NCBI GenBank assembly: GCA_019115125.1
Contig: DXEG01000039.1
Location: forward strand, 1-64,000
Source of the DNA: Candidatus Blautia faecipullorum
Lineage (GTDB): Bacteria > Bacillota > Clostridia > Lachnospirales > Lachnospiraceae
Reading direction: 5' to 3'
DNA: 64,000 bases
Shown here piece by piece: positions 1 to 64,000 of the stretch. How positions within the stretch are numbered: the stretch's first letter is position 1; each line of letters begins with the position of its first letter. Both the position numbers and the translations under genes were made by a program. Below the pieces are notes generated by a model that worked only from the letters and a program-made list of their open reading frames with translations, did not search any database and was not told where the DNA came from.

Positions 1-136
1 AGAAAAAACTTATCCACAGAAAAGCTTTTTCATCTTTTATGGGATGGAATGGGCCCTGTTTCTGTGAATAACGACCGTAAAAATCTTTTTAAATTTCTCC
101 CTTTTGCCTAAGGGAATGCTGAACTGTTACAGCAGT

Positions 137-976
137 TCAGACCACCACGATCACTCCGCCGTCATTGGCGTACATGCTGCTCACTCCCGCCGTATCCAGG
201 ATCACGATTTTTTTCACAGGCAGCTTTTCCTCAAGGGCGTTCTTCAGAAGCATCGCCCGGTCACGGCAGTTGCAGTGGGAAATCGCCAGAACCTTTCTCT
301 CACTGTCTCTCGTTTTATCTACAATATACTGAACCATTTTAATCAACGCCTTATTGATGCCCCGAGCCTGATCAAGCTGGCAGATGGTGCCTTCCGGCGT
401 CGCTCCCATTACGGGCTTGATCTTCAGAGCGCTTGCCACAAAGGCCTTCACTGTGCTGAGACGGCCGTTTTTTCGCAGGGTTTCAAGATTATCCAGCACG
501 AAAAACGTATTCTGCTCCGCAATATAGTCCTCCACCTGGCTGACTACCTCCTCGAAAGTACACCCGGCTTCCTCACATTCCTGGATCTTCAGGCCGATCA
601 GCGTCTCGCCAATAGAGGCGGATCTGGAATTGAACACATAGATTTTCTTTTCAGGCTGCTCCTCCTGAAGCAGACTCCTGCCAAGAACAGCACTGTTATA
701 GGATCCGCTCAGTTCCGCCGATAAGGTAACCGCATAAACCCGGTCCGCCTCACAGTCAAAAGCTCTCATATAACGCTCAGGAGATGGACAGGCCGATTTC
801 GGACACTCCTCACAGGCAGCTACCTTTTGAAGAAATTCCTTCTGGTTGAAGCTCTCATCATCCACGATGGTTTCTCCTCCTACGCTGAGAGTCAGAGGCA
901 CAGACTCAAAATGTTCGTCCTTCTTCCATTCTTCCAAAAGTTCTCCGCAACTGTCTATGATTATTTTATAGCTCAA
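137..976 (-). CDS. DegV family fatty-acid-binding protein
   Basis: DegV proteins bind a fatty acid and serve as the carrier subunit (FakB-like) for fatty acid kinase in Firmicutes. At 279 residues the length is normal. The N-terminal IIIDSCGEL corresponds to the usual T/V-DS start of the fold, and AELSGSYNSAV (about residues 85-95) matches the S-x-LSGTYQSA lipid-binding loop. The frame opens at a TTG codon, with AGAGGA eight bases upstream; no better ATG exists before the conserved N-terminus. It is transcribed away from the DUF5721-like gene and probably monocistronic. The family assignment is firm; the fatty acid bound and any FakA partner cannot be seen here. Confidence 0.9.
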   Translation of the reverse strand: MSYKIIIDSCGELLEEWKKDEHFESVPLTLSVGGETIVDDESFNQKEFLQKVAACEECPKSACPSPERYMRAFDCEADRVYAVTLSAELSGSYNSAVLGRSLLQEEQPEKKIYVFNSRSASIGETLIGLKIQECEEAGCTFEEVVSQVEDYIAEQNTFFVLDNLETLRKNGRLSTVKAFVASALKIKPVMGATPEGTICQLDQARGINKALIKMVQYIVDKTRDSERKVLAISHCNCRDRAMLLKNALEEKLPVKKIVILDTAGVSSMYANDGGVIVVV

Positions 977-1174
977 TTATATCGTCCTCTTTTCTATAAT
1001 ATGTAGTATCAAATACCACATCTATCTTATCATATCCATTTCTGTTTGAAAAGACTTTTTATAAAAACTCTGTTCTTTTTTTCCGTTCTGTTTTATAATA
1101 AACAAAGCCTGAAACCATCTTATTTCATACCGGACATCCGGACGGCTATAGTACAACAACAGGAGAATCATGCT

Positions 1175-1678
1175 ATGCTCGCACTGAAAATCAACGATAT
1201 CAAAACCTTTATGAATCAGCTTCTCATCGGAACCGCCTTTGATTCGTTCCCCATGACAGAGGCATCTGTCACCACGTTCAACACCTTTACCATAGACGGA
1301 CAGATCAATAAAGATTTTTTTGATACCGACACACAGAATATCCTCGCCCAAAACGGCGCCGTCTATTCCCTGTGGAAAGAAATAAAACCCTTCTGCCGTA
1401 ATATTATGCGCGGAAAGCTTCTTCCATTACAGTTCCGGATCATTTTACAGCTTACTCCCGGCCAGCTTTCTGAGGTTTTGGGAATACCTGATTCACAGAT
1501 CACAGACCATGCTATTCACAGTTTATCGTTAAATATTCACTACAAAAACAAGATGCTTCTGTGTACCACAGGCGTCTCCCTGAAATCATTCACCTTGGAC
1601 AAAAATCCTGAGCAGCTTTGGGACGGTATTGTTCTGAATTTCCTGAAACAGTTGTGTGTTGATTTTGAGCCTTTGTAA
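1175..1678 (+). CDS. DUF5721-like conserved protein
   Basis: A 167-residue protein of unknown function that resembles the DUF5721 family found in Lachnospiraceae; I recall this family from its MLALKINDIKTFM-type N-terminus, so the match is from memory. The frame is open from 1046, but AGGAG at 1161-1165 lies nine bases before the ATG at 1175 and the upstream part has poor coding character, so I start it there. It has no signal peptide or membrane segment. It converges on the Spo0A-like gene with a single base between the two stop codons, so no terminator separates them. No function is inferred. Confidence 0.7.
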   Translation: MLALKINDIKTFMNQLLIGTAFDSFPMTEASVTTFNTFTIDGQINKDFFDTDTQNILAQNGAVYSLWKEIKPFCRNIMRGKLLPLQFRIILQLTPGQLSEVLGIPDSQITDHAIHSLSLNIHYKNKMLLCTTGVSLKSFTLDKNPEQLWDGIVLNFLKQLCVDFEPL

Positions 1679-1679
1679 T

Positions 1680-2030
1680 CTACGCCCGTTTCTTCTGCTG
1701 TTCCAGCTCCTCCGCCTGAGAAAGATAGTAGGCCAGCATATCCACGAATTCGCTGTTGGTAGGCTTATAGCTGAGAGAATAGCCTGCTATCTCGTCCATT
1801 TTCTTTTTATTTGCCATCCAGCAGACATTGATAACTGTACGGATATCATGTTCGACATTCATAGGAGTAGATTTGAATTTCTTCGCCAAAAAAGGATAAA
1901 TGTCTTTCGTAATCTTGATGGGACGTTCCTGTGCTTCCATGGAAATCCTCACTGCTTCAGCCACAAAATAATATCCTTTGTACTTTGATGTTGCTCCAAG
2001 TCTTCTGATCAAATGATAAACTTCTCTCAT
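1680..2030 (-). CDS. Stand-alone Spo0A C-terminal (DNA-binding) domain protein
   Basis: A 116-residue protein that is essentially only the Spo0A effector domain: LIRRLGATSKYKGYYF, DIYPFLAKKF, the helix-turn-helix around NVEHDIRTVINVCW, and the Spo0A hallmark KPTNSEF near the end are all present, but the phospho-acceptor receiver domain is missing. The frame extends six codons further (ATG at 2048), but GGAGGAG sits inside those codons at ideal spacing from the ATG at 2030, which fixes the start. By family it should bind 0A-box-like DNA. Whether it activates, represses or competes with full Spo0A is unknown; there is no visible phosphorylation input. Confidence 0.85.
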   Translation of the reverse strand: MREVYHLIRRLGATSKYKGYYFVAEAVRISMEAQERPIKITKDIYPFLAKKFKSTPMNVEHDIRTVINVCWMANKKKMDEIAGYSLSYKPTNSEFVDMLAYYLSQAEELEQQKKRA

Positions 2031-2227
2031 TTTTTCTCCTCCGTTCATTGTTTCCTATTCACTATTATACGACAAAATACTGGAATTTTCGTTTTCCGTA
2101 AACAAATCGTCATTACTCGAAAAAATTTGATATTTTACGCATTTTTGACTTCTGTCACAACACACAGAGTCAGAATAAAAATACGGAGAATTCTTGTCAA
2201 GAAGTCTTTCATAAAAAGAAAATCAAA

Positions 2228-2266
2228 GAAACTCCCGGACATGACCGATACATATCCGAGAGTTTC
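2228..2266 (-). terminator. Rho-independent terminator of htpG
   Basis: Arms GAAACTCTCGGA and TCCGGGAGTTTC on the minus strand form a 12-bp stem with one G-U pair, which only pairs fully in minus-strand RNA. A T-rich run follows. It lies 12 bases beyond the htpG stop codon. Confidence 0.8.
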
Positions 2267-2277
2267 TCTATTTTATA

Positions 2278-4350
2278 TTATTTTGTCAAAAGAAGCATGA
2301 TTTCATTGCTTCGCTGTACGAATTTTGTCATTTCTTCCGGAGAAAGAGGTTTGTGACTGATCATGGCCAGGTCATAAAGCTGCTGACAGATCACTTCCGC
2401 GTGCTCTGACTCCTGGTTCTCCCCAAGATACCGCACAAGAGGATGGTTCGCGTTCAGCACAAGCGTTTCCTGCCCTCCGAACATTCCCGGATCCATGCCG
2501 TACATATTATACATCTTCATCATATCCTGCATACGGCGGCTTTCCTCAGAAAGCATTATCATAGCGGATACTGCTTCATTTTTCAGACTTTCTACCCTGA
2601 CTTCCAGTTTTTCTTTATTCAGGCTCTTCCGGAAAAGCTCTGTCAGAGTTTTGGCGGTCTCTTCATCCGCGGCGCCCTCTCCTTTCAGCTCTTCTGTCAG
2701 ATCCGCGTCAATTCTCTTAAACTGGATCGTCTGATCCTTCTGCTCCAGATGGGAGATAAACGGAGAGTCGATATTATGGGAAAGAACCACCGCGTTTTTG
2801 CCGGCCTCTTTAAACATGTTGATATACTGGCTCTGCTGCACCGGATCTGTCACATAGAAAATTGTGATCTTTTCCGGCTCTTTGCTCTCGGAGTCCTTAT
2901 TCTCTCCTGATTCCTCAGAGTTTTCCTCTGCTTTGTCCGCCGCCTCTTCCGTTTTCTCTTCTTCCGGTTTGTTCGCCTCAATACAGTCCTTTAAGGTCAG
3001 ATATTTGTCATCCAGATCCTTAAAAAGAATATAATCATGAAGCTTTTCGGCGAACTTGCCGTCTTTTATGCAGCCGTATTTGATGAACGGACTGATATCG
3101 TCCCAGTATTTCTCATAGGATTCACGATCCGTCTTGCACATTCCGGTAAGCTTGTCAGCAACCTTTTTCGCGATGTATTCTGAAATTTTCTGTACAAAGC
3201 CGTCATTCTGAAGCGCGCTTCTGGATACGTTCAGCGGAAGGTCCGGGCAGTCAATGACACCCTTCAGAAGCAGCAGGAATTCGGGGATCACCTCTTTAAT
3301 ATTATCCGCGATGAACACCTGATTGTTGTACAGCTTGATCGTGCCCTCAATGGAGTCGTACTCCGTATTGATCTTCGGGAAATACAGGATGCCCTTCAGG
3401 TTAAAGGGATAGTCCATATTCAGATGGATCCAGAACAAAGGCTCCTTATAATCCATGAAGACCTTCCGATAGAAATCCTTATATTCCTCGTCTGTACACT
3501 CATTGGGATGCTTCATCCAGAGAGGATGAATATCGCTGAGAGAAACCGGACGCTTATTGATCTTCACTCTGTCCCTGGCCGGAGAGATCTCAACGATTTC
3601 CTTTTCTCCGTTCTCATTTTCCTTTTCCTCTGTCTTGGCGTCCTCATGAATGTGCTCTACAACTACGTCGTCCTCTTTCAGATCCGCCTCGTCGATAGTC
3701 TCATATTCCTGCTCCGCGTTCTCTTTGGAAAGATAAATGTGAACCGGCATAAAAGAGCAATATTTCTCGATGACCTCACGCATACGATATTCATTGCAGA
3801 ATTCCAGACTCTCCTCGTTCAGAAACAGTGTGATCTCTGTTCCTACCGTAGTCTTATTGCCGTCCTGAATATCATACTCTGTTCCTCCGTCACAGGTCCA
3901 GTGTACCGGAACAGCGCCTTCCCTATAGGAAAGAGTATCGATATGCACCTCATCCGCCACCATAAAAGCGGAATAGAACCCAAGGCCAAAATGGCCGATC
4001 ATCTGGTCGTCTGTTGTTTTATCCTTATATTTCTCCAGAAACTCTGTCGCGCCGGAAAAAGCGATCTGGGTGATATATTCCTCTACTTCGTCGGCAGTCA
4101 TTCCGATACCGTTATCGATGAATTTCAGAGTTTTCTCCTCTGAATTTACCACCACCTGTATAGCCGGCTTATAGTCGTCCGGAAAAGTGTATTCTCCCAT
4201 TACTTCCAGCTTTTTCAATTTTGTAATGGCGTCGCAGCCGTTGGAAACCATCTCTCTCACAAAAATATCATGATCTGAATAAAGCCACTTTTTTATAATC
4301 GGGAAAATATTTTCGCTATTAATAGATAAATTACCATGTTTCGCAGACAT
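2278..4350 (-). CDS. htpG: Molecular chaperone HtpG (Hsp90)
   Basis: Cytosolic ATP-dependent Hsp90 chaperone. The N-terminal GHKL ATPase is clear: FVREMVSNGCDA (about residue 30), DNGIGMT (about 80) and GHFGLGFYSAFMVA (about 120), followed by the middle domain and a C-terminal dimerisation region. At 690 residues it is longer than the usual 620-630; the surplus is two Glu/Lys-rich acidic inserts, near residues 230-255 and 455-500. The gene stands alone between a CIRCE operator with a sigma-A promoter and its own terminator, so it is predicted to be repressed by HrcA and induced by heat. The N-terminal motif carries NGCDA where many homologues have NASDA. Confidence 0.97.
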   Translation of the reverse strand: MSAKHGNLSINSENIFPIIKKWLYSDHDIFVREMVSNGCDAITKLKKLEVMGEYTFPDDYKPAIQVVVNSEEKTLKFIDNGIGMTADEVEEYITQIAFSGATEFLEKYKDKTTDDQMIGHFGLGFYSAFMVADEVHIDTLSYREGAVPVHWTCDGGTEYDIQDGNKTTVGTEITLFLNEESLEFCNEYRMREVIEKYCSFMPVHIYLSKENAEQEYETIDEADLKEDDVVVEHIHEDAKTEEKENENGEKEIVEISPARDRVKINKRPVSLSDIHPLWMKHPNECTDEEYKDFYRKVFMDYKEPLFWIHLNMDYPFNLKGILYFPKINTEYDSIEGTIKLYNNQVFIADNIKEVIPEFLLLLKGVIDCPDLPLNVSRSALQNDGFVQKISEYIAKKVADKLTGMCKTDRESYEKYWDDISPFIKYGCIKDGKFAEKLHDYILFKDLDDKYLTLKDCIEANKPEEEKTEEAADKAEENSEESGENKDSESKEPEKITIFYVTDPVQQSQYINMFKEAGKNAVVLSHNIDSPFISHLEQKDQTIQFKRIDADLTEELKGEGAADEETAKTLTELFRKSLNKEKLEVRVESLKNEAVSAMIMLSEESRRMQDMMKMYNMYGMDPGMFGGQETLVLNANHPLVRYLGENQESEHAEVICQQLYDLAMISHKPLSPEEMTKFVQRSNEIMLLLTK

Positions 4351-4389
4351 GTAATCCTCACTCCTTTGTTTTTTCGTTTTCTGTTTTAT

Positions 4390-4418
4390 ATAGTAATACC
4401 CTTTTTCTCAAAAGTCAA
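4390..4418 (-). promoter_or_regulatory. Sigma-A promoter of htpG
   Basis: On the minus strand TTGACT (4413-4418) and TACTAT (4390-4395) are separated by exactly 17 bases. It lies 40 bases before the htpG start and 7 bases downstream of the CIRCE element. Confidence 0.8.
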
Positions 4419-4425
4419 GAAAAAA

Positions 4426-4452
4426 TTAGCACTCATATAAAATGAGTGCTAA
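4426..4452 (-). promoter_or_regulatory. CIRCE operator (HrcA binding site) of htpG
   Basis: TTAGCACTC (4426-4434), nine-base spacer, GAGTGCTAA (4444-4452): a perfect match to the CIRCE consensus bound by the heat-shock repressor HrcA. The only gene reading away from it is htpG. It sits just upstream of the -35 box rather than between promoter and start codon. Confidence 0.95.
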
Positions 4453-4484
4453 CAATTTGTTTATTTCATGATCCAGTTCCTGTT

Positions 4485-7400
4485 CTATTTTCTTTTTCTC
4501 TTGTATACAAGAACGCCGCCAATCACTGCCACTGCCGCGATCAAGATGATCACAAACGGAAGAATCGGCGTGGTATCTCCTGTTTTTACTGCTTTTCTGC
4601 GGTTGGCCGCAGGAGTCAGATCAAGTCCGGGAGCCGTAACTTTCGCTTTGGATATACTGAACGGAACCTGCTTGGTGTCATAGCTGTCCATATCCGCCCA
4701 ACCGCTGCCATTGTACTGCTGAAGCTTAAAGGTTACCTTCAATGTGTAATCCCCGCTCTTAGCCAGTCCGAAGGAAGCGGTATAGGGAGCCCCGGTCCAG
4801 GTATTGGTATTGATCACTGTCCAGTGCAGCGGTATATAGCGGGTATCGCCCTTTCTTGGAGAACTGTTGTCCATTCCCGCGCCAACTGCGGTGAAGGAGA
4901 TCCTGGACTGTGTAGTATATTCTCCGTTGTATTTGATTCCCGTAATATAGTTATCCTTGGCTGACACCGTCTTTGCCGCGTAGGCATTTACACTGACCTG
5001 AACGGAAGCCGCAAGCGTAAGGTTATTATTATTATCCACGCCGTCCGGAAGAACTACAGCGCCCCGAACCCGGAAGGTCTGTGCTTCTGTGCTGGATACA
5101 CTGTAATCACAGTTTTCCACATCCCATACAACCGAAGCCTTCATATTGCCCGCCGTGGTCTCGATCACTACTGTGGACGGCAGCTTCAGAGACTGCGCGT
5201 CCTTCCTGGTTCCGTTGGGAAGGCCCGTAACCGCTGCAGGCTCCTGGATCTTGGTGATCGTTGCCGTTCCCTTTACCACCTGAAAACTAAAGGACACATT
5301 TACTTCCGTATTCGCGGAGGCGATCCGTACAGTTTCCTGATAGCTTTCCGCTCCCAGTCCATTCTTAGGACGAACGGTAAAGCTTACGGAAGCTCCGGGC
5401 TGAAGGGTAAGGCTTGCAGCATCCACCTTACTGATCTCAAAATAAGTGCCTGAAGGCTGAGTCAGAGTTTCCGTCATATTTCCATTATTTGTGACAGTAA
5501 ACTGCTGTGCTTCTATTTCACCGTAGCCTTCCTTCGCGCTGGCAAATTCCAAAGCCGCCGGCGCTGCCTCAAGACTGCGGGCTGCCGCCTCCACTGTAAA
5601 ACCGGCATGTATCACAATCTCTGTGCCTGCGGTCTTATCCTGTATGGAAAAGCTTTCCTCATAGGAGCCTGCTGGCAGTCCTGCTTTCGGCTGAAGAATG
5701 AAGGAAGTTGTTCCTCCGTTGGCCGGTATCTTCTGATCGGCGAGAACATTGTCAAAGTACTCCGCTTTATCTTTATCCACTACTGTACAGGTAAGCTCTG
5801 CCTCCGCGTCTCCGTTATTGGTAAGAGTCACAGACTTCGACGCAGGCGCTTCCGCGTACCCTTCCACAGCGGTTCCAAAATCAACATCTGTTATATCTGC
5901 CGTCACATCGCTCGTCTGTTCCGGCTCAGGCGTCGGCGTGGCGGGATCCGTTGTGTCTTCCGGCAGCGTAATCTTTACGGCAACCGCTACCTTATTCTCT
6001 TCATTTGCCACATCTGTGAAAGTCACCGTATCGTCGTAGGTTTTTCCTTTTTCAAGATTTTCGGCTGCCGGAGTGAAGGTAAACTCACAGGACGCGCCTG
6101 CGGTGAGCGTCATCTGCTCCGCCGGAGCCACCGTCACGGTTCCCGCCACAACAGAAGATTTCAGGGTGATATCCTGATCGCTCTGATTTGTTACCTTTAC
6201 CGTCTGCGGGTCCGTACTGCTGAATTCCAGCGCCGTCTTGTCCGCTGTCAGTACATTCCCGGTTTTTTCATCATTTCCCTCATCCTGGGGATCAGTCTCT
6301 GTCACTGTCATTCTGGCTGTGTAGGAAACCTCAACGCCCTCCGCGCTGGTATAGGTGATGGTATCCTCGTAGGTTCCCGGCTCTGTCCCCGGCCTCGGAC
6401 CGATCCACAGAGAAACCTCCGCCCCCGGTGCCAACGGTTCCTTAAAATCTGTGACAATGAAGTGCTCAGGGCTGAGCTCTTCAAAATTCAGATTTCCGGT
6501 TCCGGTATTTTTGACCGTAACATACTGTCCTTCCGATTCGTCCTCCCGGCCATATACGACAGTTCCCAGATCCACAGCTCCGGTTCCGTTTTCTGTAGCG
6601 ATCTCCGCGCTGTATGTCAGCTCCTGTTCTCCGCTGCCGGTATCCGCGGAGTTTTCCTCATCGATATTTACGTTTTCACCGGATCCGCCCACAGACAGAA
6701 CTTCCTCCGCGTCATTTGTCAGAAGCTCCTGATCTTCTTCTGTTCCGGAAACAGCAGGATCCGTATCCTGGCTTCCGGACTGCCCGGTCGTGTATGTTCC
6801 GTCTTCTGTAGCCGCCGGTATACCGTCCATTGCCTCTGACCCGGCCGCGTCCCCGTAGTATTCTCCGGAATCCTCCGTTCCTTCTGTCTGGCTGCCCTGA
6901 GAGTCCTCTGGCTCCTCGTAATATCCCTCTGTTCCTTCCAGAAGGCTGTCCTGGGAACCTTCGGTCTCATCGTAGGATTCCTCTGTTCCTTCCAGAAGGC
7001 TGTCCTGAGAATTATCTGCCTCATCATAGGATTCCCCTGACTCCTCCGTTCCTTCCGTCTGGCCGCCCTGAGAATTATCTGTCTCGCCGTAATATTCCCC
7101 GGATTCCCCGGAACCCTCTGTGTATATTTCCTCTGCGGGAACGGACTCAGAAGAATTGCCGCCGGATGTTTCCCCGCTGGCGCCGTCTCCTGAACTGCCG
7201 CTGCCCGCCTGCTGGGCTGCGGCTTCCGCTTCTTCCGCTGTCACCACAATATCTGTAGACGCCTTCAGGCTGCCTGAGAATCCCTTATCCTCCAGTCCGG
7301 TGATGGTAAGAACGATCCTGGATCCCACATCCTCGTCGGAAACGGTATACGTCTTATCCTTGCCTAATTCCTGCGGCTTGTCTTCTCCCTCCGTCTTGCG

Positions 7401-7610
7401 TGACCAGACGTAGCTTACGCTGTCCGCGTCCAGATTCTCCGGAGTTACCGCCGTCAGATCCGCGCTCAGCGTATTACCCTCCGCTGCTGTTCCGGTGATC
7501 TTCAGCTGTCCGTCAAGCGCGGCCGGCGCCGAAGCGAATACTGTAACCGGAAGCAGGGACAGCGCCATAAGGACCGCCATGACAACCGCCGTAATTCTTT
7601 TTTTCCACAT
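4485..7610 (-). CDS. Large repeat-containing, wall-anchored surface protein
   Basis: A 1041-residue exported protein. Residues 1-27 are a signal peptide (KKRIT, hydrophobic core, cut near VFASA). An Ig-like region follows, then an acidic Gly/Ser/Glu/Tyr-rich stretch (about 135-300) with degenerate copies of EGTEES-x-SYDE-x-x-SQDSL. Next are several roughly 110-residue beta domains that share a (V/L)(D/E)F-x-x-(V/A)-x-G-Y start, VTVKNTG/VTNNGN and APGAEVS/QPGASVS, like ASH/HYDIN-type Ig folds. The C-terminus has AVKTGDTTP, a hydrophobic segment and KRKRK, a variant sortase signal. Probable role is in adhesion or cell-envelope architecture; no enzymatic motif is seen. The gene appears monocistronic. 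Confidence 0.8.
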   Translation of the reverse strand: MWKKRITAVVMAVLMALSLLPVTVFASAPAALDGQLKITGTAAEGNTLSADLTAVTPENLDADSVSYVWSRKTEGEDKPQELGKDKTYTVSDEDVGSRIVLTITGLEDKGFSGSLKASTDIVVTAEEAEAAAQQAGSGSSGDGASGETSGGNSSESVPAEEIYTEGSGESGEYYGETDNSQGGQTEGTEESGESYDEADNSQDSLLEGTEESYDETEGSQDSLLEGTEGYYEEPEDSQGSQTEGTEDSGEYYGDAAGSEAMDGIPAATEDGTYTTGQSGSQDTDPAVSGTEEDQELLTNDAEEVLSVGGSGENVNIDEENSADTGSGEQELTYSAEIATENGTGAVDLGTVVYGREDESEGQYVTVKNTGTGNLNFEELSPEHFIVTDFKEPLAPGAEVSLWIGPRPGTEPGTYEDTITYTSAEGVEVSYTARMTVTETDPQDEGNDEKTGNVLTADKTALEFSSTDPQTVKVTNQSDQDITLKSSVVAGTVTVAPAEQMTLTAGASCEFTFTPAAENLEKGKTYDDTVTFTDVANEENKVAVAVKITLPEDTTDPATPTPEPEQTSDVTADITDVDFGTAVEGYAEAPASKSVTLTNNGDAEAELTCTVVDKDKAEYFDNVLADQKIPANGGTTSFILQPKAGLPAGSYEESFSIQDKTAGTEIVIHAGFTVEAAARSLEAAPAALEFASAKEGYGEIEAQQFTVTNNGNMTETLTQPSGTYFEISKVDAASLTLQPGASVSFTVRPKNGLGAESYQETVRIASANTEVNVSFSFQVVKGTATITKIQEPAAVTGLPNGTRKDAQSLKLPSTVVIETTAGNMKASVVWDVENCDYSVSSTEAQTFRVRGAVVLPDGVDNNNNLTLAASVQVSVNAYAAKTVSAKDNYITGIKYNGEYTTQSRISFTAVGAGMDNSSPRKGDTRYIPLHWTVINTNTWTGAPYTASFGLAKSGDYTLKVTFKLQQYNGSGWADMDSYDTKQVPFSISKAKVTAPGLDLTPAANRRKAVKTGDTTPILPFVIILIAAVAVIGGVLVYKRKRK

Positions 7611-7736
7611 AAGTCATCCTCCCTTTCTATTCCTGTGCTTCTCTGTACCGGCGTCAGCGTCCGGATAAGGAGAACGATCAGGATTTTTTCTGTAAATACT
7701 TCGTCTCTGAACAGGATTTTTCTTTTTACTGTAGTT

Positions 7737-7766
7737 ATTATATCATGCGAAGGAAATCTTATGTAA
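7737..7766 (-). promoter_or_regulatory. Probable promoter of the surface-protein gene
   Basis: On the minus strand TTACAT (7761-7766) and a perfect TATAAT (7737-7742) are spaced by 18 bases. A leader of about 120 bases with no recognised riboswitch separates it from the start codon at 7610. Confidence 0.5.
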
Positions 7767-7788
7767 TCTCTATTTTCTTGCCGTCTTT

Positions 7789-8046
7789 TCAGGCCTCAAC
7801 GATCAGATAACCTCCTGAGGGAAGAGCAAAAACCTCGGACGCGTCTTTCAGCTCCGCCTCGGACATTCCTTCCACATCCGCGCCGGCTTCATCCAGATAT
7901 CTCCGAACCTCTTTCAGATTCTTTACCTCCACGGCCATGCAGTCCTCCAGAAACTCTTCCGCTTCCTCAAAAGACTCCGCAACCGGCTCATCAAAAAGTC
8001 TCTTCTGCTGTTCCAAAAATGTTTTAACCGCTTCCTTACTGTACAT
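7789..8046 (-). CDS. Small acidic protein of unknown function
   Basis: 85 residues, strongly acidic and mostly helical by appearance (SFEEAEEFLEDC, VRRYLDEAGADVEGM), with a conserved-looking hydrophobic C-terminus (ALPSGGYLIVEA). No signal peptide or membrane segment. GAGGTG lies before the ATG, inside the end of the preceding HAD gene, and the two genes overlap by 11 bases, so translation is probably coupled. It is the last gene of the Maf-HAD-HAD run. I do not recognise the family. Its codon use and tight coupling support a real gene. Confidence 0.7.
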   Translation of the reverse strand: MYSKEAVKTFLEQQKRLFDEPVAESFEEAEEFLEDCMAVEVKNLKEVRRYLDEAGADVEGMSEAELKDASEVFALPSGGYLIVEA

Positions 8047-8851
8047 TTTTCAGCACCTCCTCTATATCTCCTTTTGTACGGATCAATGCCTCCAGCACCG
8101 GCTCCACCCGCTCCGTGCTCCAGGCGGCCGCCTCTCTGACTCCTGGTTTGGCATGCTTCATGGCAAAACCGTAGGGCGTAGCTTTCAGCATTTCTATATC
8201 GTTATACTCGTCTCCGAATACCGCACATTCCTCCGGACGGATCCCAAGCCTTTTCTGATACTCCTTCAGCCCTCTGGCCTTATTCGTTCCAAATGGGATA
8301 AAATCCACCCAGGCAAACCCGGAGGTCACCACTGTACAGCGGTCTGAAAAACGGTCTCTCCAGTACCGTATGGACTCCTCCGTGACTCCGCCTCTCTCAT
8401 ACACCGCCAGCTTCATACATGGCTCTGTGATCTCGTCAAAGCTGCGGATCACCCTGGAATTTGTTTTTACCACTTCCGTCATAAGCTCCAAATAATGCCG
8501 CGTCTTTGGCATAATATAATAAAAATCCTTCGTGGCGCAGGAAAATTCCGCTTCCTCTTTTTCATAGATCGCTTTCAGGATTTCCTTTGCCAGCTCCGCA
8601 TCAAACTGATCCTGATACAGTACCTGCTCATTTTGTATCGCGAGGGCTCCGTTTTCACATATAAACGCCATATCGTCAAGTACAGGCGCGAACAGCCGCT
8701 TCATATTCGGATACTGCCGTCCGCTGGCCGCCACAAAAAGGATACCGTTTTCTTTCAGTCTGCGGATCAGCGGAAACAGCTCCTCCGGCAGCGCCTGAGC
8801 GCCGTTCAGAAGAAGTGTTCCGTCCAGATCACTTGCCACCAGTTTTATCAT
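8036..8851 (-). CDS. Cof-type HAD-IIB hydrolase
   Basis: 271-residue phosphatase of the haloacid dehalogenase superfamily, Cof/YbiV-like, acting in the cytosol on small sugar or nucleotide phosphates. Motif I is ASDLDGTLL (residues 6-14) with both catalytic Asp residues; motif II is VAASGRQ (about 40); motif III and IV are the C-terminal Lys region and AVFGDEYNDIEM (about 215). The cap is C2 type. AAGGAG precedes the ATG. It overlaps the upstream HAD-IA gene by 23 bases and the downstream small acidic gene by 11, pointing to one operon. The substrate cannot be predicted. Confidence 0.88.
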   Translation of the reverse strand: MIKLVASDLDGTLLLNGAQALPEELFPLIRRLKENGILFVAASGRQYPNMKRLFAPVLDDMAFICENGALAIQNEQVLYQDQFDAELAKEILKAIYEKEEAEFSCATKDFYYIMPKTRHYLELMTEVVKTNSRVIRSFDEITEPCMKLAVYERGGVTEESIRYWRDRFSDRCTVVTSGFAWVDFIPFGTNKARGLKEYQKRLGIRPEECAVFGDEYNDIEMLKATPYGFAMKHAKPGVREAAAWSTERVEPVLEALIRTKGDIEEVLKNVQ

Positions 8852-9509
8852 TTTTCTTCTCCTTATAAATATCCAGTAATTCTTCCGGCTTCTCTATGAT
8901 AAGATCCGCTCCGCTGGCCTCCAGCTCCTGTCTGCCGCGGAAGCCCCAGAGAACGCCTACGGTATACATCCCTGCGGCCTTTCCTGTTTCCATGTCTGTT
9001 CTTGTATCTCCCACATACAGACATTCTTCAGGGGAAACCCCGAAAATCTCCGCGGCCTTTAGGGGCGCGTCGGGAGCCGGTTTTCTTCGTATCCGGCTGC
9101 TCTGTCCGATCACCAGATCCAGGTCTTTTCCAAAAAGCTGATCGATCACCTTCACAGCCGCCTCGTGGGGCTTATTGGAGCATACCGCCAGCTTTACCCC
9201 GTTTTTTTTCAGTTCTCTGAGAACTTCCGGGATCCCTCTGTAGGGCGTTACCCGGTACAGGGGATCTGCGTCAAACCTCTCTCTGTAAAGCTTTTTGGCC
9301 TCTTCAAAATGCGCAAGCTCCACATCTCCCGCGTCCTTCAGACAGCGGCTCACCAGCATATCCGCTCCCTCTCCGCTGTAATACCGGAAATTATCCGTGG
9401 GAAGAGTATTCAGTCCAAAGCTCTCCATGATTTTATTTGCCACACTGGACATGGATTCCAGGGTATCCGCCAGGGTCCCGTCCAGATCGAAAATACACGC
9501 ACGAATCAT
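8829..9509 (-). CDS. HAD-IA hydrolase, phosphoglycolate phosphatase-like
   Basis: 226 residues, same superfamily as its neighbour but with the C1 cap typical of Gph/PpaX enzymes. Motif I is IFDLDGTLADT (6-16), motif II AVCSNKPH (about 110), motif III/IV YVGDTRTDMETGKAAG (about 165-180). Likely removes phosphate from 2-phosphoglycolate or pyrophosphate, so it may be linked to DNA-repair waste or pyrophosphate turnover; the family does not settle which. AAAGGA lies ahead of the ATG. It follows the maf gene by four bases, which fits a housecleaning operon of phosphate-ester hydrolases. Confidence 0.88.
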   Translation of the reverse strand: MIRACIFDLDGTLADTLESMSSVANKIMESFGLNTLPTDNFRYYSGEGADMLVSRCLKDAGDVELAHFEEAKKLYRERFDADPLYRVTPYRGIPEVLRELKKNGVKLAVCSNKPHEAAVKVIDQLFGKDLDLVIGQSSRIRRKPAPDAPLKAAEIFGVSPEECLYVGDTRTDMETGKAAGMYTVGVLWGFRGRQELEASGADLIIEKPEELLDIYKEKKNDKTGGK

Positions 9510-9513
9510 CTTC

Positions 9514-10098
9514 TCATCCTTTCAGCTCAATTCCAAGTTTTTTGGCCTCATAAAACAGTCTGCCCACAGGGAGTCCCACCACATTGGAATAATCTCCCCG
9601 TATTCCCTTTACATAGATTCCGAAAGCCCCCTGGATTCCATAGCTCCCCGCTTTGTCCAGCGGTTCTCCGGTGTCCACATAATTTCTGATCTCCCGGTCG
9701 TCCACCGGATAGAAGGCCACGTCCGTACATTCCGCAAAAACTGTTTCATTCCATCTCTGCTGCCGGTATTCCAGAAGAGTCACCCCTGTAAAGACCTGAT
9801 GGGTATTTCCCTGGAGCATCTTCAGCATCCTTACCGCGTCCTCCGGATCCTTCGGCTTGCCGAGGATCTCTCCTCTGAAAACAACAATCGTATCCGCTCC
9901 CAGTATCACCGTGCCTTCCTCCGCCGGAAATACCGCCGCGCGGGCTTTTTGCCCGGAAAGCTCCTTTACCACAGTTTCCGGGTCATTGCCGGTGATTATC
10001 TCATCCCCGTTTCCGGGCCTTACTTCAAAAGCTACCCCCGCGCGCTCCAGAAGCTCCTTTCGTCTGGGCGAGGCTGAGGCAAGTATGATTTTTCTCAT
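9514..10098 (-). CDS. maf: Maf family nucleoside triphosphate pyrophosphatase
   Basis: Maf enzymes hydrolyse non-canonical or modified nucleoside triphosphates (dTTP/UTP or m7GTP types) to monophosphates, a nucleotide-pool cleaning role also tied to septum control. Signature ILASASPRRKELL is at the N-terminus and ILGADTIVV in the middle; the protein is 194 residues from the ATG at 10098. A longer frame starts at 10122, but AAGGA lies within it ten bases before the inner ATG and the conserved N-terminus begins there. First gene of a probable operon with the two HAD hydrolases and the small acidic protein. Confidence 0.92.
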   Translation of the reverse strand: MRKIILASASPRRKELLERAGVAFEVRPGNGDEIITGNDPETVVKELSGQKARAAVFPAEEGTVILGADTIVVFRGEILGKPKDPEDAVRMLKMLQGNTHQVFTGVTLLEYRQQRWNETVFAECTDVAFYPVDDREIRNYVDTGEPLDKAGSYGIQGAFGIYVKGIRGDYSNVVGLPVGRLFYEAKKLGIELKG

Positions 10099-10304
10099 AA
10101 GCTGTTCATCCTTTTTCGTCATTTTTCTGTTTCAGTATACTCTGCCCCCTCAAAAACCGCAACCGTGAAATCTCTTTTCCTCTTTTCCTTTTGTTTTTCT
10201 CCCACATTAGCCCTTTCCTTTTAGTCCGAAAAGTAGTACAATGATACCAGATATTCTGAAAGAAACCATGGCCGGACGGCCAGAAACGAAAGGAGCAGCA
10301 AATT

Positions 10305-10679
10305 ATGGCAAAATTAAACAAATACTGGGGATTTGCGGCCGTAGGTGTAGCCGCAGCGGCTGCAGCAGGAGCGATTGCTGCCATGGCGCTGAAGAAAAGA
10401 CCTGTGGACGGCTTCGATTTTGAAGAGGATTTTGAAGAAGATTTCGACGCGGATTCCGCAGAAACAAAAAACGCGCAGGAGGACGCCTCTGACGACTTTG
10501 CTTCCTGGGAGGAAGCCGAGGAAGCTGTAGAAGAGGCAATGGAGGAAACAGAGGAAGCCGCCGGAGAAGCCGAGGAAGCCCGGGAAGAAGCTGACGGCGC
10601 CGCGGAAGCCGAAGCATCCAGGGAGGCTGAAGAGGCCGGAGAAGCGGCCGACGCGGAAAAAGCTCTGGCTGAAGAATAA
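10305..10679 (+). CDS. Acidic, membrane-anchored low-complexity protein
   Basis: 124 residues. Residues 8-28 form one Ala/Gly-rich hydrophobic segment (GFAAVGVAAAAAAGAIAAMA) followed by a short positive patch (LKKRP), so a single N-terminal membrane anchor with the remainder likely cytosolic. The rest is a Glu/Ala/Asp-rich tail (EEAEEAVEEAMEETEEAAGE and similar), predicted to be helical or disordered. AAAGGAG lies nine bases before the ATG. It diverges from maf and ends in a strong terminator. The composition is so biased that homology searches would be unreliable; no function is inferred. Confidence 0.65.
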   Translation: MAKLNKYWGFAAVGVAAAAAAGAIAAMALKKRPVDGFDFEEDFEEDFDADSAETKNAQEDASDDFASWEEAEEAVEEAMEETEEAAGEAEEAREEADGAAEAEASREAEEAGEAADAEKALAEE

Positions 10680-10714
10680 TTCTCCGCAGAGCATTTTATT
10701 TCATAAGAATCTAT

Positions 10715-10752
10715 AAAAGAACCTGCCGTATTCAAACCCGGCAGGTTCTTTT
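10715..10752. terminator. Bidirectional terminator between the acidic protein gene and glnS
   Basis: Perfect 14-bp arms AAAAGAACCTGCCG and CGGCAGGTTCTTTT with a ten-base loop, giving a U-run on both strands. It ends the acidic gene (+) and glnS (-), which converge here. Confidence 0.92.
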
Positions 10753-10778
10753 TGCCGCTGTCAGCGGAAAATAAAGTC

Positions 10779-12446
10779 TTATGCTTTCGGAAGGCGGAAG
10801 GAGCTTTTTAAAGAAACAATCCTGTTAAACACCGGAGCTCCCTCTCTGGAATCATGAATATCCGCACAGTAATAACCGTTCCGCACAAACTGGAAGCTGT
10901 CGTAACCCTTCGCCTCCATAAGCGCCGGCTCCACATATGCGGTGACTGTGGTGAGAGAATTCGGATTCAGGTTCAGAGAACCGTCCTCTTTGTTGTAAAC
11001 GCCTTTTTCCTCGTCCACAATATTTTCATACAGACGTACTGTCGCCTGTCCTGCCTGGGACGCCTCCACCCAGTGGATCGTTCCCTTCACCTTCCGTCCG
11101 TCAGGAGCGTTTCCGCCTTTTGTAGCCGGATCATAGGTGCAGTGAACCACGCTCACCGTGCCATCGTCGTATGCCTCAAAGCCTGTGCAGGTAACAAAAT
11201 ACGCGTTCATCAGCCGCACTTCTGTCCCCAGGAACAGTCTCTTATATTTCCTGGGCGGATCGATCATAAAATCTTCCCGCTCAATATAAAGGGTTCCGCT
11301 GAACGGAATTTTTCTGCTTCCAAGAGCCTCGTTCTCCATATTGTTCGGAGCGTCCAGATATTCGATCTGTCCCTCCGGATAATTATCGATCACAAGCTTA
11401 ATGGGATCGAGAACTGCCATCATGCGGGGACGCTTCAGCTTCAGATCCTCGCGGATGCAGTATTCCAGCATCGCGTAGTCTACAGAGCTGTTTGCCTTGG
11501 ATACTCCGCAGAGATCCACAAACATTTTTATGGATTCCGGAGTAAAGCCCCGGCGGCGGAGAGCCGCGATGGAAACCAGACGGGGATCATCCCAGCCGTC
11601 CACAATTCCGTCTTCCACCAGCTTTTTGATGTAACGTTTGCCTGTTACCACATTGGTCAGATAAAGCTTCGCAAATTCGATCTGCTTGGGAGGGTGAGGA
11701 TATTCCAGCTCTCTTACCACCCAGTCGTAAAGAGGTCTGTGATCCTCGAATTCCAGCGTACAGATCGAGTGCGTGATCCCCTCGATAGCGTCCTCGATAG
11801 GATGAGCAAAGTCATACATGGGATAAATGCACCATTTATCTCCCGTATTATGATGGGTCATATGCGCCACACGGTAAATCACAGGATCACGCATATTCAT
11901 ATTGGGAGACGCCATGTCGATCTTCGCGCGGAGCACCTTTTCTCCGTCCTGATACTTTCCTTCCCGCATCTCCTCAAAAAGGCGGAGATTCTCCTCCACA
12001 CTGCGGTTTCTGTAAGGACTTTCCTTGCCCGGCTCTGTCAGCGTGCCGCGGTACTGGCGGATCTCGTCGGCAGTGAGATCGCATACATAGGCTTTGCCCT
12101 TTTTGATCAGCTTCACTGCCGCCTCATACATCTGGTCAAAATAGTCGGACGCGAAAAACAGACGGTCCTCCCAGTCCGCGCCCAGCCAGCGGATATCCTC
12201 CAGAATAGAATCTACGAACTCTGTTTTTTCCTTGGTGGGGTTCGTATCGTCAAAACGCATATTAAACTTGCCGTTGTACTCTCTGGCCAGTCCATAATTC
12301 AGAAGTATGGATTTCGCATGTCCGATATGGAGATATCCGTTGGGTTCCGGCGGAAAACGCGTGTGTACCGTATCGTAAACGCCCTCTGCCAGGTCTTTAT
12401 CTATGATATTCTCAATAAAATTCTTGGAAACGTTCTCGTTCTCCAT
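10779..12446 (-). CDS. glnS: Glutaminyl-tRNA synthetase
   Basis: Class I aminoacyl-tRNA synthetase, charges tRNA-Gln directly with glutamine. 555 residues, the normal length for bacterial GlnRS. The HIGH motif is in [15 protein letters not shown] (about 32-46), and [18 protein letters not shown] is the GlnRS-specific stretch of the tRNA-binding region; the KMSKS-type loop is degenerate. The two C-terminal beta-barrel domains that read the anticodon are present (residues about 345-555). GCAGGAGGG precedes the ATG. Many Clostridia lack GlnRS and use the GatCAB amidation route, so this copy is notable, though some Lachnospiraceae have it. Confidence 0.95.
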
Positions 12447-12535
12447 CTCTTTCCCTCCTGCACTGTTCTGAGTTGATCATATCATAATTCCCGGGCCTTT
12501 TAAAGCTTTAGGAAGAGCAGATATGAAAAGATATG

Positions 12536-12562
12536 AAAAAAGCCCGTAAAAACGGGGCTTTT
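12536..12562 (-). terminator. Terminator downstream of tRNA-Thr
   Basis: On the minus strand AAAAGCCC and GGGCTTTT form the stem, with a bulged C near the loop, and a run of six T follows. It starts four bases beyond the 3' end of the tRNA. Confidence 0.75.
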
Positions 12563-12566
12563 CACA

Positions 12567-12639
12567 AGCTGATGACGGGAATTGAACCCGTGACCTCCGC
12601 CTTACCAAGGCGACGCTCTACCGACTGAGCCACATCAGC
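12567..12639 (-). tRNA. tRNA-Thr (anticodon GGT)
   Basis: Cloverleaf reads GCTGATG/CATCAGC acceptor stem, D arm GCTCAGTCGGTAGAGC, anticodon stem TCGCC/GGCGG around loop TTGGTAA (anticodon GGT), T arm ACGGG-TTCAATT-CCCGT. Discriminator base is T and CCA is not encoded. It decodes ACC/ACT threonine codons. A single tRNA gene with its own terminator. Confidence 0.96.
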
Positions 12640-12742
12640 ACTCTATCTTCGGCGGCTTCTTTCTGCCGCTCACAGTTGATAATACTATCAGATTCCATCC
12701 CACTTGTCAACAGTTATTTTATATTTTTTACAAAATCTAGTA

Positions 12743-13333
12743 TCATAACTGCTGCTCTATGCCGGCCCGGATCTTCCCTCTGATCCTCTGAAGGGCATTG
12801 TCAATGGATTTCGGCTTCTTCCCCATCAGCTCGGCGATCTTTACATAGCCGCAGCCCTGGAGATAATATTTCAGGACTTTGTTTTCCATGGGACTCAGCG
12901 TCCGGCTGATCTCCTGCCGCAGAGCCCTGGTCCGTTCCTGGTCAATCATCACAGCCTCCGGGTTCTCTGACCAGCGGGCCTCCAAAGCTCCCGTCTCCTC
13001 CTCTGAGCTCAAAGAAACATAGGAATTCAGCGGAAGATGTTTTTTCCTGTTGGAGCTTTGGATGGCATTATAAAGCTGCCTGTCGATACAGATACCGGCG
13101 AAGGTACGGAAAGAGGTTTCTTTGTCCGGCCGGTAATCCTGCACAGCCTTAAAAAGGCCGATCATGCCCTCCTGGATCAGATCGTCTGTCTCGCCTCCGA
13201 TCAGATACATCGCTCTGGCTTTTTTACGGACAAATTCTTTATATTTTTCCATAAGGTAATCTGAAATTTCTCTTTCGCCCGACTGGATCCTGAGAATCAG
13301 TTCCTCGTCACTGCACTGGTCGTAACCGCTCAT
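12743..13333 (-). CDS. sigH: RNA polymerase sporulation sigma factor SigH
   Basis: Alternative sigma factor of the early-sporulation/transition-state type. 196 residues with region 2 (YLIGGETDDLIQEGMIGLFK, then DYRPDKETSFRTFAGICIDR, core-binding and -10 recognition) at about 43-85 and a region 4 helix-turn-helix (LQGCGYVKIAELMGKKPKSI) near 160-180. GGAGGG lies ten bases upstream of the ATG. The gene order cysS-mrnC-rlmB-sigH is the conserved clostridial arrangement and supports the SigH assignment over a generic sigma-70 family member. Confidence 0.93.
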   Translation of the reverse strand: MSGYDQCSDEELILRIQSGEREISDYLMEKYKEFVRKKARAMYLIGGETDDLIQEGMIGLFKAVQDYRPDKETSFRTFAGICIDRQLYNAIQSSNRKKHLPLNSYVSLSSEEETGALEARWSENPEAVMIDQERTRALRQEISRTLSPMENKVLKYYLQGCGYVKIAELMGKKPKSIDNALQRIRGKIRAGIEQQL

Positions 13334-13362
13334 CCTGCTTTTGCCCTCCGGCTCTGCCGCTT

Positions 13363-14103
13363 TTATTTTTTCTGACTCAGCCTCTGCCTTACGATCTCGT
13401 AGGCAAGAACCCCCGCCGCCACCGACGCGTTGAGAGAATCAATATCCCCCTGCATGGGGATGGAGGCGGTAAAATCACAGGCCTCCCGGACCAGGCGGCT
13501 GACGCCTGCTCCTTCATTTCCAATCACAAGCCCTATGGGTCCTGTCAGATTCAGATCATACATAGGCTGTCCGTCCATATCGGCACAGACGAACCAAATT
13601 CCCTTCTCTTTCAGTTCTTCAATAGTCCTCGCCAGATTCGTCACCCTGGCCACCGGCGTATAATTAAGGGCTCCCGCGGAGGTTTTGGCAACCGTTGCCG
13701 TCAGACCCACGGAACGCCTCCTGGGAATGATCACTCCATGGGCTCCCGCCAGATTCGCGGTACGGATGATCGCCCCCAGATTATGGGGATCCTCCACACT
13801 GTCCAGAAGAAACAGAAACGGCGGCTCGCCTTTTTCTTCAGCCTTTGCCAGAATCCTCTCCACAGAGGAGTATTCATAAGCCGCCACCTGGGCGATCACG
13901 CCCTGATGAGCCCTGGTTTCACTGAGCTGGTCCAGCCGTTCCCTGGAAACGTAGCTGACGATGGTGTCCTTTTTGCGCGCCTCTCTGGCTATCGTGCGCA
14001 CCGGACCGTCCTGGCAGCCCTCCAGGATATAAAGCCTGTCAACGCTCCGGCCGGAACGAAAGGCCTCCAGCACCGCGTTGCGTCCTTCGATCAAATCGCT
14101 CAT
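13363..14103 (-). CDS. rlmB: 23S rRNA (guanosine-2'-O)-methyltransferase RlmB
   Basis: SPOUT (TrmH) family enzyme that methylates the ribose of G2251 in the P-loop of 23S rRNA using S-adenosylmethionine. 246 residues: N-terminal substrate-binding domain starting LIEGRNAVLEAFRSG (3-17), then the knotted domain with LLDSVEDPHNLGAIIRTA (about 105-122), VIGNEGAGVSRLVREACD (about 193-210) and SLNASVAAGVLAYEI near the end. Overlaps the upstream mrnC by four bases (ATGA), so translation is coupled. Part of the cysS-mrnC-rlmB-sigH cluster. Confidence 0.95.
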   Translation of the reverse strand: MSDLIEGRNAVLEAFRSGRSVDRLYILEGCQDGPVRTIAREARKKDTIVSYVSRERLDQLSETRAHQGVIAQVAAYEYSSVERILAKAEEKGEPPFLFLLDSVEDPHNLGAIIRTANLAGAHGVIIPRRRSVGLTATVAKTSAGALNYTPVARVTNLARTIEELKEKGIWFVCADMDGQPMYDLNLTGPIGLVIGNEGAGVSRLVREACDFTASIPMQGDIDSLNASVAAGVLAYEIVRQRLSQKK

Positions 14104-14525
14104 AATTCATCCTCCCCGATTCCCATACGAATGAGAGCAGTCATACGCGTATAATCTTCCTTCAGATACAGATATCCCATCAGGGCTTCAAAGCCGGTGG
14201 CTCTGCGGTAATCCGCCATTGTCGCGTGTTTTGCCATGGTAGGAGAATGAGCGTTCCGCCCTCTTCTGTATACACTGAGCTCCTCCTCCGTAAGCTGCTC
14301 CTCTATCTTTTCCATAATCGCAGACTGCGCGGCCGCCTTTACAAGACTGCTGGCCTTTTTGTGGAGACGGTTCACCGGACAGTTACCTTTTTTTACAAGG
14401 ATCGTCCGGATGATCAGCTCATAAATCCCGTCTCCGATATAGGCCAGCGTCAGCGGCGAATAGCTGCGGATATCCTGATCCTTCAGATGGAACAGCTCCT
14501 TCAGATCCTTTAAACACGTTTCCAT
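14100..14525 (-). CDS. mrnC: Mini-ribonuclease 3 (23S rRNA maturation)
   Basis: Mini-III is an RNase III catalytic domain without the double-stranded-RNA-binding domain; it trims the ends of 23S rRNA precursors. 141 residues. The catalytic block LTLAYIGDGIYELIIR (about 26-41) carries the conserved Asp, and RGRNAHSPTMAKHATMADYR (about 88-107) is typical of the family. Overlaps cysS by 16 bases and rlmB by four, so the three are translated as a coupled unit that links tRNA charging and rRNA maturation. Confidence 0.95.
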   Translation of the reverse strand: METCLKDLKELFHLKDQDIRSYSPLTLAYIGDGIYELIIRTILVKKGNCPVNRLHKKASSLVKAAAQSAIMEKIEEQLTEEELSVYRRGRNAHSPTMAKHATMADYRRATGFEALMGYLYLKEDYTRMTALIRMGIGEDEL

Positions 14526-15916
14526 TTTACACCTTCGCGGGTATCCTTAAGCTCAATACCCATATCCAGAAGTCTGCCCCTGATCTCGTCTGCCCTGGCA
14601 AAATCCTTTGCCTTTCTCGCGGCCTGGCGCTCCTCGATCAAAGCCTCGATATCCTTATCAAGAACCTCTTCTTTTTTCAGTACGATCAGCCCCAGAACAT
14701 CGCAGAGCTTCACCAGAATATCCAGAAGGCTTCCGGCAAAAGCGCCTGTGCTTTCCTCATTCACTCTGGTGTTGGCAAATTTCACAAGCTCAAAAACTGC
14801 CGCAAGGGCGTCGGCGGTATTAAAGTCGTCGTCCATAGCGTCTTCAAATTTCGTGATAAAGCTGCCGCCTTCCGCAAGGAGGGTCTTCTCTTCCTCTGTC
14901 ATATCTCTGGAATCCGCTTCCTTACGGTCTCTCAGACGGCCGGCGGACTCTACGATCCTCTCCAGGGCATTCTTGGAGGATTCCATCAGCTCCGCGCTGA
15001 AATTCAGCGGGCTTCTGTAATGAGCGCTCAGCATAAAGAACCGGAGCACCTGAAGATCATACTGGGCGCTGATCTCTCTTACCGTGCGGAAATTCCCAAG
15101 AGATTTGGACATTTTGCGATTGTCGATGTTCAAAAAGCCGTTATGCATCCAGTATTTCGCGAAAATCTTCCCATTGCAGCATTCGCTCTGGGCAATCTCA
15201 TTTTCGTGGTGAGGAAAGATCAGATCCTCTCCTCCCGCGTGAATATCGATTTCCTCTCCAAGATATTTCTTTGACATTACAGAACATTCAATATGCCATC
15301 CCGGACGTCCGTCGCACCATGGAGATTCCCAGTAGGGCTCGCCTTCTTTTTTCGGCTTCCACAGCACGAAATCCATAGGATCTTCCTTCTGCTCTTCTCC
15401 TGACACCTGAAGCGCCCGGAAGCCTGACTGCAGGTCGTCCAGATTTTTATGGGAAAGCTTGCCGTATTCCTTGAATTTTTTTACACGGAAATAAACGGTC
15501 CCGTCGGAAACAGCATAGGCATAGCCCTTGTCGATCAGGGTCTGGATCATTTCGATCATGCCGCCGATCTCCTGGGTGGCCTGGGGATGGACGGTGGCGG
15601 GCTTCACATTCATGCCGGCCATATCTTTTTTACATTCGTCGATATAGCGCCTGGAAACCTCCTCCGCGCTGACGCCCTCCTCAATGGCTTTTTTGATGAT
15701 CTTATCGTCCACGTCTGTAAAATTGGAGACAAAATTCACTTCATAGCCTTTATACTCCATATAACGGCGCACAGTGTCAAAAATGATCATTGGACGGGCG
15801 TTTCCGATGTGGATCAGATTATACACGGTGGGACCGCAGACATACATCTTTACCTTTCCCTCTTCCAGTGGAACGAACTCCTCTTTTCTGCGGGTCATAG
15901 TATTAAAAAGTTTCAT
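14510..15916 (-). CDS. cysS: Cysteinyl-tRNA synthetase
   Basis: Class I synthetase that joins cysteine to tRNA-Cys. 468 residues. The zinc-site Cys is in YVCGPTVYNLIHIGNARP (26-43), which also holds the HIGH motif as HIGN; the KMSKS loop is RKMSKSLGN (about 268). WCDGRPGWHIECSVMS (about 205-220) carries the other zinc ligands. The C-terminal DALR anticodon domain is complete. First gene of the cysS-mrnC-rlmB run; the 37-base gap to ispF leaves no space for a T-box leader, so regulation by tRNA-Cys is not seen. Confidence 0.97.
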   Translation of the reverse strand: MKLFNTMTRRKEEFVPLEEGKVKMYVCGPTVYNLIHIGNARPMIIFDTVRRYMEYKGYEVNFVSNFTDVDDKIIKKAIEEGVSAEEVSRRYIDECKKDMAGMNVKPATVHPQATQEIGGMIEMIQTLIDKGYAYAVSDGTVYFRVKKFKEYGKLSHKNLDDLQSGFRALQVSGEEQKEDPMDFVLWKPKKEGEPYWESPWCDGRPGWHIECSVMSKKYLGEEIDIHAGGEDLIFPHHENEIAQSECCNGKIFAKYWMHNGFLNIDNRKMSKSLGNFRTVREISAQYDLQVLRFFMLSAHYRSPLNFSAELMESSKNALERIVESAGRLRDRKEADSRDMTEEEKTLLAEGGSFITKFEDAMDDDFNTADALAAVFELVKFANTRVNEESTGAFAGSLLDILVKLCDVLGLIVLKKEEVLDKDIEALIEERQAARKAKDFARADEIRGRLLDMGIELKDTREGVKWKRV

Positions 15917-15953
15917 TATTCTATCCTCTCCTGTAAGCTTCTGTCATGAGATT

Positions 15954-16427
15954 TTATTTTTCTTCCAAAAGGCAGACCGCCTGGGAAGCGATTCCTTCTT
16001 CCCTTCCGGTAAAGCCAAGCTTCTCCTCCGTGGTCGCCTTAATATTGATCCGGTCCTGAGAGATCCCCAGGGCGTCGGCGATATTTTTGCGCATCATGGG
16101 AATGTGGGGAGCCATTTTCGGTCTCTGGGCAATGATCACGCCGTCGATATTGCCCACCTGGAAGCCGTGCTCACGCAGGAGCTCCGCCACATGAACAAGC
16201 AGGCGGATACTGGAGATCCCTTTATACGCCGGATCCGTATCCGGAAAATGCTGCCCGATGTCGCCCAGAGCCGCAGCTCCCAGAAGGGCGTCCATTACGG
16301 CATGCACCAGCACATCCGCATCCGAATGTCCCAGAAGCCCCTTTTCCCAGGGGATCTTTACTCCGCCCAGGATCAGCTCCCGGCCCTCGGTCAGCCTATG
16401 TACATCATATCCCAGTCCAACTCTCAT
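15954..16427 (-). CDS. ispF: 2-C-methyl-D-erythritol 2,4-cyclodiphosphate synthase
   Basis: Fifth enzyme of the MEP isoprenoid pathway; converts CDP-methylerythritol 2-phosphate into the cyclodiphosphate with release of CMP. 157 residues, the normal length. Metal-binding DVHRLTEGR (9-17) and [20 protein letters not shown] (about 34-53) are present, as is the C-terminal [18 protein letters not shown]. Its ATG overlaps the stop of the upstream glycerol-1-phosphate dehydrogenase as TAATG, so it is translationally coupled to a gene of isoprenoid-lipid-type chemistry. Confidence 0.96.
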
Positions 16428-17704
16428 TATGCCTCTCCTTTCAGCCGCAGCATCTTACTTACTCTCAGGAAGCTCAGCCTTCGCCGTACATAAGGCGCCA
16501 GCCTGAGGCTCTCCGGAATGATTTCCTCCGTCAGCCCTATATCGTAAACGTCTCTCCTGCACCCGGCGTTCTTCATAGCCCGGCGCAGTTCCTTTTCTTC
16601 CGGCAGTTCTTCTATGATCGCGGCGATCTCCTCCAGTCTCTCCTTCAGGATCTCCGGATTCACTTCCAGCAGAGGCTCCGGATCATTTTCATTCCGAATC
16701 CCCTCCAGAAGGCCTTTCTTCCCAAAGGTCTCCTCCAAAAGAGCCGCATCCCTGTCCTCGTACGGAGCCGCCTGGCACCTGCCCTCACGTATGGCCCGGG
16801 CTATACGTTTATATTCTCTCAGAACAAGCAGGGTTCCCACCGATACCTTTTCTCCATGAAGGGCGTCCAGCGGCCTGTTGATCACTTCCATTTCCCACAG
16901 ATGCGAAAGATGATGCTCCGCACAGGAAGCCGGACGGGAATTGCCCACCATCTGCATTGCCAGTCCTGACAGGATCAGCGCATACATCAGCTCCTCGCAG
17001 CTTTCCAGGTCTGCCTCAGCAATATCACGGAGACAGGAGGAAACCGTTCTCAGAGCTTTTTCCTCCATCTCTATGATCCTGCCGCAGATATATTCTCCCG
17101 TAAGAAGATGGGCGATCTTCCAGTCTGCCAGACAGATATATTTTCCAAACAGATCAGAAACTCCTGAAGCGTTCAGCCGCTTCGGAGCATGAGCAAAGAT
17201 CCTTGAATCAGCAAAAACCGCTATAGGCGGCACTGCGGGAACTGTTTTCTTCAGCCCCTTCCAGGTCATTGCCGCTACGTTTGATACGAAACCGTCCACA
17301 CTTGCCGCGGTAGGAACAGAAATAAAAGGAATCTTATATTGAAAAGCGATATAGCGGCTGATATCATGGATCGTTCCGCTTCCCACCGCCAGGATCAGAT
17401 CAATATCCTCGTCCATGTAATTCTCGACGATCTGCACCGCATGTTCGTTGGCATGAAGTCCCTCCGCGTCCAGAACGAGAACCTGACACCTGTCATAGAT
17501 ATCCTCCATGATCTCCTCCGTAGCTTTCAGAGTATTGGTATCACAGATCAGAAGCGGGGAAATATACTGCCTTAAAAAGCCGTCGCTCATGGCCTCCTCC
17601 AGCTTGTCCGCAGCTCCCTCTTCAATTATAATTTCCTTTACGTCTATGTGATGCTCCCTGCCGCACCTGCAAGGTCGGGCAAAATCATCCGTATCGACTC
17701 GCAT
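16427..17704 (-). CDS. araM: sn-Glycerol-1-phosphate dehydrogenase (AraM-like)
   Basis: NAD(P)-dependent reduction of dihydroxyacetone phosphate to sn-glycerol-1-phosphate, the backbone enantiomer of archaeal lipids; bacterial AraM supplies it for prenylated glycerol phosphates. 425 residues. The dinucleotide-binding block [18 protein letters not shown] (about 102-119) and [16 protein letters not shown] (about 131-146) match the G1PDH branch of the iron-ADH fold; [10 protein letters not shown] provides metal-ligand His residues. Overlaps ispF by the TAATG junction. An unspecific iron-containing dehydrogenase is the alternative, but the SVDGF motif favours G1PDH. Confidence 0.85.
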
Positions 17705-17786
17705 GTATTACATTCCTCCTGTTTTCAGATATACTATTACAGTCTGCTATTATACATGATTTTCAGGCAAAAAGCAACGCAGAAAA

Positions 17787-17824
17787 ACCGCTGCGGTTCG
17801 CAGATTCCTGTGAACCGCAGCGGT
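17787..17824 (-). terminator. Terminator downstream of ridA
   Basis: Perfect 13-bp arms ACCGCTGCGGTTC and GAACCGCAGCGGT, with a run of five T on the minus strand after the stem. It is 36 bases beyond the ridA stop. Confidence 0.9.
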
Positions 17825-17860
17825 CTTGCCGCGCTGCTTTTCATTTTTCTGAGGAAACGA

Positions 17861-18241
17861 TTATTTCTCAATGGCCGCGATCATTTCCACTTCGCAAAGT
17901 ACGTTCTTTGGAAGTGTTTTTACTGCCACGCAGGAACGCGCCGGCTTATTCACAAAATATTTCGCGTAAATTTCATTGAAAGCCGCAAAATCTCCCATAT
18001 CCGCAAGGAAGCAGGTCGTCTTCACCGCGCTGCCGAGATTGGTTCCCGCCTCAGCCGCAACAGCCTCCAGATTTTTCATCACCTGCTCTGCCTGGGCCTC
18101 AATGGTCTCTCCCGCGATTTCTCCGGTTGCCGGATCTACCGGGATCTGGCCGGAGGTGAATAATACGCCGTTTAAGATCATAGCCTGAGAATACGGTCCG
18201 ATCGCTGCCGGAGCCTTGTCTGTATATACTACCTGCATCAT
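17861..18241 (-). CDS. ridA: RidA family reactive-intermediate deaminase
   Basis: Small cytosolic enzyme that hydrolyses reactive enamine/imine intermediates (such as 2-aminoacrylate) made by PLP enzymes, preventing damage. 126 residues; signature motifs APAAIGPYSQA (10-20), FTSGQIPVDPATGEI and the C-terminal PARSCVAVKTLPKN with the substrate-binding Arg are all present. GGGAG lies 5 bases before the first ATG and 8 before the second (18238), so either Met may be used. Monocistronic with its own terminator. Confidence 0.95.
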   Translation of the reverse strand: MMQVVYTDKAPAAIGPYSQAMILNGVLFTSGQIPVDPATGEIAGETIEAQAEQVMKNLEAVAAEAGTNLGSAVKTTCFLADMGDFAAFNEIYAKYFVNKPARSCVAVKTLPKNVLCEVEMIAAIEK

Positions 18242-18311
18242 AAAATCTCCCTTCTTTTCCTTTTTGTTTCATTCTATATCAAAAAATTGTAAGGGTCAAG
18301 AAATTTTTTTG

Positions 18312-19748
18312 TTACATATTGAGATAGCTGTACACCACCCTGGAAATCTCCCTGATATGCTCCACCGCCTCATTGCTGTCCGCCCATCCCTCGGACATTA
18401 CGCAGAGGATATAATCTGTTTTTGTTCCGTACACAACAGCCATATCATGCTGGTCGGAATTGGTCTCTCCTGTTTTGTTGGCGACAGTAACGTCTTCAGC
18501 GATACCCGAGGGAATCTTCGCCGTGTTCTGCTGGTTCATAAGAAGCTCCAGCATCTCCCCGGAGGCTTCCTCACTGCCACATTCCCCATTCACAATTTTC
18601 TCAAGAAGGCGCCCGCAGTCCGCGGCTGTTGTGGTATTGTGCTCTCCAAGACTTATAGTCGGAGATGAGGACGGATGCAGAGTACTCTGGTAGGAAGTAT
18701 CCTCATAGCCCTCCTCCTCCAGATATTCATTCACCGCTTCCGCTCCCTCGAGAAAGTCATGGTTCTCTGACTGCAGCCGCCCCAGCTCATTGCAGGATTC
18801 ATTATCACTTACTGTGATCATATTCCACAGCAGGTCATCCACCTTCGCCCGAACCGCGGGATCATCCGCGTCCTTCTTCATAAGGGACGCCTCGTTCTCC
18901 AGAATCTGATCCATATCCTGGTAGGTTTTGGCCATCACAAAAGCCTTGATCAGACTTGCGGAATACATAGGCGTATCATTGAGGAGAATTTCCTCTCCGG
19001 TATCCAGATTCTTTACATAGACGCTCCACTCGCCGTCGTATTCCGCGGTCATGGCTTCCAGCCGGGGCTCCAGAGAGTCCATCCCCAGATCCTCTATATC
19101 CGTTACCTTTCCTGTTTCGTCCACCGGAAATCCCTCCGGCGTAACCGACTCCTCCTGGATAAGAGCTCCGTCGTCTCCTCCGAAATAATAGGTTCCTGAA
19201 AAAAACTGGCCGTTTGACGACATCTCCAAAGTATGATACCCCGGCTCTGTCACCATCCTTCCGTTTTCATCAAAAAAATAATAGCCGTCGTATGTCTTAT
19301 TGTCTATGACAAGCTTGTCCATATATCTGATCTGGGGCGCCGCGGTAAGCCTGCCCAGATTATTCACCATATACAGGCCGTTGAACTCCTGATCCATACA
19401 GACAAGATTTTTTATGCTGACCACATGAGAGGACTGTGCTTTAAAACAGCCGCTTTCATCATGATAATAAAATCCGTTGAATACTGTCCCGTCTATATCC
19501 AGATGGTCAAAATAATGGATCTCTTCTTTTGTGCTTTTTGCCCCGCTTGCATCCAGACAGTAAAATCTCTCACTTTTGATAATGTGCTTCCCTGTCCCGT
19601 CTCCAACAGACCGGACCTGGGCTTCCACAGCAGCGGACAAAATACTTTCCTCCTGAGAGGCGGCAGATACATTCGCTGCTGGTACTGACGCCGCTGACAG
19701 ACATAAAGCCCCTGCCAGGATCCGCCAATAACCGATTCTGTTTTTCAT
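18312..19748 (-). CDS. Secreted class A beta-lactamase-fold serine hydrolase with wall-binding-like repeats
   Basis: 478 residues from the ATG at 19748; AAAGGAG lies just upstream, and the 30 further in-frame codons to 19838 look non-coding. A signal peptide (about 1-30, ending NVSAAS) is followed by four roughly 40-residue repeats (FNGFYYHDESGCFK, FNGLYMVNNLGRL, YDGYYFFDENGRM, FSGTYYFGGDDGAL) that resemble cell-wall-binding repeats but lack most Trp. The catalytic domain has the penicillin-interacting triad SASLIK (SxxK), VSDNES (SDN) and NKTGE (KTG). Likely a peptidoglycan-linked hydrolase or a beta-lactamase relative; resistance is not demonstrated by sequence. Confidence 0.82.
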   Translation of the reverse strand: MKNRIGYWRILAGALCLSAASVPAANVSAASQEESILSAAVEAQVRSVGDGTGKHIIKSERFYCLDASGAKSTKEEIHYFDHLDIDGTVFNGFYYHDESGCFKAQSSHVVSIKNLVCMDQEFNGLYMVNNLGRLTAAPQIRYMDKLVIDNKTYDGYYFFDENGRMVTEPGYHTLEMSSNGQFFSGTYYFGGDDGALIQEESVTPEGFPVDETGKVTDIEDLGMDSLEPRLEAMTAEYDGEWSVYVKNLDTGEEILLNDTPMYSASLIKAFVMAKTYQDMDQILENEASLMKKDADDPAVRAKVDDLLWNMITVSDNESCNELGRLQSENHDFLEGAEAVNEYLEEEGYEDTSYQSTLHPSSSPTISLGEHNTTTAADCGRLLEKIVNGECGSEEASGEMLELLMNQQNTAKIPSGIAEDVTVANKTGETNSDQHDMAVVYGTKTDYILCVMSEGWADSNEAVEHIREISRVVYSYLNM

Positions 19749-19879
19749 AGATCTCTCCTTTTGTAAGATGACGCCGGTGTGCAAAAAAGCCCCCCTGCAC
19801 ATGAGCGCTATGGTTTCAGTATACCTGAATTCCCTCATGTGTCAAGTCTGGCGAAGGCTCCTTTTCCTTCCAGCTCCTG

Positions 19880-22249
19880 TCAGTCCTGATGCTCCCCTGC
19901 TTTTACCGACTGCCAGAATTCCTTCAGAAGTCCCTCCACCGTATGGATGCGGCAGGGGATCATATCGTCCCACTCCTCCGGGAGAAGGCACTTATAATCC
20001 GTATTCCAGAATCTGTCGTCCATCAGAAGGATCGTCCCTACGTCCTCTTTTGTGCGGATCACTCTTCCCGCCGCCTGAAGCACTTTATTCATCCCCGGGT
20101 AACGGTACGCATAGTCAAAGCCGTTTCCGCCTCTTTCGTCATAATATCTTTTCAGAATCTCCCGTTCGGGATTCACCTGGGGAAGTCCCGTCCCGACGAT
20201 GGCCGCGCCGATCAGCCGGTCTCCTAGAAGATCGATCCCCTCCGAAAAAATCCCGCCCATAACGCAGAACCCTAATAAAGTCTGCTCCGCTCCCTCCGAG
20301 AATTCTTCGAGAAACTCCTCCCGCTCTCTCTCATTCATGGAAGCCGTCTGGCAGATACAGCGGACCCAGTCCGCGGCGAACTCCTCCTCATATATCCTGT
20401 ACACATCCTCCATTAATTTGTAGGAGGGAAAAAACACGATATAATTTCCTTTTTTCTGCCACACCATACGGGCCAGATATTCCGCCATCCTGCGATATTC
20501 TTCATAGCCTCTTCTCGTATAACGGCTGCTGACGTCCATACAGGAAAGAATACGGCGTTTTTGCCGTTCAAAAGGCGAACGTACGTAAATTCCATAATCC
20601 TCCGACCTTGTACTGAGGAGCTTTCTGTAATAGGTCATAGGAATCATCGTGGCTGAAAAAAATACCGCGCTGCGCCCCTTGTCCAGACATTCCTGAAGAT
20701 TCCGGGCCGGGTTGACGCAGTACAGCTTGATATAAAAATCTCCGTCCTCAGTGTCCGCGGCGTAAATCACGTAATTTTCATCCAGAAGCTCAGATATATT
20801 CAAAAAATCTCTTACGGTGAAATAAAAATCCAGGATCCCCTCCGCCGCCTCTGAAAAAGACGGGTCTTCCAGGAGCTTGTCCATCTCTCCCTGGGCCTGA
20901 AGGAGCGTCAGGGGCAGATTGCCCGGATGATCCAGCACCATATAGCCGTCACATTCTTTTTTTATTTCCAGAAGCTGGCGGCTTACTTTTCCCAGAACAC
21001 GGTAAAGCCTGGCGCTGTAAGGTTTTATAAAACGGCGCGCTTCCAGAGTTTCTTTTCTTGTAAGGACGGCGCTGTACATTTCTCTCCCACGCTCCACCAG
21101 ATTATGAGCTTCGTCGATCAGGAAAATATAATCCCCTGATATGCTTTCTCCGAAAAAGCGTTTCAGATGGACATTGGGATCGAAAACATAGTTGTAGTCG
21201 CAGATCACCCCGTCTACCCAGACCGCCAGATCCAGGCACATTTCAAAAGGACACACCTGCCACTTCTCCGCCTGTTTTAAAACCGCGTCCCTGTCAAATC
21301 TCTGCCCCGAGGTCCACAGCTCATAAACCGCGTCGTTTACCCTGTCGAAATGTCCTTTGGCACAGGGACATTTTTCCGGCGTACACTCCGGCGTTTCACA
21401 GAAGCAGAGCTTTTCCTTGGCGGTAATGGTAACCGTCTGGAACAGAAGACCTTTTTCTCTGAGAATATCAAAGGCGTCCTGCGCCACCGTCCTTGTGATG
21501 GTTTTTGCAGTCAGGTAAAAGACCGTATCGCCCTTTCCCTGCCCCACCGCCCGCACTGCCGGAAATACCGCAGACATGGTTTTTCCCACTCCGGTGGGAG
21601 CCTGTACGAAAATCTGCTTTTCGCTGGAAATCGCGTGGTAGGCTGCGGAAACCATCTCCCTCTGGCCTTTTCGGTAAGGAAAGGGAAATTCCAGTCCGTC
21701 CATAGAAGCGTTTCGTTTCTTTTTCCATGCCTGACGGAAGGATACCCACTTATGATATCCGTCCAGAAGCTCCCTGTACCAGATCCCAAGCTCTCCGGCG
21801 CTGAAGCTTTCCCGGAATCTGCGGATCTCCTCCGTATCAAGATTGGCGTATGTCATCTGTACGCCGATCTCTTCCAGGCCGTTCTGCTCCGCGTATATCC
21901 AGGCGTAGCATTTCGCCTGGGCCAGATGCACTGCTTCAGGCTTCTCTATCCTGTCTGTTTCTTTATAGACGCCCTTGATCTCATCAACGCAGACTCCCTG
22001 CTCTTCAGTAATGATCCCGTCGGCCCGGCCTTCCACCCGGATGATCATATCCTCATATTCTGTATCCCTTTTCAGAGGAACCTCAGCCTGGTAGCCGCCC
22101 TTCATCTGTTTTTGTATTTTTCTGTGAAGACGGCTTCCCTTCTGCATTGCTTCTTTGTCCATGACGCCGCTGCCGCCGTCCAGGTCGCCGCTTCTCAGTA
22201 TAAATTCCACAAGGTTCCGTACAGAAATGCGGATAACCTCTTTCTCCAT
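19880..22249 (-). CDS. DinG/XPD-type superfamily 2 DNA helicase with nuclease-like N-terminus
   Basis: A 789-residue ATP-dependent 5'-3' helicase, with start at 22249 because AAGGA lies at good spacing there. Residues about 1-165 resemble the PD-(D/E)XK/Cas4-like fold (VEGRADGII, CVDEIKGVY). The helicase core has Walker A APTGVGKT (about 220), four Cys of an XPD-type iron-sulfur cluster (CFCETPECTPEKC and VCPFEMC region), DEAH box LIDEAHNL (about 380), and C-terminal motifs (GGIFSEGIDL, QAAGRVIRT). Likely role: unwinding of damaged or structured DNA. Monocistronic, following no obvious operon partner. Confidence 0.88.
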   Translation of the reverse strand: MEKEVIRISVRNLVEFILRSGDLDGGSGVMDKEAMQKGSRLHRKIQKQMKGGYQAEVPLKRDTEYEDMIIRVEGRADGIITEEQGVCVDEIKGVYKETDRIEKPEAVHLAQAKCYAWIYAEQNGLEEIGVQMTYANLDTEEIRRFRESFSAGELGIWYRELLDGYHKWVSFRQAWKKKRNASMDGLEFPFPYRKGQREMVSAAYHAISSEKQIFVQAPTGVGKTMSAVFPAVRAVGQGKGDTVFYLTAKTITRTVAQDAFDILREKGLLFQTVTITAKEKLCFCETPECTPEKCPCAKGHFDRVNDAVYELWTSGQRFDRDAVLKQAEKWQVCPFEMCLDLAVWVDGVICDYNYVFDPNVHLKRFFGESISGDYIFLIDEAHNLVERGREMYSAVLTRKETLEARRFIKPYSARLYRVLGKVSRQLLEIKKECDGYMVLDHPGNLPLTLLQAQGEMDKLLEDPSFSEAAEGILDFYFTVRDFLNISELLDENYVIYAADTEDGDFYIKLYCVNPARNLQECLDKGRSAVFFSATMIPMTYYRKLLSTRSEDYGIYVRSPFERQKRRILSCMDVSSRYTRRGYEEYRRMAEYLARMVWQKKGNYIVFFPSYKLMEDVYRIYEEEFAADWVRCICQTASMNEREREEFLEEFSEGAEQTLLGFCVMGGIFSEGIDLLGDRLIGAAIVGTGLPQVNPEREILKRYYDERGGNGFDYAYRYPGMNKVLQAAGRVIRTKEDVGTILLMDDRFWNTDYKCLLPEEWDDMIPCRIHTVEGLLKEFWQSVKAGEHQD

Positions 22250-22334
22250 TTTCTTTTCCTTCCAGCTTTTTCCTATGATATGTAAAAGGCGCATACCTGT
22301 CGCCTGGGTATACGCCTTTGCTCTCTGTCGGAAA

Positions 22335-22562
22335 TCATCCTACAGCAAATTTCGCTATCACTTCATTAAATCCGGCGTTCTCTCCATAGCATTTAACAGT
22401 AAGAGATTTCGTCAGATCCATACTCATAATACCCAGAATAGACTTTGCGTCAATAATGATCCTGTTATGAAAAATATCTATGTCAAAATCACATCTGCTG
22501 GCAGCATTTACAAACTCCTTTACATCCTCAACGGCCTTCAGTCTGATCTTATGTTCTGTCAT
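22335..22562 (-). CDS. HPr-like protein lacking the phospho-acceptor histidine
   Basis: 75 residues with the HPr fold pattern. AKSILGIMSMDL matches the Ser-46 regulatory region, but the segment where HPr carries GLHARPA and His-15 reads VNAASRCDFDI, with no histidine. It therefore cannot act as a normal PTS phosphocarrier; a Crh-like regulatory role is possible. AGGAGG lies nine bases before the ATG at 22562 and abuts the earlier ATG at 22571, so the second is chosen. A promoter is found upstream. Confidence 0.75.
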   Translation of the reverse strand: MTEHKIRLKAVEDVKEFVNAASRCDFDIDIFHNRIIIDAKSILGIMSMDLTKSLTVKCYGENAGFNEVIAKFAVG

Positions 22563-22612
22563 TCTCTGCATCCTCCTGCTTACTGATAAGAGTGTTGTTT
22601 CATACTACGCGT

Positions 22613-22641
22613 ATTTTGTCACCAGAGGTTTCATTTGTCAA
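22613..22641 (-). promoter_or_regulatory. Promoter of the HPr-like gene
   Basis: On the minus strand TTGACA (22636-22641) and CAAAAT (22613-22618) with a 17-base spacer, about 50 bases before the start codon. Confidence 0.65.
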
Positions 22642-22725
22642 CGGGTTTAAATTTTTCTTCACATTTTTCGACAGATTAAATAATAATTTTCTGTAAATCC
22701 GCCCAATTTCTGTCAATTACTCCCA

Positions 22726-23496
22726 TTAAAACTCCGTCATATTTGAACGAAATTTTAATGGAACAAATTGTCTCTGAAGCTCCGGATTTTTTCTTTCCGG
22801 GATGGTGATATACCGGCAGAAGGCCTTCCATAAGTCCTCATACTCGTCTGTTTCCCACATCTGCTCTCCGGTCTCATTTTCCGGCCCTGTCTCCCGGTAA
22901 ACGGTACACTCTCCTCCCCTGGGATGCGCCAGGACTTTATTCCTGCCCTGGTCGTAGATCATCCAGTTTTCGTTGGGGAAACGGTCGGCAAAATGAGGCG
23001 CCAGGAATTCCAGAATGTCATTCTGAGGATTGATCCGGGCATACAGAACTCTTCCGCCAAGCTCCCGAAAACGCAGAAATCCATAAAACCGGTGAATCTC
23101 ATGCCATACCTTCACCTGCAGGGAGGACACAAGATTGACCGCCGGGTCTGAGAGATCCTCCATGATGCGGCCGTCGCATTTTCCCTGACTGAGAGCCTTC
23201 CAGAGCACATAAAACACAGCGGTACCCCTGTCGGGATGAAGGGACGAGGCCGCGTAACAGACTGCCTCGTAAGTATTCCCGCCCAGCTTGCGCCGGACAG
23301 AGCGGGCCACCTTCGCGGCCTTTTCCGTGTCCGGGGGAATCTCCATGCAGCTGCTGAAAAGCTGGGGATATTCCGGCTGGCAGGTGGTGATCTCTATCTG
23401 CTTTCCTCTGACGCTCCATTTCCAGCCGTCATAGACAGCCGTAAAAATTCCTTCCAGAGAATCCTGGCAGATCAGTATTTTCTTCTCATAATCCAT
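22726..23496 (-). CDS. TIGR03915-type putative DNA repair protein
   Basis: 256 residues; partner protein of the upstream radical SAM enzyme in the family usually called TIGR03915 (DUF4130-containing). Typical segments are VYDGWKWS near the start, RFREL-x-GRVLYARINP-x-NDILEFL in the middle, HFADRFPNENWMIYD and LWKAFCRYITIPERKN near the end. The start at 23496 follows GGGAGGTG and overlaps the upstream gene by 11 bases. In related genomes this family is linked or fused to uracil-DNA-glycosylase-like domains; none is fused here. Biochemical activity is unproved. Confidence 0.82.
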   Translation of the reverse strand: MDYEKKILICQDSLEGIFTAVYDGWKWSVRGKQIEITTCQPEYPQLFSSCMEIPPDTEKAAKVARSVRRKLGGNTYEAVCYAASSLHPDRGTAVFYVLWKALSQGKCDGRIMEDLSDPAVNLVSSLQVKVWHEIHRFYGFLRFRELGGRVLYARINPQNDILEFLAPHFADRFPNENWMIYDQGRNKVLAHPRGGECTVYRETGPENETGEQMWETDEYEDLWKAFCRYITIPERKNPELQRQFVPLKFRSNMTEF

Positions 23497-24811
23497 TCGC
23501 CGCACCTCCCGCCGTCTCAGCCAGATTCCAGTCGTCAAAAAGGGACATCTGCCGAAAAGTGAGCTCTCCCTGCATTCCCGGAGCTCTCCCCTCCCGGCTC
23601 AGTATATTCCTCACGATATAATCCTCATCCAGCTTCACCGGATACATCTGTCTGCCGCCGCAGGTAATAAAATAAACCGCCCGTTTCAGCACCACGCCGA
23701 TTTTTGGAAGATCCGCGAAATCCAGAGAATGATATCTCCGGGCCCCGATAATCCTCCTGGCGGACTTCTCTCCGATCCCCGGCACTCTCAGAAGCGTACG
23801 GTAATCCGCTCTGTTGATCTCCACGGGAAAATATTCCAGGTGTCCTACTGCCCAGTCACATTTCGGGTCGAGAAAGAGATTAAAATTAGGGTGTTTTTCT
23901 GACAGCAGCTCTTCCGCCTGAAAACCGTAAAAGCGCAGAAGCCAGTCCGCCTGATACAATCTGTGTTCTCTCAGAAGAGGCGGTCCCTGGACCGGAGCCG
24001 GAAGTTCCTTATCCTCGTTGACCGGAACAAAGGCGGAATAGAACACCCTCTTCAGAGAAAATTTGCGGTACAGGGATTCCGCCACGGAAATGATCTGATA
24101 ATCGCTTTCCCCAGACGCTCCTATGATCATCTGAGTACTCTGCCCTGCCGGCACGAACCTGGGCGCGCGGCGGTACAGGGTCAGTTCTTCCTTATTCTCC
24201 TCTCTGTGGAGCTGGATCTGCTTCATCGGACGCAGGATCGTATTCCGGCTCTTATGGGGCGCCAGACGCTTCAGGCTCTCCGCCGTAGGCAGCTCCAGAT
24301 TCACACTCATACGGTCCGCCAGGTATCCAGCCCTCCTGATCAGCTCCGGGGAAGCCCCCGGAATGGCCTTGAGATGGATATATCCCTGAAAATGATAATG
24401 CTCTCTTAAAAGCTCCGCGGCGCGGACCAGCTCTTCCATAGTGGCGTCAGGAGAGCCCTTCACGCCGGAGCTCAAAAACAGGCCTTCAATATAATTCCTC
24501 CTGTAAAACTCCACGGTCAGCCTGCTGATCTCCTCCGGAGTAAAGCTGGCCCGCACAATATCGTTCGAGGCGCGGTTCAGGCAGTATTTACAGTCGTAGA
24601 CACACTCATTGGTGTAAAGAACCTTCAAAAGACTGATGCACCGCCCGTCCCCGGAAAAGCTGTGGCAGATCCCCGCGCCAATACTGTTCCCGATTCCCCG
24701 TCCGTCCCCTCTTCGGTCTACGCCGCTGGAGGTACAGGCCACATCATACTTGGCCGCGTCCGACAAAATCTGAAGCTTCTCCATTAATGTCATTGATTCC
24801 TGTGTCACCAT
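23486..24811 (-). CDS. Putative DNA modification/repair radical SAM protein (TIGR03916-type)
   Basis: 441-residue radical S-adenosylmethionine enzyme with the 4Fe-4S motif CVYDCKYC (about 70). A helix-hairpin-helix stretch (LLRVPGIGEKSARRIIGARR, about 345-364) suggests nucleic-acid binding. The start at 24811 is fixed by GGAGG eight bases upstream; an earlier in-frame TTG lies within the operator. The gene overlaps its partner by 11 bases. A sigma-A promoter with LexA boxes lies upstream, which adds regulatory support to the proposed repair role. The reaction catalysed is not known. Confidence 0.88.
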   Translation of the reverse strand: MVTQESMTLMEKLQILSDAAKYDVACTSSGVDRRGDGRGIGNSIGAGICHSFSGDGRCISLLKVLYTNECVYDCKYCLNRASNDIVRASFTPEEISRLTVEFYRRNYIEGLFLSSGVKGSPDATMEELVRAAELLREHYHFQGYIHLKAIPGASPELIRRAGYLADRMSVNLELPTAESLKRLAPHKSRNTILRPMKQIQLHREENKEELTLYRRAPRFVPAGQSTQMIIGASGESDYQIISVAESLYRKFSLKRVFYSAFVPVNEDKELPAPVQGPPLLREHRLYQADWLLRFYGFQAEELLSEKHPNFNLFLDPKCDWAVGHLEYFPVEINRADYRTLLRVPGIGEKSARRIIGARRYHSLDFADLPKIGVVLKRAVYFITCGGRQMYPVKLDEDYIVRNILSREGRAPGMQGELTFRQMSLFDDWNLAETAGGAANGL

Positions 24812-24822
24812 ATAGATTCCTC

Positions 24823-24836
24823 CAAACAAATGTTTG
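24823..24836 (-). promoter_or_regulatory. Second LexA-like box, overlapping the ribosome-site region
   Basis: CAAACATTTGTTTG on the minus strand, a perfect palindrome close to the Firmicute SOS box CGAACRNRYGTTYG with two mismatches. It is 12 bases before the start codon. Confidence 0.55.
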
Positions 24837-24841
24837 TCATT

Positions 24842-24870
24842 ATTTTATTCAAAACATTTGTTCGTGTCAA
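24842..24870 (-). promoter_or_regulatory. Promoter of the radical SAM repair operon
   Basis: On the minus strand TTGACA (24865-24870), a 17-base spacer, and TAAAAT (24842-24847). The first LexA box fills the spacer, the classical position for repression. Confidence 0.85.
24851..24864 (-). promoter_or_regulatory. LexA (SOS) box inside the promoter
   Basis: CGAACAAATGTTTT on the minus strand matches 13 of 14 positions of the Bacillus/Clostridium LexA consensus CGAACRNRYGTTYG. It lies entirely between the -35 and -10 hexamers of the repair operon. Confidence 0.85.
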
Positions 24871-24921
24871 CCCAATAAAACGGGACGAAGGAACAATTTT
24901 AAACACTTTTATGCAATGCAG

Positions 24922-24981
24922 AAGTCCCGGAACACAAAGCTCTCTGCCCTTGGGCAGAAAACACTCTGTATTCCGGGACTT
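24922..24981 (-). other. 60-base stem-loop downstream of aspartate kinase
   Basis: Minus-strand arms AAGTCCCGGAATACAGAG and CTTTGTGTTCCGGGACTT form an 18-bp stem with two G-U pairs that become A-C mismatches in plus-strand RNA; an inner hairpin CTGCCC-AA-GGGCAG sits in the loop. No clear U-run follows, so a plain terminator is doubtful. It starts about 80 bases beyond the aspartate kinase stop. Confidence 0.6.
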
Positions 24982-25061
24982 ATCCCCGTCTTCCGGCGGA
25001 TCTGCGAAACATTCATCCGCCGCCGTAATTTACAGCTTTATACCGGCAAGGTATCCGGGTT

Positions 25062-26381
25062 TCAGATCTGTGTCACTACAAAAATATCATAAATTGCTCT
25101 GACAGCGGTCTCAAAATCACGATTCTCCACACCGATGATAATATTCAGCTCACTGGAACCCTGGTCGATCATCTTCACATTCACATGGGCGTGAGCCAGA
25201 GCGGAAAATACGCGTCCCGCAGTTCCTCTCTGGGATTTCATTCCTCTTCCCACCACGGCGATCAGAGCCAGATCTGATTCCATCTCTATGAAATCCGGAT
25301 TTACCGCGCGGTGGATCCCCGCGATCACCTGCTGCTCCTTCTCCTCAAATTCATCCTGATGGACATATACCGTCATGGTATCAATGCCGGAAGGAACATG
25401 TTCAAAATTAATTCCCTGCTCCTCAAATACCTGAAGCACCTTTCTCCCGAACCCAACCTCGCTGTTCATCATGGATTTTTCGATATTGATGGAGCAAAAG
25501 CCTTTCTTTCCCGCGATGCCTGTAATGACATATCTGGGCTTGCGGCAGGTGCTCTCCACGATCAGGGTACCCTTGTCCTCCGGACGGTTGGTATTCCTGA
25601 TATTAATGGGGATTCCCTCCTTCTGAACCGGAAAGATCGCGTCCTCGTGAAGGACTGTGGCGCCCATGTAGGACAGCTCACGCAGCTCACGGTAGGTAAT
25701 GGTCTCGATCACGGCAGGTTCGTCCACCACTCTCGGATCCGTTACCAGAAATCCGGAAACATCCGTCCAGTTTTCATAAAGATCGGCATGCACGGCCTTG
25801 GCCACCAGGGAGCCGGTGATGTCAGAGCCGCCTCTGGAAAAGGTCTTGACTGTTCCGTCCTCCATAGCGCCGTAAAATCCCGGGATCACCGCATTTTCAC
25901 ATTTCGCCAGTCTTTTTTCCAGCAATCTGTCTGTTTTGTCTCCGTCAAAATTACCGTTTTTGTCAAAGCGAATCACCGAAGCCGCGTCAATGAATTCATA
26001 GCCCAGATAAGCGGCCATGATCTTGCTGTTCAGAAACTCTCCCCTGGAAGCCGCGTAATCGGATCCGGCCCGGGCTTTAAAGTCCTCTTCGATCTGTCCG
26101 AACTCCTCCTCCAGAGACAGGTTCAGATCCAGGCCTCTGATGATCTCATAGTAACGTTCCTTGATCTCGTCCAGATTCCGGCTGAAATCCTCTCCTGCCT
26201 CTGCTTTTCTGTAACAGGAATAAAGAAGATCTGTCACCTTGATATCCTCCGGGAATCTCTTGCCCGGCGCGGACGGTACAACGTAGCGTCTGCTTTCCTC
26301 ACTTCTGATAATCTCTCCCACTTTCCGGAACTGATCGGAATTTGCCAGGGAGCTGCCTCCGAATTTTACAACTTTTTTCAT
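25062..26381 (-). CDS. lysC: Aspartate kinase
   Basis: First step of lysine, threonine and methionine synthesis: phosphorylates aspartate. 439 residues. The catalytic domain starts VVKFGGSSLA (4-13) and holds FSRGGSDITGSLVAKA (about 190-205) and the ENWTDVSGFLVTDPR loop. Two C-terminal ACT domains (about 300-439; GKKGFCSINIEKSMMNSE, then VVGRGMKSQRGTAGRVF) give allosteric control. It is longer than single-ACT forms and shows class II monofunctional layout. No lysine riboswitch or T-box is visible in the 100 bases upstream. Confidence 0.94.
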   Translation of the reverse strand: MKKVVKFGGSSLANSDQFRKVGEIIRSEESRRYVVPSAPGKRFPEDIKVTDLLYSCYRKAEAGEDFSRNLDEIKERYYEIIRGLDLNLSLEEEFGQIEEDFKARAGSDYAASRGEFLNSKIMAAYLGYEFIDAASVIRFDKNGNFDGDKTDRLLEKRLAKCENAVIPGFYGAMEDGTVKTFSRGGSDITGSLVAKAVHADLYENWTDVSGFLVTDPRVVDEPAVIETITYRELRELSYMGATVLHEDAIFPVQKEGIPINIRNTNRPEDKGTLIVESTCRKPRYVITGIAGKKGFCSINIEKSMMNSEVGFGRKVLQVFEEQGINFEHVPSGIDTMTVYVHQDEFEEKEQQVIAGIHRAVNPDFIEMESDLALIAVVGRGMKSQRGTAGRVFSALAHAHVNVKMIDQGSSELNIIIGVENRDFETAVRAIYDIFVVTQI

Positions 26382-26481
26382 AATAATGCTCTCTCACCCT
26401 TCTGCTGTTCTCTGGATCAATAAAAATCTGTATTCTATTTAATCAAAAAAACAGGGATTTTGCAAGCATTTCTTTCTGCGG

Positions 26482-26763
26482 TCACGCGCAGTATTCCCGG
26501 AGAACGTTCTGAAGGGCCGACGCGCTGCTGGAATGGCATCTGCATACGGGAATGGATTTTCTTCTCGCCTCCTCCACCGCGCAGTTTACCATCTTATGAG
26601 ATACCGTGCTGGTAAACAGAATCAGAAGGTCCGGGTCGCCGATTTTTTTCTTCATGGCGCCTTTTTCTTTCGCGAATATTTTCGCCTTACATCCATAGCA
26701 TTTGCAGATATCCTCATACTGACATACCATTCTTTCGTTTCCGCCTACAATTACGACACTCAT
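26482..26763 (-). CDS. DUF2325 domain protein
   Basis: 93 residues, a full-length DUF2325 protein: starts VVIVGGNERM, has CKCYGCKAKIFAKE, the DLLILFTSTVSHKMV core and ends in HSSSASAL. These small Rossmann-like proteins are common in anaerobes, often beside iron-uptake or redox genes; function is not established. Four Cys residues, two as CKCYGC, could bind metal. It is preceded by an unusual set of inverted repeats, and seems monocistronic. Confidence 0.85.
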   Translation of the reverse strand: MSVVIVGGNERMVCQYEDICKCYGCKAKIFAKEKGAMKKKIGDPDLLILFTSTVSHKMVNCAVEEARRKSIPVCRCHSSSASALQNVLREYCA

Positions 26764-26789
26764 AGATCACCTCTCCTTGTTATACAAAA

Positions 26790-26829
26790 CTAACTTATGT
26801 CTTAAAAATTAAGTTAGCTATCGCTAACT
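26790..26829 (-). promoter_or_regulatory. Candidate operator upstream of the DUF2325 gene
   Basis: Three half-sites: CTAACTTA (26790-26797), TAAGTTAG (26810-26817) and GCTAACT (26823-26829). AGTTAGC and GCTAACT make a 7-4-7 palindrome, and CTAACTTA with TAAGTTAG a second, wider one. The layout resembles DtxR/IdeR-like operators, but the regulator is not known. Confidence 0.5.
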
Positions 26830-26883
26830 ACATATTCACATATTATCACACCTCTTTTTATTTGTCAAAGGGTTTTTATAATT

Positions 26884-27582
26884 TCACGGACGTCCTTTTT
26901 TCCGGTAATCCTCCACTCCGCATACGGAAAGCATATCTCCATCCACCTGGAAGCGGATATTCTTCCCGCCGTAGGCAAGTCCGTAGACACGGTCCGGATC
27001 CGTCTGATAACCCGGCCGGGGATCGTTCTCCAGAACCTCGGTAAGAGCCTCTCTCTGATCCGCCGGAATCAACTCCCGCCATTCTTCCGGGATCGCCACC
27101 TTTAATTTGTGATCCGCGATACGGTCTGTAAAACCTCCGGAAGCCTCCGGATGGCTGTCGGCGGACGGAATATAAGGCTTAATGTCAAAAATCGGAGTAC
27201 CGTCCATAAGGTCGGCGCCCGTTACATGCAGCACAGGCCCCAGATCTTTATGAAACTCTACACGCTCCAGACAGACGGAGGACAGGCCCAGACCATTGGG
27301 ACGAAAGGGCGATCTTGTGGCAAAAACGCCTTTGCGCACATTTCCTCCCAGCCGGGGCGGTCTGACAGTAGGCGACCAGGTGTCCCTGAGGTTTTCGGAA
27401 AACTGCCAGATCAGCCAGATATGCGTGTATTCTTCCAGTCCCCGAAAAGCCTCCTGCACTCTGTATTCCGGTTCAAAGACAATCCTCGCCTTCTGTTTCT
27501 TCAATCTTCCGCTTTGGTGCGGGATCCCGAATTTTTCGGTGAAATTATTATAAATATGCGCGATAGTCTTCAGCTCTGCCAC
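26884..27582 (-). CDS. trmO: tRNA (N6-threonylcarbamoyladenosine37-N6)-methyltransferase TrmO
   Basis: TsaA/TrmO-fold enzyme that methylates t6A37 in tRNA-Thr with SAM. 232 residues from a GTG at 27582; GGGAG is ten bases upstream, and the conserved start (VAELKTIAHIYNNF) begins there. FGIPHQSG, AFRGLEEYTHIWLIWQF, GVFATRSPFRPNGLGLSSV and GADLMDGTPIFDIKPYIP are diagnostic. The start is one base past the stop of the upstream SGNH-like gene, so it may be translated by termination-reinitiation. A tRNA-Thr gene is encoded elsewhere in the window. Confidence 0.93.
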   Translation of the reverse strand: MAELKTIAHIYNNFTEKFGIPHQSGRLKKQKARIVFEPEYRVQEAFRGLEEYTHIWLIWQFSENLRDTWSPTVRPPRLGGNVRKGVFATRSPFRPNGLGLSSVCLERVEFHKDLGPVLHVTGADLMDGTPIFDIKPYIPSADSHPEASGGFTDRIADHKLKVAIPEEWRELIPADQREALTEVLENDPRPGYQTDPDRVYGLAYGGKNIRFQVDGDMLSVCGVEDYRKKGRP

Positions 27583-27583
27583 T

Positions 27584-28672
27584 TTATGCTCCCTGCTCTT
27601 CCTCCAAAGTCCCGAATACACTGTCATAGTCAAAGGATAAGTAGAAATCCTCCATCCCCTGGATTTTCTCCTGATAATTTTCCTTTGTCAGAAGTCCTGC
27701 TTCCTGATAGATCCAGTCAATGATCTTATCACTGATCTTTGAGCCGTAATGCGTAGGATCCATATAATTATCCAGATTCTGCGTAATGTCGTAATGATCC
27801 GCAAAGCTGTACAGCTTCACATTGTCGTAGGGAAGCAAAAGCTCAGCCTGCAGCTTCTCCGCTTCAAAGTAGCGGATCAGATCTCCCTTACGCTCCGCGT
27901 CATCCCAGAACGCCACGCTGTAGGGCGGGGTGTAAAAATAGAACATGGTATCCGGATTCTCTTCCACGGTCCTGATCACATTTTCTGTCACATTGTCCGT
28001 CACTGTCCGCGCGTCCTCCTCGGTGAAGGCTTTCTGCTCCCCGGCCTCTTCCTCCGGTCTGTGATAAGCCTTCAGCACATTCTCTTTTCCTACAGGATGC
28101 TCCCACTCCCAGAAGCTATAATCGTCCATGGAGGTGGTTTTTTCTCCGTTCATATTGTATTTGATAACAGGAAGCGTGCTGTCAAGAAATATCTCCTTAT
28201 TAAATACGTAATTAACGTCGTTAAAAATATCGTCGTCGTAGAGATAATCCGGATAGTCGCTGTAGTTGCGCACCTCTCCCGCCTGAAAAACCTTATTGTA
28301 ATCCAGACACCGGAAAATGTATTTCGTATCCGGATTCGCTTTCAGGACCTTGCGTACCTCCTGATCTATCGCGTAGTATGTTTCCGCCGTGTAGGTAACC
28401 TTGATGGAAGACGTCCCGAACAGATCGTCAAACTGGGACGCTTTAAAATTCTGCATCATGGAGGTGCCCACTATGGCAGCGTCATAATCGTAGGTTTTGA
28501 TGATCCCGTCATTGAGATAGCGCTCCATTCCGTCCACCAGCGGATATTCTACGCCCTCAAGAGCTTTATGATAGTGGAAAAACGGATCCAGCACTGCGGT
28601 AGCCCCTCCGGCCGCCAAAAGGCAGACGATCGTTCCTCCCAAAACAACTTGTACAAATCTGCGGCTGTTCAT
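27584..28672 (-). CDS. Exported SGNH-like protein, partner of the MBOAT acyltransferase
   Basis: 362 residues with one N-terminal membrane segment or uncleaved signal (about 8-28). GTSMMQNF (about 69) fits the nucleophile block of DltD/AlgJ-like SGNH folds, and DPTHYG near the C-terminus fits the Asp-x-x-His block. In two-gene systems of this kind the MBOAT moves an acyl group across the membrane and the SGNH-like protein completes transfer to a surface polymer. The gene directly follows the MBOAT gene on the same strand. The acceptor polymer is unknown. Confidence 0.78.
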   Translation of the reverse strand: MNSRRFVQVVLGGTIVCLLAAGGATAVLDPFFHYHKALEGVEYPLVDGMERYLNDGIIKTYDYDAAIVGTSMMQNFKASQFDDLFGTSSIKVTYTAETYYAIDQEVRKVLKANPDTKYIFRCLDYNKVFQAGEVRNYSDYPDYLYDDDIFNDVNYVFNKEIFLDSTLPVIKYNMNGEKTTSMDDYSFWEWEHPVGKENVLKAYHRPEEEAGEQKAFTEEDARTVTDNVTENVIRTVEENPDTMFYFYTPPYSVAFWDDAERKGDLIRYFEAEKLQAELLLPYDNVKLYSFADHYDITQNLDNYMDPTHYGSKISDKIIDWIYQEAGLLTKENYQEKIQGMEDFYLSFDYDSVFGTLEEEQGA

Positions 28673-28719
28673 TTCCTCCTCCTTACTGCCGTGGTTTCTG
28701 GCATACAGGTTCCTCCTTG

Positions 28720-30201
28720 TTAGAAGTTAAAGTATAAAAATTCCGATACTCCTGACAGGGACATGATTCCCCAGACAAGATAAAAGACCGCTGTCACGGA
28801 GCGTCTCACCGTAGGCTTAAACTCCAGCTCCTGATTGTTCTTAAAGCCAAGACAGATCACCAGCGCGGCCACCATAAAGATCAGCGCGTCAAATCCTCTG
28901 ATGGAGGATATGATATCGTTCAGCCCGGGAATTTTCTCATAAATAAAAGCAAACTCCGTCAGCTTGAGCTGAGTCAGCATAGCCGCTCTGACGTTCAGGC
29001 TCTGGAAGCCCAGAATCCTTTTGATCACAGTAACCGCCTGGGAAATAGATTCCGCCCGGAAAAAGATCCAGGTCACATTGACAAACAGAAACGTGAGCAT
29101 CCACTGGAGAACTGTATGCATGGAATTCCACTGCTTTTTAAACATCCTCGTGAGAGCGTTGGCAACACCGTGGAGGAATCCCCAGAATATAAAGGTCCAG
29201 TTGGCTCCATGCCACAGTCCGCTGACAAGAAATACAACAATAATGTTCACATAAGTACGTACCGTACCCTTGCGGCTCCCGCCCAGCGGAAAATATACGT
29301 AGGTTCTCAAAAAGCGGGTCAGAGTCAAATGCCAGCGGCTCCAGAAATCCACTACGGAAAGGGCCTTATAGGGCGAATTGAAGTTCATGGGGATCTTGAT
29401 ATTAAACATATATCCAAGCCCGGTAGCCATATCGCAGTAACCGCTGAAATCAAAGTAAATCTGGAAAGCATAGGCGAACATCATCAGGATTCCTTCCATA
29501 GAAGTAATTCCCGCCGCCACATTTCCGTATCCCCAGGTAACGGCTTTGCTGAGAGTATCCGCTATGATCACCTTTTTCACGAGACCTGCGGAAAACACAT
29601 AAATGCCATGAGCCATGTTTTCCGATTTCATTTTCCAGTTGTTTTTGTCCGCGAACTGGGGAAGCACCTCATTGTGAAGTACGATCGGCCCTGCCACAAG
29701 CTGCGGGAAAAAGGTGACAAACAGTGAATAATCCAGAATATTATACTCCCTGGTCTCCCCTCTGTAGGAATCGATCACATAGGAAACCTGCTGGAATGTA
29801 AAGAAGCTGATACCCAGCGGCAGCACTATGTGGCGGAGCTGAAAATCTGTAGAAAAGACTTTGTTCAGATTATCCACAAAGAAATCATAATATTTATAGT
29901 AAAAGATCAGTCCCAGATTAAAAGTCAGTCCCACAGCCAGCAGCAGCTTTTTCAGCAGGCGTATCCTGGCTTCCGGCATCTGCCATTTTCTCTGAAAAAG
30001 CTGGGACAGAATATAATTTACAATAATACTGCTGCACATGATCCACAGATAGCTGGGATTAAAATATCCGTAAAACCAGAAAGACATCAGCACCAGCTCA
30101 AGCTTCGCCAGCATATGCCGCCCGGCTCTGTGGAGGCCGAAATACCCCAGCAGGGTTACAGGCAGAAAAAACAAAATAAAAATATAAGAATTAAAAAGCA
30201 T
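28720..30201 (-). CDS. MBOAT family membrane O-acyltransferase
   Basis: 493-residue polytopic membrane protein. Hallmarks: LPLGISFFTFQQVSYVID (about 127-144), YFDFSGYCDMATGLGYMF, PMNFNSPYKALSVVDFWSRW with the catalytic-region Trp/Arg, and the active-site His in SGLWHGANWTFIFWG. Such proteins acetylate alginate, teichoic acid or exopolysaccharide at the cell surface. AGGAG lies seven bases before the ATG at 30201; a GTG 15 bases further up is less likely. Operon with the SGNH-like gene, as in AlgI-AlgJ and DltB-DltD pairs. Confidence 0.93.
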   Translation of the reverse strand: MLFNSYIFILFFLPVTLLGYFGLHRAGRHMLAKLELVLMSFWFYGYFNPSYLWIMCSSIIVNYILSQLFQRKWQMPEARIRLLKKLLLAVGLTFNLGLIFYYKYYDFFVDNLNKVFSTDFQLRHIVLPLGISFFTFQQVSYVIDSYRGETREYNILDYSLFVTFFPQLVAGPIVLHNEVLPQFADKNNWKMKSENMAHGIYVFSAGLVKKVIIADTLSKAVTWGYGNVAAGITSMEGILMMFAYAFQIYFDFSGYCDMATGLGYMFNIKIPMNFNSPYKALSVVDFWSRWHLTLTRFLRTYVYFPLGGSRKGTVRTYVNIIVVFLVSGLWHGANWTFIFWGFLHGVANALTRMFKKQWNSMHTVLQWMLTFLFVNVTWIFFRAESISQAVTVIKRILGFQSLNVRAAMLTQLKLTEFAFIYEKIPGLNDIISSIRGFDALIFMVAALVICLGFKNNQELEFKPTVRRSVTAVFYLVWGIMSLSGVSEFLYFNF

Positions 30202-30387
30202 TTTCCTACTCCTCACCTTAATTTACCTGTCTGCCATTATACCGAACCATCATTTCATTTGCAACATTTTTGTAATCTTTTAGATATATTTTTTGTCATA
30301 ATTGATTGCGCAGCCAACCACTTCACTGAAAACTATTTTTATTTTATGTGGTTTCAGACTTTTGCTCTTGGATCCTAACATGCAGAA

Positions 30388-30436
30388 AAGGCCCGTGTAC
30401 ATTGCCTTTCTCAAAAAAGTTATGTACACAAGCCTT
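30388..30436 (-). terminator. Terminator of the alanine/glycine symporter gene
   Basis: Minus-strand arms AAGGCTTGTGTACAT and ATGTACACGGGCCTT form a 15-bp stem with two G-U pairs, then TTTT. It starts 36 bases beyond the symporter stop. Confidence 0.8.
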
Positions 30437-30471
30437 CAAATCCATCACTTTATTCAATTTTTCATACTGCT

Positions 30472-31851
30472 TCAGCGGTCGATCACGTCAACCTTCGTAT
30501 CGTCTTTCGCTTCCAGATCGTTGATATATTTCTTTGTCTCCCTGACAATAACATTCGACAGCAAAAGAACCGCGATCAGGTTGGGAATTGCCATCAGCGC
30601 ATTCAGAATATCGGCAATGGTCCATACCAGATTCAGAGAAACCACAGGCGCGATCACGGCCACGGCAATATACAGCACTCTATATGGAATCAGACCTGCT
30701 TTTCCCGAAAAATATTCCACACAGCGCTCCCCGTAATAGGCCCACCCAAGAACGGTAGAATAAGCAAAGGAGATAATGCCTACCACAAGGATCACAGGAC
30801 CGATCACAGGAATCTGCTGAAACGCAAGGGTAGTAAGGATTCCTCCGTCGGTGATATTCCCCATGTCAATAGAAGGATTTTTCATAATACTTGTCACCAG
30901 GACAAGTCCCGTCATCAGACAAACCACTACCGTATCCCAGAAGGTACCCGTACTGGATACGAGAGCCTGACGGACCGGATTTCTTGTCTGCGCCGCTGCC
31001 GCCGCAATGGGCGCGGAACCCATACCGGATTCATTGGAAAACAGTCCTCTGGCAATACCATACTGCATAGCGATCATAATACCCCGGCCTACAAGTCCTC
31101 CCGCCGCGGCTCCCGGCGTAAAGGCAAGACGGCAGATCGTCTGCACCGCAGGGATAATATAATCATAATTCACTCCCAGAATGATCAGGCAGCCCAGAAC
31201 ATAGAATACTGCCATAAAAGGCACCAGCTTTTCACATACATTCGCAATGGATTTAATGCCGCCAAAAATTACAAGAGCAGTCAGCCCGGCTACTGCGATC
31301 CCTACCGCGGCGGGAGGAATGTTCAGATTCTCCTGGCAGACCGTCGCAATAGCGTTTACCTGCGTAGCGCAGCCGATACCAAAAGAAGCGAAGCCTCCGA
31401 AAAACGCGAAGAGTACTGCCAGCCACTTCATATGCAACCCGCGCTCCAGAGCGTACATAGCTCCTCCCTGCATCCTTCCGTCTTTTGTTTTTACGCGGTA
31501 TTTCACCGCGATCAATGACTCCGAGTATTTTGTAGCAATACCGAACACGCCGGTAAGCCAGCACCAGAGCACCGCCCCGGGGCCGCCCAGAGCCACCGCC
31601 GTACCCACGCCGATGATATTTCCTGTACCGATCGTGGAGGCCAGGGCCGTCGTCAGGGCGCCGAACTGGCTGACCTCGCCTTCCGCGTCAGGATCCTTCG
31701 CCACAGACAGGCGGATCCCCTTGAAAATCTTTTTCTGGATAAAGCCTGTACGGATCGTCATAAAGATGTGTGTTCCCAGAAGCAAAAAGATCATCCACCA
31801 GCCCCATACCCATTGATCGATCTGATTGATCACATTCGTAATTGTTTCCAT
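30472..31851 (-). CDS. Alanine/glycine:cation symporter (AgcS family)
   Basis: 459-residue integral membrane transporter of the AGCS family, moving alanine or glycine with Na+ or H+. About ten hydrophobic segments. Family signature GTGNIIGVGTAVALGGPGAV (about 76-95), IARGLFSNESGMGSAPIAAA and TFWDTVVVCLMTGLVLV are present. It stands alone between its own promoter with a 5' hairpin and a terminator. Substrate choice between D-/L-alanine and glycine cannot be told from sequence. Confidence 0.93.
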   Translation of the reverse strand: METITNVINQIDQWVWGWWMIFLLLGTHIFMTIRTGFIQKKIFKGIRLSVAKDPDAEGEVSQFGALTTALASTIGTGNIIGVGTAVALGGPGAVLWCWLTGVFGIATKYSESLIAVKYRVKTKDGRMQGGAMYALERGLHMKWLAVLFAFFGGFASFGIGCATQVNAIATVCQENLNIPPAAVGIAVAGLTALVIFGGIKSIANVCEKLVPFMAVFYVLGCLIILGVNYDYIIPAVQTICRLAFTPGAAAGGLVGRGIMIAMQYGIARGLFSNESGMGSAPIAAAAAQTRNPVRQALVSSTGTFWDTVVVCLMTGLVLVTSIMKNPSIDMGNITDGGILTTLAFQQIPVIGPVILVVGIISFAYSTVLGWAYYGERCVEYFSGKAGLIPYRVLYIAVAVIAPVVSLNLVWTIADILNALMAIPNLIAVLLLSNVIVRETKKYINDLEAKDDTKVDVIDR

Positions 31852-31870
31852 TTTTCTCCTCCCCTCGCAA

Positions 31871-31905
31871 AAGGGCGTACACCCGTCTTGACGTTGTACA
31901 CCCTT
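31871..31905 (-). promoter_or_regulatory. 5' leader hairpin of the symporter gene
   Basis: Minus-strand AAGGGTGTAC and GTACGCCCTT pair (one G-U) followed by TTTT, just upstream of GAGGGGAGGAG and the start codon. It looks like a terminator or ribosome-site-proximal hairpin. No known riboswitch matches. Confidence 0.5.
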
Positions 31906-31937
31906 GTACTTTGTATAGGTATTTAGTTAATGGAAAC

Positions 31938-31966
31938 ATTATACCGAAAAGATTCTGCTCTTGCAA
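31938..31966 (-). promoter_or_regulatory. Promoter of the symporter gene
   Basis: Minus-strand TTGCAA (31961-31966), 17-base spacer, TATAAT (31938-31943). Confidence 0.7.
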
Positions 31967-32042
31967 CAATTTATTGCGTTTTCACTTTATTTTGTTAAAG
32001 TTTTTGTTTCGCCAGCCCACATCTGTCCGCACATCGCGGATT

Positions 32043-32942
32043 TTAATCCAACCTCGTCTGCGTATCACGGATTCCCGCAGGCTGTCCCAAAGCCCCTTCC
32101 TGCTGTCCCAGCCATTGGACAAGCTGTTCCACGCTCTTTTGGGCGTCTTTTTTTCCGATCTCATATACCCTTTGTATTTCATCCAGATCCTTCTCCATAC
32201 GGCTGATAGTAAGCTTCTCGCTTGGCCTGATCACAAAAATCTCCCCGGCCTTTTCCATGCCGCGGATTTCCTCCAGCGTTCGATTATATACAAGGTGTCT
32301 GTTTTTCAGGGCTTCCGCGAACCGGGGATAGCGGCGGTAACGCAGCTCCGCCATGCGGGCGTTCTGGGGCTTTTTCTCATAGCCGTCCTCTCTTGTGAGA
32401 ACCACCACGTTTTTTTCATAGCCCAGCTTCTGGAAGGCTTTCACCGGAATACTGTCCGCGCAGCCTCCGTCCAGGAGCTTTTTTCCATTATACGAAACAA
32501 TTTTCGATACATAGGGCATTGACGCGGAAGCTCTGACGGCGTCGATCTGTCCCAGCATATCTGTGATCCTGATATATTCCGCCCGGCCTGTTTTCAGGTT
32601 GGTACAGGTGACATAAAATTCTGTTTCTGATTTGGCAAAGGCTTCATAATCAAAAGGATCCAGCCGCTCCGGAATATCGTGATAGCAGAACTTTTCTCCT
32701 ACGATCTCCCCTGTACGCAAAAGACTCCAAAAGCTCATAAAATGCCTGTCATTCCGGTACTTTTTGTAATAGCGGATACTTCTGCCCTTCTGGTTTGATA
32801 CAAAAGAGCAGCCGTGGAGAGCCCCTGCCGACACGCCCATCACTCCGTCAAAATGCAGCCCTTTCTCCATAAAAACATCAAGCACGCCTGCCGTATAAAT
32901 CCCCCTCATGGCTCCGCCTTCCAAAACCAATCCTGTCTTCAT
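32043..32942 (-). CDS. Patatin-like phospholipase family protein
   Basis: 299-residue cytosolic serine lipase fold (RssA/YjjU-like). Oxyanion loop EGGAMRGIYTAGVLD (8-22), nucleophile elbow GVSAGAL (Ser about 38) and the catalytic Asp in LLDGGCADSIP (about 155) are all present, so the enzyme should be active as an acyl hydrolase on phospholipids or other esters. Lies eight bases after larC on the same strand and probably rides on that transcript. Functional link with larC is unclear. Confidence 0.9.
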   Translation of the reverse strand: MKTGLVLEGGAMRGIYTAGVLDVFMEKGLHFDGVMGVSAGALHGCSFVSNQKGRSIRYYKKYRNDRHFMSFWSLLRTGEIVGEKFCYHDIPERLDPFDYEAFAKSETEFYVTCTNLKTGRAEYIRITDMLGQIDAVRASASMPYVSKIVSYNGKKLLDGGCADSIPVKAFQKLGYEKNVVVLTREDGYEKKPQNARMAELRYRRYPRFAEALKNRHLVYNRTLEEIRGMEKAGEIFVIRPSEKLTISRMEKDLDEIQRVYEIGKKDAQKSVEQLVQWLGQQEGALGQPAGIRDTQTRLD

Positions 32943-32949
32943 TCACGTC

Positions 32950-34362
32950 TCACCTTTCTCTGTTCCAACTGTCCTGAATCTGTGTGTATGTCTCCCGAAA
33001 GCTCATTCCATGTTCCGCCGCCAGTGCGGCCGCGCTTTCATACTCCGGATAGCAGACCCTGCGTCCGTCCGGAAGCATACAGATTTTTACGACCGCGGTT
33101 CCAAGGGGCGTCCGGATCTCCTCGATTTCTCTTTTTAATACCGTCCGCTCCATGGCGGTTCTCCTGATTCCGATAGTAGTGGTTTCACCGAAAATAACGT
33201 CTTCTATCCGAGATATATCTTCTTCCTTACAGATCACCGTAAGCTCGTAGGCAGGACGGTTTTTTTTCATAAAAACGGGCGTATAATGCGCTTCCCTTGC
33301 TCCGGCTTTAAAGAGCCTGTCCATCACCAGTCCCAGGATCTCGCCGCTGCAGTCGTCAATATCCGTCTCCAGCCGGTATATTTTATCTCTGTCCGTCTGC
33401 TTTTCATGTTCTGTACTGTCCGGCGCCACGGCTCCCGGCGGATATCCGCCCTGTCCGCTTTCCACAGAGCTTTTCCGCTGTCTGCCGCCCTCTTCCGGCC
33501 GGATGATCATGGCGCGCAGAAAGCCCGGGCAGGCATACTGACGTTTTCCGGCCCCAAGACCTGTTTTTTCTATTGAAAATTTCTCCGGAAGCATATCCGA
33601 AGTGCGCACTGCCGCCGCGATGGCCGCTCCCGTAGGCGTAACCAGCTCGCCCTCCACGCCGGAGATCTTCAGCTTCAGATGATTCTGCTCCGCAATATTC
33701 ACCACTGCCGGAACAGGAACCGGAATCACTCCATGCTGACAGCGGATATATCCTGTTCCCTCCCAGAGCTCCGGAACGATCACCTCTGTGATATCCAGAC
33801 TGTCCAGGCAGACTGCCGCCGCCGCAACATCCACGATCGAATCTACCGCTCCGACTTCATGAAAATGCACCTGCTCCACAGGCACTCCATGAGCCTTCGC
33901 CTCCGCTTTTCCAAGGATCTCAAACACAGACAGGGCAATGCTTTTCGCTCTTTCTGTCATGTCGGAAGAGAGCAGAATTTCCCGTATTTCTCGCAGGCCT
34001 CTGTGTTCATGATGCCCGTGAGGATGGTCATGAGAATATCCCTGTCCGTGATGTCCATGCGGCCCTTCGTGGAGATGGCCCGGTTCATGATGGCTGTGAA
34101 CAGCCGCCTGACCTGGATGACCATGAAGATACTCCATATCGTGATCATGATTTTCGTGAGCTTCATCCAGGATCACCGCAAAATCACAGGCGTCCAGTCC
34201 TGATTTTTTCACACGGGTAATCTCTGTACGAAAACCCTCCACTCCAAGACTTCCAAGCGCCGTTTCAAGCGCCCTGCGGTCAGCTCCCAGGTCGAGAAGC
34301 GCCGCCACCGTCATATCTCCGCTGATACCGGAATAACATTCCAGATATAATGTTTTTCCCAT
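32950..34362 (-). CDS. larC: Nickel pincer cofactor nickel insertase LarC
   Basis: LarC inserts Ni into the thiolated pyridinium biscarboxylate made by LarB and LarE, giving the nickel-pincer cofactor of lactate racemase and relatives; CTP-dependent. 470 residues in a single frame (in some lactobacilli larC is split and needs a ribosomal frameshift). N-term YLECYSGISGDM (6-17) is typical, as are KAHGVPVEQVHFHEVGAVDS and ETDIDDCSGE. Residues about 70-125 form a very His-rich loop (HENHDHDM, EGPHGHHGQGYSHDHPHGHH), likely for nickel storage. Directly follows larB. Confidence 0.95.
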   Translation of the reverse strand: MGKTLYLECYSGISGDMTVAALLDLGADRRALETALGSLGVEGFRTEITRVKKSGLDACDFAVILDEAHENHDHDMEYLHGHPGQAAVHSHHEPGHLHEGPHGHHGQGYSHDHPHGHHEHRGLREIREILLSSDMTERAKSIALSVFEILGKAEAKAHGVPVEQVHFHEVGAVDSIVDVAAAAVCLDSLDITEVIVPELWEGTGYIRCQHGVIPVPVPAVVNIAEQNHLKLKISGVEGELVTPTGAAIAAAVRTSDMLPEKFSIEKTGLGAGKRQYACPGFLRAMIIRPEEGGRQRKSSVESGQGGYPPGAVAPDSTEHEKQTDRDKIYRLETDIDDCSGEILGLVMDRLFKAGAREAHYTPVFMKKNRPAYELTVICKEEDISRIEDVIFGETTTIGIRRTAMERTVLKREIEEIRTPLGTAVVKICMLPDGRRVCYPEYESAAALAAEHGMSFRETYTQIQDSWNRER

Positions 34363-34382
34363 AAAACGCTCCTGTTCTTTCT

Positions 34383-35138
34383 TTATTCTCTTTCACGGAT
34401 ACCCAGGCGGTTGATCTGCGTCGCTATATAGCCTGCCCCGTATCCATTGTCGATATTTACTACCGCGATCCCGTTCGCGCAGGAATTGATCATTGTCAGA
34501 AGCGCGGACAGTCCGTGCATACTGGCTCCGTATCCTACGGAGGTGGGAACCGCGATCACCGGCTTATCCACCAGCCCTCCGAGAACGCTTGCCAGCGCTC
34601 CCTCCATTCCCGCAACCGCCACCACGCAGTTCGCGTCCTGAACGATCTCCAGCCGTGACAGGAGACGGTGGATCCCGCTGACTCCCACGTCATATATACG
34701 GTCAACTCTGGAGCCAAAATATTCCGCTGTCTGCGCCGCTTCCTCCGCCACCGGAATGTCCGCCGTTCCGGCTGTACAGACCGCGATTTTCCCTCTCAGC
34801 TCTTTGTTTTTCTTTTCTATTTTGATTATATGAGAAAGCTCGTCGTACTCCACTCCCGGAAGCAGATCCTTCACTAGCTCATACTGGTGCCTCGACGCCC
34901 GCGTTCCCAGCACTTCCCCATTGTCCTCATAGAGCTTCTGGAAAATATGGACAAAATGCTCGTCCGCCTTTCCGCTGCAGAAGATCACCTCCGGGAAACC
35001 GCTGCGGATCTCCCTGTGAGAATCCAGTTTCGCGTAGCCGCCCATTTCCTGAAAGGGTTCTTTTCTGAAATAATGCTCGGCCTCCTCGAGACTGATCTCG
35101 TTTTGTTTGAATTTCGTTAGAATTTCTCTGGCTTCCAT
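34383..35138 (-). CDS. larB: Nickel pincer cofactor biosynthesis protein LarB
   Basis: LarB carboxylates and hydrolyses nicotinic acid adenine dinucleotide to pyridinium biscarboxylic acid mononucleotide, first step of the nickel-pincer cofactor. 251 residues. C-terminal domain is PurE-like: VCTAGTADIPVAEEAAQTAE (about 118-137), VAVAGMEGALASVLGGLVDK, VPTSVGYGASMHG. Start at 35138 follows AGAGGTG; the frame stays open 54 codons further but into the end of the upstream gene. larE and larA are absent from the window, so the cofactor user and the thiolation step must lie elsewhere. Confidence 0.93.
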   Translation of the reverse strand: MEAREILTKFKQNEISLEEAEHYFRKEPFQEMGGYAKLDSHREIRSGFPEVIFCSGKADEHFVHIFQKLYEDNGEVLGTRASRHQYELVKDLLPGVEYDELSHIIKIEKKNKELRGKIAVCTAGTADIPVAEEAAQTAEYFGSRVDRIYDVGVSGIHRLLSRLEIVQDANCVVAVAGMEGALASVLGGLVDKPVIAVPTSVGYGASMHGLSALLTMINSCANGIAVVNIDNGYGAGYIATQINRLGIRERE

Positions 35139-35227
35139 TATACACCTCTTTTTGAAAAAAGGAAGGAGTCTGCCCACGTATACTTCCTGCATACGTTCCG
35201 CATTCTCCCTCCAGCAATAAATTCTGT

Positions 35228-35839
35228 TTACATACGGTATAGAATCATACCGCCCTTTTTCTCGTAACCGGTGTCCCACAGTTCCTCCAGGGACAGCCAC
35301 TGGCTTTCGCCATATGTAACAGCCTTGACCTGAAACCCTTCCTCAGTCTCTCTGTATCCTGTCAGCATGAACCAGTGCCATACATAATCGTCCAGCTTCA
35401 GATTCTTGTGCTTCAAAAGCAGATAAGGAATCGGACATGAATGGTCGATCTGCTGCCGGATCGCCTCCTCAGCTTCCTGCCAGGTATGCTCTCCGTGAAA
35501 GGGCAGCATTTCAAGCTCTGTGTCGCCTACATCATTGAGATAGCCTTCAAAGCCCTCCATAAACATCTCCAGCGTGTCGATCCCGTTTGGTCTCGGACAA
35601 AGATACGGTTTCATCTGATATGCAAACCGGATATATTCGTCCCTGTCGATCTCCTCTGTCTCATAAGGATAGAGATCCTTCTTTCCTGTCTGGCGCGCGA
35701 AATAAATACAGCTCTCACAGGCCGCCACCGCGCCGCATCCTCCGTCTCTCATGGAAGATTCCGAAAACCAGTCCTGATTTCCGCCATACGATCCGCCTAC
35801 CTGAAAATAATTCAGCTCCTTTTTCTGTATTCTTTCCAA
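35228..35839 (-). CDS. C39-like cysteine-peptidase-fold protein
   Basis: 203 residues, no signal peptide. RDGGCGAVAAC (about 31-41) resembles the C39/papain-like nucleophile block, where Gln (NQDWF) precedes and Cys follows; WHWFMLTGY (about 156-164) matches the His block of such proteases. The middle is family-unrelated. It could be an active peptidase or a pseudo-enzyme. It lies upstream of larB on the same strand with a 90-base gap, which may mean co-transcription. I do not recognise a named family, so the call rests on these motifs. Confidence 0.55.
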   Translation of the reverse strand: MERIQKKELNYFQVGGSYGGNQDWFSESSMRDGGCGAVAACESCIYFARQTGKKDLYPYETEEIDRDEYIRFAYQMKPYLCPRPNGIDTLEMFMEGFEGYLNDVGDTELEMLPFHGEHTWQEAEEAIRQQIDHSCPIPYLLLKHKNLKLDDYVWHWFMLTGYRETEEGFQVKAVTYGESQWLSLEELWDTGYEKKGGMILYRM

Positions 35840-35949
35840 GTTATCTCCCGTCCCTCACTGATTATTTTATCATATAGATCACAAGGGTTACTATAACATA
35901 TTTAACCTGGAAATAAAATACTGTTTTTGAAATATTTTATAATTCCCGT

Positions 35950-36109
35950 ATAAGTTCAGCCATACAGTGGTCGGCAAGCACAAAACATGCCTGCATGTTT
36001 TTGCGAGCGGACATCTGTATGAGCTGAGCGCCCGTTTATGAGTAAAACAGTGGCGTTAGCCACAGTAAGCACACAGTGCGGTTTTACGAATGGCGCGCGC
36101 TGAACTTAT
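35950..36109 (-). other. Multi-branched palindromic element downstream of thiZ
   Basis: 160 bases with no coding frame. The ends ATAAGTTCAGC and GCTGAACTTAT make an 11-bp closing stem. Inside lie nested pairs: GTAAAAC/GTTTTAC enclosing GCAC-TGT-GTGC and GTGGC-TAAC-GCCAC, and CATACAG/CTGTATG enclosing AAAACATGC-AG-GCATGTTTT. No U-run follows, so it is not a simple terminator. It begins 12 bases beyond the thiZ stop. Confidence 0.6.
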
Positions 36110-36121
36110 CGTTAATGTCCA

Positions 36122-36859
36122 CTACGCAAGAGCCGCCAGTATCTCCCTCTTATAATTCAGGAACTCTTCCGTGAGATTAAAGTCTTTCCTGCGGGGCTTC
36201 GGCTCACGGATCACAATCTCTTTTGTAAGCTGGCCCGGTCTCCCGGTCAGCAGGAAGATCCTGTCAGAAAGCAGCACCGCCTCGTCAATATCGTGGGTAA
36301 TAAAAAGAGTGGACAGCTTTATCTTTTCCATAATGTTGAGATACCATGTATGCATACTGCTTTTTGTGATGGTATCAAGAGCGGAAAAGGGTTCGTCAAG
36401 CAGCGCCACGTTCCGGGAAAACATGTACGTTCTCATCAGAGCGGCTCTCTGCCTCATTCCGCCCGAGAGCTGCCGGGGATACTGCTTCTGTGTCCCCTCA
36501 AGCCCGAACTCCTTAAAATAAGGCGCCGCCTGGAGTCTGGCTTCTTTTTTCTTCGTTCCTCTTATCATAAGAGGAAGCGCCACATTGTCTTCAATGGTAC
36601 GATAGGGAAGAAGGAGATCCTTCTGCAGCATGTAGCTGATCCGCCCCGGCTTCCCGGTAATATCCTCTCCATCCAGAAGCACCTGCCCCCCGTCCGGTTC
36701 GGTCAGTCCGGAAATCACGTTAAAAAGCGTGGTTTTTCCGCCGCCGCTGACTCCCAGGATACTGACAAGCTCGCCGGGATGGAGGGTCAGGCTGATATTC
36801 TCTATGATCTTTCTGCCGTCAAAGGATTTACTTACGTTTTTTACCGTCAATTCTGACAT
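36122..36859 (-). CDS. thiZ: HMP/thiamine ABC transporter ATP-binding protein
   Basis: 245-residue ABC ATPase. Walker A GVSGGGKTT (about 37), Q-loop, signature LSGGMRQRAAL (about 138) and Walker B NVALLDEPFSALD (about 155-167) with switch His in LFITHDID. It resembles SsuB/TauB-type ATPases. It is the last gene of the TPP-riboswitch operon and follows thiY by 14 bases, so energises import of a thiamine precursor (hydroxymethylpyrimidine or its salvage form). Substrate comes from the context, not from this protein. Confidence 0.9.
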   Translation of the reverse strand: MSELTVKNVSKSFDGRKIIENISLTLHPGELVSILGVSGGGKTTLFNVISGLTEPDGGQVLLDGEDITGKPGRISYMLQKDLLLPYRTIEDNVALPLMIRGTKKKEARLQAAPYFKEFGLEGTQKQYPRQLSGGMRQRAALMRTYMFSRNVALLDEPFSALDTITKSSMHTWYLNIMEKIKLSTLFITHDIDEAVLLSDRIFLLTGRPGQLTKEIVIREPKPRRKDFNLTEEFLNYKREILAALA

Positions 36860-36873
36860 AGTCCGTTTCCTTC

Positions 36874-37866
36874 CTACTCCGGAAGATAATCATTAGAAAA
36901 TCCTGTGTTCTCCGGGATTTCTGTTTCTGACAGACCGTTCTCATTCAGCCACTGATAGAAGGCGTTCCATCTTTCCGGATCCATGTATCCCCACTGATCC
37001 ACTTCCGCCTTATACTGATCTTTCAGATATTCCTGGCTGGCAAGTACAAGCTCCTTGTCCAGCTCCGGCGCCGCTTCGCAGAGAATGTCCGCCGCTTCCT
37101 CCGGGTTCTCAATGGCATATTCATATCCGTCGCGCAGCGCTGTCAGGAATTTCTTCGCAGTCTCCGGCTCTTCTTCCAGAAATTCATTATTGGCGATCAC
37201 CACCGGAGTATAATAATCGAATACAGGATTGATATCCTTAAAAGCAAAATAATCAGTTTCTATCCCGCTGAGCTCAAACTTCACTCCCGCCCAGGCGTAA
37301 AAGATCCAGATCGCGTCCACGGATTCTGATTCCAGAGCGGAAACCTCATCCGTAACAGTGCTGGGGATCATTTCCACCTTGCTGAAGTCTCCTCCGTCTT
37401 CCTCCACTACATTCTCTATCATGGCGACCTCAATCGGGCTGTCCCAGGTAGCATATTTCTTTCCTTCCATGCCCTTCGGCGTATCCATCCCCTCGCCCTT
37501 GCGGGAGATAATACCGGAAGTATTGTGCTGGATCAGAGCGGCTACCGCAGTGGTGGGAAGGGCATCATCTCCCGCTACTCCCGGAGCCATGGTATCCTGG
37601 AACGAAACTCCGAACTGAGCCTTGCCTGAGGCTACCAGAGCGTCCGCTCCGTCCTCGGGCGGCTGTACGATCTCCACCTCAAGGCCCTGATCCTCAAAGT
37701 ACCCCAGACTCTGCGCCGCGTACAGGCCTGTATGGTTGGTATTCGGCGTCCAGTCCAGTACAAAGGTGATCTTTTCTTTTTCCCCGCTGTCCGCGGAAAC
37801 AGGCGCTGCGGCGCCTACCGTCATTAACGCGGCAAGTCCTGCCGCCAGTATTCTTTTTTTATTCAT
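36874..37866 (-). CDS. thiY: HMP/thiamine ABC transporter substrate-binding protein (NMT1/THI5-like)
   Basis: 330 residues, exported: signal peptide about 1-26 ending PVSA-DSG, no lipobox Cys. LDWTPNTNHTGLYAAQSLGY (about 37-56) is the classic NMT1/THI5/ThiY opening that binds formylaminopyrimidine or HMP. Start is set at the ATG at 37866 because GGGAGG is six bases upstream; the ATG at 37872 abuts it. Overlaps thiX by eight bases. Third gene of the TPP-regulated operon. Confidence 0.9.
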   Translation of the reverse strand: MNKKRILAAGLAALMTVGAAAPVSADSGEKEKITFVLDWTPNTNHTGLYAAQSLGYFEDQGLEVEIVQPPEDGADALVASGKAQFGVSFQDTMAPGVAGDDALPTTAVAALIQHNTSGIISRKGEGMDTPKGMEGKKYATWDSPIEVAMIENVVEEDGGDFSKVEMIPSTVTDEVSALESESVDAIWIFYAWAGVKFELSGIETDYFAFKDINPVFDYYTPVVIANNEFLEEEPETAKKFLTALRDGYEYAIENPEEAADILCEAAPELDKELVLASQEYLKDQYKAEVDQWGYMDPERWNAFYQWLNENGLSETEIPENTGFSNDYLPE

Positions 37867-38626
37867 GTGCATCCTCCCATGGCATACATTTTTTCTGTAG
37901 AAAATCCACCAGCTTCATCAAAAGAAGACTGATGATCGAAATCAAAAATATAACAGCAAACATTTTATCAAAGGCAAAGGCTTTTTTTACACGGGTCATA
38001 TAAACGCCCAGCCCGCTGAAGCCTCCCAGCCATTCTGAGATCACCGCTCCCACAACCGAGTACGCGGCCGAAATCCTGAGGCTGGAAAAGAACTGGCCCA
38101 TAGCTCCCGGAAGCTTGACATACCGGAATATCTGCATCCTGCCGGCTCCCATAGAACGGAGAAGATTCATAGTATCCTTGTCCGCGCTTCTTAATCCTGT
38201 CAGCACCCCCACTGTCACCGGGAAAAATGTGGTGATCACAATGAGGATCACCTTGGGCAGCATCTCGTACCCGAACCACAGCACCAGAAGAGGCGCGATG
38301 GCTACGGTGGGAATCGTCTGCGTCAGCACTACCAGCGGATAAACCGCTTTGTAGAGCTTTTCAAAGCGATCCATAAGAACCGCCACCACAAAGCCCACGG
38401 CCACGCCGCAGAGCAGCCCTATAAAAGCTTCTGTCAGCGTCACTCTTAAGTGGGACATCAGCAGCGGAAATTCCTCCACAAAGGCGGAAACCACCTGAAC
38501 CGGCGAAGGAAGCATATATCCCGGTACGATTCCCAGCACGCAAACAATCTGCCATACGGCCAGCAGCACCAGGAGCGCCGCCAGAGTATTAATCGTCGAG
38601 GTGATGTTTTGTAACCTTTTTCTCAA
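37859..38626 (-). CDS. thiX: HMP/thiamine ABC transporter permease
   Basis: 255-residue inner membrane permease with about six hydrophobic segments and the BPD-type EAA loop (SADKDTMNLLRSMGAGRMQ, then FRYVKLPGA). No ATG lies at a suitable place; GAGAGGTG seven bases before TTG at 38626 makes TTG the likely start, and the gene overlaps the preceding thiamine-binding gene by 38 bases. The frame is open further upstream to 38704, but that part would lie wholly within the preceding gene. Second gene of the operon. Confidence 0.82.
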   Translation of the reverse strand: MRKRLQNITSTINTLAALLVLLAVWQIVCVLGIVPGYMLPSPVQVVSAFVEEFPLLMSHLRVTLTEAFIGLLCGVAVGFVVAVLMDRFEKLYKAVYPLVVLTQTIPTVAIAPLLVLWFGYEMLPKVILIVITTFFPVTVGVLTGLRSADKDTMNLLRSMGAGRMQIFRYVKLPGAMGQFFSSLRISAAYSVVGAVISEWLGGFSGLGVYMTRVKKAFAFDKMFAVIFLISIISLLLMKLVDFLQKKCMPWEDAHE

Positions 38627-38891
38627 TGGTAAGCACCTCTCCCTCCGGGCGGTAAGAAACCTTAATATAAGCCGCCACAGACGGAGCGCCCGCGCGGACA
38701 GCAATGTGCTGACATTCCTTTACAATGTCCATCAGCTCGTCATAATCTCCCTCAATGGCAGTTTCAAAAGGTCCCACATAACAGTTCAGCCCTGTGCTTT
38801 TTATGTAGGCGATCACCTCGTCTACCACCCGGATCAGCTCCTCGTCGTCTTTTGCTTCAGGAAGCACCTGAATAGCTACGCTTGCGTTCAT
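38589..38891 (-). CDS. Thiamine-binding protein (MTH1187/YkoF-like)
   Basis: 100-residue ferredoxin-fold protein of the MTH1187/YkoF group that binds thiamine or HMP. ASVAIQVLPE at the start and NCYVGPFETAIEGDYDEL in the middle are typical. Start is the ATG at 38891, eight bases after AAGGAGG; the ATG at 38897 is too close to it. First gene of the riboswitch-controlled thiamine operon. Likely role is intracellular binding or chaperoning of the vitamin. Confidence 0.85.
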   Translation of the reverse strand: MNASVAIQVLPEAKDDEELIRVVDEVIAYIKSTGLNCYVGPFETAIEGDYDELMDIVKECQHIAVRAGAPSVAAYIKVSYRPEGEVLTIEKKVTKHHLDD

Positions 38892-38954
38892 TTTCATTTC
38901 CTCCTTTACATAGTATGAAAATTTGTTTCATAGAAAAACCGGCCTGCTCAGAAC

Positions 38955-39108
38955 AAAGTATGCAAGCACACTTTGCGCGCCAGATGAAGACTGCCGCAGG
39001 CAGTCATAATTCCGCATGCATCTGGTCGCATCCATCGCGGAGCGTTTTTATATCATAGGAAAATTAACGCTTTCACGCATTAACGCAACAAGCTATCTCC
39101 TATGTATG
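38955..39108 (-). other. Structured leader segment of the thiamine operon
   Basis: Non-coding region between the riboswitch terminator and the first gene. It has CCAGATG/CATCTGG (38980-38986 and 39019-39025) enclosing a perfect GACTGCC-TGC-GGCAGTC hairpin, CAAAGT/ACTTTG (38955-38976), direct repeats of GCGTTAA (about 39064-39087), and CATAGGA/TCCTATG arms near the 5' end. No known RNA class matches. It shares GTGCTTGC and CGCAAA words with the element after thiZ. Confidence 0.5.
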
Positions 39109-39112
39109 ATAT

Positions 39113-39142
39113 AAAAAACTCCCGCAGGGAACCTACGGGAGT
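39113..39142 (-). terminator. Riboswitch-controlled terminator of the thiamine operon
   Basis: Minus-strand ACTCCCG/CGGGAGT with an inner AGG/CCT pair and a run of six T. It follows the TPP aptamer directly and is the expression platform. Confidence 0.85.
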
Positions 39143-39167
39143 CAGCTTCAAAAAGCATAACGATCCA

Positions 39168-39262
39168 ATATATTTCCTACGCTGGCATTATCCAGATCAG
39201 GTCAACGGGTCCGATACGAATACGGTATCAATCTCAGCCGGGCTTCCCCAGCACCCCTTTTG
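39168..39262 (-). ncRNA. TPP riboswitch (THI element)
   Basis: Minus strand carries GGGGTGC, the pyrimidine-binding GGCTGAGA, and the pyrophosphate-sensing CCTGATCTGGATAATGCCAG followed by CGTAGGAA, the diagnostic TPP aptamer motifs in order. It precedes a thiamine-binding protein and an HMP-type ABC importer, with a terminator downstream, so excess TPP should shut the operon off. Confidence 0.97.
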
Positions 39263-39279
39263 GTTTGACTATATACATG

Positions 39280-39307
39280 AGTCTACCATGAAAAATAAAA
39301 AAGTCAA
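39280..39307 (-). promoter_or_regulatory. Promoter of the TPP-riboswitch operon
   Basis: Minus-strand TTGACT (39302-39307), 16-base spacer, TAGACT (39280-39285), about 12 bases before the aptamer. Confidence 0.7.
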
Positions 39308-39336
39308 GAAATTTCCTCAAAAGATTGCATCTCGCT

Positions 39337-40704
39337 TTAAATCCCCGCCGCGATATGTCTTGCCACATAGATTCCGCTGGCCGACGCATGGGACAGGGAA
39401 TGGGTCACGCCGCTGCCGTCGCCGATGATATACAGTCCCTTATAACAGCTCTCAAGGTTTTCGTCAATCTCCACTTCCATATTATAAAATTTGACCTCCA
39501 CTCCATAGAGAAGCGTATCGTCATTGGCTGTTCCTGGAGCCACCTTATCAAGAGCATAGATCATTTCAATGATGCCGTCCAGGATCCTTTTTGGCAGCAC
39601 CAGGCTAAGATCTCCCGGCGTAGCCATAAGGGTCGGCCTTACCAGGCCTTCCTCCACTCTTTTTACGGTGCTTCTCCGGCCCCGGACCAGATCGCCGAAT
39701 CTCTGGACGATCACGCCGCCGCCCAGCATATTGGACAGTCTTGCGATGCTTTCCCCGTATCCGTTGCTGTCTTTAAAGGGCTCTGAAAAATGCTTGGACA
39801 CCAGCAGGGCGAAATTCGTATTTTCCGTTTTCCGGTCGTCGCCCTCATAGCTGTGTCCGTTTACCGTAATGATCCCATTGGTATTTTCATTTACCACAAT
39901 TCCGTTGGGATTCATGCAGAAGGTGCGCACATTATCCTCAAATTTTTCCGTCCGGTATACAATTTTGCTTTCATACAGCTCGTCTGTCAGATGGGAAAAG
40001 ATCACTGCCGGGAGCTCCACCCGCACGCCGATATCCACGCGGTTGGATTTTGTGGGAATCTTCATTTCCTTACATACCTTTTCCATCCATTTGCTGCCGC
40101 TTCTCCCCACGGAAACAATACATTTCTCCGCTTCACAGACGACATTTCCACAGACGGCCCGGTATCCGTTTTCCGTTTTTTCCAGTCTGTCCACCGGGGT
40201 GTCAAAATAGAAATCCACATGATCTTTCATATGATCATACAAATTCTCCAGCACCACATAATTAATATCTGTTCCCAGATGCCGGACAGAAGCGTTCAGA
40301 AGATTCAGCTTATTCTGCAGGCAGAGCTTCTTGAATTTTGTCCCCGCTGTAGAATAAAGCTTCGTTCCCCTACCGCCATATTCCATATTGATATCATCCA
40401 CATACTTCATTAGATCAATGGCCTGTTTCTTTCCGATATGCTCGTAAAGAGTCCCGCCGAAATCGTTGGTAATATTATACTTCCCATCGGAAAACGCTCC
40501 CGCGCCGCCGAATCCGCACATGATAGAGCATCGTTTGCAGTTGATGCAGCTTTTTACCTTTACGCCGTCGATGGGGCATTTTCTCTTTTCCAGAGAATAC
40601 CCCTCCTCGAACACGGCGACCTTATATTCCGGTTTTTCCTTCATCAGCTCATAAGCGGCAAAAATGCCTCCCGGACCTGCTCCTATAATCATCACATCGT
40701 ACTT
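39337..40704 (-). CDS. Uncharacterised FAD-dependent dehydrogenase (COG2509-type)
   Basis: 455-residue flavoprotein with the FAD-binding Rossmann motif IIGAGPGGIFAAYELM (6-21) and C-terminal GLYIIGDGSGVTHSLSHA. A Cys cluster KSCINCKRCSIMCGFGGAG (about 52-70) is typical of this family. The ATG at 40704 follows AGGGAGG; an upstream in-frame ATG at 40734 would lie inside the riboswitch terminator. It lies behind a guanine-class riboswitch. Substrate is unknown; the family is widely described only as a putative dehydrogenase. Confidence 0.85.
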   Translation of the reverse strand, partial: KYDVMIIGAGPGGIFAAYELMKEKPEYKVAVFEEGYSLEKRKCPIDGVKVKSCINCKRCSIMCGFGGAGAFSDGKYNITNDFGGTLYEHIGKKQAIDLMKYVDDINMEYGGRGTKLYSTAGTKFKKLCLQNKLNLLNASVRHLGTDINYVVLENLYDHMKDHVDFYFDTPVDRLEKTENGYRAVCGNVVCEAEKCIVSVGRSGSKWMEKVCKEMKIPTKSNRVDIGVRVELPAVIFSHLTDELYESKIVYRTEKFEDNVRTFCMNPNGIVVNENTNGIITVNGHSYEGDDRKTENTNFALLVSKHFSEPFKDSNGYGESIARLSNMLGGGVIVQRFGDLVRGRRSTVKRVEEGLVRPTLMATPGDLSLVLPKRILDGIIEMIYALDKVAPGTANDDTLLYGVEVKFYNMEVEIDENLESCYKGLYIIGDGSGVTHSLSHASASGIYVARHIAAGI

Positions 40705-40721
40705 CATAAAAACCTCCCTGT

Positions 40722-40790
40722 ACATAAAAAACAAAACTGCCGCATATCAGATTATGATCCCGGGATCATAGTCAACTATTTGCGGCAGTT
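40722..40790 (-). terminator. Terminator of the purine riboswitch
   Basis: Minus-strand AACTGCCGCA (40781-40790) pairs with TGCGGCAGTT (40735-40744) around an inner perfect palindrome TATGATCCCGGGATCATA, then a T-rich run. The 5' arm is also P3 and L3 of the aptamer, so the two folds exclude each other. Confidence 0.85.
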
Positions 40791-40832
40791 GGTAGAAACG
40801 CTCAACCATATCTTGAGCTTATATAAATCCAA
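40763..40832 (-). ncRNA. Purine riboswitch aptamer, guanine type
   Basis: Minus strand has TATATAA (J1/2), P2 GCTCAA/TTGAGC with loop GATATGG, J2/3 GTTTCTACC, P3 AACT/AGTT with loop GCCGCAAAT, and J3/1 GACTATG. The C in GACTATG (position 74 in xpt numbering) predicts guanine or hypoxanthine rather than adenine. P1 is GGAT/ATCC extended with a bulge. Confidence 0.9.
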
Positions 40833-40912
40833 AAATATTTTATAGGATATACCCTGGTTCGTCAAGGGTCTGCACAGCATTTATCTTAATCTTAATTTCA
40901 GTTCTGCCCTTT

Positions 40913-41380
40913 CTAATTCATTAAAGAAATGAAAAGATTCAGGTACCCCGCAAAGGTCACCCAGAGAAGATATGGAACCATCAGATATCCCGCTCTTTCA
41001 TCGACTGTATAAAAATACCGGGCGGCAGCCAGTATCAGGCACCATAATAGAACCAGCCACAAAAAAGAGAAGAAATACCACTGGCATTGAAAAAAGAAAA
41101 CCGGCCAGAGAAAATTGACGGCAAGCTGCAGCCCGTAGAGAAACAGACTCTCCAGCTTATTCTCTGTCTGCTTCGATACAACAACAAGGTAAGAGGCGAT
41201 TCCCATGAGTATATACAAAATCGTCCACATTACAGGAAAAAGCCATCCCGGCGGCGACAGCGGCGGTTTGTTCAAAAGCTTATAGGCTTCCATGCCGTCT
41301 TTTGTAATCCACCCGGAAAGCGCGCCCGCCAGAAGCGGCACAGCCAGACAGATCAGCAATATTTTTGTGTTCTTTTTCAC
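40913..41380 (-). CDS. TspO/MBR family membrane protein
   Basis: 155-residue protein with five hydrophobic segments. KPPLSPPGWLFPVMWTILYI (about 38-57) is the hallmark TspO segment, and LNLFISLMN at the end fits the fifth helix. TspO proteins bind porphyrins and act in stress and tetrapyrrole handling; bacterial roles vary. Monocistronic, read away from the MATE gene. No Cys-rich or heme-binding additions. Confidence 0.92.
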   Translation of the reverse strand: MKKNTKILLICLAVPLLAGALSGWITKDGMEAYKLLNKPPLSPPGWLFPVMWTILYILMGIASYLVVVSKQTENKLESLFLYGLQLAVNFLWPVFFFQCQWYFFSFLWLVLLWCLILAAARYFYTVDERAGYLMVPYLLWVTFAGYLNLFISLMN

Positions 41381-41542
41381 TCCAGGGAACCTCCCGGCAC
41401 ATTCATTTACTATAATCAGATTATATGCGGAAAGAAACTGTCCTATACAGTAAAGGCTGTTTTCTTTGGCAAATATTGCTTTTTCCGGCAGAGAATGTCA
41501 TAATAATCATAATTCTCAGGAAAGGAAAACCAGAATTAAGGA

Positions 41543-42874
41543 ATGATTACTGATCTTACCAAAGAACATCCCAACAAAACCCTCTGGCGGTTCGCGCTGC
41601 CGTTGTTTATAAGCGTTATATTTCAGCAGCTTTACAATATTGCCGACAGTATGATCGCCGGCCGTTTCGCAGGAGAGCATGCTCTGGCCGCAGTGGGAGC
41701 CTCTTATCCCATCACCGTTATTTTTATGGCCTTTGCCGTTGGGATCAATTTGGGAGCATCCGTGGTTGTCTCCCGTTGTTTCGGCGCAAAGAATTATCCA
41801 GATATGAAAACAGCGGTCAGTACCGCGTTTATTTCCTGTGCGGCTCTGAGCGCCGCCCTTTCTGTATTCGGATATCTATTCTGTCCTCTTATGATGGAGC
41901 TGATCCATACGCCTGATAATATTTTTAACGACGGCGTACTGTATCTGAATATTTATATTTACGGTCTGGCTTTCCTGCTTTTTTATAACGTATGCACCGG
42001 AATCTATACGGCTCTCGGCGACTCCAGGACCCCGCTCCTCTTTCTTTTAGGCTCTTCACTGGGCAATATTATCCTGGATTATATCTTTGTGGCACGTTTT
42101 CACTGGGATGTGGCCGGGGTTGCCTGGGCCACCTTTCTCGCGCAGGGTGTCTCTGCGGTTCTGGCTGTCGCATCCCTGTTCCGCAGGCTCAGGCGGCTTC
42201 CCGGAAAACGTTCGGCCCTGTTCGACAGACTACTTTTCATTCAGATTGCCGCCATTGCCATCCCAAGTATTATGCAGCAGAGCGTCCTGTCTGTGGGAAA
42301 TCTTTTCGTACAGGATATTGTAAACCGGTTCGGCTCTTCCGTAATTGCCGGCTATTCTGCCGCTGTAAAGCTCAATACCTTTGCCGTCAATTCTTTCATG
42401 TCTCTGGGAAGCTGTCTTTCCAGCTATACGGCCCAAAATATCGGAGCCGGCAGAAAAGACCGCATCCCCCTGGGCTTTTGGGCCGGAGTCCGCCTTGCCC
42501 TGACCGCCGCAGTTCCTTTCGTGCTGTTTTATTTTGGTCTCAGCCGTCAGATCATGGGGCTCTTTCTGGAAAGCCGCAGCCATGAAGCCATCCGGGCAGG
42601 CATGGAATTTCTCAGATTTGTCAGTCCCTGTTATTTTATGATCGCCATCAAGCTGATGACCGACGGGATTATCCGGGGTTCCGGAGCCATGAAATATTTT
42701 GTGATTGCCACAGTGCCGGATCTGATCCTCCGTATCGTTCTGGCAAACATTTTTTCCGCTTTTTTTCAGAGTACAGGCATCTGGATGGCCTGGCCCTTCG
42801 GCTGGACCGCAACTACAGCCCTGACTATAATTTTTTACAGGAAAATATTGGCTGAATGGAAAACCACAGATTAG
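41543..42874 (+). CDS. MATE family efflux transporter
   Basis: 443 residues with about twelve hydrophobic segments in two similar halves, as in NorM/DinF-type cation/drug antiporters. N-terminal NKTLWRFALPLFISVIFQQL and YNIADSMIAGRF are typical, and the second half repeats IQIAAIAIPSIMQQSVLSVG. The 3' end overlaps the convergent GT8 gene by four bases. No linked regulator is evident. Drug substrate cannot be predicted. Confidence 0.92.
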   Translation: MITDLTKEHPNKTLWRFALPLFISVIFQQLYNIADSMIAGRFAGEHALAAVGASYPITVIFMAFAVGINLGASVVVSRCFGAKNYPDMKTAVSTAFISCAALSAALSVFGYLFCPLMMELIHTPDNIFNDGVLYLNIYIYGLAFLLFYNVCTGIYTALGDSRTPLLFLLGSSLGNIILDYIFVARFHWDVAGVAWATFLAQGVSAVLAVASLFRRLRRLPGKRSALFDRLLFIQIAAIAIPSIMQQSVLSVGNLFVQDIVNRFGSSVIAGYSAAVKLNTFAVNSFMSLGSCLSSYTAQNIGAGRKDRIPLGFWAGVRLALTAAVPFVLFYFGLSRQIMGLFLESRSHEAIRAGMEFLRFVSPCYFMIAIKLMTDGIIRGSGAMKYFVIATVPDLILRIVLANIFSAFFQSTGIWMAWPFGWTATTALTIIFYRKILAEWKTTD

Positions 42875-43725
42875 TTCAATACTGCAAGGCTGCCTTTACT
42901 TCTCCTTATTCCTGTCCAGGAGCGCTTTGCCAGCTTTTCATAGTGCTTATACAACACGCCGAACCGGTAAAGATATCCCGGCTTCCATGGTTTTGATTTT
43001 CCGCAGAAATGCAGAACCGCCGTATTTTCCATAACCCAGTCCAGATTGTACTGTGCGGAGCTGCGCACCATATAATTATTGTAATTACGCGCGTCATAAT
43101 TCCAGAGAGAGTCGTCCAGTGGAAGAACTCTGTCGCCGTACATGGCGTTCAGAAGGTCCTGGTCGGGGAGCACAAGCTCCATCCGGTGTTCTTCCACATA
43201 TTCAAATATTTTTTCCGGAATGATCAGCCTTCTGCCAAGCTTTAGATTCATCAGAAGAACGCCTGAATTATAGTAGTCGTGTTCCACTCCCAGACGGAGC
43301 TTATTCACTCCGTTGGCAAACTCAGTCTTTCCCGTATGGGCTGCCGCCGCAAACAAATTTTCTCCCAGCTCCGTCTCCCAGACGGCGTTCAGAGGATTAA
43401 TGATCAGGATGTCCGGATCAAGATAAAGAACCTTGTCCGTCTTTTCCGGCAGCATCTGCGGCGCCAGAAGACGGTAGTACATCTCCACCGGATAACGGCT
43501 GCTTACAGGCGCCCCCTCGAATAAAGTCTCATCCATCTGAACCGGAATAAAATCGTATCCGGCCTCCCGACACCAGTTCTCCGTCTGCCTTAAAAGTATG
43601 TCCGGCAGGCGGTTATGCAGAATATATAAAGAGATCCTTGTACCGGGATTATTGATTTTCATAGACGTAAGCAGCACCTGAAGCCGGGGAAAATAATTTT
43701 CGTCAAGCGTCACTAATATATTCAA
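42871..43725 (-). CDS. Glycosyltransferase family 8
   Basis: 284 residues. LVTLDENYFPRLQVLLTSM at the start and DKVLYLDPDILIIN (about 96-109) with the DxD metal motif mark GT8 (LgtC/GatA-like); YYNSGVLLMNLK and HFCGKSKPW further down fit the nucleotide-sugar site. Likely adds a hexose from UDP-sugar to a surface glycan or teichoic acid. Convergent with the MATE gene, upstream neighbour is ftsH. Acceptor unknown. Confidence 0.92.
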   Translation of the reverse strand: MNILVTLDENYFPRLQVLLTSMKINNPGTRISLYILHNRLPDILLRQTENWCREAGYDFIPVQMDETLFEGAPVSSRYPVEMYYRLLAPQMLPEKTDKVLYLDPDILIINPLNAVWETELGENLFAAAAHTGKTEFANGVNKLRLGVEHDYYNSGVLLMNLKLGRRLIIPEKIFEYVEEHRMELVLPDQDLLNAMYGDRVLPLDDSLWNYDARNYNNYMVRSSAQYNLDWVMENTAVLHFCGKSKPWKPGYLYRFGVLYKHYEKLAKRSWTGIRRSKGSLAVLN

Positions 43726-43772
43726 TTTTCAATCCTCCAAAAATTCTGTTCGCCATAGCGGAAACCCGAAGA

Positions 43773-45590
43773 TCAGGAATTCAGGATGTTCATAAACTCC
43801 TCCCCTGTGATCGTCTCTTTCTCATAAAGATAGGCTGCCAGCTCATCCAGCTTCTGCCTGTTGTCCGTCAAAATCCGCCGGGCCTTTTCATGCTGCGTTC
43901 TCACCAGCTCCACTACCTGATTGTCAATCTTTGTCTGCGTTTCTTCCGAGCAGGTCAGAGAGGTATCTCCGCCCAGATATTGATTGCTGACCGTTTCCAT
44001 TGCAACCATGTCAAATCTATCGTCCATTCCGTATCTAGTGATCATGGATCTTGACAGCTTCGTGGCCTGCTCGATATCGTTGGAGGCTCCCGTGGTAACA
44101 GAACCGAAGACGACCTCCTCCGCAGCCCGGCCTCCGGTCAGCGTGGCTATCTTATTTTCCAGCTCTTCCTTTGTCATCAGATAATGGTTTCCTTCCTCCA
44201 CCTGCATGGTATATCCCAGCGCGCCGGAGGTACGGGGAACTATGGTGATCTTCTGAACAGGCGCGGAATGGCTCTGAAGCGCCGCCACAAGGGCGTGTCC
44301 GATTTCGTGATAAGCCACAACCTTCTTTTCTTTGTCTGTCAGTATGGCGTTTTTCTTCTGGTATCCGGCAATGACGACCTCGATGCTTTCCTCCAGATCC
44401 GCCTGCTCCACATATTTTCTTCCGTCTCTTACCGTACGCAAAGCCGCTTCATTGATAATATTGGCAAGCTCCGCTCCGGAAGCGCCGGATGCCATGCGGG
44501 CGATCTTTTCAAAATCCACGTTATCCGACAGCTTGATCTTCTTTGCGTGTACCTTCAGGATCTCCTCGCGCCCCTTCAGATCAGGCAGCTCTACCGGAAC
44601 TCTACGGTCAAACCGTCCCGGACGAGTCAAAGCGGGATCCAGGGATTCCGGCCTGTTTGTGGCGGCCAGCAGAATCACTCCGCTGTTCTCCTCAAATCCA
44701 TCCATTTCCGTCAGAAGCTGATTCAGGGTCTGTTCCCTCTCGTCGTTTCCTCCAATCTGTCCGTCCCTCTTTTTTCCAATAGCATCGATCTCATCAATAA
44801 AAACAATACACGGAGCCTTTTCCTTGGCCTGCTTGAACAGGTCGCGGACCTTTGCCGCGCCCATTCCCACGAACATTTCAACGAATTCCGAACCGGACAT
44901 AGAGAAGAAAGGAACATTGGCTTCCCCGGCTACGGCCTTTGCCAGCATCGTCTTGCCGGTACCTGGAGGGCCTACAAGCAGCAGTCCTTTCGGCATTGCG
45001 GCTCCTACTTCCTTATACTTATCAGGATTATGCAGGTAGTCTACGATCTCCGTAAGATTTTCCTTAGCCTCGTCCTCTCCGGCAACATCTGAGAACTTGA
45101 TCCCCTCGGAGGATTTCACATATACCTTCGCATTGCTTTTACCCATTCCAAAAGCCATAGAGTTCTGTCCTCCGGCTTTCTTCATCAGCCTTTTAGATAT
45201 GTATTGCCCTATTCCAATGAAAATGAGCATCGGCAGAATCCAGGAAAGCAGAATACTTACCAAGGGAGACATCTGCTCGATGATCTCGCCGGAGAACTCC
45301 GCACCGGATTCATACAGCCGCTGCGTCAGCTCTGGATCGTCCACCATCCCTGTCTCATAAATTCCTTTTTTGTCCTTATCTGTAAACAGTATCCGGTTGT
45401 CCTGAGTCTGGATTTCCACCTGCCCGATTTCTTTTTCTTCTGTCATGGAAATAAATGTTCCATAATCTACTTCCTTTATCTGCCGCTCCATCATCCAGGG
45501 CATAGCGAAAAAATTAAACAGCATCATGATCAGAAGAACAATCACATAATAATAAATCAACGGTTTTTTGGGTTTTTTCACTTCATTCAT
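43773..45590 (-). CDS. ftsH: ATP-dependent zinc metalloprotease FtsH
   Basis: 605-residue membrane AAA protease that degrades misfolded membrane and regulatory proteins. Two transmembrane segments (about 11-30 and 107-127) flank an extracytoplasmic loop. Walker [13 protein letters not shown] (about 207), Walker [15 protein letters not shown] region [20 protein letters not shown] and the zinc site HEIGH (about 432) with a downstream Asp are all intact. The start overlaps the upstream helical gene by eight bases, so the two are coupled. A second copy elsewhere is common in this group and cannot be excluded. Confidence 0.96.
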
Positions 45591-46044
45591 TTTTTGTCAC
45601 TCCTTCTTTCGTTTCTTTTTCACTTCCGTTCATTTGCATATCAATAGCTTTAAGGGCTGCAAGCAAAGCATACTTCGCAGACTGCACCGCAAAATCAATA
45701 GCGTATTCAGCATACAGCGCGGAGGCCTCCGTCCGGCTTTCAGATGCTGTTCCGGTCTCGCTCCTGAGGTAAACCGGGAGCTCCTGATCCATAATTTTCT
45801 CCGCCTGCATGAAATAGCTTAACTGGGCGTCCGCCAGCGCCGTCACTGCAGGCGAACGACTGCTCTCCACACTGCATTTCAGGAGAAGCTCATTTTCCCT
45901 GTACTCATCAGAAGCCTTCTGCAGTTCCCGGCGGATTTTTTTATGGTCTTCCTGCTGACAGAGACGGAGACGGCTTTGCATCAGTCCGTATTGCCGCTCC
46001 AGTTCGTACAGCTTGGCGGCAAATATTCCCTCGCTTAATTTCAT
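45583..46044 (-). CDS. Helical protein of unknown function, coupled to ftsH
   Basis: 153 residues, almost wholly helical with heptad character in the first 60 (LYELERQYGLMQSRLRLCQQ, then RRELQKASDEYRENELLL), no membrane segment. It overlaps ftsH by eight bases and precedes it in the transcript, which suggests a shared operon and perhaps an FtsH-linked task. I do not recognise a family. It may be restricted to Lachnospiraceae. Confidence 0.65.
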   Translation of the reverse strand: MKLSEGIFAAKLYELERQYGLMQSRLRLCQQEDHKKIRRELQKASDEYRENELLLKCSVESSRSPAVTALADAQLSYFMQAEKIMDQELPVYLRSETGTASESRTEASALYAEYAIDFAVQSAKYALLAALKAIDMQMNGSEKETKEGVTKNE

Positions 46045-46187
46045 AATCAGAACCCCTTTCCTGAGTTAATTTTTTTATATCAGATCTTTCCGGACAGCGC
46101 CACTGGCAATTTCATCCATCTGTACTGACATTCTGGCCCAAATGTCAAAAACACTGACATTCCGCTGTTTTTGTAAGGTAATATGAC

Positions 46188-46232
46188 AAAAAGCAACGGT
46201 TCTCCGCTTATCCGGCTTTCCCGTTGCTTTTT
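46188..46232. terminator. Terminator downstream of the AKR-TetR pair
   Basis: Perfect 12-bp arms AAAAAGCAACGG and CCGTTGCTTTTT, U-run on both strands, 55 bases beyond the tetR-type stop codon. Confidence 0.88.
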
Positions 46233-46286
46233 AGATCATTTTCTAATATAAGACTGCACTGCCCGGTTATCCGCGCTCCGTTCGGT

Positions 46287-46820
46287 CTATCTCTCCTCTA
46301 TATCGTCAGGAAAAAGACAACAGATCTGATCGGCCAGATTTTTGGCGTCGATCTCCTCCAGCTCACAGCACTTAAAGAGCATCCCCGACAGGCCAAAGGA
46401 CCAGAAATCCAGAACAATTTCCATATCCGAATAATTCAGAGGAATGTCCTTTTTCTTTGTTGTGACCATTTTCTGAAGATAGGTTCTGAGGGACTGTACA
46501 AACAGTTTCTCAATTTCACTCCGTTTTTGAGAATCCATCATTTTTCGGATCAGAATACGGTTTTCCATCGTGGACGAAAGCAAAATTTCAATGGCCTCCC
46601 TCGGCGTTTCCGTCTCCAGGCTCCGGGCAAGCATCAGATCTACAGCATGTTCGATGGTCCACTCGATCACTTCCATAATATCGCGGAAATGATAATAAAA
46701 CGTTTGCCGGGAAATGTTACATTCCTCAATCAGAGCTTTTACTGTTATTTTGTCAATTCCCTTTTTCTTTGCCATTTTCAGAAATGCTTCGGCTATGATG
46801 TTCTTCATGTTGACTGGCAT
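46287..46820 (-). CDS. TetR/AcrR family transcriptional regulator
   Basis: 177 residues. N-terminal helix-turn-helix: ITVKALIEECNISRQTFYYH (about 24-43) is a classic TetR recognition element. The C-terminal ligand domain lacks close motifs; it resembles DhaS-type regulators. The gene follows the aldo/keto reductase by 16 bases on the same strand, and a perfect 9-2-9 palindrome lies ahead of that reductase, so it probably represses its own operon. AGGTAGGA precedes the ATG. Confidence 0.88.
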   Translation of the reverse strand: MPVNMKNIIAEAFLKMAKKKGIDKITVKALIEECNISRQTFYYHFRDIMEVIEWTIEHAVDLMLARSLETETPREAIEILLSSTMENRILIRKMMDSQKRSEIEKLFVQSLRTYLQKMVTTKKKDIPLNYSDMEIVLDFWSFGLSGMLFKCCELEEIDAKNLADQICCLFPDDIEER

Positions 46821-46836
46821 AAAATCCTACCTCATT

Positions 46837-47985
46837 TCATTCCCCAAAGATTTCTTTTGCCTGCTTCATGTTCTCCATGATCGGAACCTTAAAAGGACAT
46901 CTTGTCTCACAGGCCCCGCACTGAATACACTCTCCCGCGTGATGCTCCAGAACCCGGTAATGCTCCCTGACAGTTTCCGGCACGCTTCCCTGCGCCCTTG
47001 CCAGATTCAGAAACTTGGTTACGGAAGCCACGTCGATTTTTTTCGGACAGGGCGCGCAGTGGCTGCAGTACATGCAGTGACCCTCCCAACTGATATTTGG
47101 AAAAGAAGCAAAGGCTTCCGCGTAATCCTTTTCCTCCTCCGTGGCGTCCTCATAAGCAAGGCTCTGCCTGAGCTGCTCCGTGCTGTGGGCCCCCGCAAGA
47201 ACAGTGGAAACCGCCGGGCGGGTCAGGGCGTAGTGGAGACACTGGTTTGCTGTCAGAGCCTTCCCAGCAGGCGACAGCTTCTCATCAAGAAGATCGCCCC
47301 CGCCAAAGGCCTTCATCACGGTAATCCCCACTCCCAGCCGCTGGCACGTCTCATAAAGCTCCTGACGCTTCGGATCCATATTCACAAGATGCTCTTTATA
47401 ATTTTTCTCGGCCCAGAGCTCCTCCACATCCTCGCTGGCAGGCTGCAGATCATAGCAGGGATTGACACTGAACATCAGAACCTCAATGCTTCCGCTCCTG
47501 ACCGCTTCCAGCGCCACCTCCGGATTATGGCTGCTGAGCCCGATGTGCTTTATGATCCCCTTTTCTTTCAGCTCTCGCGCATAGGCCAGCACCGGGCCCT
47601 CCGCAATGGTATTCCAGTCTTTCATGGAGTCCACATAATGGATCATACCAACGTCTATATAGTCCGTCTGCAGAAGCTCCAACATTTCTTCCATACCCTT
47701 TTTTACCTCTTCTATATTTCTGGAGCGCTTATACTGGCCGTCCTTCCAGACAGAACAGATATGAGACTGAATCAGGAATTTTTCTCTTCTTCCCTTAAGC
47801 GCCTCTCCCACGGCCGCGCGCACCTGAGGATCAGAGGTATAAAGATCGAAATAATTGATTCCCTGACGCTCCGCTTCATCCAGCAGGGCTCTGGCGCCGC
47901 GGTATTCCTCTTCCGCGAACCCCTCGCATCCCAGTCCGATCTCACTGACCTTCAGTCCTGTATTTCCTAAGTCACGATATTTCAT
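46837..47985 (-). CDS. Aldo/keto reductase with C-terminal 4Fe-4S ferredoxin domain
   Basis: 382 residues. AKR barrel begins MKYRDLGNTGLKVSEIGLGC; catalytic Tyr/Asp/Lys/His-type residues lie in YFDLYTSDP, and DYIDVGMIHYVDS. The C-terminal 90 residues carry cysteine clusters CMYCSHCAPCPKKID and CIQCGACETRCPF, two ferredoxin-like iron-sulfur sites, common in anaerobes. Start is the ATG at 47985 (AAAGGAG upstream); the longer open frame is non-coding and includes the operator. Oxidoreductase of unknown carbonyl substrate, in an operon with a TetR regulator. Confidence 0.9.
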   Translation of the reverse strand: MKYRDLGNTGLKVSEIGLGCEGFAEEEYRGARALLDEAERQGINYFDLYTSDPQVRAAVGEALKGRREKFLIQSHICSVWKDGQYKRSRNIEEVKKGMEEMLELLQTDYIDVGMIHYVDSMKDWNTIAEGPVLAYARELKEKGIIKHIGLSSHNPEVALEAVRSGSIEVLMFSVNPCYDLQPASEDVEELWAEKNYKEHLVNMDPKRQELYETCQRLGVGITVMKAFGGGDLLDEKLSPAGKALTANQCLHYALTRPAVSTVLAGAHSTEQLRQSLAYEDATEEEKDYAEAFASFPNISWEGHCMYCSHCAPCPKKIDVASVTKFLNLARAQGSVPETVREHYRVLEHHAGECIQCGACETRCPFKVPIMENMKQAKEIFGE

Positions 47986-48029
47986 TTTTTCTCCTTTCAC
48001 GGCGCACTGGCTGCGCCAATAATGGCAGA

Positions 48030-48049
48030 TTTGGAAGTTTACTTCCAAA
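48030..48049. promoter_or_regulatory. Palindromic operator ahead of the AKR-TetR operon
   Basis: TTTGGAAGT-TT-ACTTCCAAA, perfect 9-bp arms with a two-base centre, typical size for a TetR-family site. It is 45 bases before the aldo/keto reductase start. Confidence 0.7.
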
Positions 48050-48157
48050 CTTCATAGGTACAGTATACTATAAAACCATCTGTATATCCATCTCTGCTGC
48101 CGTCTTTTCGGAGAATAATTCTTTTTGCCCGCGGCATGACAAATATTCATTTATATC

Positions 48158-48186
48158 TTGACAGTCCGCGGAAACAGTGCTAATTT
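48158..48186 (+). promoter_or_regulatory. Promoter of purC
   Basis: TTGACA (48158-48163), 17-base spacer, TAATTT (48181-48186), about 60 bases before the start codon. Confidence 0.7.
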
Positions 48187-48245
48187 TACTGTGAAAAAGA
48201 AACCAAATAAAATACGACAACAAAATTCAATGGTGAGGTATGAAC

Positions 48246-49118
48246 ATGGAAATTTTAAAACCGATCAAAGAAGGTAAAGTACGCGAAATCTACGATAACG
48301 GCGACAGTCTGATCATGGTTGCCACAGACCGGATCAGTTGTTTCGATGTGATCCTGAATAACGAGGTCACCAAAAAAGGAACGGTTCTGACACAGATGTC
48401 TAAATTCTGGTTTGATATGACCGAAGATATTCTTCCCAATCATATGATTTCTGTAGATGTAAAGGATATGCCGGAATTTTTCCAGCAGGATAAATTCAAA
48501 GGTAAATCCATGATGTGCCGCAAGCTGGACATGCTCCCCATTGAATGTATTGTACGCGGATATATTACCGGAAGCGGCTGGGCAAGCTACCAGGAAAATG
48601 GAACTGTATGCGGGATCAGACTTCCGGAAGGACTGAAGGAATCCGACAAGCTTCCTGAGCCGATCTACACTCCTTCCACAAAGGCTGAGATCGGCGATCA
48701 TGATGAGAATATTTCCTTTGAGCAGAGCATCGACCATCTGGAGAAGCATTTCCCGGGCAAGGGACGCGAATATGCGGAAAAGCTCCGCGACTGCACCATC
48801 GCTCTCTACAAAAAATGCGCGGAGTACGCTCTGAGTAAGGGCATTATCATCGCGGATACAAAATTCGAGTTCGGCCTTGATGAAAAAGGAAACATTGTCC
48901 TCGGCGATGAAATGCTTACCCCGGACAGCTCCAGATTCTGGCCGGCAGACGGCTACGAGCCGGGCCACGGTCAGCCTTCCTTTGACAAGCAGTTTGCCCG
49001 CGACTGGCTGAAAGCGAATCCGGACAATAACTGGACGCTTCCGCAGGAGATCGTAGACAAGACCATCGAGAAATATCTTCAGGCATATGAAATGCTGACC
49101 GGTGAAAAGCTGGCATAA
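48246..49118 (+). CDS. purC: SAICAR synthase (purine synthesis)
   Basis: Phosphoribosylaminoimidazole-succinocarboxamide synthase; joins aspartate to CAIR with ATP, step in de novo purine synthesis. 290 residues. Motifs KEGKVREIYD (about 8-17), VATDRISCFDVI, RGYITGSGWASYQ, DTKFEFG and DEMLTPDSSRFWP are all family hallmarks. GTGAGG lies seven bases before the ATG at 48246; the ATG at 48240 is too near it. Monocistronic with its own terminator, unlike the large pur operons of many Firmicutes. Confidence 0.96.
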   Translation: MEILKPIKEGKVREIYDNGDSLIMVATDRISCFDVILNNEVTKKGTVLTQMSKFWFDMTEDILPNHMISVDVKDMPEFFQQDKFKGKSMMCRKLDMLPIECIVRGYITGSGWASYQENGTVCGIRLPEGLKESDKLPEPIYTPSTKAEIGDHDENISFEQSIDHLEKHFPGKGREYAEKLRDCTIALYKKCAEYALSKGIIIADTKFEFGLDEKGNIVLGDEMLTPDSSRFWPADGYEPGHGQPSFDKQFARDWLKANPDNNWTLPQEIVDKTIEKYLQAYEMLTGEKLA

Positions 49119-49126
49119 AATATCCC

Positions 49127-49160
49127 AAAGCTGCGGGCGCTGTCGTCCCGCAGCTTTTTT
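49127..49160 (+). terminator. Terminator of purC
   Basis: AAAGCTGCGGG/CCCGCAGCTTT stem followed by a T-run, eight bases beyond the stop. Confidence 0.9.
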
Positions 49161-49280
49161 ATTATAGGAAAGTATTAACTCCATTATTTTAGAAAAGTAT
49201 TTCTGTATATCTCTAATATCTAAAATATATCAATAATTCTTCATTTTTTCATACTTTATTCTTCAGATTCCATATATGCA

Positions 49281-49309
49281 TTGACAAAGCTTACTGTCCA
49301 CTGTAAAAT
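49281..49309 (+). promoter_or_regulatory. Promoter of the kinase-SIS-phosphorylase-deaminase operon
   Basis: TTGACA (49281-49286), 17-base spacer, TAAAAT (49304-49309); near-consensus sigma-A promoter. Confidence 0.85.
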
Positions 49310-49313
49310 AAAG

Positions 49314-49324
49314 GTACGACGTAC
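49314..49324. promoter_or_regulatory. GTACG-A-CGTAC operator, site 1
   Basis: Perfect 5-1-5 palindrome starting five bases after the -10 box, so it covers the transcription start. One of five copies in the island, attributed to the local GntR regulator. Confidence 0.8.
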
Positions 49325-49357
49325 TACTTTAAACATTATAAAGAAGGAGGCTACTTT

Positions 49358-50281
49358 ATGGGGGCATCTGTAGATTACTATGTACTCACGCAGTTACTTA
49401 TTGATGATATTCATCTCCCGTCAGGGGAACAACACAAAAACCAGCTTGGCGGTGGTATTTATGCTGCAGCCGGTATGCGTATCTGGTCTGAGCATGTAGG
49501 CTTTTGCTGCGCTCCAGGTCCGGATTTTGAAGGGAATTATGACCATTGGTTTTTAGACAACAAAGTTGAAATATCCGGCGGACGAAGAACAAAAAACTGT
49601 ACTCACGCCATAATCAACTATTTTCCAGACGGAGAGCGGGAAGAAATACTGTTGCCCGGCTGTGCGACGCACCATGAATCCCAGCCTCTGGTATCGGAGA
49701 TTCCCTTCGAGTATAAAAACTGTAAAGGAATGTATTTTTTTAAAGACTGCGAGGAAGAATTCTGGAATCAACTGATTCCTTATCTGAACCAGAGTTCTTC
49801 TGTTTCATGCTGGGAAATACTTGGTTCTGCTGCCGTTCCTCAAAACCGTGATTTTATCGGAGAGGCTTTGCATCATGTGGATCTTTTTTCTTTTAATTTG
49901 ACAGAAGGAAAACGTCTTACTGGAAATAACCGGCCGGACGAAATCGTAAAAGCTCTTATAAAATTAAATGCTAAAAATGTTATTTTAAGAATGGGAGAAA
50001 ACGGTGCTTTGGTTTCTTCCGGAAACGGAATTTATCATATACCTGCAGCAAAAACCACCGTTGTGGATGTCACCGGGGGAGGGAATTCCTCTACCGGAGG
50101 TTTTGTCACAGGTTTTTGTCAATCCGATGGTGATATAGTAAAAGCCGGACTCTGTGCCGCCATCTCAGCATCCTATATTTTACAGCAATACGGAGTACCG
50201 CCTGTTATAACCGAAGATTTAATGAACGATGCGGAACAGAAACTTTTTGAACTCAGGAATATAGTTACCCAAATCAGTTAG
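49358..50281 (+). CDS. PfkB-family sugar kinase-like protein (atypical active site)
   Basis: 307 residues with ribokinase-fold features: NQLGGGIYAAAGMRIW near the start, and DVTGGGNSSTGGFVTGF near residues 242-258. The last is the PfkB signature, but the usual GAGD carries Asn (GGGN) where the catalytic Asp should be, as in MAK32-like relatives. Activity as a sugar kinase is therefore doubtful or altered. GGAGG lies before the ATG. First gene of a four-gene operon with SIS, nucleoside phosphorylase and deaminase genes. Confidence 0.82.
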   Translation: MGASVDYYVLTQLLIDDIHLPSGEQHKNQLGGGIYAAAGMRIWSEHVGFCCAPGPDFEGNYDHWFLDNKVEISGGRRTKNCTHAIINYFPDGEREEILLPGCATHHESQPLVSEIPFEYKNCKGMYFFKDCEEEFWNQLIPYLNQSSSVSCWEILGSAAVPQNRDFIGEALHHVDLFSFNLTEGKRLTGNNRPDEIVKALIKLNAKNVILRMGENGALVSSGNGIYHIPAAKTTVVDVTGGGNSSTGGFVTGFCQSDGDIVKAGLCAAISASYILQQYGVPPVITEDLMNDAEQKLFELRNIVTQIS

Positions 50282-50290
50282 GAGGGGCAT

Positions 50291-51436
50291 ATGAAAAAAA
50301 ATTTATATTTAGAGCATATTGAAAGTATCCCGGAGCTTATTGCTGAAGTCTTTCCTGTTCTTAATAATGAAGCCGCCCGGATTGCGGAAGAAGTGTCAGA
50401 CTGGCCTCTGCAGTCCGTATATCTTTACGGAAGCGGAGATTCGTGGGCTGCCGCATTAGGCGCTACAGGTGCGTTTATGAAATTTTGCGGACTTCCCTCG
50501 TATGCTTTCACCTCCATGCAGGCATCCCGATATGCGCCCGGTTACTGCATGCCCGCGCCTAAATCTGTACTTATAATAGGAATCAGCAGTTCCGGATATA
50601 TGCGCCGGGGAGTGGAAGCCACAATGTCAATGAATCAGGCCGGATATTATCCCATCCTGCTCACATCTAATCCACAAAGTCCCGGAGGACAGGCAGCAGA
50701 TATGATTTTCTATACGCCCGTTCCAAAATTTGATACAACACCAGTACCGGGCGTGCGCAGTTATATGACTGCGCAAATTTCTCTGTACCTTCTGGCTGTG
50801 CATCTTTCTCTCAAAAAAGGAAAAATCAGCCATAAAGAGGCGGACAAAATAATCGAAGAGCTTTCCCATTCCGGAGTTATCCTTTCCGCAGCATTAAGGG
50901 AAAACAGGAGTATTCTCCAGGCATTTGGCAAACTCTGCGCTAAAGAAGAACGGGTGGAATTTCTGGCGGCAGGTCCCTGCCGTGCGTCTGCTGATTTCGG
51001 TATGGCGAAAACACTTGAAGCTACCGGATATACTGCACTGAGTCCGGAGCTGGAGGAATTCGCACATATGAATTTCTTTTCCCTGGATCCACAGCATATC
51101 CCTACCGTTCTTATATGTTCGGAGGATGCCCGCTGCCTTACCAGGTGTCTTGAAATTGAACTGTCCATGAAATACCAGCAGCGCCCTTATATCGTAATCA
51201 CAGACAGTCACAAATTTTCAGCCCGGCCGGACCAAACAGTGTTGATTCCCAGTTCAGTAAATGAGATTTTTTCTCCGATGATCTTCTCCTTCCTGACTGC
51301 CTGCTTAACCGCCTATATGCCTCTGAGAGAAGGCGACACTTATATGCATGGTCACCAGGGACCCTACTTTGAAGGACCGTTTGAAAAAGGGAACGGATTT
51401 CCAACGATTATGAACAGCAAAATTATATTGAAATAA
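50291..51436 (+). CDS. Double SIS-domain protein
   Basis: 381 residues with two sugar-isomerase (SIS) domains: VYLYGSGDSWAAALGATGAF (about 43-62) and ISSSGYMRRGVEA carry the phosphosugar loop, and VEFLAAGPCRASADFGMAKT (about 221-240) opens the second half. Relatives are AgaS, GlmS C-term and FrlB deglycases. It may isomerise, deaminate or deglycate a sugar phosphate. Begins nine bases after the kinase gene. HGHQGPYFEG near the C-terminus is not familiar. Substrate unknown. Confidence 0.82.
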   Translation: MKKNLYLEHIESIPELIAEVFPVLNNEAARIAEEVSDWPLQSVYLYGSGDSWAAALGATGAFMKFCGLPSYAFTSMQASRYAPGYCMPAPKSVLIIGISSSGYMRRGVEATMSMNQAGYYPILLTSNPQSPGGQAADMIFYTPVPKFDTTPVPGVRSYMTAQISLYLLAVHLSLKKGKISHKEADKIIEELSHSGVILSAALRENRSILQAFGKLCAKEERVEFLAAGPCRASADFGMAKTLEATGYTALSPELEEFAHMNFFSLDPQHIPTVLICSEDARCLTRCLEIELSMKYQQRPYIVITDSHKFSARPDQTVLIPSSVNEIFSPMIFSFLTACLTAYMPLREGDTYMHGHQGPYFEGPFEKGNGFPTIMNSKIILK

Positions 51437-51450
51437 AGGAGGTAATTACT

Positions 51451-52341
51451 ATGAACTGCTATGACAAAATCCTTAATGGATACGATTATTCAGACCGTAT
51501 GAAGCCCGGGGGCTTCACCCTGGATGGAAAACCCGCACTTACACAGATCAATCCCGATCTTATAGGGGATTATGTGATACTTGTTGTGCGTGATCCTCTT
51601 CTCGTATATGGCGGAGATCCCGCTGAGGTACTTTCTGAACGCCTTGAGAACAGAGTTCTTGCAGGAAAATCAGGTATGTTCACCACATACAGCGGATATT
51701 ATAAAGGCGCCCATATCAGCATTGTTTCAGGCGGAAGCGGCAGTCCGGAGGCGGAACTGATTCTCGTGGAATTTATGCATTATACAAAAGCCAGCACCTT
51801 TATACGTCTTGGCGGCGCTGCCGGAGTCCACGAGGACGTACATTCAGGCGACTGTGTGATTGCCAGCGGCGTCGTTCGGGATGAAGGAATGAGCCAGGCG
51901 TATATTACACCCAGCTATCCTGCGGCCTGCAGCTATGACCTGGTTGCCGCGCTTGCAAAAGCCGCCGATTCTCTTTCCTATCCTTTTCATATTGGTATAG
52001 GCCGCTCTCAGGACAGTGAACATGTCTCCTGCGGCCGGCCCTCTGTAAATGGTTATTTTCAGCCACGCCACGCAGAAATCATCGATTATTATAACCGCGC
52101 GCGGGTCATGTACTGGGATCGTGAATCTGCCGGAATTGTAACTCTCTGCAATCTTTTCGGCCGCCGAGGCGGAGCCGTTGTTTCTGTCGATAATAATCTG
52201 GTAACCGGAGAGTCTTTCTCCGCAGGAAACGGACAGGATCATGCCATTGACATAGCCTTTGAAGGGCTTGTAAACTTATATAAAATGGATAGCATCTCTA
52301 AAGAAAACGGACAGAGATATTGGGTACCTGATCTTAAATAA
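51451..52341 (+). CDS. Nucleoside phosphorylase (PNP/UDP family)
   Basis: 296 residues. IRLGGAAGVHEDVHSGDCVI (about 114-133) with VVRDEGMSQAYITP matches the PNP/uridine phosphorylase family, and MYWDRESAGIVTLCNLFGRR (about 210-229) fits the E-x-E-type ribose/base-binding helix in altered form. Phosphorolysis of a nucleoside to base and sugar 1-phosphate is the expected reaction. GGAGG precedes the ATG; third gene of the operon. Base specificity cannot be read; the deaminase that follows points to a purine-like base. Confidence 0.86.
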   Translation: MNCYDKILNGYDYSDRMKPGGFTLDGKPALTQINPDLIGDYVILVVRDPLLVYGGDPAEVLSERLENRVLAGKSGMFTTYSGYYKGAHISIVSGGSGSPEAELILVEFMHYTKASTFIRLGGAAGVHEDVHSGDCVIASGVVRDEGMSQAYITPSYPAACSYDLVAALAKAADSLSYPFHIGIGRSQDSEHVSCGRPSVNGYFQPRHAEIIDYYNRARVMYWDRESAGIVTLCNLFGRRGGAVVSVDNNLVTGESFSAGNGQDHAIDIAFEGLVNLYKMDSISKENGQRYWVPDLK

Positions 52342-52367
52342 TACAAAATATATTGGGAGGTAACATA

Positions 52368-53726
52368 ATGAGCAGCTTACTGATTAAAAACATCGACACT
52401 CTGGTCTCATGCGACCGTCGGGATCGTATGTATCATAGTGTTAATTTGTACTGTGTCAACGGAATCATTCAGAATATTGGCAGCGACACACCGGAAGCGG
52501 ACCGCATCATTGACGGAAAAGACATGATCTGTTATCCCGGCCTTGTAAACACACACCATCATTTATATCAGATCTTCTCCAGAAATCTTCCACAGGTACA
52601 AAATCTGGAGCTTTTTGACTGGCTTACAGCATTATATGAGGTCTGGAAACAGTTAAATGAAAACACAATTTACCTGTCCTCTCTTACCGGAATGGGCGAG
52701 CTGATGAAAAATGGCTGCACCACTGTCTTTGATCATCACTATGTCTTTCCTGATCATTCAGGAAATTTACTTGAAGCTCAGTGGCGTGCAGCAAAAAAGC
52801 TTGGTGTGCGTATGCATTTCTCCCGCGGAAGCATGGACCGCTCCAAAAAAGATGGCGGACTTCCACCGGATTCTGTCGTGCAGACTGTAGACGAAATCCT
52901 AAAAGACAGCATGAACCTTATTGAAAAGTATCAGGACAGCTCTTTTCAGTCAATGAACCGAATCGCTCTGGCTCCCTGCTCTCCTTTTTCAGTATCAGAA
53001 GATCTTTTAAGAGAAAGTGCCAAACTGGCCCGGCAGTATCATGTACGGCTTCATACTCATCTGTGCGAAACACTGGATGAGGAAAAATTCACTCTGGAAA
53101 CAACCGGACTGCGGCCTCTCGCCTATATGGAAAAGCTTGGCTGGACTGGTTCTGACGTATGGTATGCTCATGGTATTCACTTTAATGACGACGAGCTGAA
53201 GCTTCTAGCCGAAACACAGACAGGCGTCTGTCATTGTCCGATTTCTAATATGAAGCTTTCCTCAGGCGTCGCAAGAATACCTGAAATGCTGAAGCTTGGG
53301 GTTCCTGTAGGTCTCGGTGTTGACGGAAGCGCAAGCAACGACGGGTCTGATCTTCTGGAGGAAATGAGGGTATGTTATCTTCTTCACAGGCTTCAGTCCA
53401 GTGAGGCCGCTCCCAGCGGATACGATATTTTGAAGATGGCGACATCCGGAAGCGCGCAGCTTCTCGGGCGGGAGCAGGAAATCGGAAGTCTGGAGACCGG
53501 AAAATGTGCGGATTTCTTTATGATAAACAAAAACCGGATCGAACTCGTCGGCGCGTGCCGGGATCCACTTTCTGTGTTATGTACAGTAGGTCTTAAAGGA
53601 GCTGTAGACTATACCGTAGTCAATGGAGTGGTCACTGTCGAAAATGGCCGTCTGTGTGCTATTGACGAGGAAAGACTGAGCAGTGATGCTGAAAAAGAAG
53701 TATCACGATATCTCCAGAATCTATAA
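52368..53726 (+). CDS. Amidohydrolase, 8-oxoguanine deaminase-like
   Basis: 452-residue metal-dependent hydrolase of the TrzA/AtzA-type deaminase group. Metal ligands: NTHHHLYQ (about 61), HTHLCET (about 232), HGIHF (about 272) and GVDGSASNDGSD (about 321). RGSMDRSKKDGGLPPDSVVQ resembles, from memory, the diagnostic segment of Pseudomonas 8-oxoguanine deaminase. Start at 52368 follows GGGAGG; an in-frame TTG upstream is rejected. Expected product would be urate-like or another oxo-heterocycle. Last gene of the operon. Confidence 0.85.
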   Translation: MSSLLIKNIDTLVSCDRRDRMYHSVNLYCVNGIIQNIGSDTPEADRIIDGKDMICYPGLVNTHHHLYQIFSRNLPQVQNLELFDWLTALYEVWKQLNENTIYLSSLTGMGELMKNGCTTVFDHHYVFPDHSGNLLEAQWRAAKKLGVRMHFSRGSMDRSKKDGGLPPDSVVQTVDEILKDSMNLIEKYQDSSFQSMNRIALAPCSPFSVSEDLLRESAKLARQYHVRLHTHLCETLDEEKFTLETTGLRPLAYMEKLGWTGSDVWYAHGIHFNDDELKLLAETQTGVCHCPISNMKLSSGVARIPEMLKLGVPVGLGVDGSASNDGSDLLEEMRVCYLLHRLQSSEAAPSGYDILKMATSGSAQLLGREQEIGSLETGKCADFFMINKNRIELVGACRDPLSVLCTVGLKGAVDYTVVNGVVTVENGRLCAIDEERLSSDAEKEVSRYLQNL

Positions 53727-53759
53727 TTATTTCAGCGGAGATTTTCTCCTGCATAGTAA

Positions 53760-53791
53760 AAGCCGGGAACCTGTTTCAATGTTCCCGGCTT
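53760..53791. terminator. Bidirectional terminator between convergent operons
   Basis: Perfect arms AAGCCGGGAAC and GTTCCCGGCTT with short T-rich tails on both sides, between the deaminase and creatininase genes. Confidence 0.88.
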
Positions 53792-53802
53792 ATTTAGGCT
53801 TT

Positions 53803-54546
53803 TTAGTTCTCCAGTGAATTCAACTGCTCTATGATGCTTCTGCACATAAACTCTGTCAGCTTTTCTCCTTTTTCCGCTGTAGCAAGATGGGCGCCGCCTA
53901 TAATCCCTGAGGGATGAACTTCACTGGTCATCCAGGAATCCTTCCTGAGGGGCAATGGAGCTATTTTTTTATCAAAATACGCTTCCAGCTCTCCCATATC
54001 TACTGTTTGCGGAAATTCATACAGCATCTGCGATGTTTCGTCTTCACCTGCATGTACTTCTTCATCAGGTGATGTCTGCATAACCGTCTCTGCGCAGCGA
54101 TAATAAATGGAATGCATTGTGTCGATCACATAAATATCGATCCCATACCTTCTCTTCCATTCCTGTGCAAATCCATGAAGAAATCCCTTATTTCCGCCAT
54201 GGCTGTTAAGAATGATCAGACGTTTCCACCCATGCTGCTTCAATGAAGATAATATATCTCCCATTAATGAAGCTAACGTTGCAGTTGTAAGTGTAACAGT
54301 CCCACAAAAATCCATATGCTCATGGCTAAGTCCGTAATGGATAGGAGGAAGCGCATAAATTTCCGGAATCACTGCTTTATCTCCCTCAAGCCGGCGCAGT
54401 ATATATTCGATTATAAAATCGTCTGTACCGACAGACATATGCGGCCCATGCTGTTCAATAGCTGCAACAGGAAGCATGGCATATATATTTTCTTTAGATA
54501 ATTCCTGATGATTTTTCCAGCTTAAATTACGATAAGAATGAATCAA
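53803..54546 (-). CDS. Creatininase family amidohydrolase
   Basis: 247 residues. Metal-site motifs AAIEQHGPHMSVGTDD (about 28-43), NSHGGNKGF (about 114-122) and HAGEDETS (about 167-174) are complete. Family members open cyclic amides: creatinine, formamidopyrimidine intermediates (ArfB), dimethylpyrimidine salvage, mycofactocin maturation. The island context suggests a ring-derived amide. Follows the enamidase-like gene by 21 bases in the same operon. Confidence 0.92.
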   Translation of the reverse strand: MIHSYRNLSWKNHQELSKENIYAMLPVAAIEQHGPHMSVGTDDFIIEYILRRLEGDKAVIPEIYALPPIHYGLSHEHMDFCGTVTLTTATLASLMGDILSSLKQHGWKRLIILNSHGGNKGFLHGFAQEWKRRYGIDIYVIDTMHSIYYRCAETVMQTSPDEEVHAGEDETSQMLYEFPQTVDMGELEAYFDKKIAPLPLRKDSWMTSEVHPSGIIGGAHLATAEKGEKLTEFMCRSIIEQLNSLEN

Positions 54547-54567
54547 TGCAATTCCCCCTTTTTGTTT

Positions 54568-55851
54568 TTACATGATTTTGAATCCAGTCTGCGAACTGAG
54601 GCCTTCATAATGTCTTCCTACCTGCGGCGGGAAAAACAGATGCTCGGTAATACCTGTAACAAAATCTGGCATATTTTCAATTTTGCAGGTGCGGGCTGTC
54701 GGCCTGGAATCCTTTCCTCTGTAGGCGATTATTCTTCCATCCACTATTACCAGAGAATTTCCAAACGGATCTCCATGTTCAATCGCCTTCAGCGCGTCAG
54801 TTCCACAGGATCCCGGCGGGTTATCAATAACCTGGAGATCTGCTTCCCTTCCTACTTCTATTTTACCGGTATTCAGACTGTAAAGATCCGCCGTGTTGCC
54901 TGTCGCCATTGCAATACATTTTTCTGCCGGAATATCGTTCAGAGCGGAGGCCTTTACAATGCACCGATTGATCGCCCCTGGCATAGATGCCTGTCCTGTG
55001 GGAGAATCACTACCCATAACCAAACGGTGCAGCTCGCCTTTTTGGTCCATATGTCTCAGCATTTTGTTAAAGTTTACAAAGTTGCCGTTTACTACAAGCT
55101 CCAGCGGAATATCGCAATCATCCATTAATCTCTGAATGTGAGAAAATTCGACACCTGTAGAGCCTCCGTTTGTATGGGCAACCTTATTCGGCTTCAGCTT
55201 CAGAATATTTTCTGAGGTTACCCAGGACGATCCAGGAATAGAAGGCGGCGCAAGATGCACGGAATAGAAAAAGTCATACTTACGCGCCCACTCCAGCATA
55301 GGCTCTACTTCTGCCGGGTCGCATAATCCGCCTCCTCCAATTTCAGCAATCAGCCATACACCGGCATCATGCATTTCCTTAAAATCCTGCTCAGTCAAAC
55401 CATGAACCAGCACAAGCGCGCCTCCATGAAACTTCAGTCCGCCGCCGGGACGAAAACGGTCAAATACTCGTTTGGATAAAATAGCCGCTGCCTTACATCC
55501 AATAGCATCATCATAGAATCGCGGCCATCCCGGCCCCTGCTCCCCCTCTGATACCATAGAAGTCGTTCCGGAATATAATGCGTCAGCATAGCATCCCACA
55601 GCTCCTCTCTGAGGCGCATAATCATCCAGCGTGTTATGAACATGGCAGTCAATAAATCCCGGGCACACAATCTGTCCGTCTACGTCAACTACCATATCAA
55701 TGTCTTCAAAATTCAAGTCCTTCTCATAGCCTATCTCTGCGATCATGCCGTCTCTTACTACAATAGTATCACCAGAAATTATGCCTTTTGTAATATCTCC
55801 GCTGACAATTTTATCAATGTTTTTAAGAACCAGATTGTTACCTTTTACCAT
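54568..55851 (-). CDS. Enamidase-like amidohydrolase
   Basis: 427 residues. Binuclear metal start DCHVHNTLDDYAPQRGAVG (about 69-87), HGGALVLVHGLTEQDF (about 142-157), VMGSDSPTGQASMPGAIN and MATGNTADLYSLNTGKIEVG (about 312-340) closely follow enamidase of nicotinate fermentation in Eubacterium barkeri, which opens 6-oxotetrahydronicotinate to 2-formylglutarate. That pathway's other genes are absent, so a different cyclic enamide is likely. AGGAGG before the ATG; operator and promoter upstream. First gene of the enamidase-creatininase operon. Confidence 0.88.
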   Translation of the reverse strand: MVKGNNLVLKNIDKIVSGDITKGIISGDTIVVRDGMIAEIGYEKDLNFEDIDMVVDVDGQIVCPGFIDCHVHNTLDDYAPQRGAVGCYADALYSGTTSMVSEGEQGPGWPRFYDDAIGCKAAAILSKRVFDRFRPGGGLKFHGGALVLVHGLTEQDFKEMHDAGVWLIAEIGGGGLCDPAEVEPMLEWARKYDFFYSVHLAPPSIPGSSWVTSENILKLKPNKVAHTNGGSTGVEFSHIQRLMDDCDIPLELVVNGNFVNFNKMLRHMDQKGELHRLVMGSDSPTGQASMPGAINRCIVKASALNDIPAEKCIAMATGNTADLYSLNTGKIEVGREADLQVIDNPPGSCGTDALKAIEHGDPFGNSLVIVDGRIIAYRGKDSRPTARTCKIENMPDFVTGITEHLFFPPQVGRHYEGLSSQTGFKIM

Positions 55852-55881
55852 TTTTTACCTCCTGTAATATTATTTTCCGTC

Positions 55882-55892
55882 GTACGTCTTAC
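55882..55892. promoter_or_regulatory. GTACG-A-CGTAC operator, site 2 (one mismatch)
   Basis: Minus-strand GTAAG-A-CGTAC, nine bases beyond the enamidase -10 box and just before its start. Confidence 0.7.
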
Positions 55893-55901
55893 CTATTATG
55901 A

Positions 55902-55930
55902 ATTTTATCACATTTTTACGTGGGATACAA
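55902..55930 (-). promoter_or_regulatory. Promoter of the enamidase-creatininase operon
   Basis: Minus-strand TTGTAT (55925-55930), 17-base spacer, TAAAAT (55902-55907). Confidence 0.7.
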
Positions 55931-55963
55931 GATATATTTTAAATATTCTATAAATATATCATC

Positions 55964-55974
55964 GTACGACGTAC
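55964..55974. promoter_or_regulatory. GTACG-A-CGTAC operator, site 3
   Basis: Perfect palindrome in the divergent region, 87 bases before the GntR start, directly after an AT-rich stretch with TATAAA that could be its -10 box; suggests autoregulation. Confidence 0.75.
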
Positions 55975-56061
55975 TATGTTCATCATTACACTTGCTTTTT
56001 TCTTTTTATCATATTATTATTTATTTAAACACCTAATTTATGGATTCAGGAGATGTAAGTT

Positions 56062-56820
56062 ATGAAAAAATCAAATGCAAAACGAATTTTAAAAAGTACA
56101 ACAAAAAGTCAGCAGGCATATGAATCTTTATACGAAGATGTATCCAATATGGAACCGGGAAAAAATAAATTTCCCTCAGAAGAGGAACTGTCCGACGAAT
56201 TCGGAGTCAGCCGCGCAACTGTCCGGGATGCCCTTGTACGTCTGCGCATGGATCGTATCATCACCTCCCATCAGGGGTTAGGCACCTATGGACATCCTTC
56301 TGTTTTTAAGCTTAAAAATCGTATTGACCAGGACACAGACTTTGGCGTAATGCTGAAAAAACAGTATAATGACGTAAAAATAGAAACAGAGTGGGAAATG
56401 CTGGAGCACGGAAACAATACCTTCCGTGAATTTTTTCAGGATACTCCCGCCTTAATGAGCTGCTGGATATATTCGGCTGATAATCTCAAACGCCTCTATA
56501 CCAGATTCTACATCCCTCAGGATCTTATCACGATACCGCTGGAACCGGATCTGCATATAGAAAGTCTTCCGGAATTCAGCCAGAAATATATGATAAAAAG
56601 CAAAGATGATGAAAGCAATTACATTGACTACTGTTCAATGAAATGTAAAATAAAATTTGATGAAAAAGCCTGCCAGCAGCTTGACATTGCCCCTGGCACT
56701 CCCCTGCTCTGCTTTGATGAAATTATATATAATATCAGCGATCGTGTCGTTGGCGTAGGGGAAGTTTTCGTTCATCCGGAAAATATGGTAATGTCTCTTG
56801 TTGCTCCGTTTAAGCTTTAA
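56062..56820 (+). CDS. GntR-family regulator with UTRA domain
   Basis: 252 residues. N-terminal winged helix: KNKFPSEEELSDEFGVSRAT then VRDALVRLRMDRIITSHQGL (about 33-72), a textbook GntR domain although SQQAYESLYEDV replaces the common Y-x-I start. The rest is a UTRA ligand domain (HutC subfamily, about 100-250). AGGAG precedes the ATG by ten bases. It lies centrally in the island and is the only regulator there, with five palindromic sites nearby; predicted to repress all units until an effector (substrate or intermediate) binds. Confidence 0.92.
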   Translation: MKKSNAKRILKSTTKSQQAYESLYEDVSNMEPGKNKFPSEEELSDEFGVSRATVRDALVRLRMDRIITSHQGLGTYGHPSVFKLKNRIDQDTDFGVMLKKQYNDVKIETEWEMLEHGNNTFREFFQDTPALMSCWIYSADNLKRLYTRFYIPQDLITIPLEPDLHIESLPEFSQKYMIKSKDDESNYIDYCSMKCKIKFDEKACQQLDIAPGTPLLCFDEIIYNISDRVVGVGEVFVHPENMVMSLVAPFKL

Positions 56821-56824
56821 CACA

Positions 56825-56864
56825 GCAGCCGCGGCCTGTAAAAAGACCGCGGCTGCATTTTTTT
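56825..56864 (+). terminator. Terminator of the GntR gene
   Basis: GCAGCCGCGG/CCGCGGCTGC followed by a seven-T run; it overlaps the 3' end of the convergent ABC ATPase gene. Confidence 0.92.
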
Positions 56865-57936
56865 ATAACGCTCTGATATTTTTCCCTGCTTTATCAAAAA
56901 CCACACCATGGTTTATATCCATAGCTATCATCATTTCCTCTCCCGGCTCCAGGCGTATTGTATGTGATACTTTACTGCAGTATTTTTTACCGCTGATCTG
57001 AAAATATATCAGGGTTTCAGAGCCAAGATTTTCCACAAGAGAAGCATTTACCTTTATACAGAAGGCGCCGTCCGCATGTTCAGACAGTTGAATATGTTCT
57101 GGCCGGAGACCAAGCACATACTCCCCTTCGGGCATTTTTTTCATTATATCTGACATACAGGAATCAGGAACAGTGATACCCTCTATGCTGCATCTCCCAT
57201 TTTTCTTTTCAATTTCGAAAAAGTTAATAGAAGGTGTACCCAAAAATCCCGCTACAAACTGATTCGACGGTTTCTCATAGAGCTCCATCGGCGTCCCGAT
57301 CTGCTGGATACATCCGTCGTTAAGTATAGCAATACGATCGCCCAGAGTCATGGCCTCTTCCTGATCATGCGTTACAATAACTGTGGTGATTTTTAATTTG
57401 CGCTGCAGCTCTTTGATTTCTACCCGTACCTGACGGCGGAGCTTCGCATCCAAATTGGACAGTGGTTCGTCCAGAAGCATCAGTTTGGCGCGAATCGCTA
57501 CTACTCTGGCGATTGCCACCCTCTGCTGCTGACCGCCTGATAATTGATTCGGATACCTCTCCGCATAGGTAAGCATATCGACCACTTTCAAGGCTTCCTC
57601 AACCCGGACAGCACGCTCCTGCGGCGGTATTTTTTTCATTTTCAGACCAAACTCAACATTTTGACGAACAGTCATATGAGGGAAAAGGGCATAATTTTGG
57701 AACACAACGCCGATATTTCTTTTATATGCCTCCAGATCCAGAATACTTTCCCCATCAATGCGTACGTCTCCGTCATTAGCCTCTATAAACCCAGCGACTA
57801 TACGCAGGATTGTTGTTTTTCCGGAGCCGCTTGGTCCCAGCAGCGCCACCATTTCACCGTCATTGACTACTATATTGGTATTTTTCAAAACCTGGTTTGT
57901 CTTGTAAGACTTTGATAAATTCGTAATCTCCAGCAC
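56863..57936 (-). CDS. ABC transporter ATP-binding protein (PotA-like)
   Basis: 357-residue ABC ATPase with C-terminal TOBE-type regulatory domain (about 245-357). Walker A LLGPSGSGKTTIL (about 33-45), signature LSGGQQQRVAIARV (about 134), Walker B LMLLDEPLSNLDAKL and VTHDQEEAMTLGDR are complete. Closest to the polyamine/Fe3+/opine importer group. Last gene of the SBP-permease-permease-ATPase operon and 15 bases after the second permease. Confidence 0.92.
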   Translation of the reverse strand: MLEITNLSKSYKTNQVLKNTNIVVNDGEMVALLGPSGSGKTTILRIVAGFIEANDGDVRIDGESILDLEAYKRNIGVVFQNYALFPHMTVRQNVEFGLKMKKIPPQERAVRVEEALKVVDMLTYAERYPNQLSGGQQQRVAIARVVAIRAKLMLLDEPLSNLDAKLRRQVRVEIKELQRKLKITTVIVTHDQEEAMTLGDRIAILNDGCIQQIGTPMELYEKPSNQFVAGFLGTPSINFFEIEKKNGRCSIEGITVPDSCMSDIMKKMPEGEYVLGLRPEHIQLSEHADGAFCIKVNASLVENLGSETLIYFQISGKKYCSKVSHTIRLEPGEEMMIAMDINHGVVFDKAGKNIRAL

Positions 57937-57951
57937 GATTTTTCCTCCATT

Positions 57952-58755
57952 CTAAAAGTATTTTGACCAATGCGCGAACTTCTCCGCAAGCACAGAAACA
58001 ATCAGCACTATGATGATGATAATAGTTGAATAGGCCAAAATCATCGGATTAAGCCCCTCTGTCACCATTGATGAATAAACTCTAACTGGAAACGTAGTTA
58101 AGCTGCTCACACTGATAAACAGTGTTATGATTAATTCCGAGAAAGAAAGCATAAATCCAAACATAGAGGCTACGATAATTCCAGGTGCAATAGATGGAAG
58201 TGTCACATAAAAAAATGCTTTTACAGGCGTCGCTCCAAGACTGTTTGCCGCGTCTACAAGGCCATAGTCAAATTCAGCGAGACATGTACCGACAACTCTG
58301 ATATAATAGGGAGTCGCAACAATCACATGCGCTAAAACCAGAGTCCAGAAATTACCTCTTATTCCTAATTTAGCCAGCCAGAGCATAAGTCCCACTCCAA
58401 GAGCTATCATTGGCAAAAACAACGGCGCCATAAACAATACCTGCATTTTCTTTATTATTTTCCTGCTTCCTCTTGTCAGGGCAAAGCATGCGGGTATACA
58501 GAGAAGGTCCCCCGCAAGCATTGCGCACACGGCAATTTTAAGGCTGGAGGCCAGCGAATTAATATGTTCTCTGTTTTGAAATGCTTCTTTATACCAACGC
58601 AGACTAAAGGAAGTAGGAGGAAATTGAAAATACTCTGTATTACTGACAGATGCACCTACAACAGCAATCATAGGCGATACTATAAAAAGCAGAATTAAGA
58701 TCACAATAATTGAAAAAATAGTTTTTGAAATAAATTTTTTTCTTTTCAATTTCAT
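57952..58755 (-). CDS. ABC transporter permease (PotC-like)
   Basis: 267 residues with about six hydrophobic segments and the EAA loop ANSLGATPVKAFFYVTLPSI. The ATG at 58755 overlaps the stop of the upstream permease as ATGA, so translation is coupled; the in-frame open stretch to 58956 is inside that gene and rejected. GGAGGG directly abuts the ATG, and a TTG two codons in would have better spacing, so exact initiation is uncertain. Confidence 0.87.
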   Translation of the reverse strand: MKLKRKKFISKTIFSIIVILILLFIVSPMIAVVGASVSNTEYFQFPPTSFSLRWYKEAFQNREHINSLASSLKIAVCAMLAGDLLCIPACFALTRGSRKIIKKMQVLFMAPLFLPMIALGVGLMLWLAKLGIRGNFWTLVLAHVIVATPYYIRVVGTCLAEFDYGLVDAANSLGATPVKAFFYVTLPSIAPGIIVASMFGFMLSFSELIITLFISVSSLTTFPVRVYSSMVTEGLNPMILAYSTIIIIIVLIVSVLAEKFAHWSKYF

Positions 58756-59612
58756 CCCTCCTGTCTTTTGGCCGCTTTGCGAGGCGCAATATTGGTTATG
58801 CAAAATACCACCAGAACCAGCGCTATCAAAAGCATGGCGATAGCTGACGCAAACGGCCAGTTGTATACCTGCATTGCCTGTTGGTAAATTGTAGTTCCAA
58901 TTACAGCTACTTTGCCTCTTCCCAGGAGCAGCGGTGTAGTGTAGGAGTTCAGACAACAGCCGAAAACAAGAACAAAGCCTGAGATCACACCGGATTTGCT
59001 TAACGGAAGAGTAATACGCAGGAAGCGCTGAAGACCGTTTGCTCCCAGATTATCCGCAGCCTCCAGAACATTTTCGGGAATTGTCTGTATTGAATTCATA
59101 ACCGGCAGAATCATATAAGGCAGAAATCCCTGCGTTAGCCCGATAATCACTCCTGACGCTGTTCCCAAAAATTCAATAGGTTCCTTAATAATCCCGAGAG
59201 CCAGCAATGCGTTATTAATCGGCCCGTAGCTTGTCAGCATTCCATATAACCCCAGTGTCTGTACCATAACGCCAGCCACCAGCGGAAGGATTACCACAAC
59301 CAGAAGGATGGTTTTTGCATACCCCCTGCATTTAGATATAAAATAAGCCACCGGATATCCCAGAACAGAACATATAACAGCGGTAAGCAGACTTATTCCT
59401 ATTGTGCGTCCGATCACTCTCGGATAAAAGCTGTCTTCAAAAAATTTCGCATAGGAATCTATGGTATATGGCGTTGTCGGAATTACCTGTCCTGATTTAT
59501 AAGACAAAAAACTATAATAGAGCAACACAATAAAGGGAATTATAAAAAGAATAATAAATACTATCGTCAGCGGAATCAGCATAAAATTCGCTTTATTGAC
59601 TGACTTCTTCAC
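58752..59612 (-). CDS. ABC transporter permease (PotB-like)
   Basis: 286 residues, six or so hydrophobic segments; EAA loop AADNLGANGLQRFLRITLPL (about 187-206). The N-terminus FMLIPLTIVFIILFIIPFIV and LLYYSFLSYKSGQ fit PotB/PotH. Forms the membrane channel with the PotC-like partner. Separated from the binding-protein gene by a hairpin that may lower permease expression relative to the binding protein. Confidence 0.9.
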   Translation of the reverse strand: MKKSVNKANFMLIPLTIVFIILFIIPFIVLLYYSFLSYKSGQVIPTTPYTIDSYAKFFEDSFYPRVIGRTIGISLLTAVICSVLGYPVAYFISKCRGYAKTILLVVVILPLVAGVMVQTLGLYGMLTSYGPINNALLALGIIKEPIEFLGTASGVIIGLTQGFLPYMILPVMNSIQTIPENVLEAADNLGANGLQRFLRITLPLSKSGVISGFVLVFGCCLNSYTTPLLLGRGKVAVIGTTIYQQAMQVYNWPFASAIAMLLIALVLVVFCITNIAPRKAAKRQEG

Positions 59613-59643
59613 GTTTTCACCCCCAAAACATAATTATATACAC

Positions 59644-59680
59644 AAAATGGGGATACGGATATGATCCATATCCCCATTTT
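59644..59680 (-). terminator. Intra-operon attenuating hairpin
   Basis: AAAATGGGGATA/TATCCCCATTTT perfect 12-bp stem with inner GGAT/ATCC. Lies between the binding-protein and first permease genes; short U-tract, so partial termination is likely. Confidence 0.7.
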
Positions 59681-59689
59681 GGTCATATG

Positions 59690-60736
59690 TTAATTACCTT
59701 CAATTATTTTATTATACATGTCTGTCCAGTCGCTTTCACGGGTCAGAATATAATCCCAATCCAAAGTAACCAGCTTATCTACCTCGTCCCCGTAAACAAG
59801 CTTCTCCGCAATCTCGTCGTCAACCACTACCTCTTTATTACAAGGTGAGAAATAAATATTTTCCGCATATGCAGTCTGCGTTTCCACACTCAGACATCTG
59901 TTGACAAACTCTTTGGCCAGAGCCTCATGGGCGGTATTTTTTGAAATCACAATCGTATCCTTCGCAAGCACTGATCCCGGATCAGACGGATAGACGAACT
60001 CCACAGGAAAGCCCTGTTCAATATAATCATTACTATAGCTGTTAAACATTACAGCCGCCTTTACAGTGCCCTGCTTCATCTCCAAAAACAGCTCGTCTAA
60101 ATCTGTAAAGAAAAGTGGGAACGGTCCCAGCTCTGCAATTTTGTCAAATACTTCTTCTTCCTGTGTCTCCAGATCCAGATCCCATGCCTGCGCCGTTATA
60201 TCTACAAATGCGTCATCTTCAAAGCTGGGGAATGTAGTAAGAGATACCTTTCCTTTTAAATCTTCCCTCCACAGATCCTTCCAGGACGTAATCGGTTCTG
60301 TAACAAGCTCGTTATTATAGCAGATACCCAGCCCCATAATGGACATCCCATATCCTCCGGTCTGCGCAAAATCGTACAGTGAATCAAAGTTGCTTAACGA
60401 CGTATCCACCTCCTGCGCAACTCCATCGTCAATGGCCTGCTTTGATTCATAAATATTAAGAAACAGTACGTCCATGGATGGATTATCTACTTCTGCATAC
60501 ATTTTAGCCTTACGCTCGCTTGTTCCCCCCAAAACAAGCTCTATATTGCAGCCGTACTCTTCTTCCATCGGATCAACAACACTTTCACGGAGCACTTCTT
60601 CTATTGTCCCGCCCCAAACGCCAACTACAAGAGTTTCATCTTTAAAATCCTTTTCCTCTTCGTCCGCAAAAGCCACGACTGGCATACTACAGGCCATCAC
60701 AGCCGCAAGTAATACACTTAATAACCTTCTCTTCAT
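59690..60736 (-). CDS. ABC transporter substrate-binding protein (PotD-like)
   Basis: 348-residue periplasmic-binding-type protein. Signal segment about 1-25; MAC at residue 16 could serve as a lipobox (VMAC), or cleavage may occur at AFA-DEE. ETLVVGVWGGTIEEVLRESV starts domain I, and MDVLFLNIYESKQAIDDG and GLGICYNNELV are typical of extracellular-solute-binding family 1/8. The usual polyamine Trp/Asp site is not obviously kept, so the ligand probably is not spermidine. First gene of the importer operon. Confidence 0.88.
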   Translation of the reverse strand: MKRRLLSVLLAAVMACSMPVVAFADEEEKDFKDETLVVGVWGGTIEEVLRESVVDPMEEEYGCNIELVLGGTSERKAKMYAEVDNPSMDVLFLNIYESKQAIDDGVAQEVDTSLSNFDSLYDFAQTGGYGMSIMGLGICYNNELVTEPITSWKDLWREDLKGKVSLTTFPSFEDDAFVDITAQAWDLDLETQEEEVFDKIAELGPFPLFFTDLDELFLEMKQGTVKAAVMFNSYSNDYIEQGFPVEFVYPSDPGSVLAKDTIVISKNTAHEALAKEFVNRCLSVETQTAYAENIYFSPCNKEVVVDDEIAEKLVYGDEVDKLVTLDWDYILTRESDWTDMYNKIIEGN

Positions 60737-60832
60737 TTACCGATCCTCCTTGTTCTAAATTTGTTGGAATCATACGCATCAGGATATGACGCATATATTG
60801 TTGAAAATCCGCAATTAAATTTTAGGTAATAG

Positions 60833-60843
60833 GTACGACGTAC
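60833..60843. promoter_or_regulatory. GTACG-A-CGTAC operator, site 4
   Basis: Perfect palindrome 11 bases beyond the -10 box of the importer promoter. Confidence 0.8.
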
Positions 60844-60854
60844 GTCATATACTT

Positions 60855-60883
60855 ATAATAACGTCTAACCCTGTTTTTGTCAA
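60855..60883 (-). promoter_or_regulatory. Promoter of the ABC importer operon
   Basis: Minus-strand TTGACA (60878-60883), 17-base spacer, TATTAT (60855-60860). The rest of the 306-base gap 60737-61042 holds the operator, an AT-rich stretch and the terminator of the next operon; no gene seen. Confidence 0.85.
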
Positions 60884-60987
60884 TAATATAACTTCAATTT
60901 AAAATATTTTTTTAAACTTTCTGGATTTATCAAAAGGATTCGTTAAATAGTCTCTTATTACTTTTTTATGATACTCCCCCTTTTTTG

Positions 60988-61032
60988 CAAAAAACAGAGG
61001 TAAATAATTCCATCCGGAACCATTCGCCTCTG
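60988..61032 (-). terminator. Terminator of the PfkB-cupin operon
   Basis: Minus-strand CAGAGG and CCTCTG close a long imperfect stem with an inner GGTTCC/GGATGG-type pairing, then a run of six T. Confidence 0.75.
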
Positions 61033-61042
61033 CTGCTAATTC

Positions 61043-61516
61043 CTATTCATTTTTTAGAACAATACGCAAACTCCCTCCTTCAATCTGACTGCATATTTCA
61101 TTCCTGCCGGACAGCAGTTCAAAATAGTCGACAGGCCCGGTCACTCCGCGGCAGATATCGTACCATACCCCAGGCTGCAATAGTATAATCTCTCCTGGAT
61201 TCAGGATAAACGCTTCTATTGAATCTATTCCGGGAGACAGACTGTCCTCCCGCCCCGCCACAGTCAGAATCATTCTCTGAGTTCCACAGATAATAAGCTT
61301 CTGTCCATCACTTTTTTTCATTTTATCCAGAATAAAAGGCTGCACAGAATCACAGTGGCATATTCCAATACCCGCGCTTTGATCTATACATATTCCTTCT
61401 GTCATCCAGCATTCCCATCCGGTTCCGCTGAAAGCCTCATAATCTGTCAATTTTATAAATGTACCGTAACGCCCGCAGGCTTCTTTCCGGGCGTCAACTG
61501 CATATATTTCTTTCAT
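61043..61516 (-). CDS. Ureidoglycolate-lyase-like cupin protein, copy 1
   Basis: 157 residues. PFILDKMKKSDGQKLIICGT (about 60-79), RMILTVAG, and SIEAFILNPGEIILLQPGVW (about 99-118) follow the AllA (ureidoglycolate lyase) fold pattern. AllA cleaves ureidoglycolate to glyoxylate and urea in the ureide pathway. It is a divergent paralogue of the next gene, ten bases apart. Actual substrate may be another ureido or carbinolamide acid from the island's ring-opening steps. Confidence 0.7.
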   Translation of the reverse strand: MKEIYAVDARKEACGRYGTFIKLTDYEAFSGTGWECWMTEGICIDQSAGIGICHCDSVQPFILDKMKKSDGQKLIICGTQRMILTVAGREDSLSPGIDSIEAFILNPGEIILLQPGVWYDICRGVTGPVDYFELLSGRNEICSQIEGGSLRIVLKNE

Positions 61517-61525
61517 AACTCCTCC

Positions 61526-62005
61526 TTACAGTTCCACTGATACAGGATCAGGTTTTACAGAGAGCCAGGCTGTTTCACTGGGTTCCCCGTTTGTCAGTGA
61601 CAGAAAATAATACATTGTTTCGCCTCCGGTACTATGGCATGCATCATGCCAGATTCCCGGTTTCAAAACAATCACATCTCCCGGCTGGAGAAGGAATGAT
61701 ACCACATCCTCTGTTCTGGGATTGCCTGACGGATCACTGTCCGCAACACTCAAAATAATTGGCTTATTCCCTACGATCTGCACCTCTTCAGATGACAAAT
61801 GCCTCTCCATACTGTCAATAACAAAGGATTTTTCATTGCTGCACTTTGTAATCCCCAGCTTCAGCGGCCGGGTAATAATATCTGTGGCTGTTTGATAAGC
61901 GTGGTATGACTTACTGCTTATTTCATTATCTTCTTTGATATTGTAATACTCTCCATATGGGCGAAACACTTCTTTTCCAATCCTGCATATACTTCCATTC
62001 TTCAT
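61526..62005 (-). CDS. Ureidoglycolate-lyase-like cupin protein, copy 2
   Basis: 159 residues. SFVIDSMERHLSSEEVQIVG (about 60-79), IILSVADSD and VSFLLQPGDVIVLKPGIWHD (about 101-120) keep the AllA fold order and IDSMERH, better conserved than in copy 1. ACHSTGG follows with a possible metal-ligand His. The two copies may form a hetero-oligomer or act on successive intermediates. Starts two bases after the PfkB kinase stop, so it is tightly coupled. Confidence 0.74.
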   Translation of the reverse strand: MKNGSICRIGKEVFRPYGEYYNIKEDNEISSKSYHAYQTATDIITRPLKLGITKCSNEKSFVIDSMERHLSSEEVQIVGNKPIILSVADSDPSGNPRTEDVVSFLLQPGDVIVLKPGIWHDACHSTGGETMYYFLSLTNGEPSETAWLSVKPDPVSVEL

Positions 62006-62007
62006 GA

Positions 62008-62937
62008 TTATTTACTCCTTTGCCGGCGAAACGCCTCCATATATTGTTTTATTACTTTTTCAGATACAATGCCGGCCCTCGCGCCGAAGGCCGTAACTGC
62101 GTAGGCGCCGGCCGCATTGGCGTATTCTGCTGAATATTCCAGAGATTTTCCTGAAAGCCAACATTCTGTAAAAGAACAGTTAAAGGTATCCCCCGCTCCT
62201 GTCGTATCCAAAACCTGAACCCGATTCCCCGGAAGTCTGACCTCTTTGTCCCGGGTCCGGCAATAGCAGCCTTCTGAACCTAATGTAATAACCACCGCTT
62301 CCGTATGTCCCTGAAACAGCATTTCCATTGCCTCACTGTCACTGCGTTCACATCTGAACTTTTTCCATCCTTCCTCATTAAAAAAGATCAGCTTTGCATA
62401 CGAAAATGTTTTGTCATCCCAACTGTCAAAGGTCGATGTCTCGGCATCTATTACCAATGGCACACCTGTTTCCGCCAGTTCTTCCGCCAGTTTCTCCCAT
62501 CTCTCCAGCCGGTGAAATTCCATTACCGAGGTATAAACACATTTTGCCTCCAGCAGCAGTTCATGAAGCTGTGAGTTTACTTTATATTGTATATGATCCA
62601 TGTTGACCACAAAAATGCTTCTCTCTTTTGGCGTAGATATAATCATACATTTGGGATCCGCCAGGGAATCATCTTTTATCACGTAAGACAGATCCAACTG
62701 CCATCGTTCCAGATCCTTTTTTATAATTTGGCTGATACTCCCTGAATTTAGTGCTGTGACAAGATATGTTTTCTCTCCCATTCCTGCAAATACACAGGCC
62801 GCATTTGGAATCATTCCCCCTACACGATTCTCTTTCCATTCAACATTGCATTTTTCACCTTCAGGGATCCAGGCCTCTGCAGTATAGTATTCATCGATAC
62901 AGGCAACACCTATTGCTACAATATGCTTTCCATTCAT
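62008..62937 (-). CDS. PfkB-family carbohydrate kinase (ribokinase-like)
   Basis: 309 residues from the ATG at 62937 (GGAGGAGGG upstream); 25 further in-frame codons cross the operator and are rejected. VGGMIPNAACVFAGMG (about 40-55) and the catalytic LDTTGAGDTFNCSF (about 244-257) are intact, in contrast with the first PfkB gene of the island. Expected to phosphorylate a sugar or nucleoside. First gene of the kinase-cupin-cupin operon. Confidence 0.9.
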   Translation of the reverse strand: MNGKHIVAIGVACIDEYYTAEAWIPEGEKCNVEWKENRVGGMIPNAACVFAGMGEKTYLVTALNSGSISQIIKKDLERWQLDLSYVIKDDSLADPKCMIISTPKERSIFVVNMDHIQYKVNSQLHELLLEAKCVYTSVMEFHRLERWEKLAEELAETGVPLVIDAETSTFDSWDDKTFSYAKLIFFNEEGWKKFRCERSDSEAMEMLFQGHTEAVVITLGSEGCYCRTRDKEVRLPGNRVQVLDTTGAGDTFNCSFTECWLSGKSLEYSAEYANAAGAYAVTAFGARAGIVSEKVIKQYMEAFRRQRSK

Positions 62938-62960
62938 ATGGCCCTCCTCCATCTTTATAC

Positions 62961-62971
62961 GTACGACATAC
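62961..62971. promoter_or_regulatory. GTACG-A-CGTAC operator, site 5 (one mismatch)
   Basis: GTACG-A-CATAC, 12 bases beyond the -10 box of the kinase-cupin operon. Confidence 0.72.
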
Positions 62972-62983
62972 GACATTGACTTA

Positions 62984-63012
62984 ATTTTAAAATATTTTTT
63001 ACAATTTGTCAA
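62984..63012 (-). promoter_or_regulatory. Promoter of the kinase-cupin operon
   Basis: Minus-strand TTGACA (63007-63012), 17-base spacer, TAAAAT (62984-62989). Confidence 0.85.
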
Positions 63013-63067
63013 TCTTTCAGAAAATGAAAAATTCTATATTTCCGCACTTCTTTTAAAAAGAAAAAGA

Positions 63068-63170
63068 GGGGATGCCGCATCAATGTAATATGCCCCCTTC
63101 CAGGTAGACAAGTAAAATAATAAAAACCTGTCACTTAGAAGGGATCATATCATTTTAGTGCGACACCCCC
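63068..63170. mobile_element. MITE-like inverted-repeat relic
   Basis: 103 bases whose two halves are imperfect inverted repeats of about 45 bases (GGGGATGCCGCA and its partner TGCGACACCCCC at the ends, CCCTTC and GAAGGG inside, AGACA/TGTC near the centre). No frame. Looks like two insertion-sequence ends joined by internal deletion; no flanking target duplication is clear. It marks the edge of the catabolic island. Confidence 0.5.
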
Positions 63171-63248
63171 ACTGCAATAAATATTTTCTTAATTCAGAAG
63201 CCTACCGCCGGCTCCGTTTTCCTATTCTCATCTCAAATTCTTTATTTC

Positions 63249-64000
63249 TTAAAACTCTACTGTTACTTCTTCTCCTTCGTAGACGAAGCTTTCCGTCCGC
63301 CCGGTTCCCTCCAGGATCACATGACAGGTTCTGCCCTTCAGACCCTGTGCGAATACCTTCTGCGCGGCTCCGATGACAAATACCTTTTCCCGTTCCTTCC
63401 AGTTCATAGAAATCCGGTTGTAATTTCCATTCTCATACCCGTATCCGTCTCCCTCGTCCTCATAGAGGCGGAAAGAAGCGTCCGCGCCCGGATAAATATG
63501 GATTTCAAAGGGCGTGTCTACAATTTCATCCGCATAGGTCATTCTCTGCTCCATAGGAATCACAGAGCCGGCCTTTACAAATACAGGGATCCGGTCGATG
63601 GGGGCCTCCACGGTGATTTCCGCTCCGCCTTCATATTTCTTTCCGCTGCTGAAATCATACCAGTCCGCGCCCTTCGGCAGATAGCAGTTCCAGGTTTTCT
63701 CCCTGTGGATTTCCCGGCTGTTTTTCTCGTAATACATGGGCTCTGTCACAGGGCAGACCAGAAGACTGTCTCCAAACAGGAATTCGTCTCCGAGCCCGGC
63801 CGCCTTATGATCCCCGGAGAAATCGAACAGAAGGCTCCGGAGCATAGTATAATCCTCGGCCCAAACTCTGGCGGCGTTGGAATAAATATAGGGCATCAGA
63901 CGGTATCTCATTTCAATGGTCTTTACCAGAGCGTCATAGAAAGGCTCCCCTTTCTTTCCGAAATTCCATACCTCTCTGGGCGTGTCTGTTCCGTGAGAGC
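63249..64000 (-). CDS. Glycoside hydrolase family 31 protein, 3' part (partial)
   Basis: The minus-strand frame runs off the window at 64000; about 250 C-terminal residues are seen. RYRLMPYIYSNAARVWAEDY and DEFLFGDSLLVCPVTEP are the end of the GH31 catalytic barrel; PKGADWYDFSSGKKYEGG, PVFVKAGSVIPM and a beta-sandwich follow, as in alpha-xylosidases and alpha-glucosidases. The catalytic Asp pair lies outside the window. Not preceded here by the island operators and probably unrelated to it. Confidence 0.93.
   Translation of the reverse strand, partial: SHGTDTPREVWNFGKKGEPFYDALVKTIEMRYRLMPYIYSNAARVWAEDYTMLRSLLFDFSGDHKAAGLGDEFLFGDSLLVCPVTEPMYYEKNSREIHREKTWNCYLPKGADWYDFSSGKKYEGGAEITVEAPIDRIPVFVKAGSVIPMEQRMTYADEIVDTPFEIHIYPGADASFRLYEDEGDGYGYENGNYNRISMNWKEREKVFVIGAAQKVFAQGLKGRTCHVILEGTGRTESFVYEGEEVTVEF

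What the first reader, a model, noticed from the sequence alone, without database searches (positions are those of the whole stretch)
49281..63012. Five copies of one palindrome define a GntR regulon covering a 14-kb catabolic island
GTACG-A-CGTAC occurs at 49314, 55964 and 60833 exactly, and with one mismatch at 55882 and 62961. Four of them lie 4-12 bases beyond the -10 box of a promoter with a 17-base spacer, and the remaining one is ahead of the gntR gene. Every transcription unit in the island has one. Sites of type GT-(N)-AC fit the HutC branch of GntR regulators, and the only regulator in the island is a GntR/UTRA protein. Together this predicts a single, self-controlled regulon.
Basis: partly seen in the sequence, partly recalled or inferred. 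Interest (0 to 1): 0.85.

Follow-up and report, generated by a model that had tools for sequence, protein, structure and literature searches.

The report
Conserved GntR operator marks catabolic island
A short DNA switch sequence sits at the start of every gene group in a 14-kb breakdown island of a gut-type anaerobe, and the same switch marks related islands in other bacteria, so one repressor probably controls what looks like an uncharacterised nucleoside-breakdown pathway.

Summary
In detail: all five sites are where stated, and each of the five transcription units has one. In the 3.5-Mb genome the exact 11-mer GTACG(A/T)CGTAC occurs three times, all in the island. Sister genome G460 holds the whole island in the same order, with sites at four promoters. 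In 64 genomes of the genus a strict 14-mer pattern hits 17 times: 3 here, 4 in G460, one in each of 10 others. De novo search on 20 upstream regions of relatives, window left out, recovers it (391.5 against 221-235 shuffled).

Corrections: conservation runs over 14 bp, GTWMGACGTWMKAC (two abutting GTN3AC heptamers), beyond the 11-bp palindrome. A site of gntR's own is seen only in the window, so self-control is weakly supported. The binding-protein promoter has a second site-like sequence.

Enzyme families (8-oxoguanine deaminase, enamidase-like, creatininase-like, phosphorylase-like, two PfkB kinases, a GlmS-type SIS protein) and nucleoside- or ribose-type transporters in two relatives suggest an N-riboside pathway. 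The substrate is inferred and binding is untested.

The parts
49314..49327 (+). operator GTACGACGTACTAC, 4 nt past the -10 of the PfkB1-SIS-phosphorylase-deaminase operon
   Evidence: site ahead of the orthologous gene in G460 (L038:11756), L046:18781, L049:15489, L063:16583
49281..49309 (+). promoter TTGACA-17-TAAAAT
49358..50281 (+). PfkB-family kinase 1
   Evidence: PF00294 1.4e-18
50291..51436 (+). SIS protein of the GlmS isomerase / fructosamine-deglycase type
   Evidence: PF01380; family profile hits GlmS chains at 2e-20 and 3eua, named a putative deglycase, at 8e-12
51451..52341 (+). nucleoside phosphorylase-like protein
   Evidence: PF01048 8.1e-21; TIGR01718 129 bits, below its cut-off of 280
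52353..53726 (+). 8-oxoguanine deaminase-family amidohydrolase
   Evidence: NF006055 562 bits, cut-off 532; PDB 3hpa and 7ww2
53803..54546 (-). creatininase-like amidohydrolase
   Evidence: PF02633 7.9e-61
54568..55851 (-). enamidase-like amidohydrolase (AmH2)
   Evidence: PDB 2vun enamidase E 2.1e-93
55879..55892 (-). operator GTAAGACGTACGAC of the AmH2-creatininase operon, 9 nt past the -10
55902..55930 (-). promoter TTGTAT-17-TAAAAT of the AmH2 operon
   Evidence: coordinates counted from its output
55964..55977 (+). operator GTACGACGTACTAT, 98 bp ahead of gntR
   Evidence: no counterpart of its own in the 9 relatives examined; best promoter match nearby is weak
56062..56820 (+). GntR-family regulator, probably HutC type
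   Evidence: PF00392 1.4e-12; UTRA 0.0025, below cut-off; nearest solved DNA-binding domain is YvoA/NagR
56863..57936 (-). ABC transporter ATPase (PotA/UgpC type)
57952..58767 (-). ABC permease
   Evidence: PF00528
58752..59612 (-). ABC permease
   Evidence: PF00528
59690..60736 (-). ABC solute-binding protein
   Evidence: PF13416 2.5e-25
60833..60846 (+). operator GTACGACGTACGTC (written on + strand) at the solute-binding-protein promoter, 8 nt past the -10
   Evidence: site at the same gene in G460 (L039:3547) and L046:16356
60855..60883 (-). promoter TTGACA-17-TATTAT
60856..60869 (-). possible second operator GTTAGACGTTATTA in the spacer and -10 of the same promoter
   Evidence: one mismatch to GTWMGACRTWMKWY; no counterpart seen in G460
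61043..61516 (-). paralogue of the 61526-62005 protein; no Pfam hit of its own
61526..62005 (-). protein with a weak ureidoglycolate-lyase match
   Evidence: PF04115 3.9e-5, 23.8 bits, cut-off 23
62008..62937 (-). PfkB-family (ribokinase-like) kinase 2
   Evidence: PF00294 1.7e-41
62961..62974 (+). operator GTACGACATACGAC (written on + strand), 9 nt past the -10 of kinase 2
   Evidence: site at the same gene in G460 (L039:5619) and L046:18393
62984..63012 (-). promoter TTGACA-17-TAAAAT

Best explanation
The island is a local catabolic regulon controlled by the GntR-family, probably HutC-type, protein at 56062-56820. It most likely works as a repressor: a dimer binds the 14-bp operator GTWMGACGTWMKAC placed, at the four enzyme and transporter promoters, 4-9 bases past the -10 box, over the transcription start, and keeps RNA polymerase off; a pathway compound (a phosphorylated sugar or a nucleoside-derived intermediate is my guess) releases it. 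Shown by computation: the sites, their promoter geometry, their near-restriction to the island, and their conservation together with the regulator across genera. Inferred: that this protein binds them, that it represses, and what the inducer is. The pathway most likely imports an N-riboside, splits it by phosphorolysis, and deaminates and opens the base ring.
For: Whole island conserved in G460 (14 of 14 island proteins, same order), with sites at four promoters. A matrix from the five window sites alone gives 14 places of at least 14 bits at operon starts: G460 4, L046 3, L047 1, L049 3, L052 1, L063 2; 387,720 control bases have none above 13.2. De novo recovery without the window: 391.5 against 221-235 in 10 shuffled sets. 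Strict pattern in 64 genomes of the genus: 3 in G000, 4 in G460, one in each of 10 of the other 62; the regulator at E up to 1e-20 is in 3 of 64, G000, G460 and G020. Of 9 other loci with a full-length regulator, 6 have sites by the window-only matrix and L055 is a seventh only by the motif learned from relatives; of 5 AmH2 loci with no regulator in the fetched stretch none has one. 15 of 20 sites of relatives start 0-17 bases past the best-scoring -10. No G at -5 in any site, fitting loss of NagR's Arg38.
Against: No binding or expression data. G020 has the regulator (42%) but only a weak site variant (9.5 bits) and no strict-pattern hit; L058 (31%) has no match by matrix. The window matrix also gives 15.0 at 19287, inside a gene, and 14.9 at L049:19362, inside the deaminase gene. 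In L047, L049 and L063 the AmH2 site overlaps the promoter boxes or spacer as scored, and in L047 (second site) and L052 it lies 23 and 40 bases past the -10, so geometry is not uniform; no shuffled control was run for the promoter scoring. The left half-site has no G at -4 (0 of 20) although the Arg48 equivalent is kept. Activation at some promoters cannot be excluded. The substrate is inferred from families only.
Confidence: 0.86

Rival explanations
1. The sites belong to a different, unlinked regulator that happens to control the same operons; the GntR protein is only a regulated gene or acts elsewhere.
For: No binding data. One window site lies ahead of gntR itself. gntR stands several kb from the sites in L049 and L063. 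G020 has the regulator but only a weak site variant.
Against: Sites go with gntR across loci: 6 of 9 with it by the window-only matrix (7 with the learned motif), 0 of 5 without it. It is the only one of the 14 island proteins with a DNA-binding domain by Pfam at E up to 0.001. Absence of G at -5 goes with loss of the Arg38 equivalent.
Confidence: 0.08
2. The operator is read as a direct repeat: each GTN3AC heptamer is a core of its own (FadR-like spacing) and two or more subunits or dimers bind in tandem, rather than one dimer on a 14-bp palindrome.
For: Position i equals position i+7 in 29 of 35 comparisons in the window and 101 of 140 in relatives, against 19 of 35 and 76 of 140 for the 14-bp palindrome. 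L046 has an exact tandem, GTTATAC GTTATAC; G460 has GTTATAC GTTAGAC GTACTAC, L046 GTACGAC ATACTAC ATACTAC.
Against: Dimer cores 7 bp apart would probably clash (my reasoning). The outer GT/AC pairs fit the 14-bp NagR frame. Flanking heptamers are mostly not conserved.
Confidence: 0.35
3. The sites are chance or compositional and no regulon exists.
For: At one mismatch the 11-mer is not enriched genome-wide: 59 per strand against 94 for the reversed control.
Against: Clustering, promoter position, conservation and de novo recovery.
Confidence: 0.01

Closest known systems
NagR/YvoA (Bacillus subtilis), GntR/HutC subfamily
   Same: Nearest solved DNA-binding domain by profile (1.6e-10; a FadR-family chain, 8pqm, and DasR follow); 14-bp operator frame with GT and AC at the ends (GTGGTCTAGACCAC, PMC4333415, passages only); Arg48 and wing Gly69 equivalents invariant in 10 of 10; local catabolic repressor logic.
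   Different: Arg38 equivalent is Glu/Asp in 10 of 10 and G at -5 is absent; G at -4 is in one half only (14 of 20) and never in the other; the centre is ACGT, not CTAG; UTRA is below cut-off in the window protein.
FadR subfamily of GntR
   Same: GTN3AC spacing within each heptamer equals the five-nucleotide gap given for FadR half-sites.
   Different: Two heptamers abut; the C-terminal part matches UTRA in 5 of 10 members.
8-oxoguanine deaminase (PRK08203 family)
   Same: The deaminase scores above the curated cut-off.
   Different: Its neighbours (enamidase-like, creatininase-like, SIS, PfkB, phosphorylase-like) form a set I found no name for; the substrate is unknown.
Enamidase of Eubacterium barkeri nicotinate fermentation (2vun; organism and pathway recalled)
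   Same: Aligned over 385 residues, E 2.1e-93.
   Different: No other nicotinate-pathway gene was recognised in the island.

Membership tests
GntR family | N-terminal GntR winged-helix domain | tested here: met
   PF00392 47.5 bits, cut-off 27; 10 of 10 family members
GntR/HutC subfamily | C-terminal UTRA domain | tested here: inconclusive
   window protein 18.1 bits, cut-off 23.8; 5 of 10 members match at E up to 1, best 1.8e-8.
GntR/HutC subfamily | 14-bp operator with specific half-sites at -7 to -4 and +4 to +7 (NagR) | tested here: inconclusive
   G-7 T-6 in 17 and 20 of 20 sites, A+6 C+7 in 15 and 19 of 20; but no G at -5 in either half and G at -4 in one half only, compared with PMC4333415
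GntR/HutC subfamily | base contacts through Arg38, Arg48 and wing Gly69 (NagR) | tested here: inconclusive
   Arg48 and Gly69 equivalents invariant in 10 of 10; Arg38 equivalent acidic in 10 of 10
self-controlled local regulon | regulator gene carries the operator | tested here: inconclusive
   window yes; G460 and L046 share only the divergent site; 7 of 9 relatives none within 260 bp
local regulon | sites confined to the island | tested here: met
   strict pattern: 3 of 3 hits in G000 and 4 of 4 in G460 are island sites; looser pattern: 5 of 6 and 4 of 7 exact hits
8-oxoguanine deaminase | curated equivalog score | tested here: met
   NF006055 562.2 against 532
8-oxoguanine deaminase | activity on 8-oxoguanine | not testable with these tools
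   needs enzyme assay
uridine phosphorylase | curated equivalog score | tested here: not met
   TIGR01718 129.2 against 280.3; superfamily member only
mycofactocin MftE / creatininase | curated equivalog scores | tested here: not met
   109 against 172; 97 against 235

The most novel reading that the evidence does not exclude
The island encodes an uncharacterised anaerobic pathway that imports a modified purine-like N-riboside, frees the base, deaminates it and opens its rings with three amidohydrolases. Its core enamidase-like enzyme is 77-90% identical to relatives in Blautia, Oscillospiraceae, Anaerotruncus, spirochaete and Leptolinea genomes, and here it is governed by a dedicated GntR regulator that reads a tandem GTN3AC operator. 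Oxidised or ring-opened guanine nucleosides are one candidate substrate.
Probability: 0.4. Interest if true: 0.65.

Novelty: new member of a known kind. Interest (0 to 1): 0.47.

Why it matters
A regulator, its operator and its complete target set can be predicted here from sequence alone and checked with one gel shift. The regulon also delimits a pathway made of enzymes whose families are known but whose substrate is not. A version of it is present in a named strain, Anaerotruncus colihominis DSM 17241 (L063), so growth tests could identify a nutrient that gut anaerobes may take from nucleic-acid breakdown.

Tried and rejected
Chance sites: rejected. The 11-bp palindrome as the whole site: set aside because conserved columns lie outside it. 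The counts are not one-sided: as palindromes the 11-mer holds in 23 of 25 pairs in the window and 64 of 100 in relatives, the 14-mer in 19 of 35 and 76 of 140, so by pair counting alone the 11-mer does better; the 14-bp extent rests on columns 13 and 14, on the heptamer repeat (29 of 35; 101 of 140) and on the NagR frame. The window hit at 19287 lies inside a coding gene and was treated as chance. Regulator search in 391 genomes of the class found only the own genome at 1e-15, so the enamidase-like protein was used as the bait instead. Literature: in the listings I saw no paper on this gene set, and in that no GntR tandem-heptamer operator; I judged by titles and abstract starts only. The library is open-licence only, so this does not show absence in print. 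Of papers, I saw passages of PMC4333415 and PMC2018728, nothing more.

Choices that could flatter the result: the 20 regions were drawn, from 8 genomes in which sites or a regulator had been seen; orthologue loci L048, L051, L053, L054, L056, L057 and L058 were not among them. The matrix was trained on sites it then scored, and gives 8 control hits of 11.5 or more in 387,720 bases. Shuffling was within 20-base blocks, 10 sets. L051 has a 48-residue piece of a regulator at its contig end and no site of 11.5 bits or more; it is in neither the 9 nor the 5.
Full report
OBSERVATION. At up to two mismatches the window has 18 matches against a mean of 4.67 in 100 shuffles. In the genome (3,503,412 bases) the exact 11-mer with any centre base occurs five times; the three with centre A/T are the island sites. 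At one mismatch the 11-mer is not enriched (59 per strand; reversed control 94). Each of the five transcription units has a site.

GENES. Pfam and NCBIfam: PfkB kinase, SIS protein, phosphorylase-superfamily protein and 8-oxoguanine-deaminase-family protein on the + strand; creatininase-like and enamidase-like amidohydrolases on the - strand (enamidase by PDB match); GntR on the + strand; an ABC transporter (ATPase, two permeases, binding protein) on the - strand; two related small proteins, one with a weak ureidoglycolate-lyase match, and a ribokinase-like PfkB on the - strand. The GntR protein is the only one of the 14 with a DNA-binding domain at E up to 0.001. The deaminase passes its curated cut-off (562 against 532); the phosphorylase and creatininase do not pass theirs.

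CONSERVATION. Within the genus (64 genomes held) the regulator is found in three: G000, G460 and G020. G460, a Blautia MAG by the record title of what I take to be the same contig (L059), holds all 14 island proteins in the same order with GTTAGACGTACTAC ahead of PfkB1, the same 14-mer between AmH2 and gntR, GTACGACGTACGTC ahead of the binding protein, and GTACGACGTACTAC ahead of PfkB2. A scan of the species-genome collection with the AmH2 alignment returned 31 loci, 15 of them at 77-90% identity, including Anaerotruncus colihominis DSM 17241. With a matrix made from the five window sites only, places of 14 bits or more lie at operon starts in G460 (4), L046 (3), L047 (1), L049 (3), L052 (1) and L063 (2); the L047 one lies in the 5' part of an open frame whose true start I did not settle. 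One more place, L049:19362, lies inside the deaminase gene. 387,720 control bases have no hit above 13.2. L055 has a variant right behind a -10 that the window-only matrix does not pick up at 9 bits. G020 has only a variant of 9.5 bits, also behind a -10. L058 has no match by matrix; its operon start reads GTCGACG GTATACG GTTCGAC by eye. In all, of 9 loci besides the window with a full-length regulator, 6 have sites by the window-only matrix and 7 by the learned motif; of 5 AmH2 loci without a regulator in the fetched stretch (L048, L053, L054, L056, L057) none has. Several of those stretches are short, so this contrast is weaker than it looks.

DE NOVO AND SPECIFICITY. Unsupervised search on 20 upstream regions of relatives, window excluded, gives GTAAGACGTACTAC (or its complement) with a total of 391.5 against 221-235 for ten shuffled sets. 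The regions were chosen, as told under tried and rejected. The strict pattern GTWMGACGTWMKWC hits 17 times in 64 genomes: three in G000, four in G460, and one in each of ten others. Allowing GTWMGACRTWMKWY, exact hits are 6 in G000 (5 in the island) and 7 in G460 (4 in the island). The bare form GTN3ACGTN3AC occurs 15 times in 216,001 bases of window and island loci and 4 times in 387,720 control bases.

OPERATOR. In the 20 sites of relatives, T2, C7 and T9 are invariant, G5, G8 and C14 hold in 19, A6 in 18, G1 in 17. So two abutting GTN3AC heptamers describe the site best by counting, and the 11-mer is a part of it. The HutC member NagR binds a 14-bp palindrome with half-sites at -7 to -4 and +4 to +7, through wing Gly69 (G-7), Arg38 (G-5) and Arg48 (G-4); FadR half-sites are five nucleotides apart, NagR's six (PMC4333415, passages only). 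Predicted HutC operators in PMC2018728 (passages) include TGGTCTATACCA, that is GTN4AC, not GTN3AC. Aligned to NagR, the Arg48 and Gly69 equivalents are invariant in 10 of 10 family members and the Arg38 equivalent is Glu or Asp in 10 of 10. In the 14-bp frame no half-site has G at -5 (0 of 40 in relatives; from the columns), as expected if Arg38 is lost; one half has G at -4 in 14 of 20, the other in none, which the kept Arg48 does not explain. I lean to one dimer in the NagR frame; tandem binding stays open.

PROMOTER GEOMETRY. In the window the 14-mers start 4, 9, 8 and 9 bases past the -10 of the PfkB1, AmH2, binding-protein and PfkB2 promoters; the best promoter match near the gntR site is weak and ends 20 bases before it. 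In relatives 15 of 20 start 0-17 bases past the best-scoring -10 (no shuffled control). That position suits repression by blocking polymerase. The five exceptions are the AmH2 sites of L047, L049 and L063, which overlap boxes or spacer as scored, the second L047 site (23) and L052 (40). The binding-protein promoter of the window has a second site-like sequence, GTTAGACGTTATTA, within spacer and -10.

AUTOREGULATION. The window has a site 98 bp ahead of gntR. G460 and L046 have only the site shared with the divergent AmH2 gene; seven other loci have none within 260 bp. Self-control is therefore seen in this genome at most.

PATHWAY. Of the relatives' transporters I scanned two: a Bmp/PnrA-type binding protein (L058) and a ribose-type one (L063); L049 has an ADP-ribosylglycohydrolase-family gene beside kinase 2. 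In the stretch held, G020 has no match to the kinases, SIS or phosphorylase but has GFO/IDH/MocA and xylose-isomerase-like proteins. Among the 15 AmH2 loci a deaminase-like gene is found in 12 and a creatininase-like gene in 13, some stretches being cut short. I infer an N-riboside whose base is deaminated and opened. Which base is unknown; 8-oxoguanine is suggested only by the deaminase family.

VERDICT. A conserved local regulon that the GntR protein most likely governs; the operator and the autoregulation claim need the corrections above. It is a new member of a known kind of system, wrapped round a pathway that I did not find described in the searches named.

Noticed in passing
   Followed up: partly
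L041:10187-10954 and L055:13169-13810: A stand-alone protein lies in both catabolic loci; the L041 one matches the MgsA C-terminal domain, the L055 one looks alike at its start but was not scanned.
   Followed up: no
L060, L061, L062: Hadesarchaea genomes carry a 50-53% homologue of the enamidase-like protein; in L061 and L062 several deaminase-like matches (25-35%) lie nearby.
   Followed up: no
L041:1596-13919: A sister species keeps deaminase, enamidase-like, creatininase-like and regulator genes but seems to handle the sugar with GFO/IDH/MocA and xylose-isomerase-like proteins.
   Followed up: partly
window 61043-62005: Two paralogous small proteins with a weak ureidoglycolate-lyase match travel with kinase 2 in G460, L046, L049 and L063; function unknown.
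   Followed up: no
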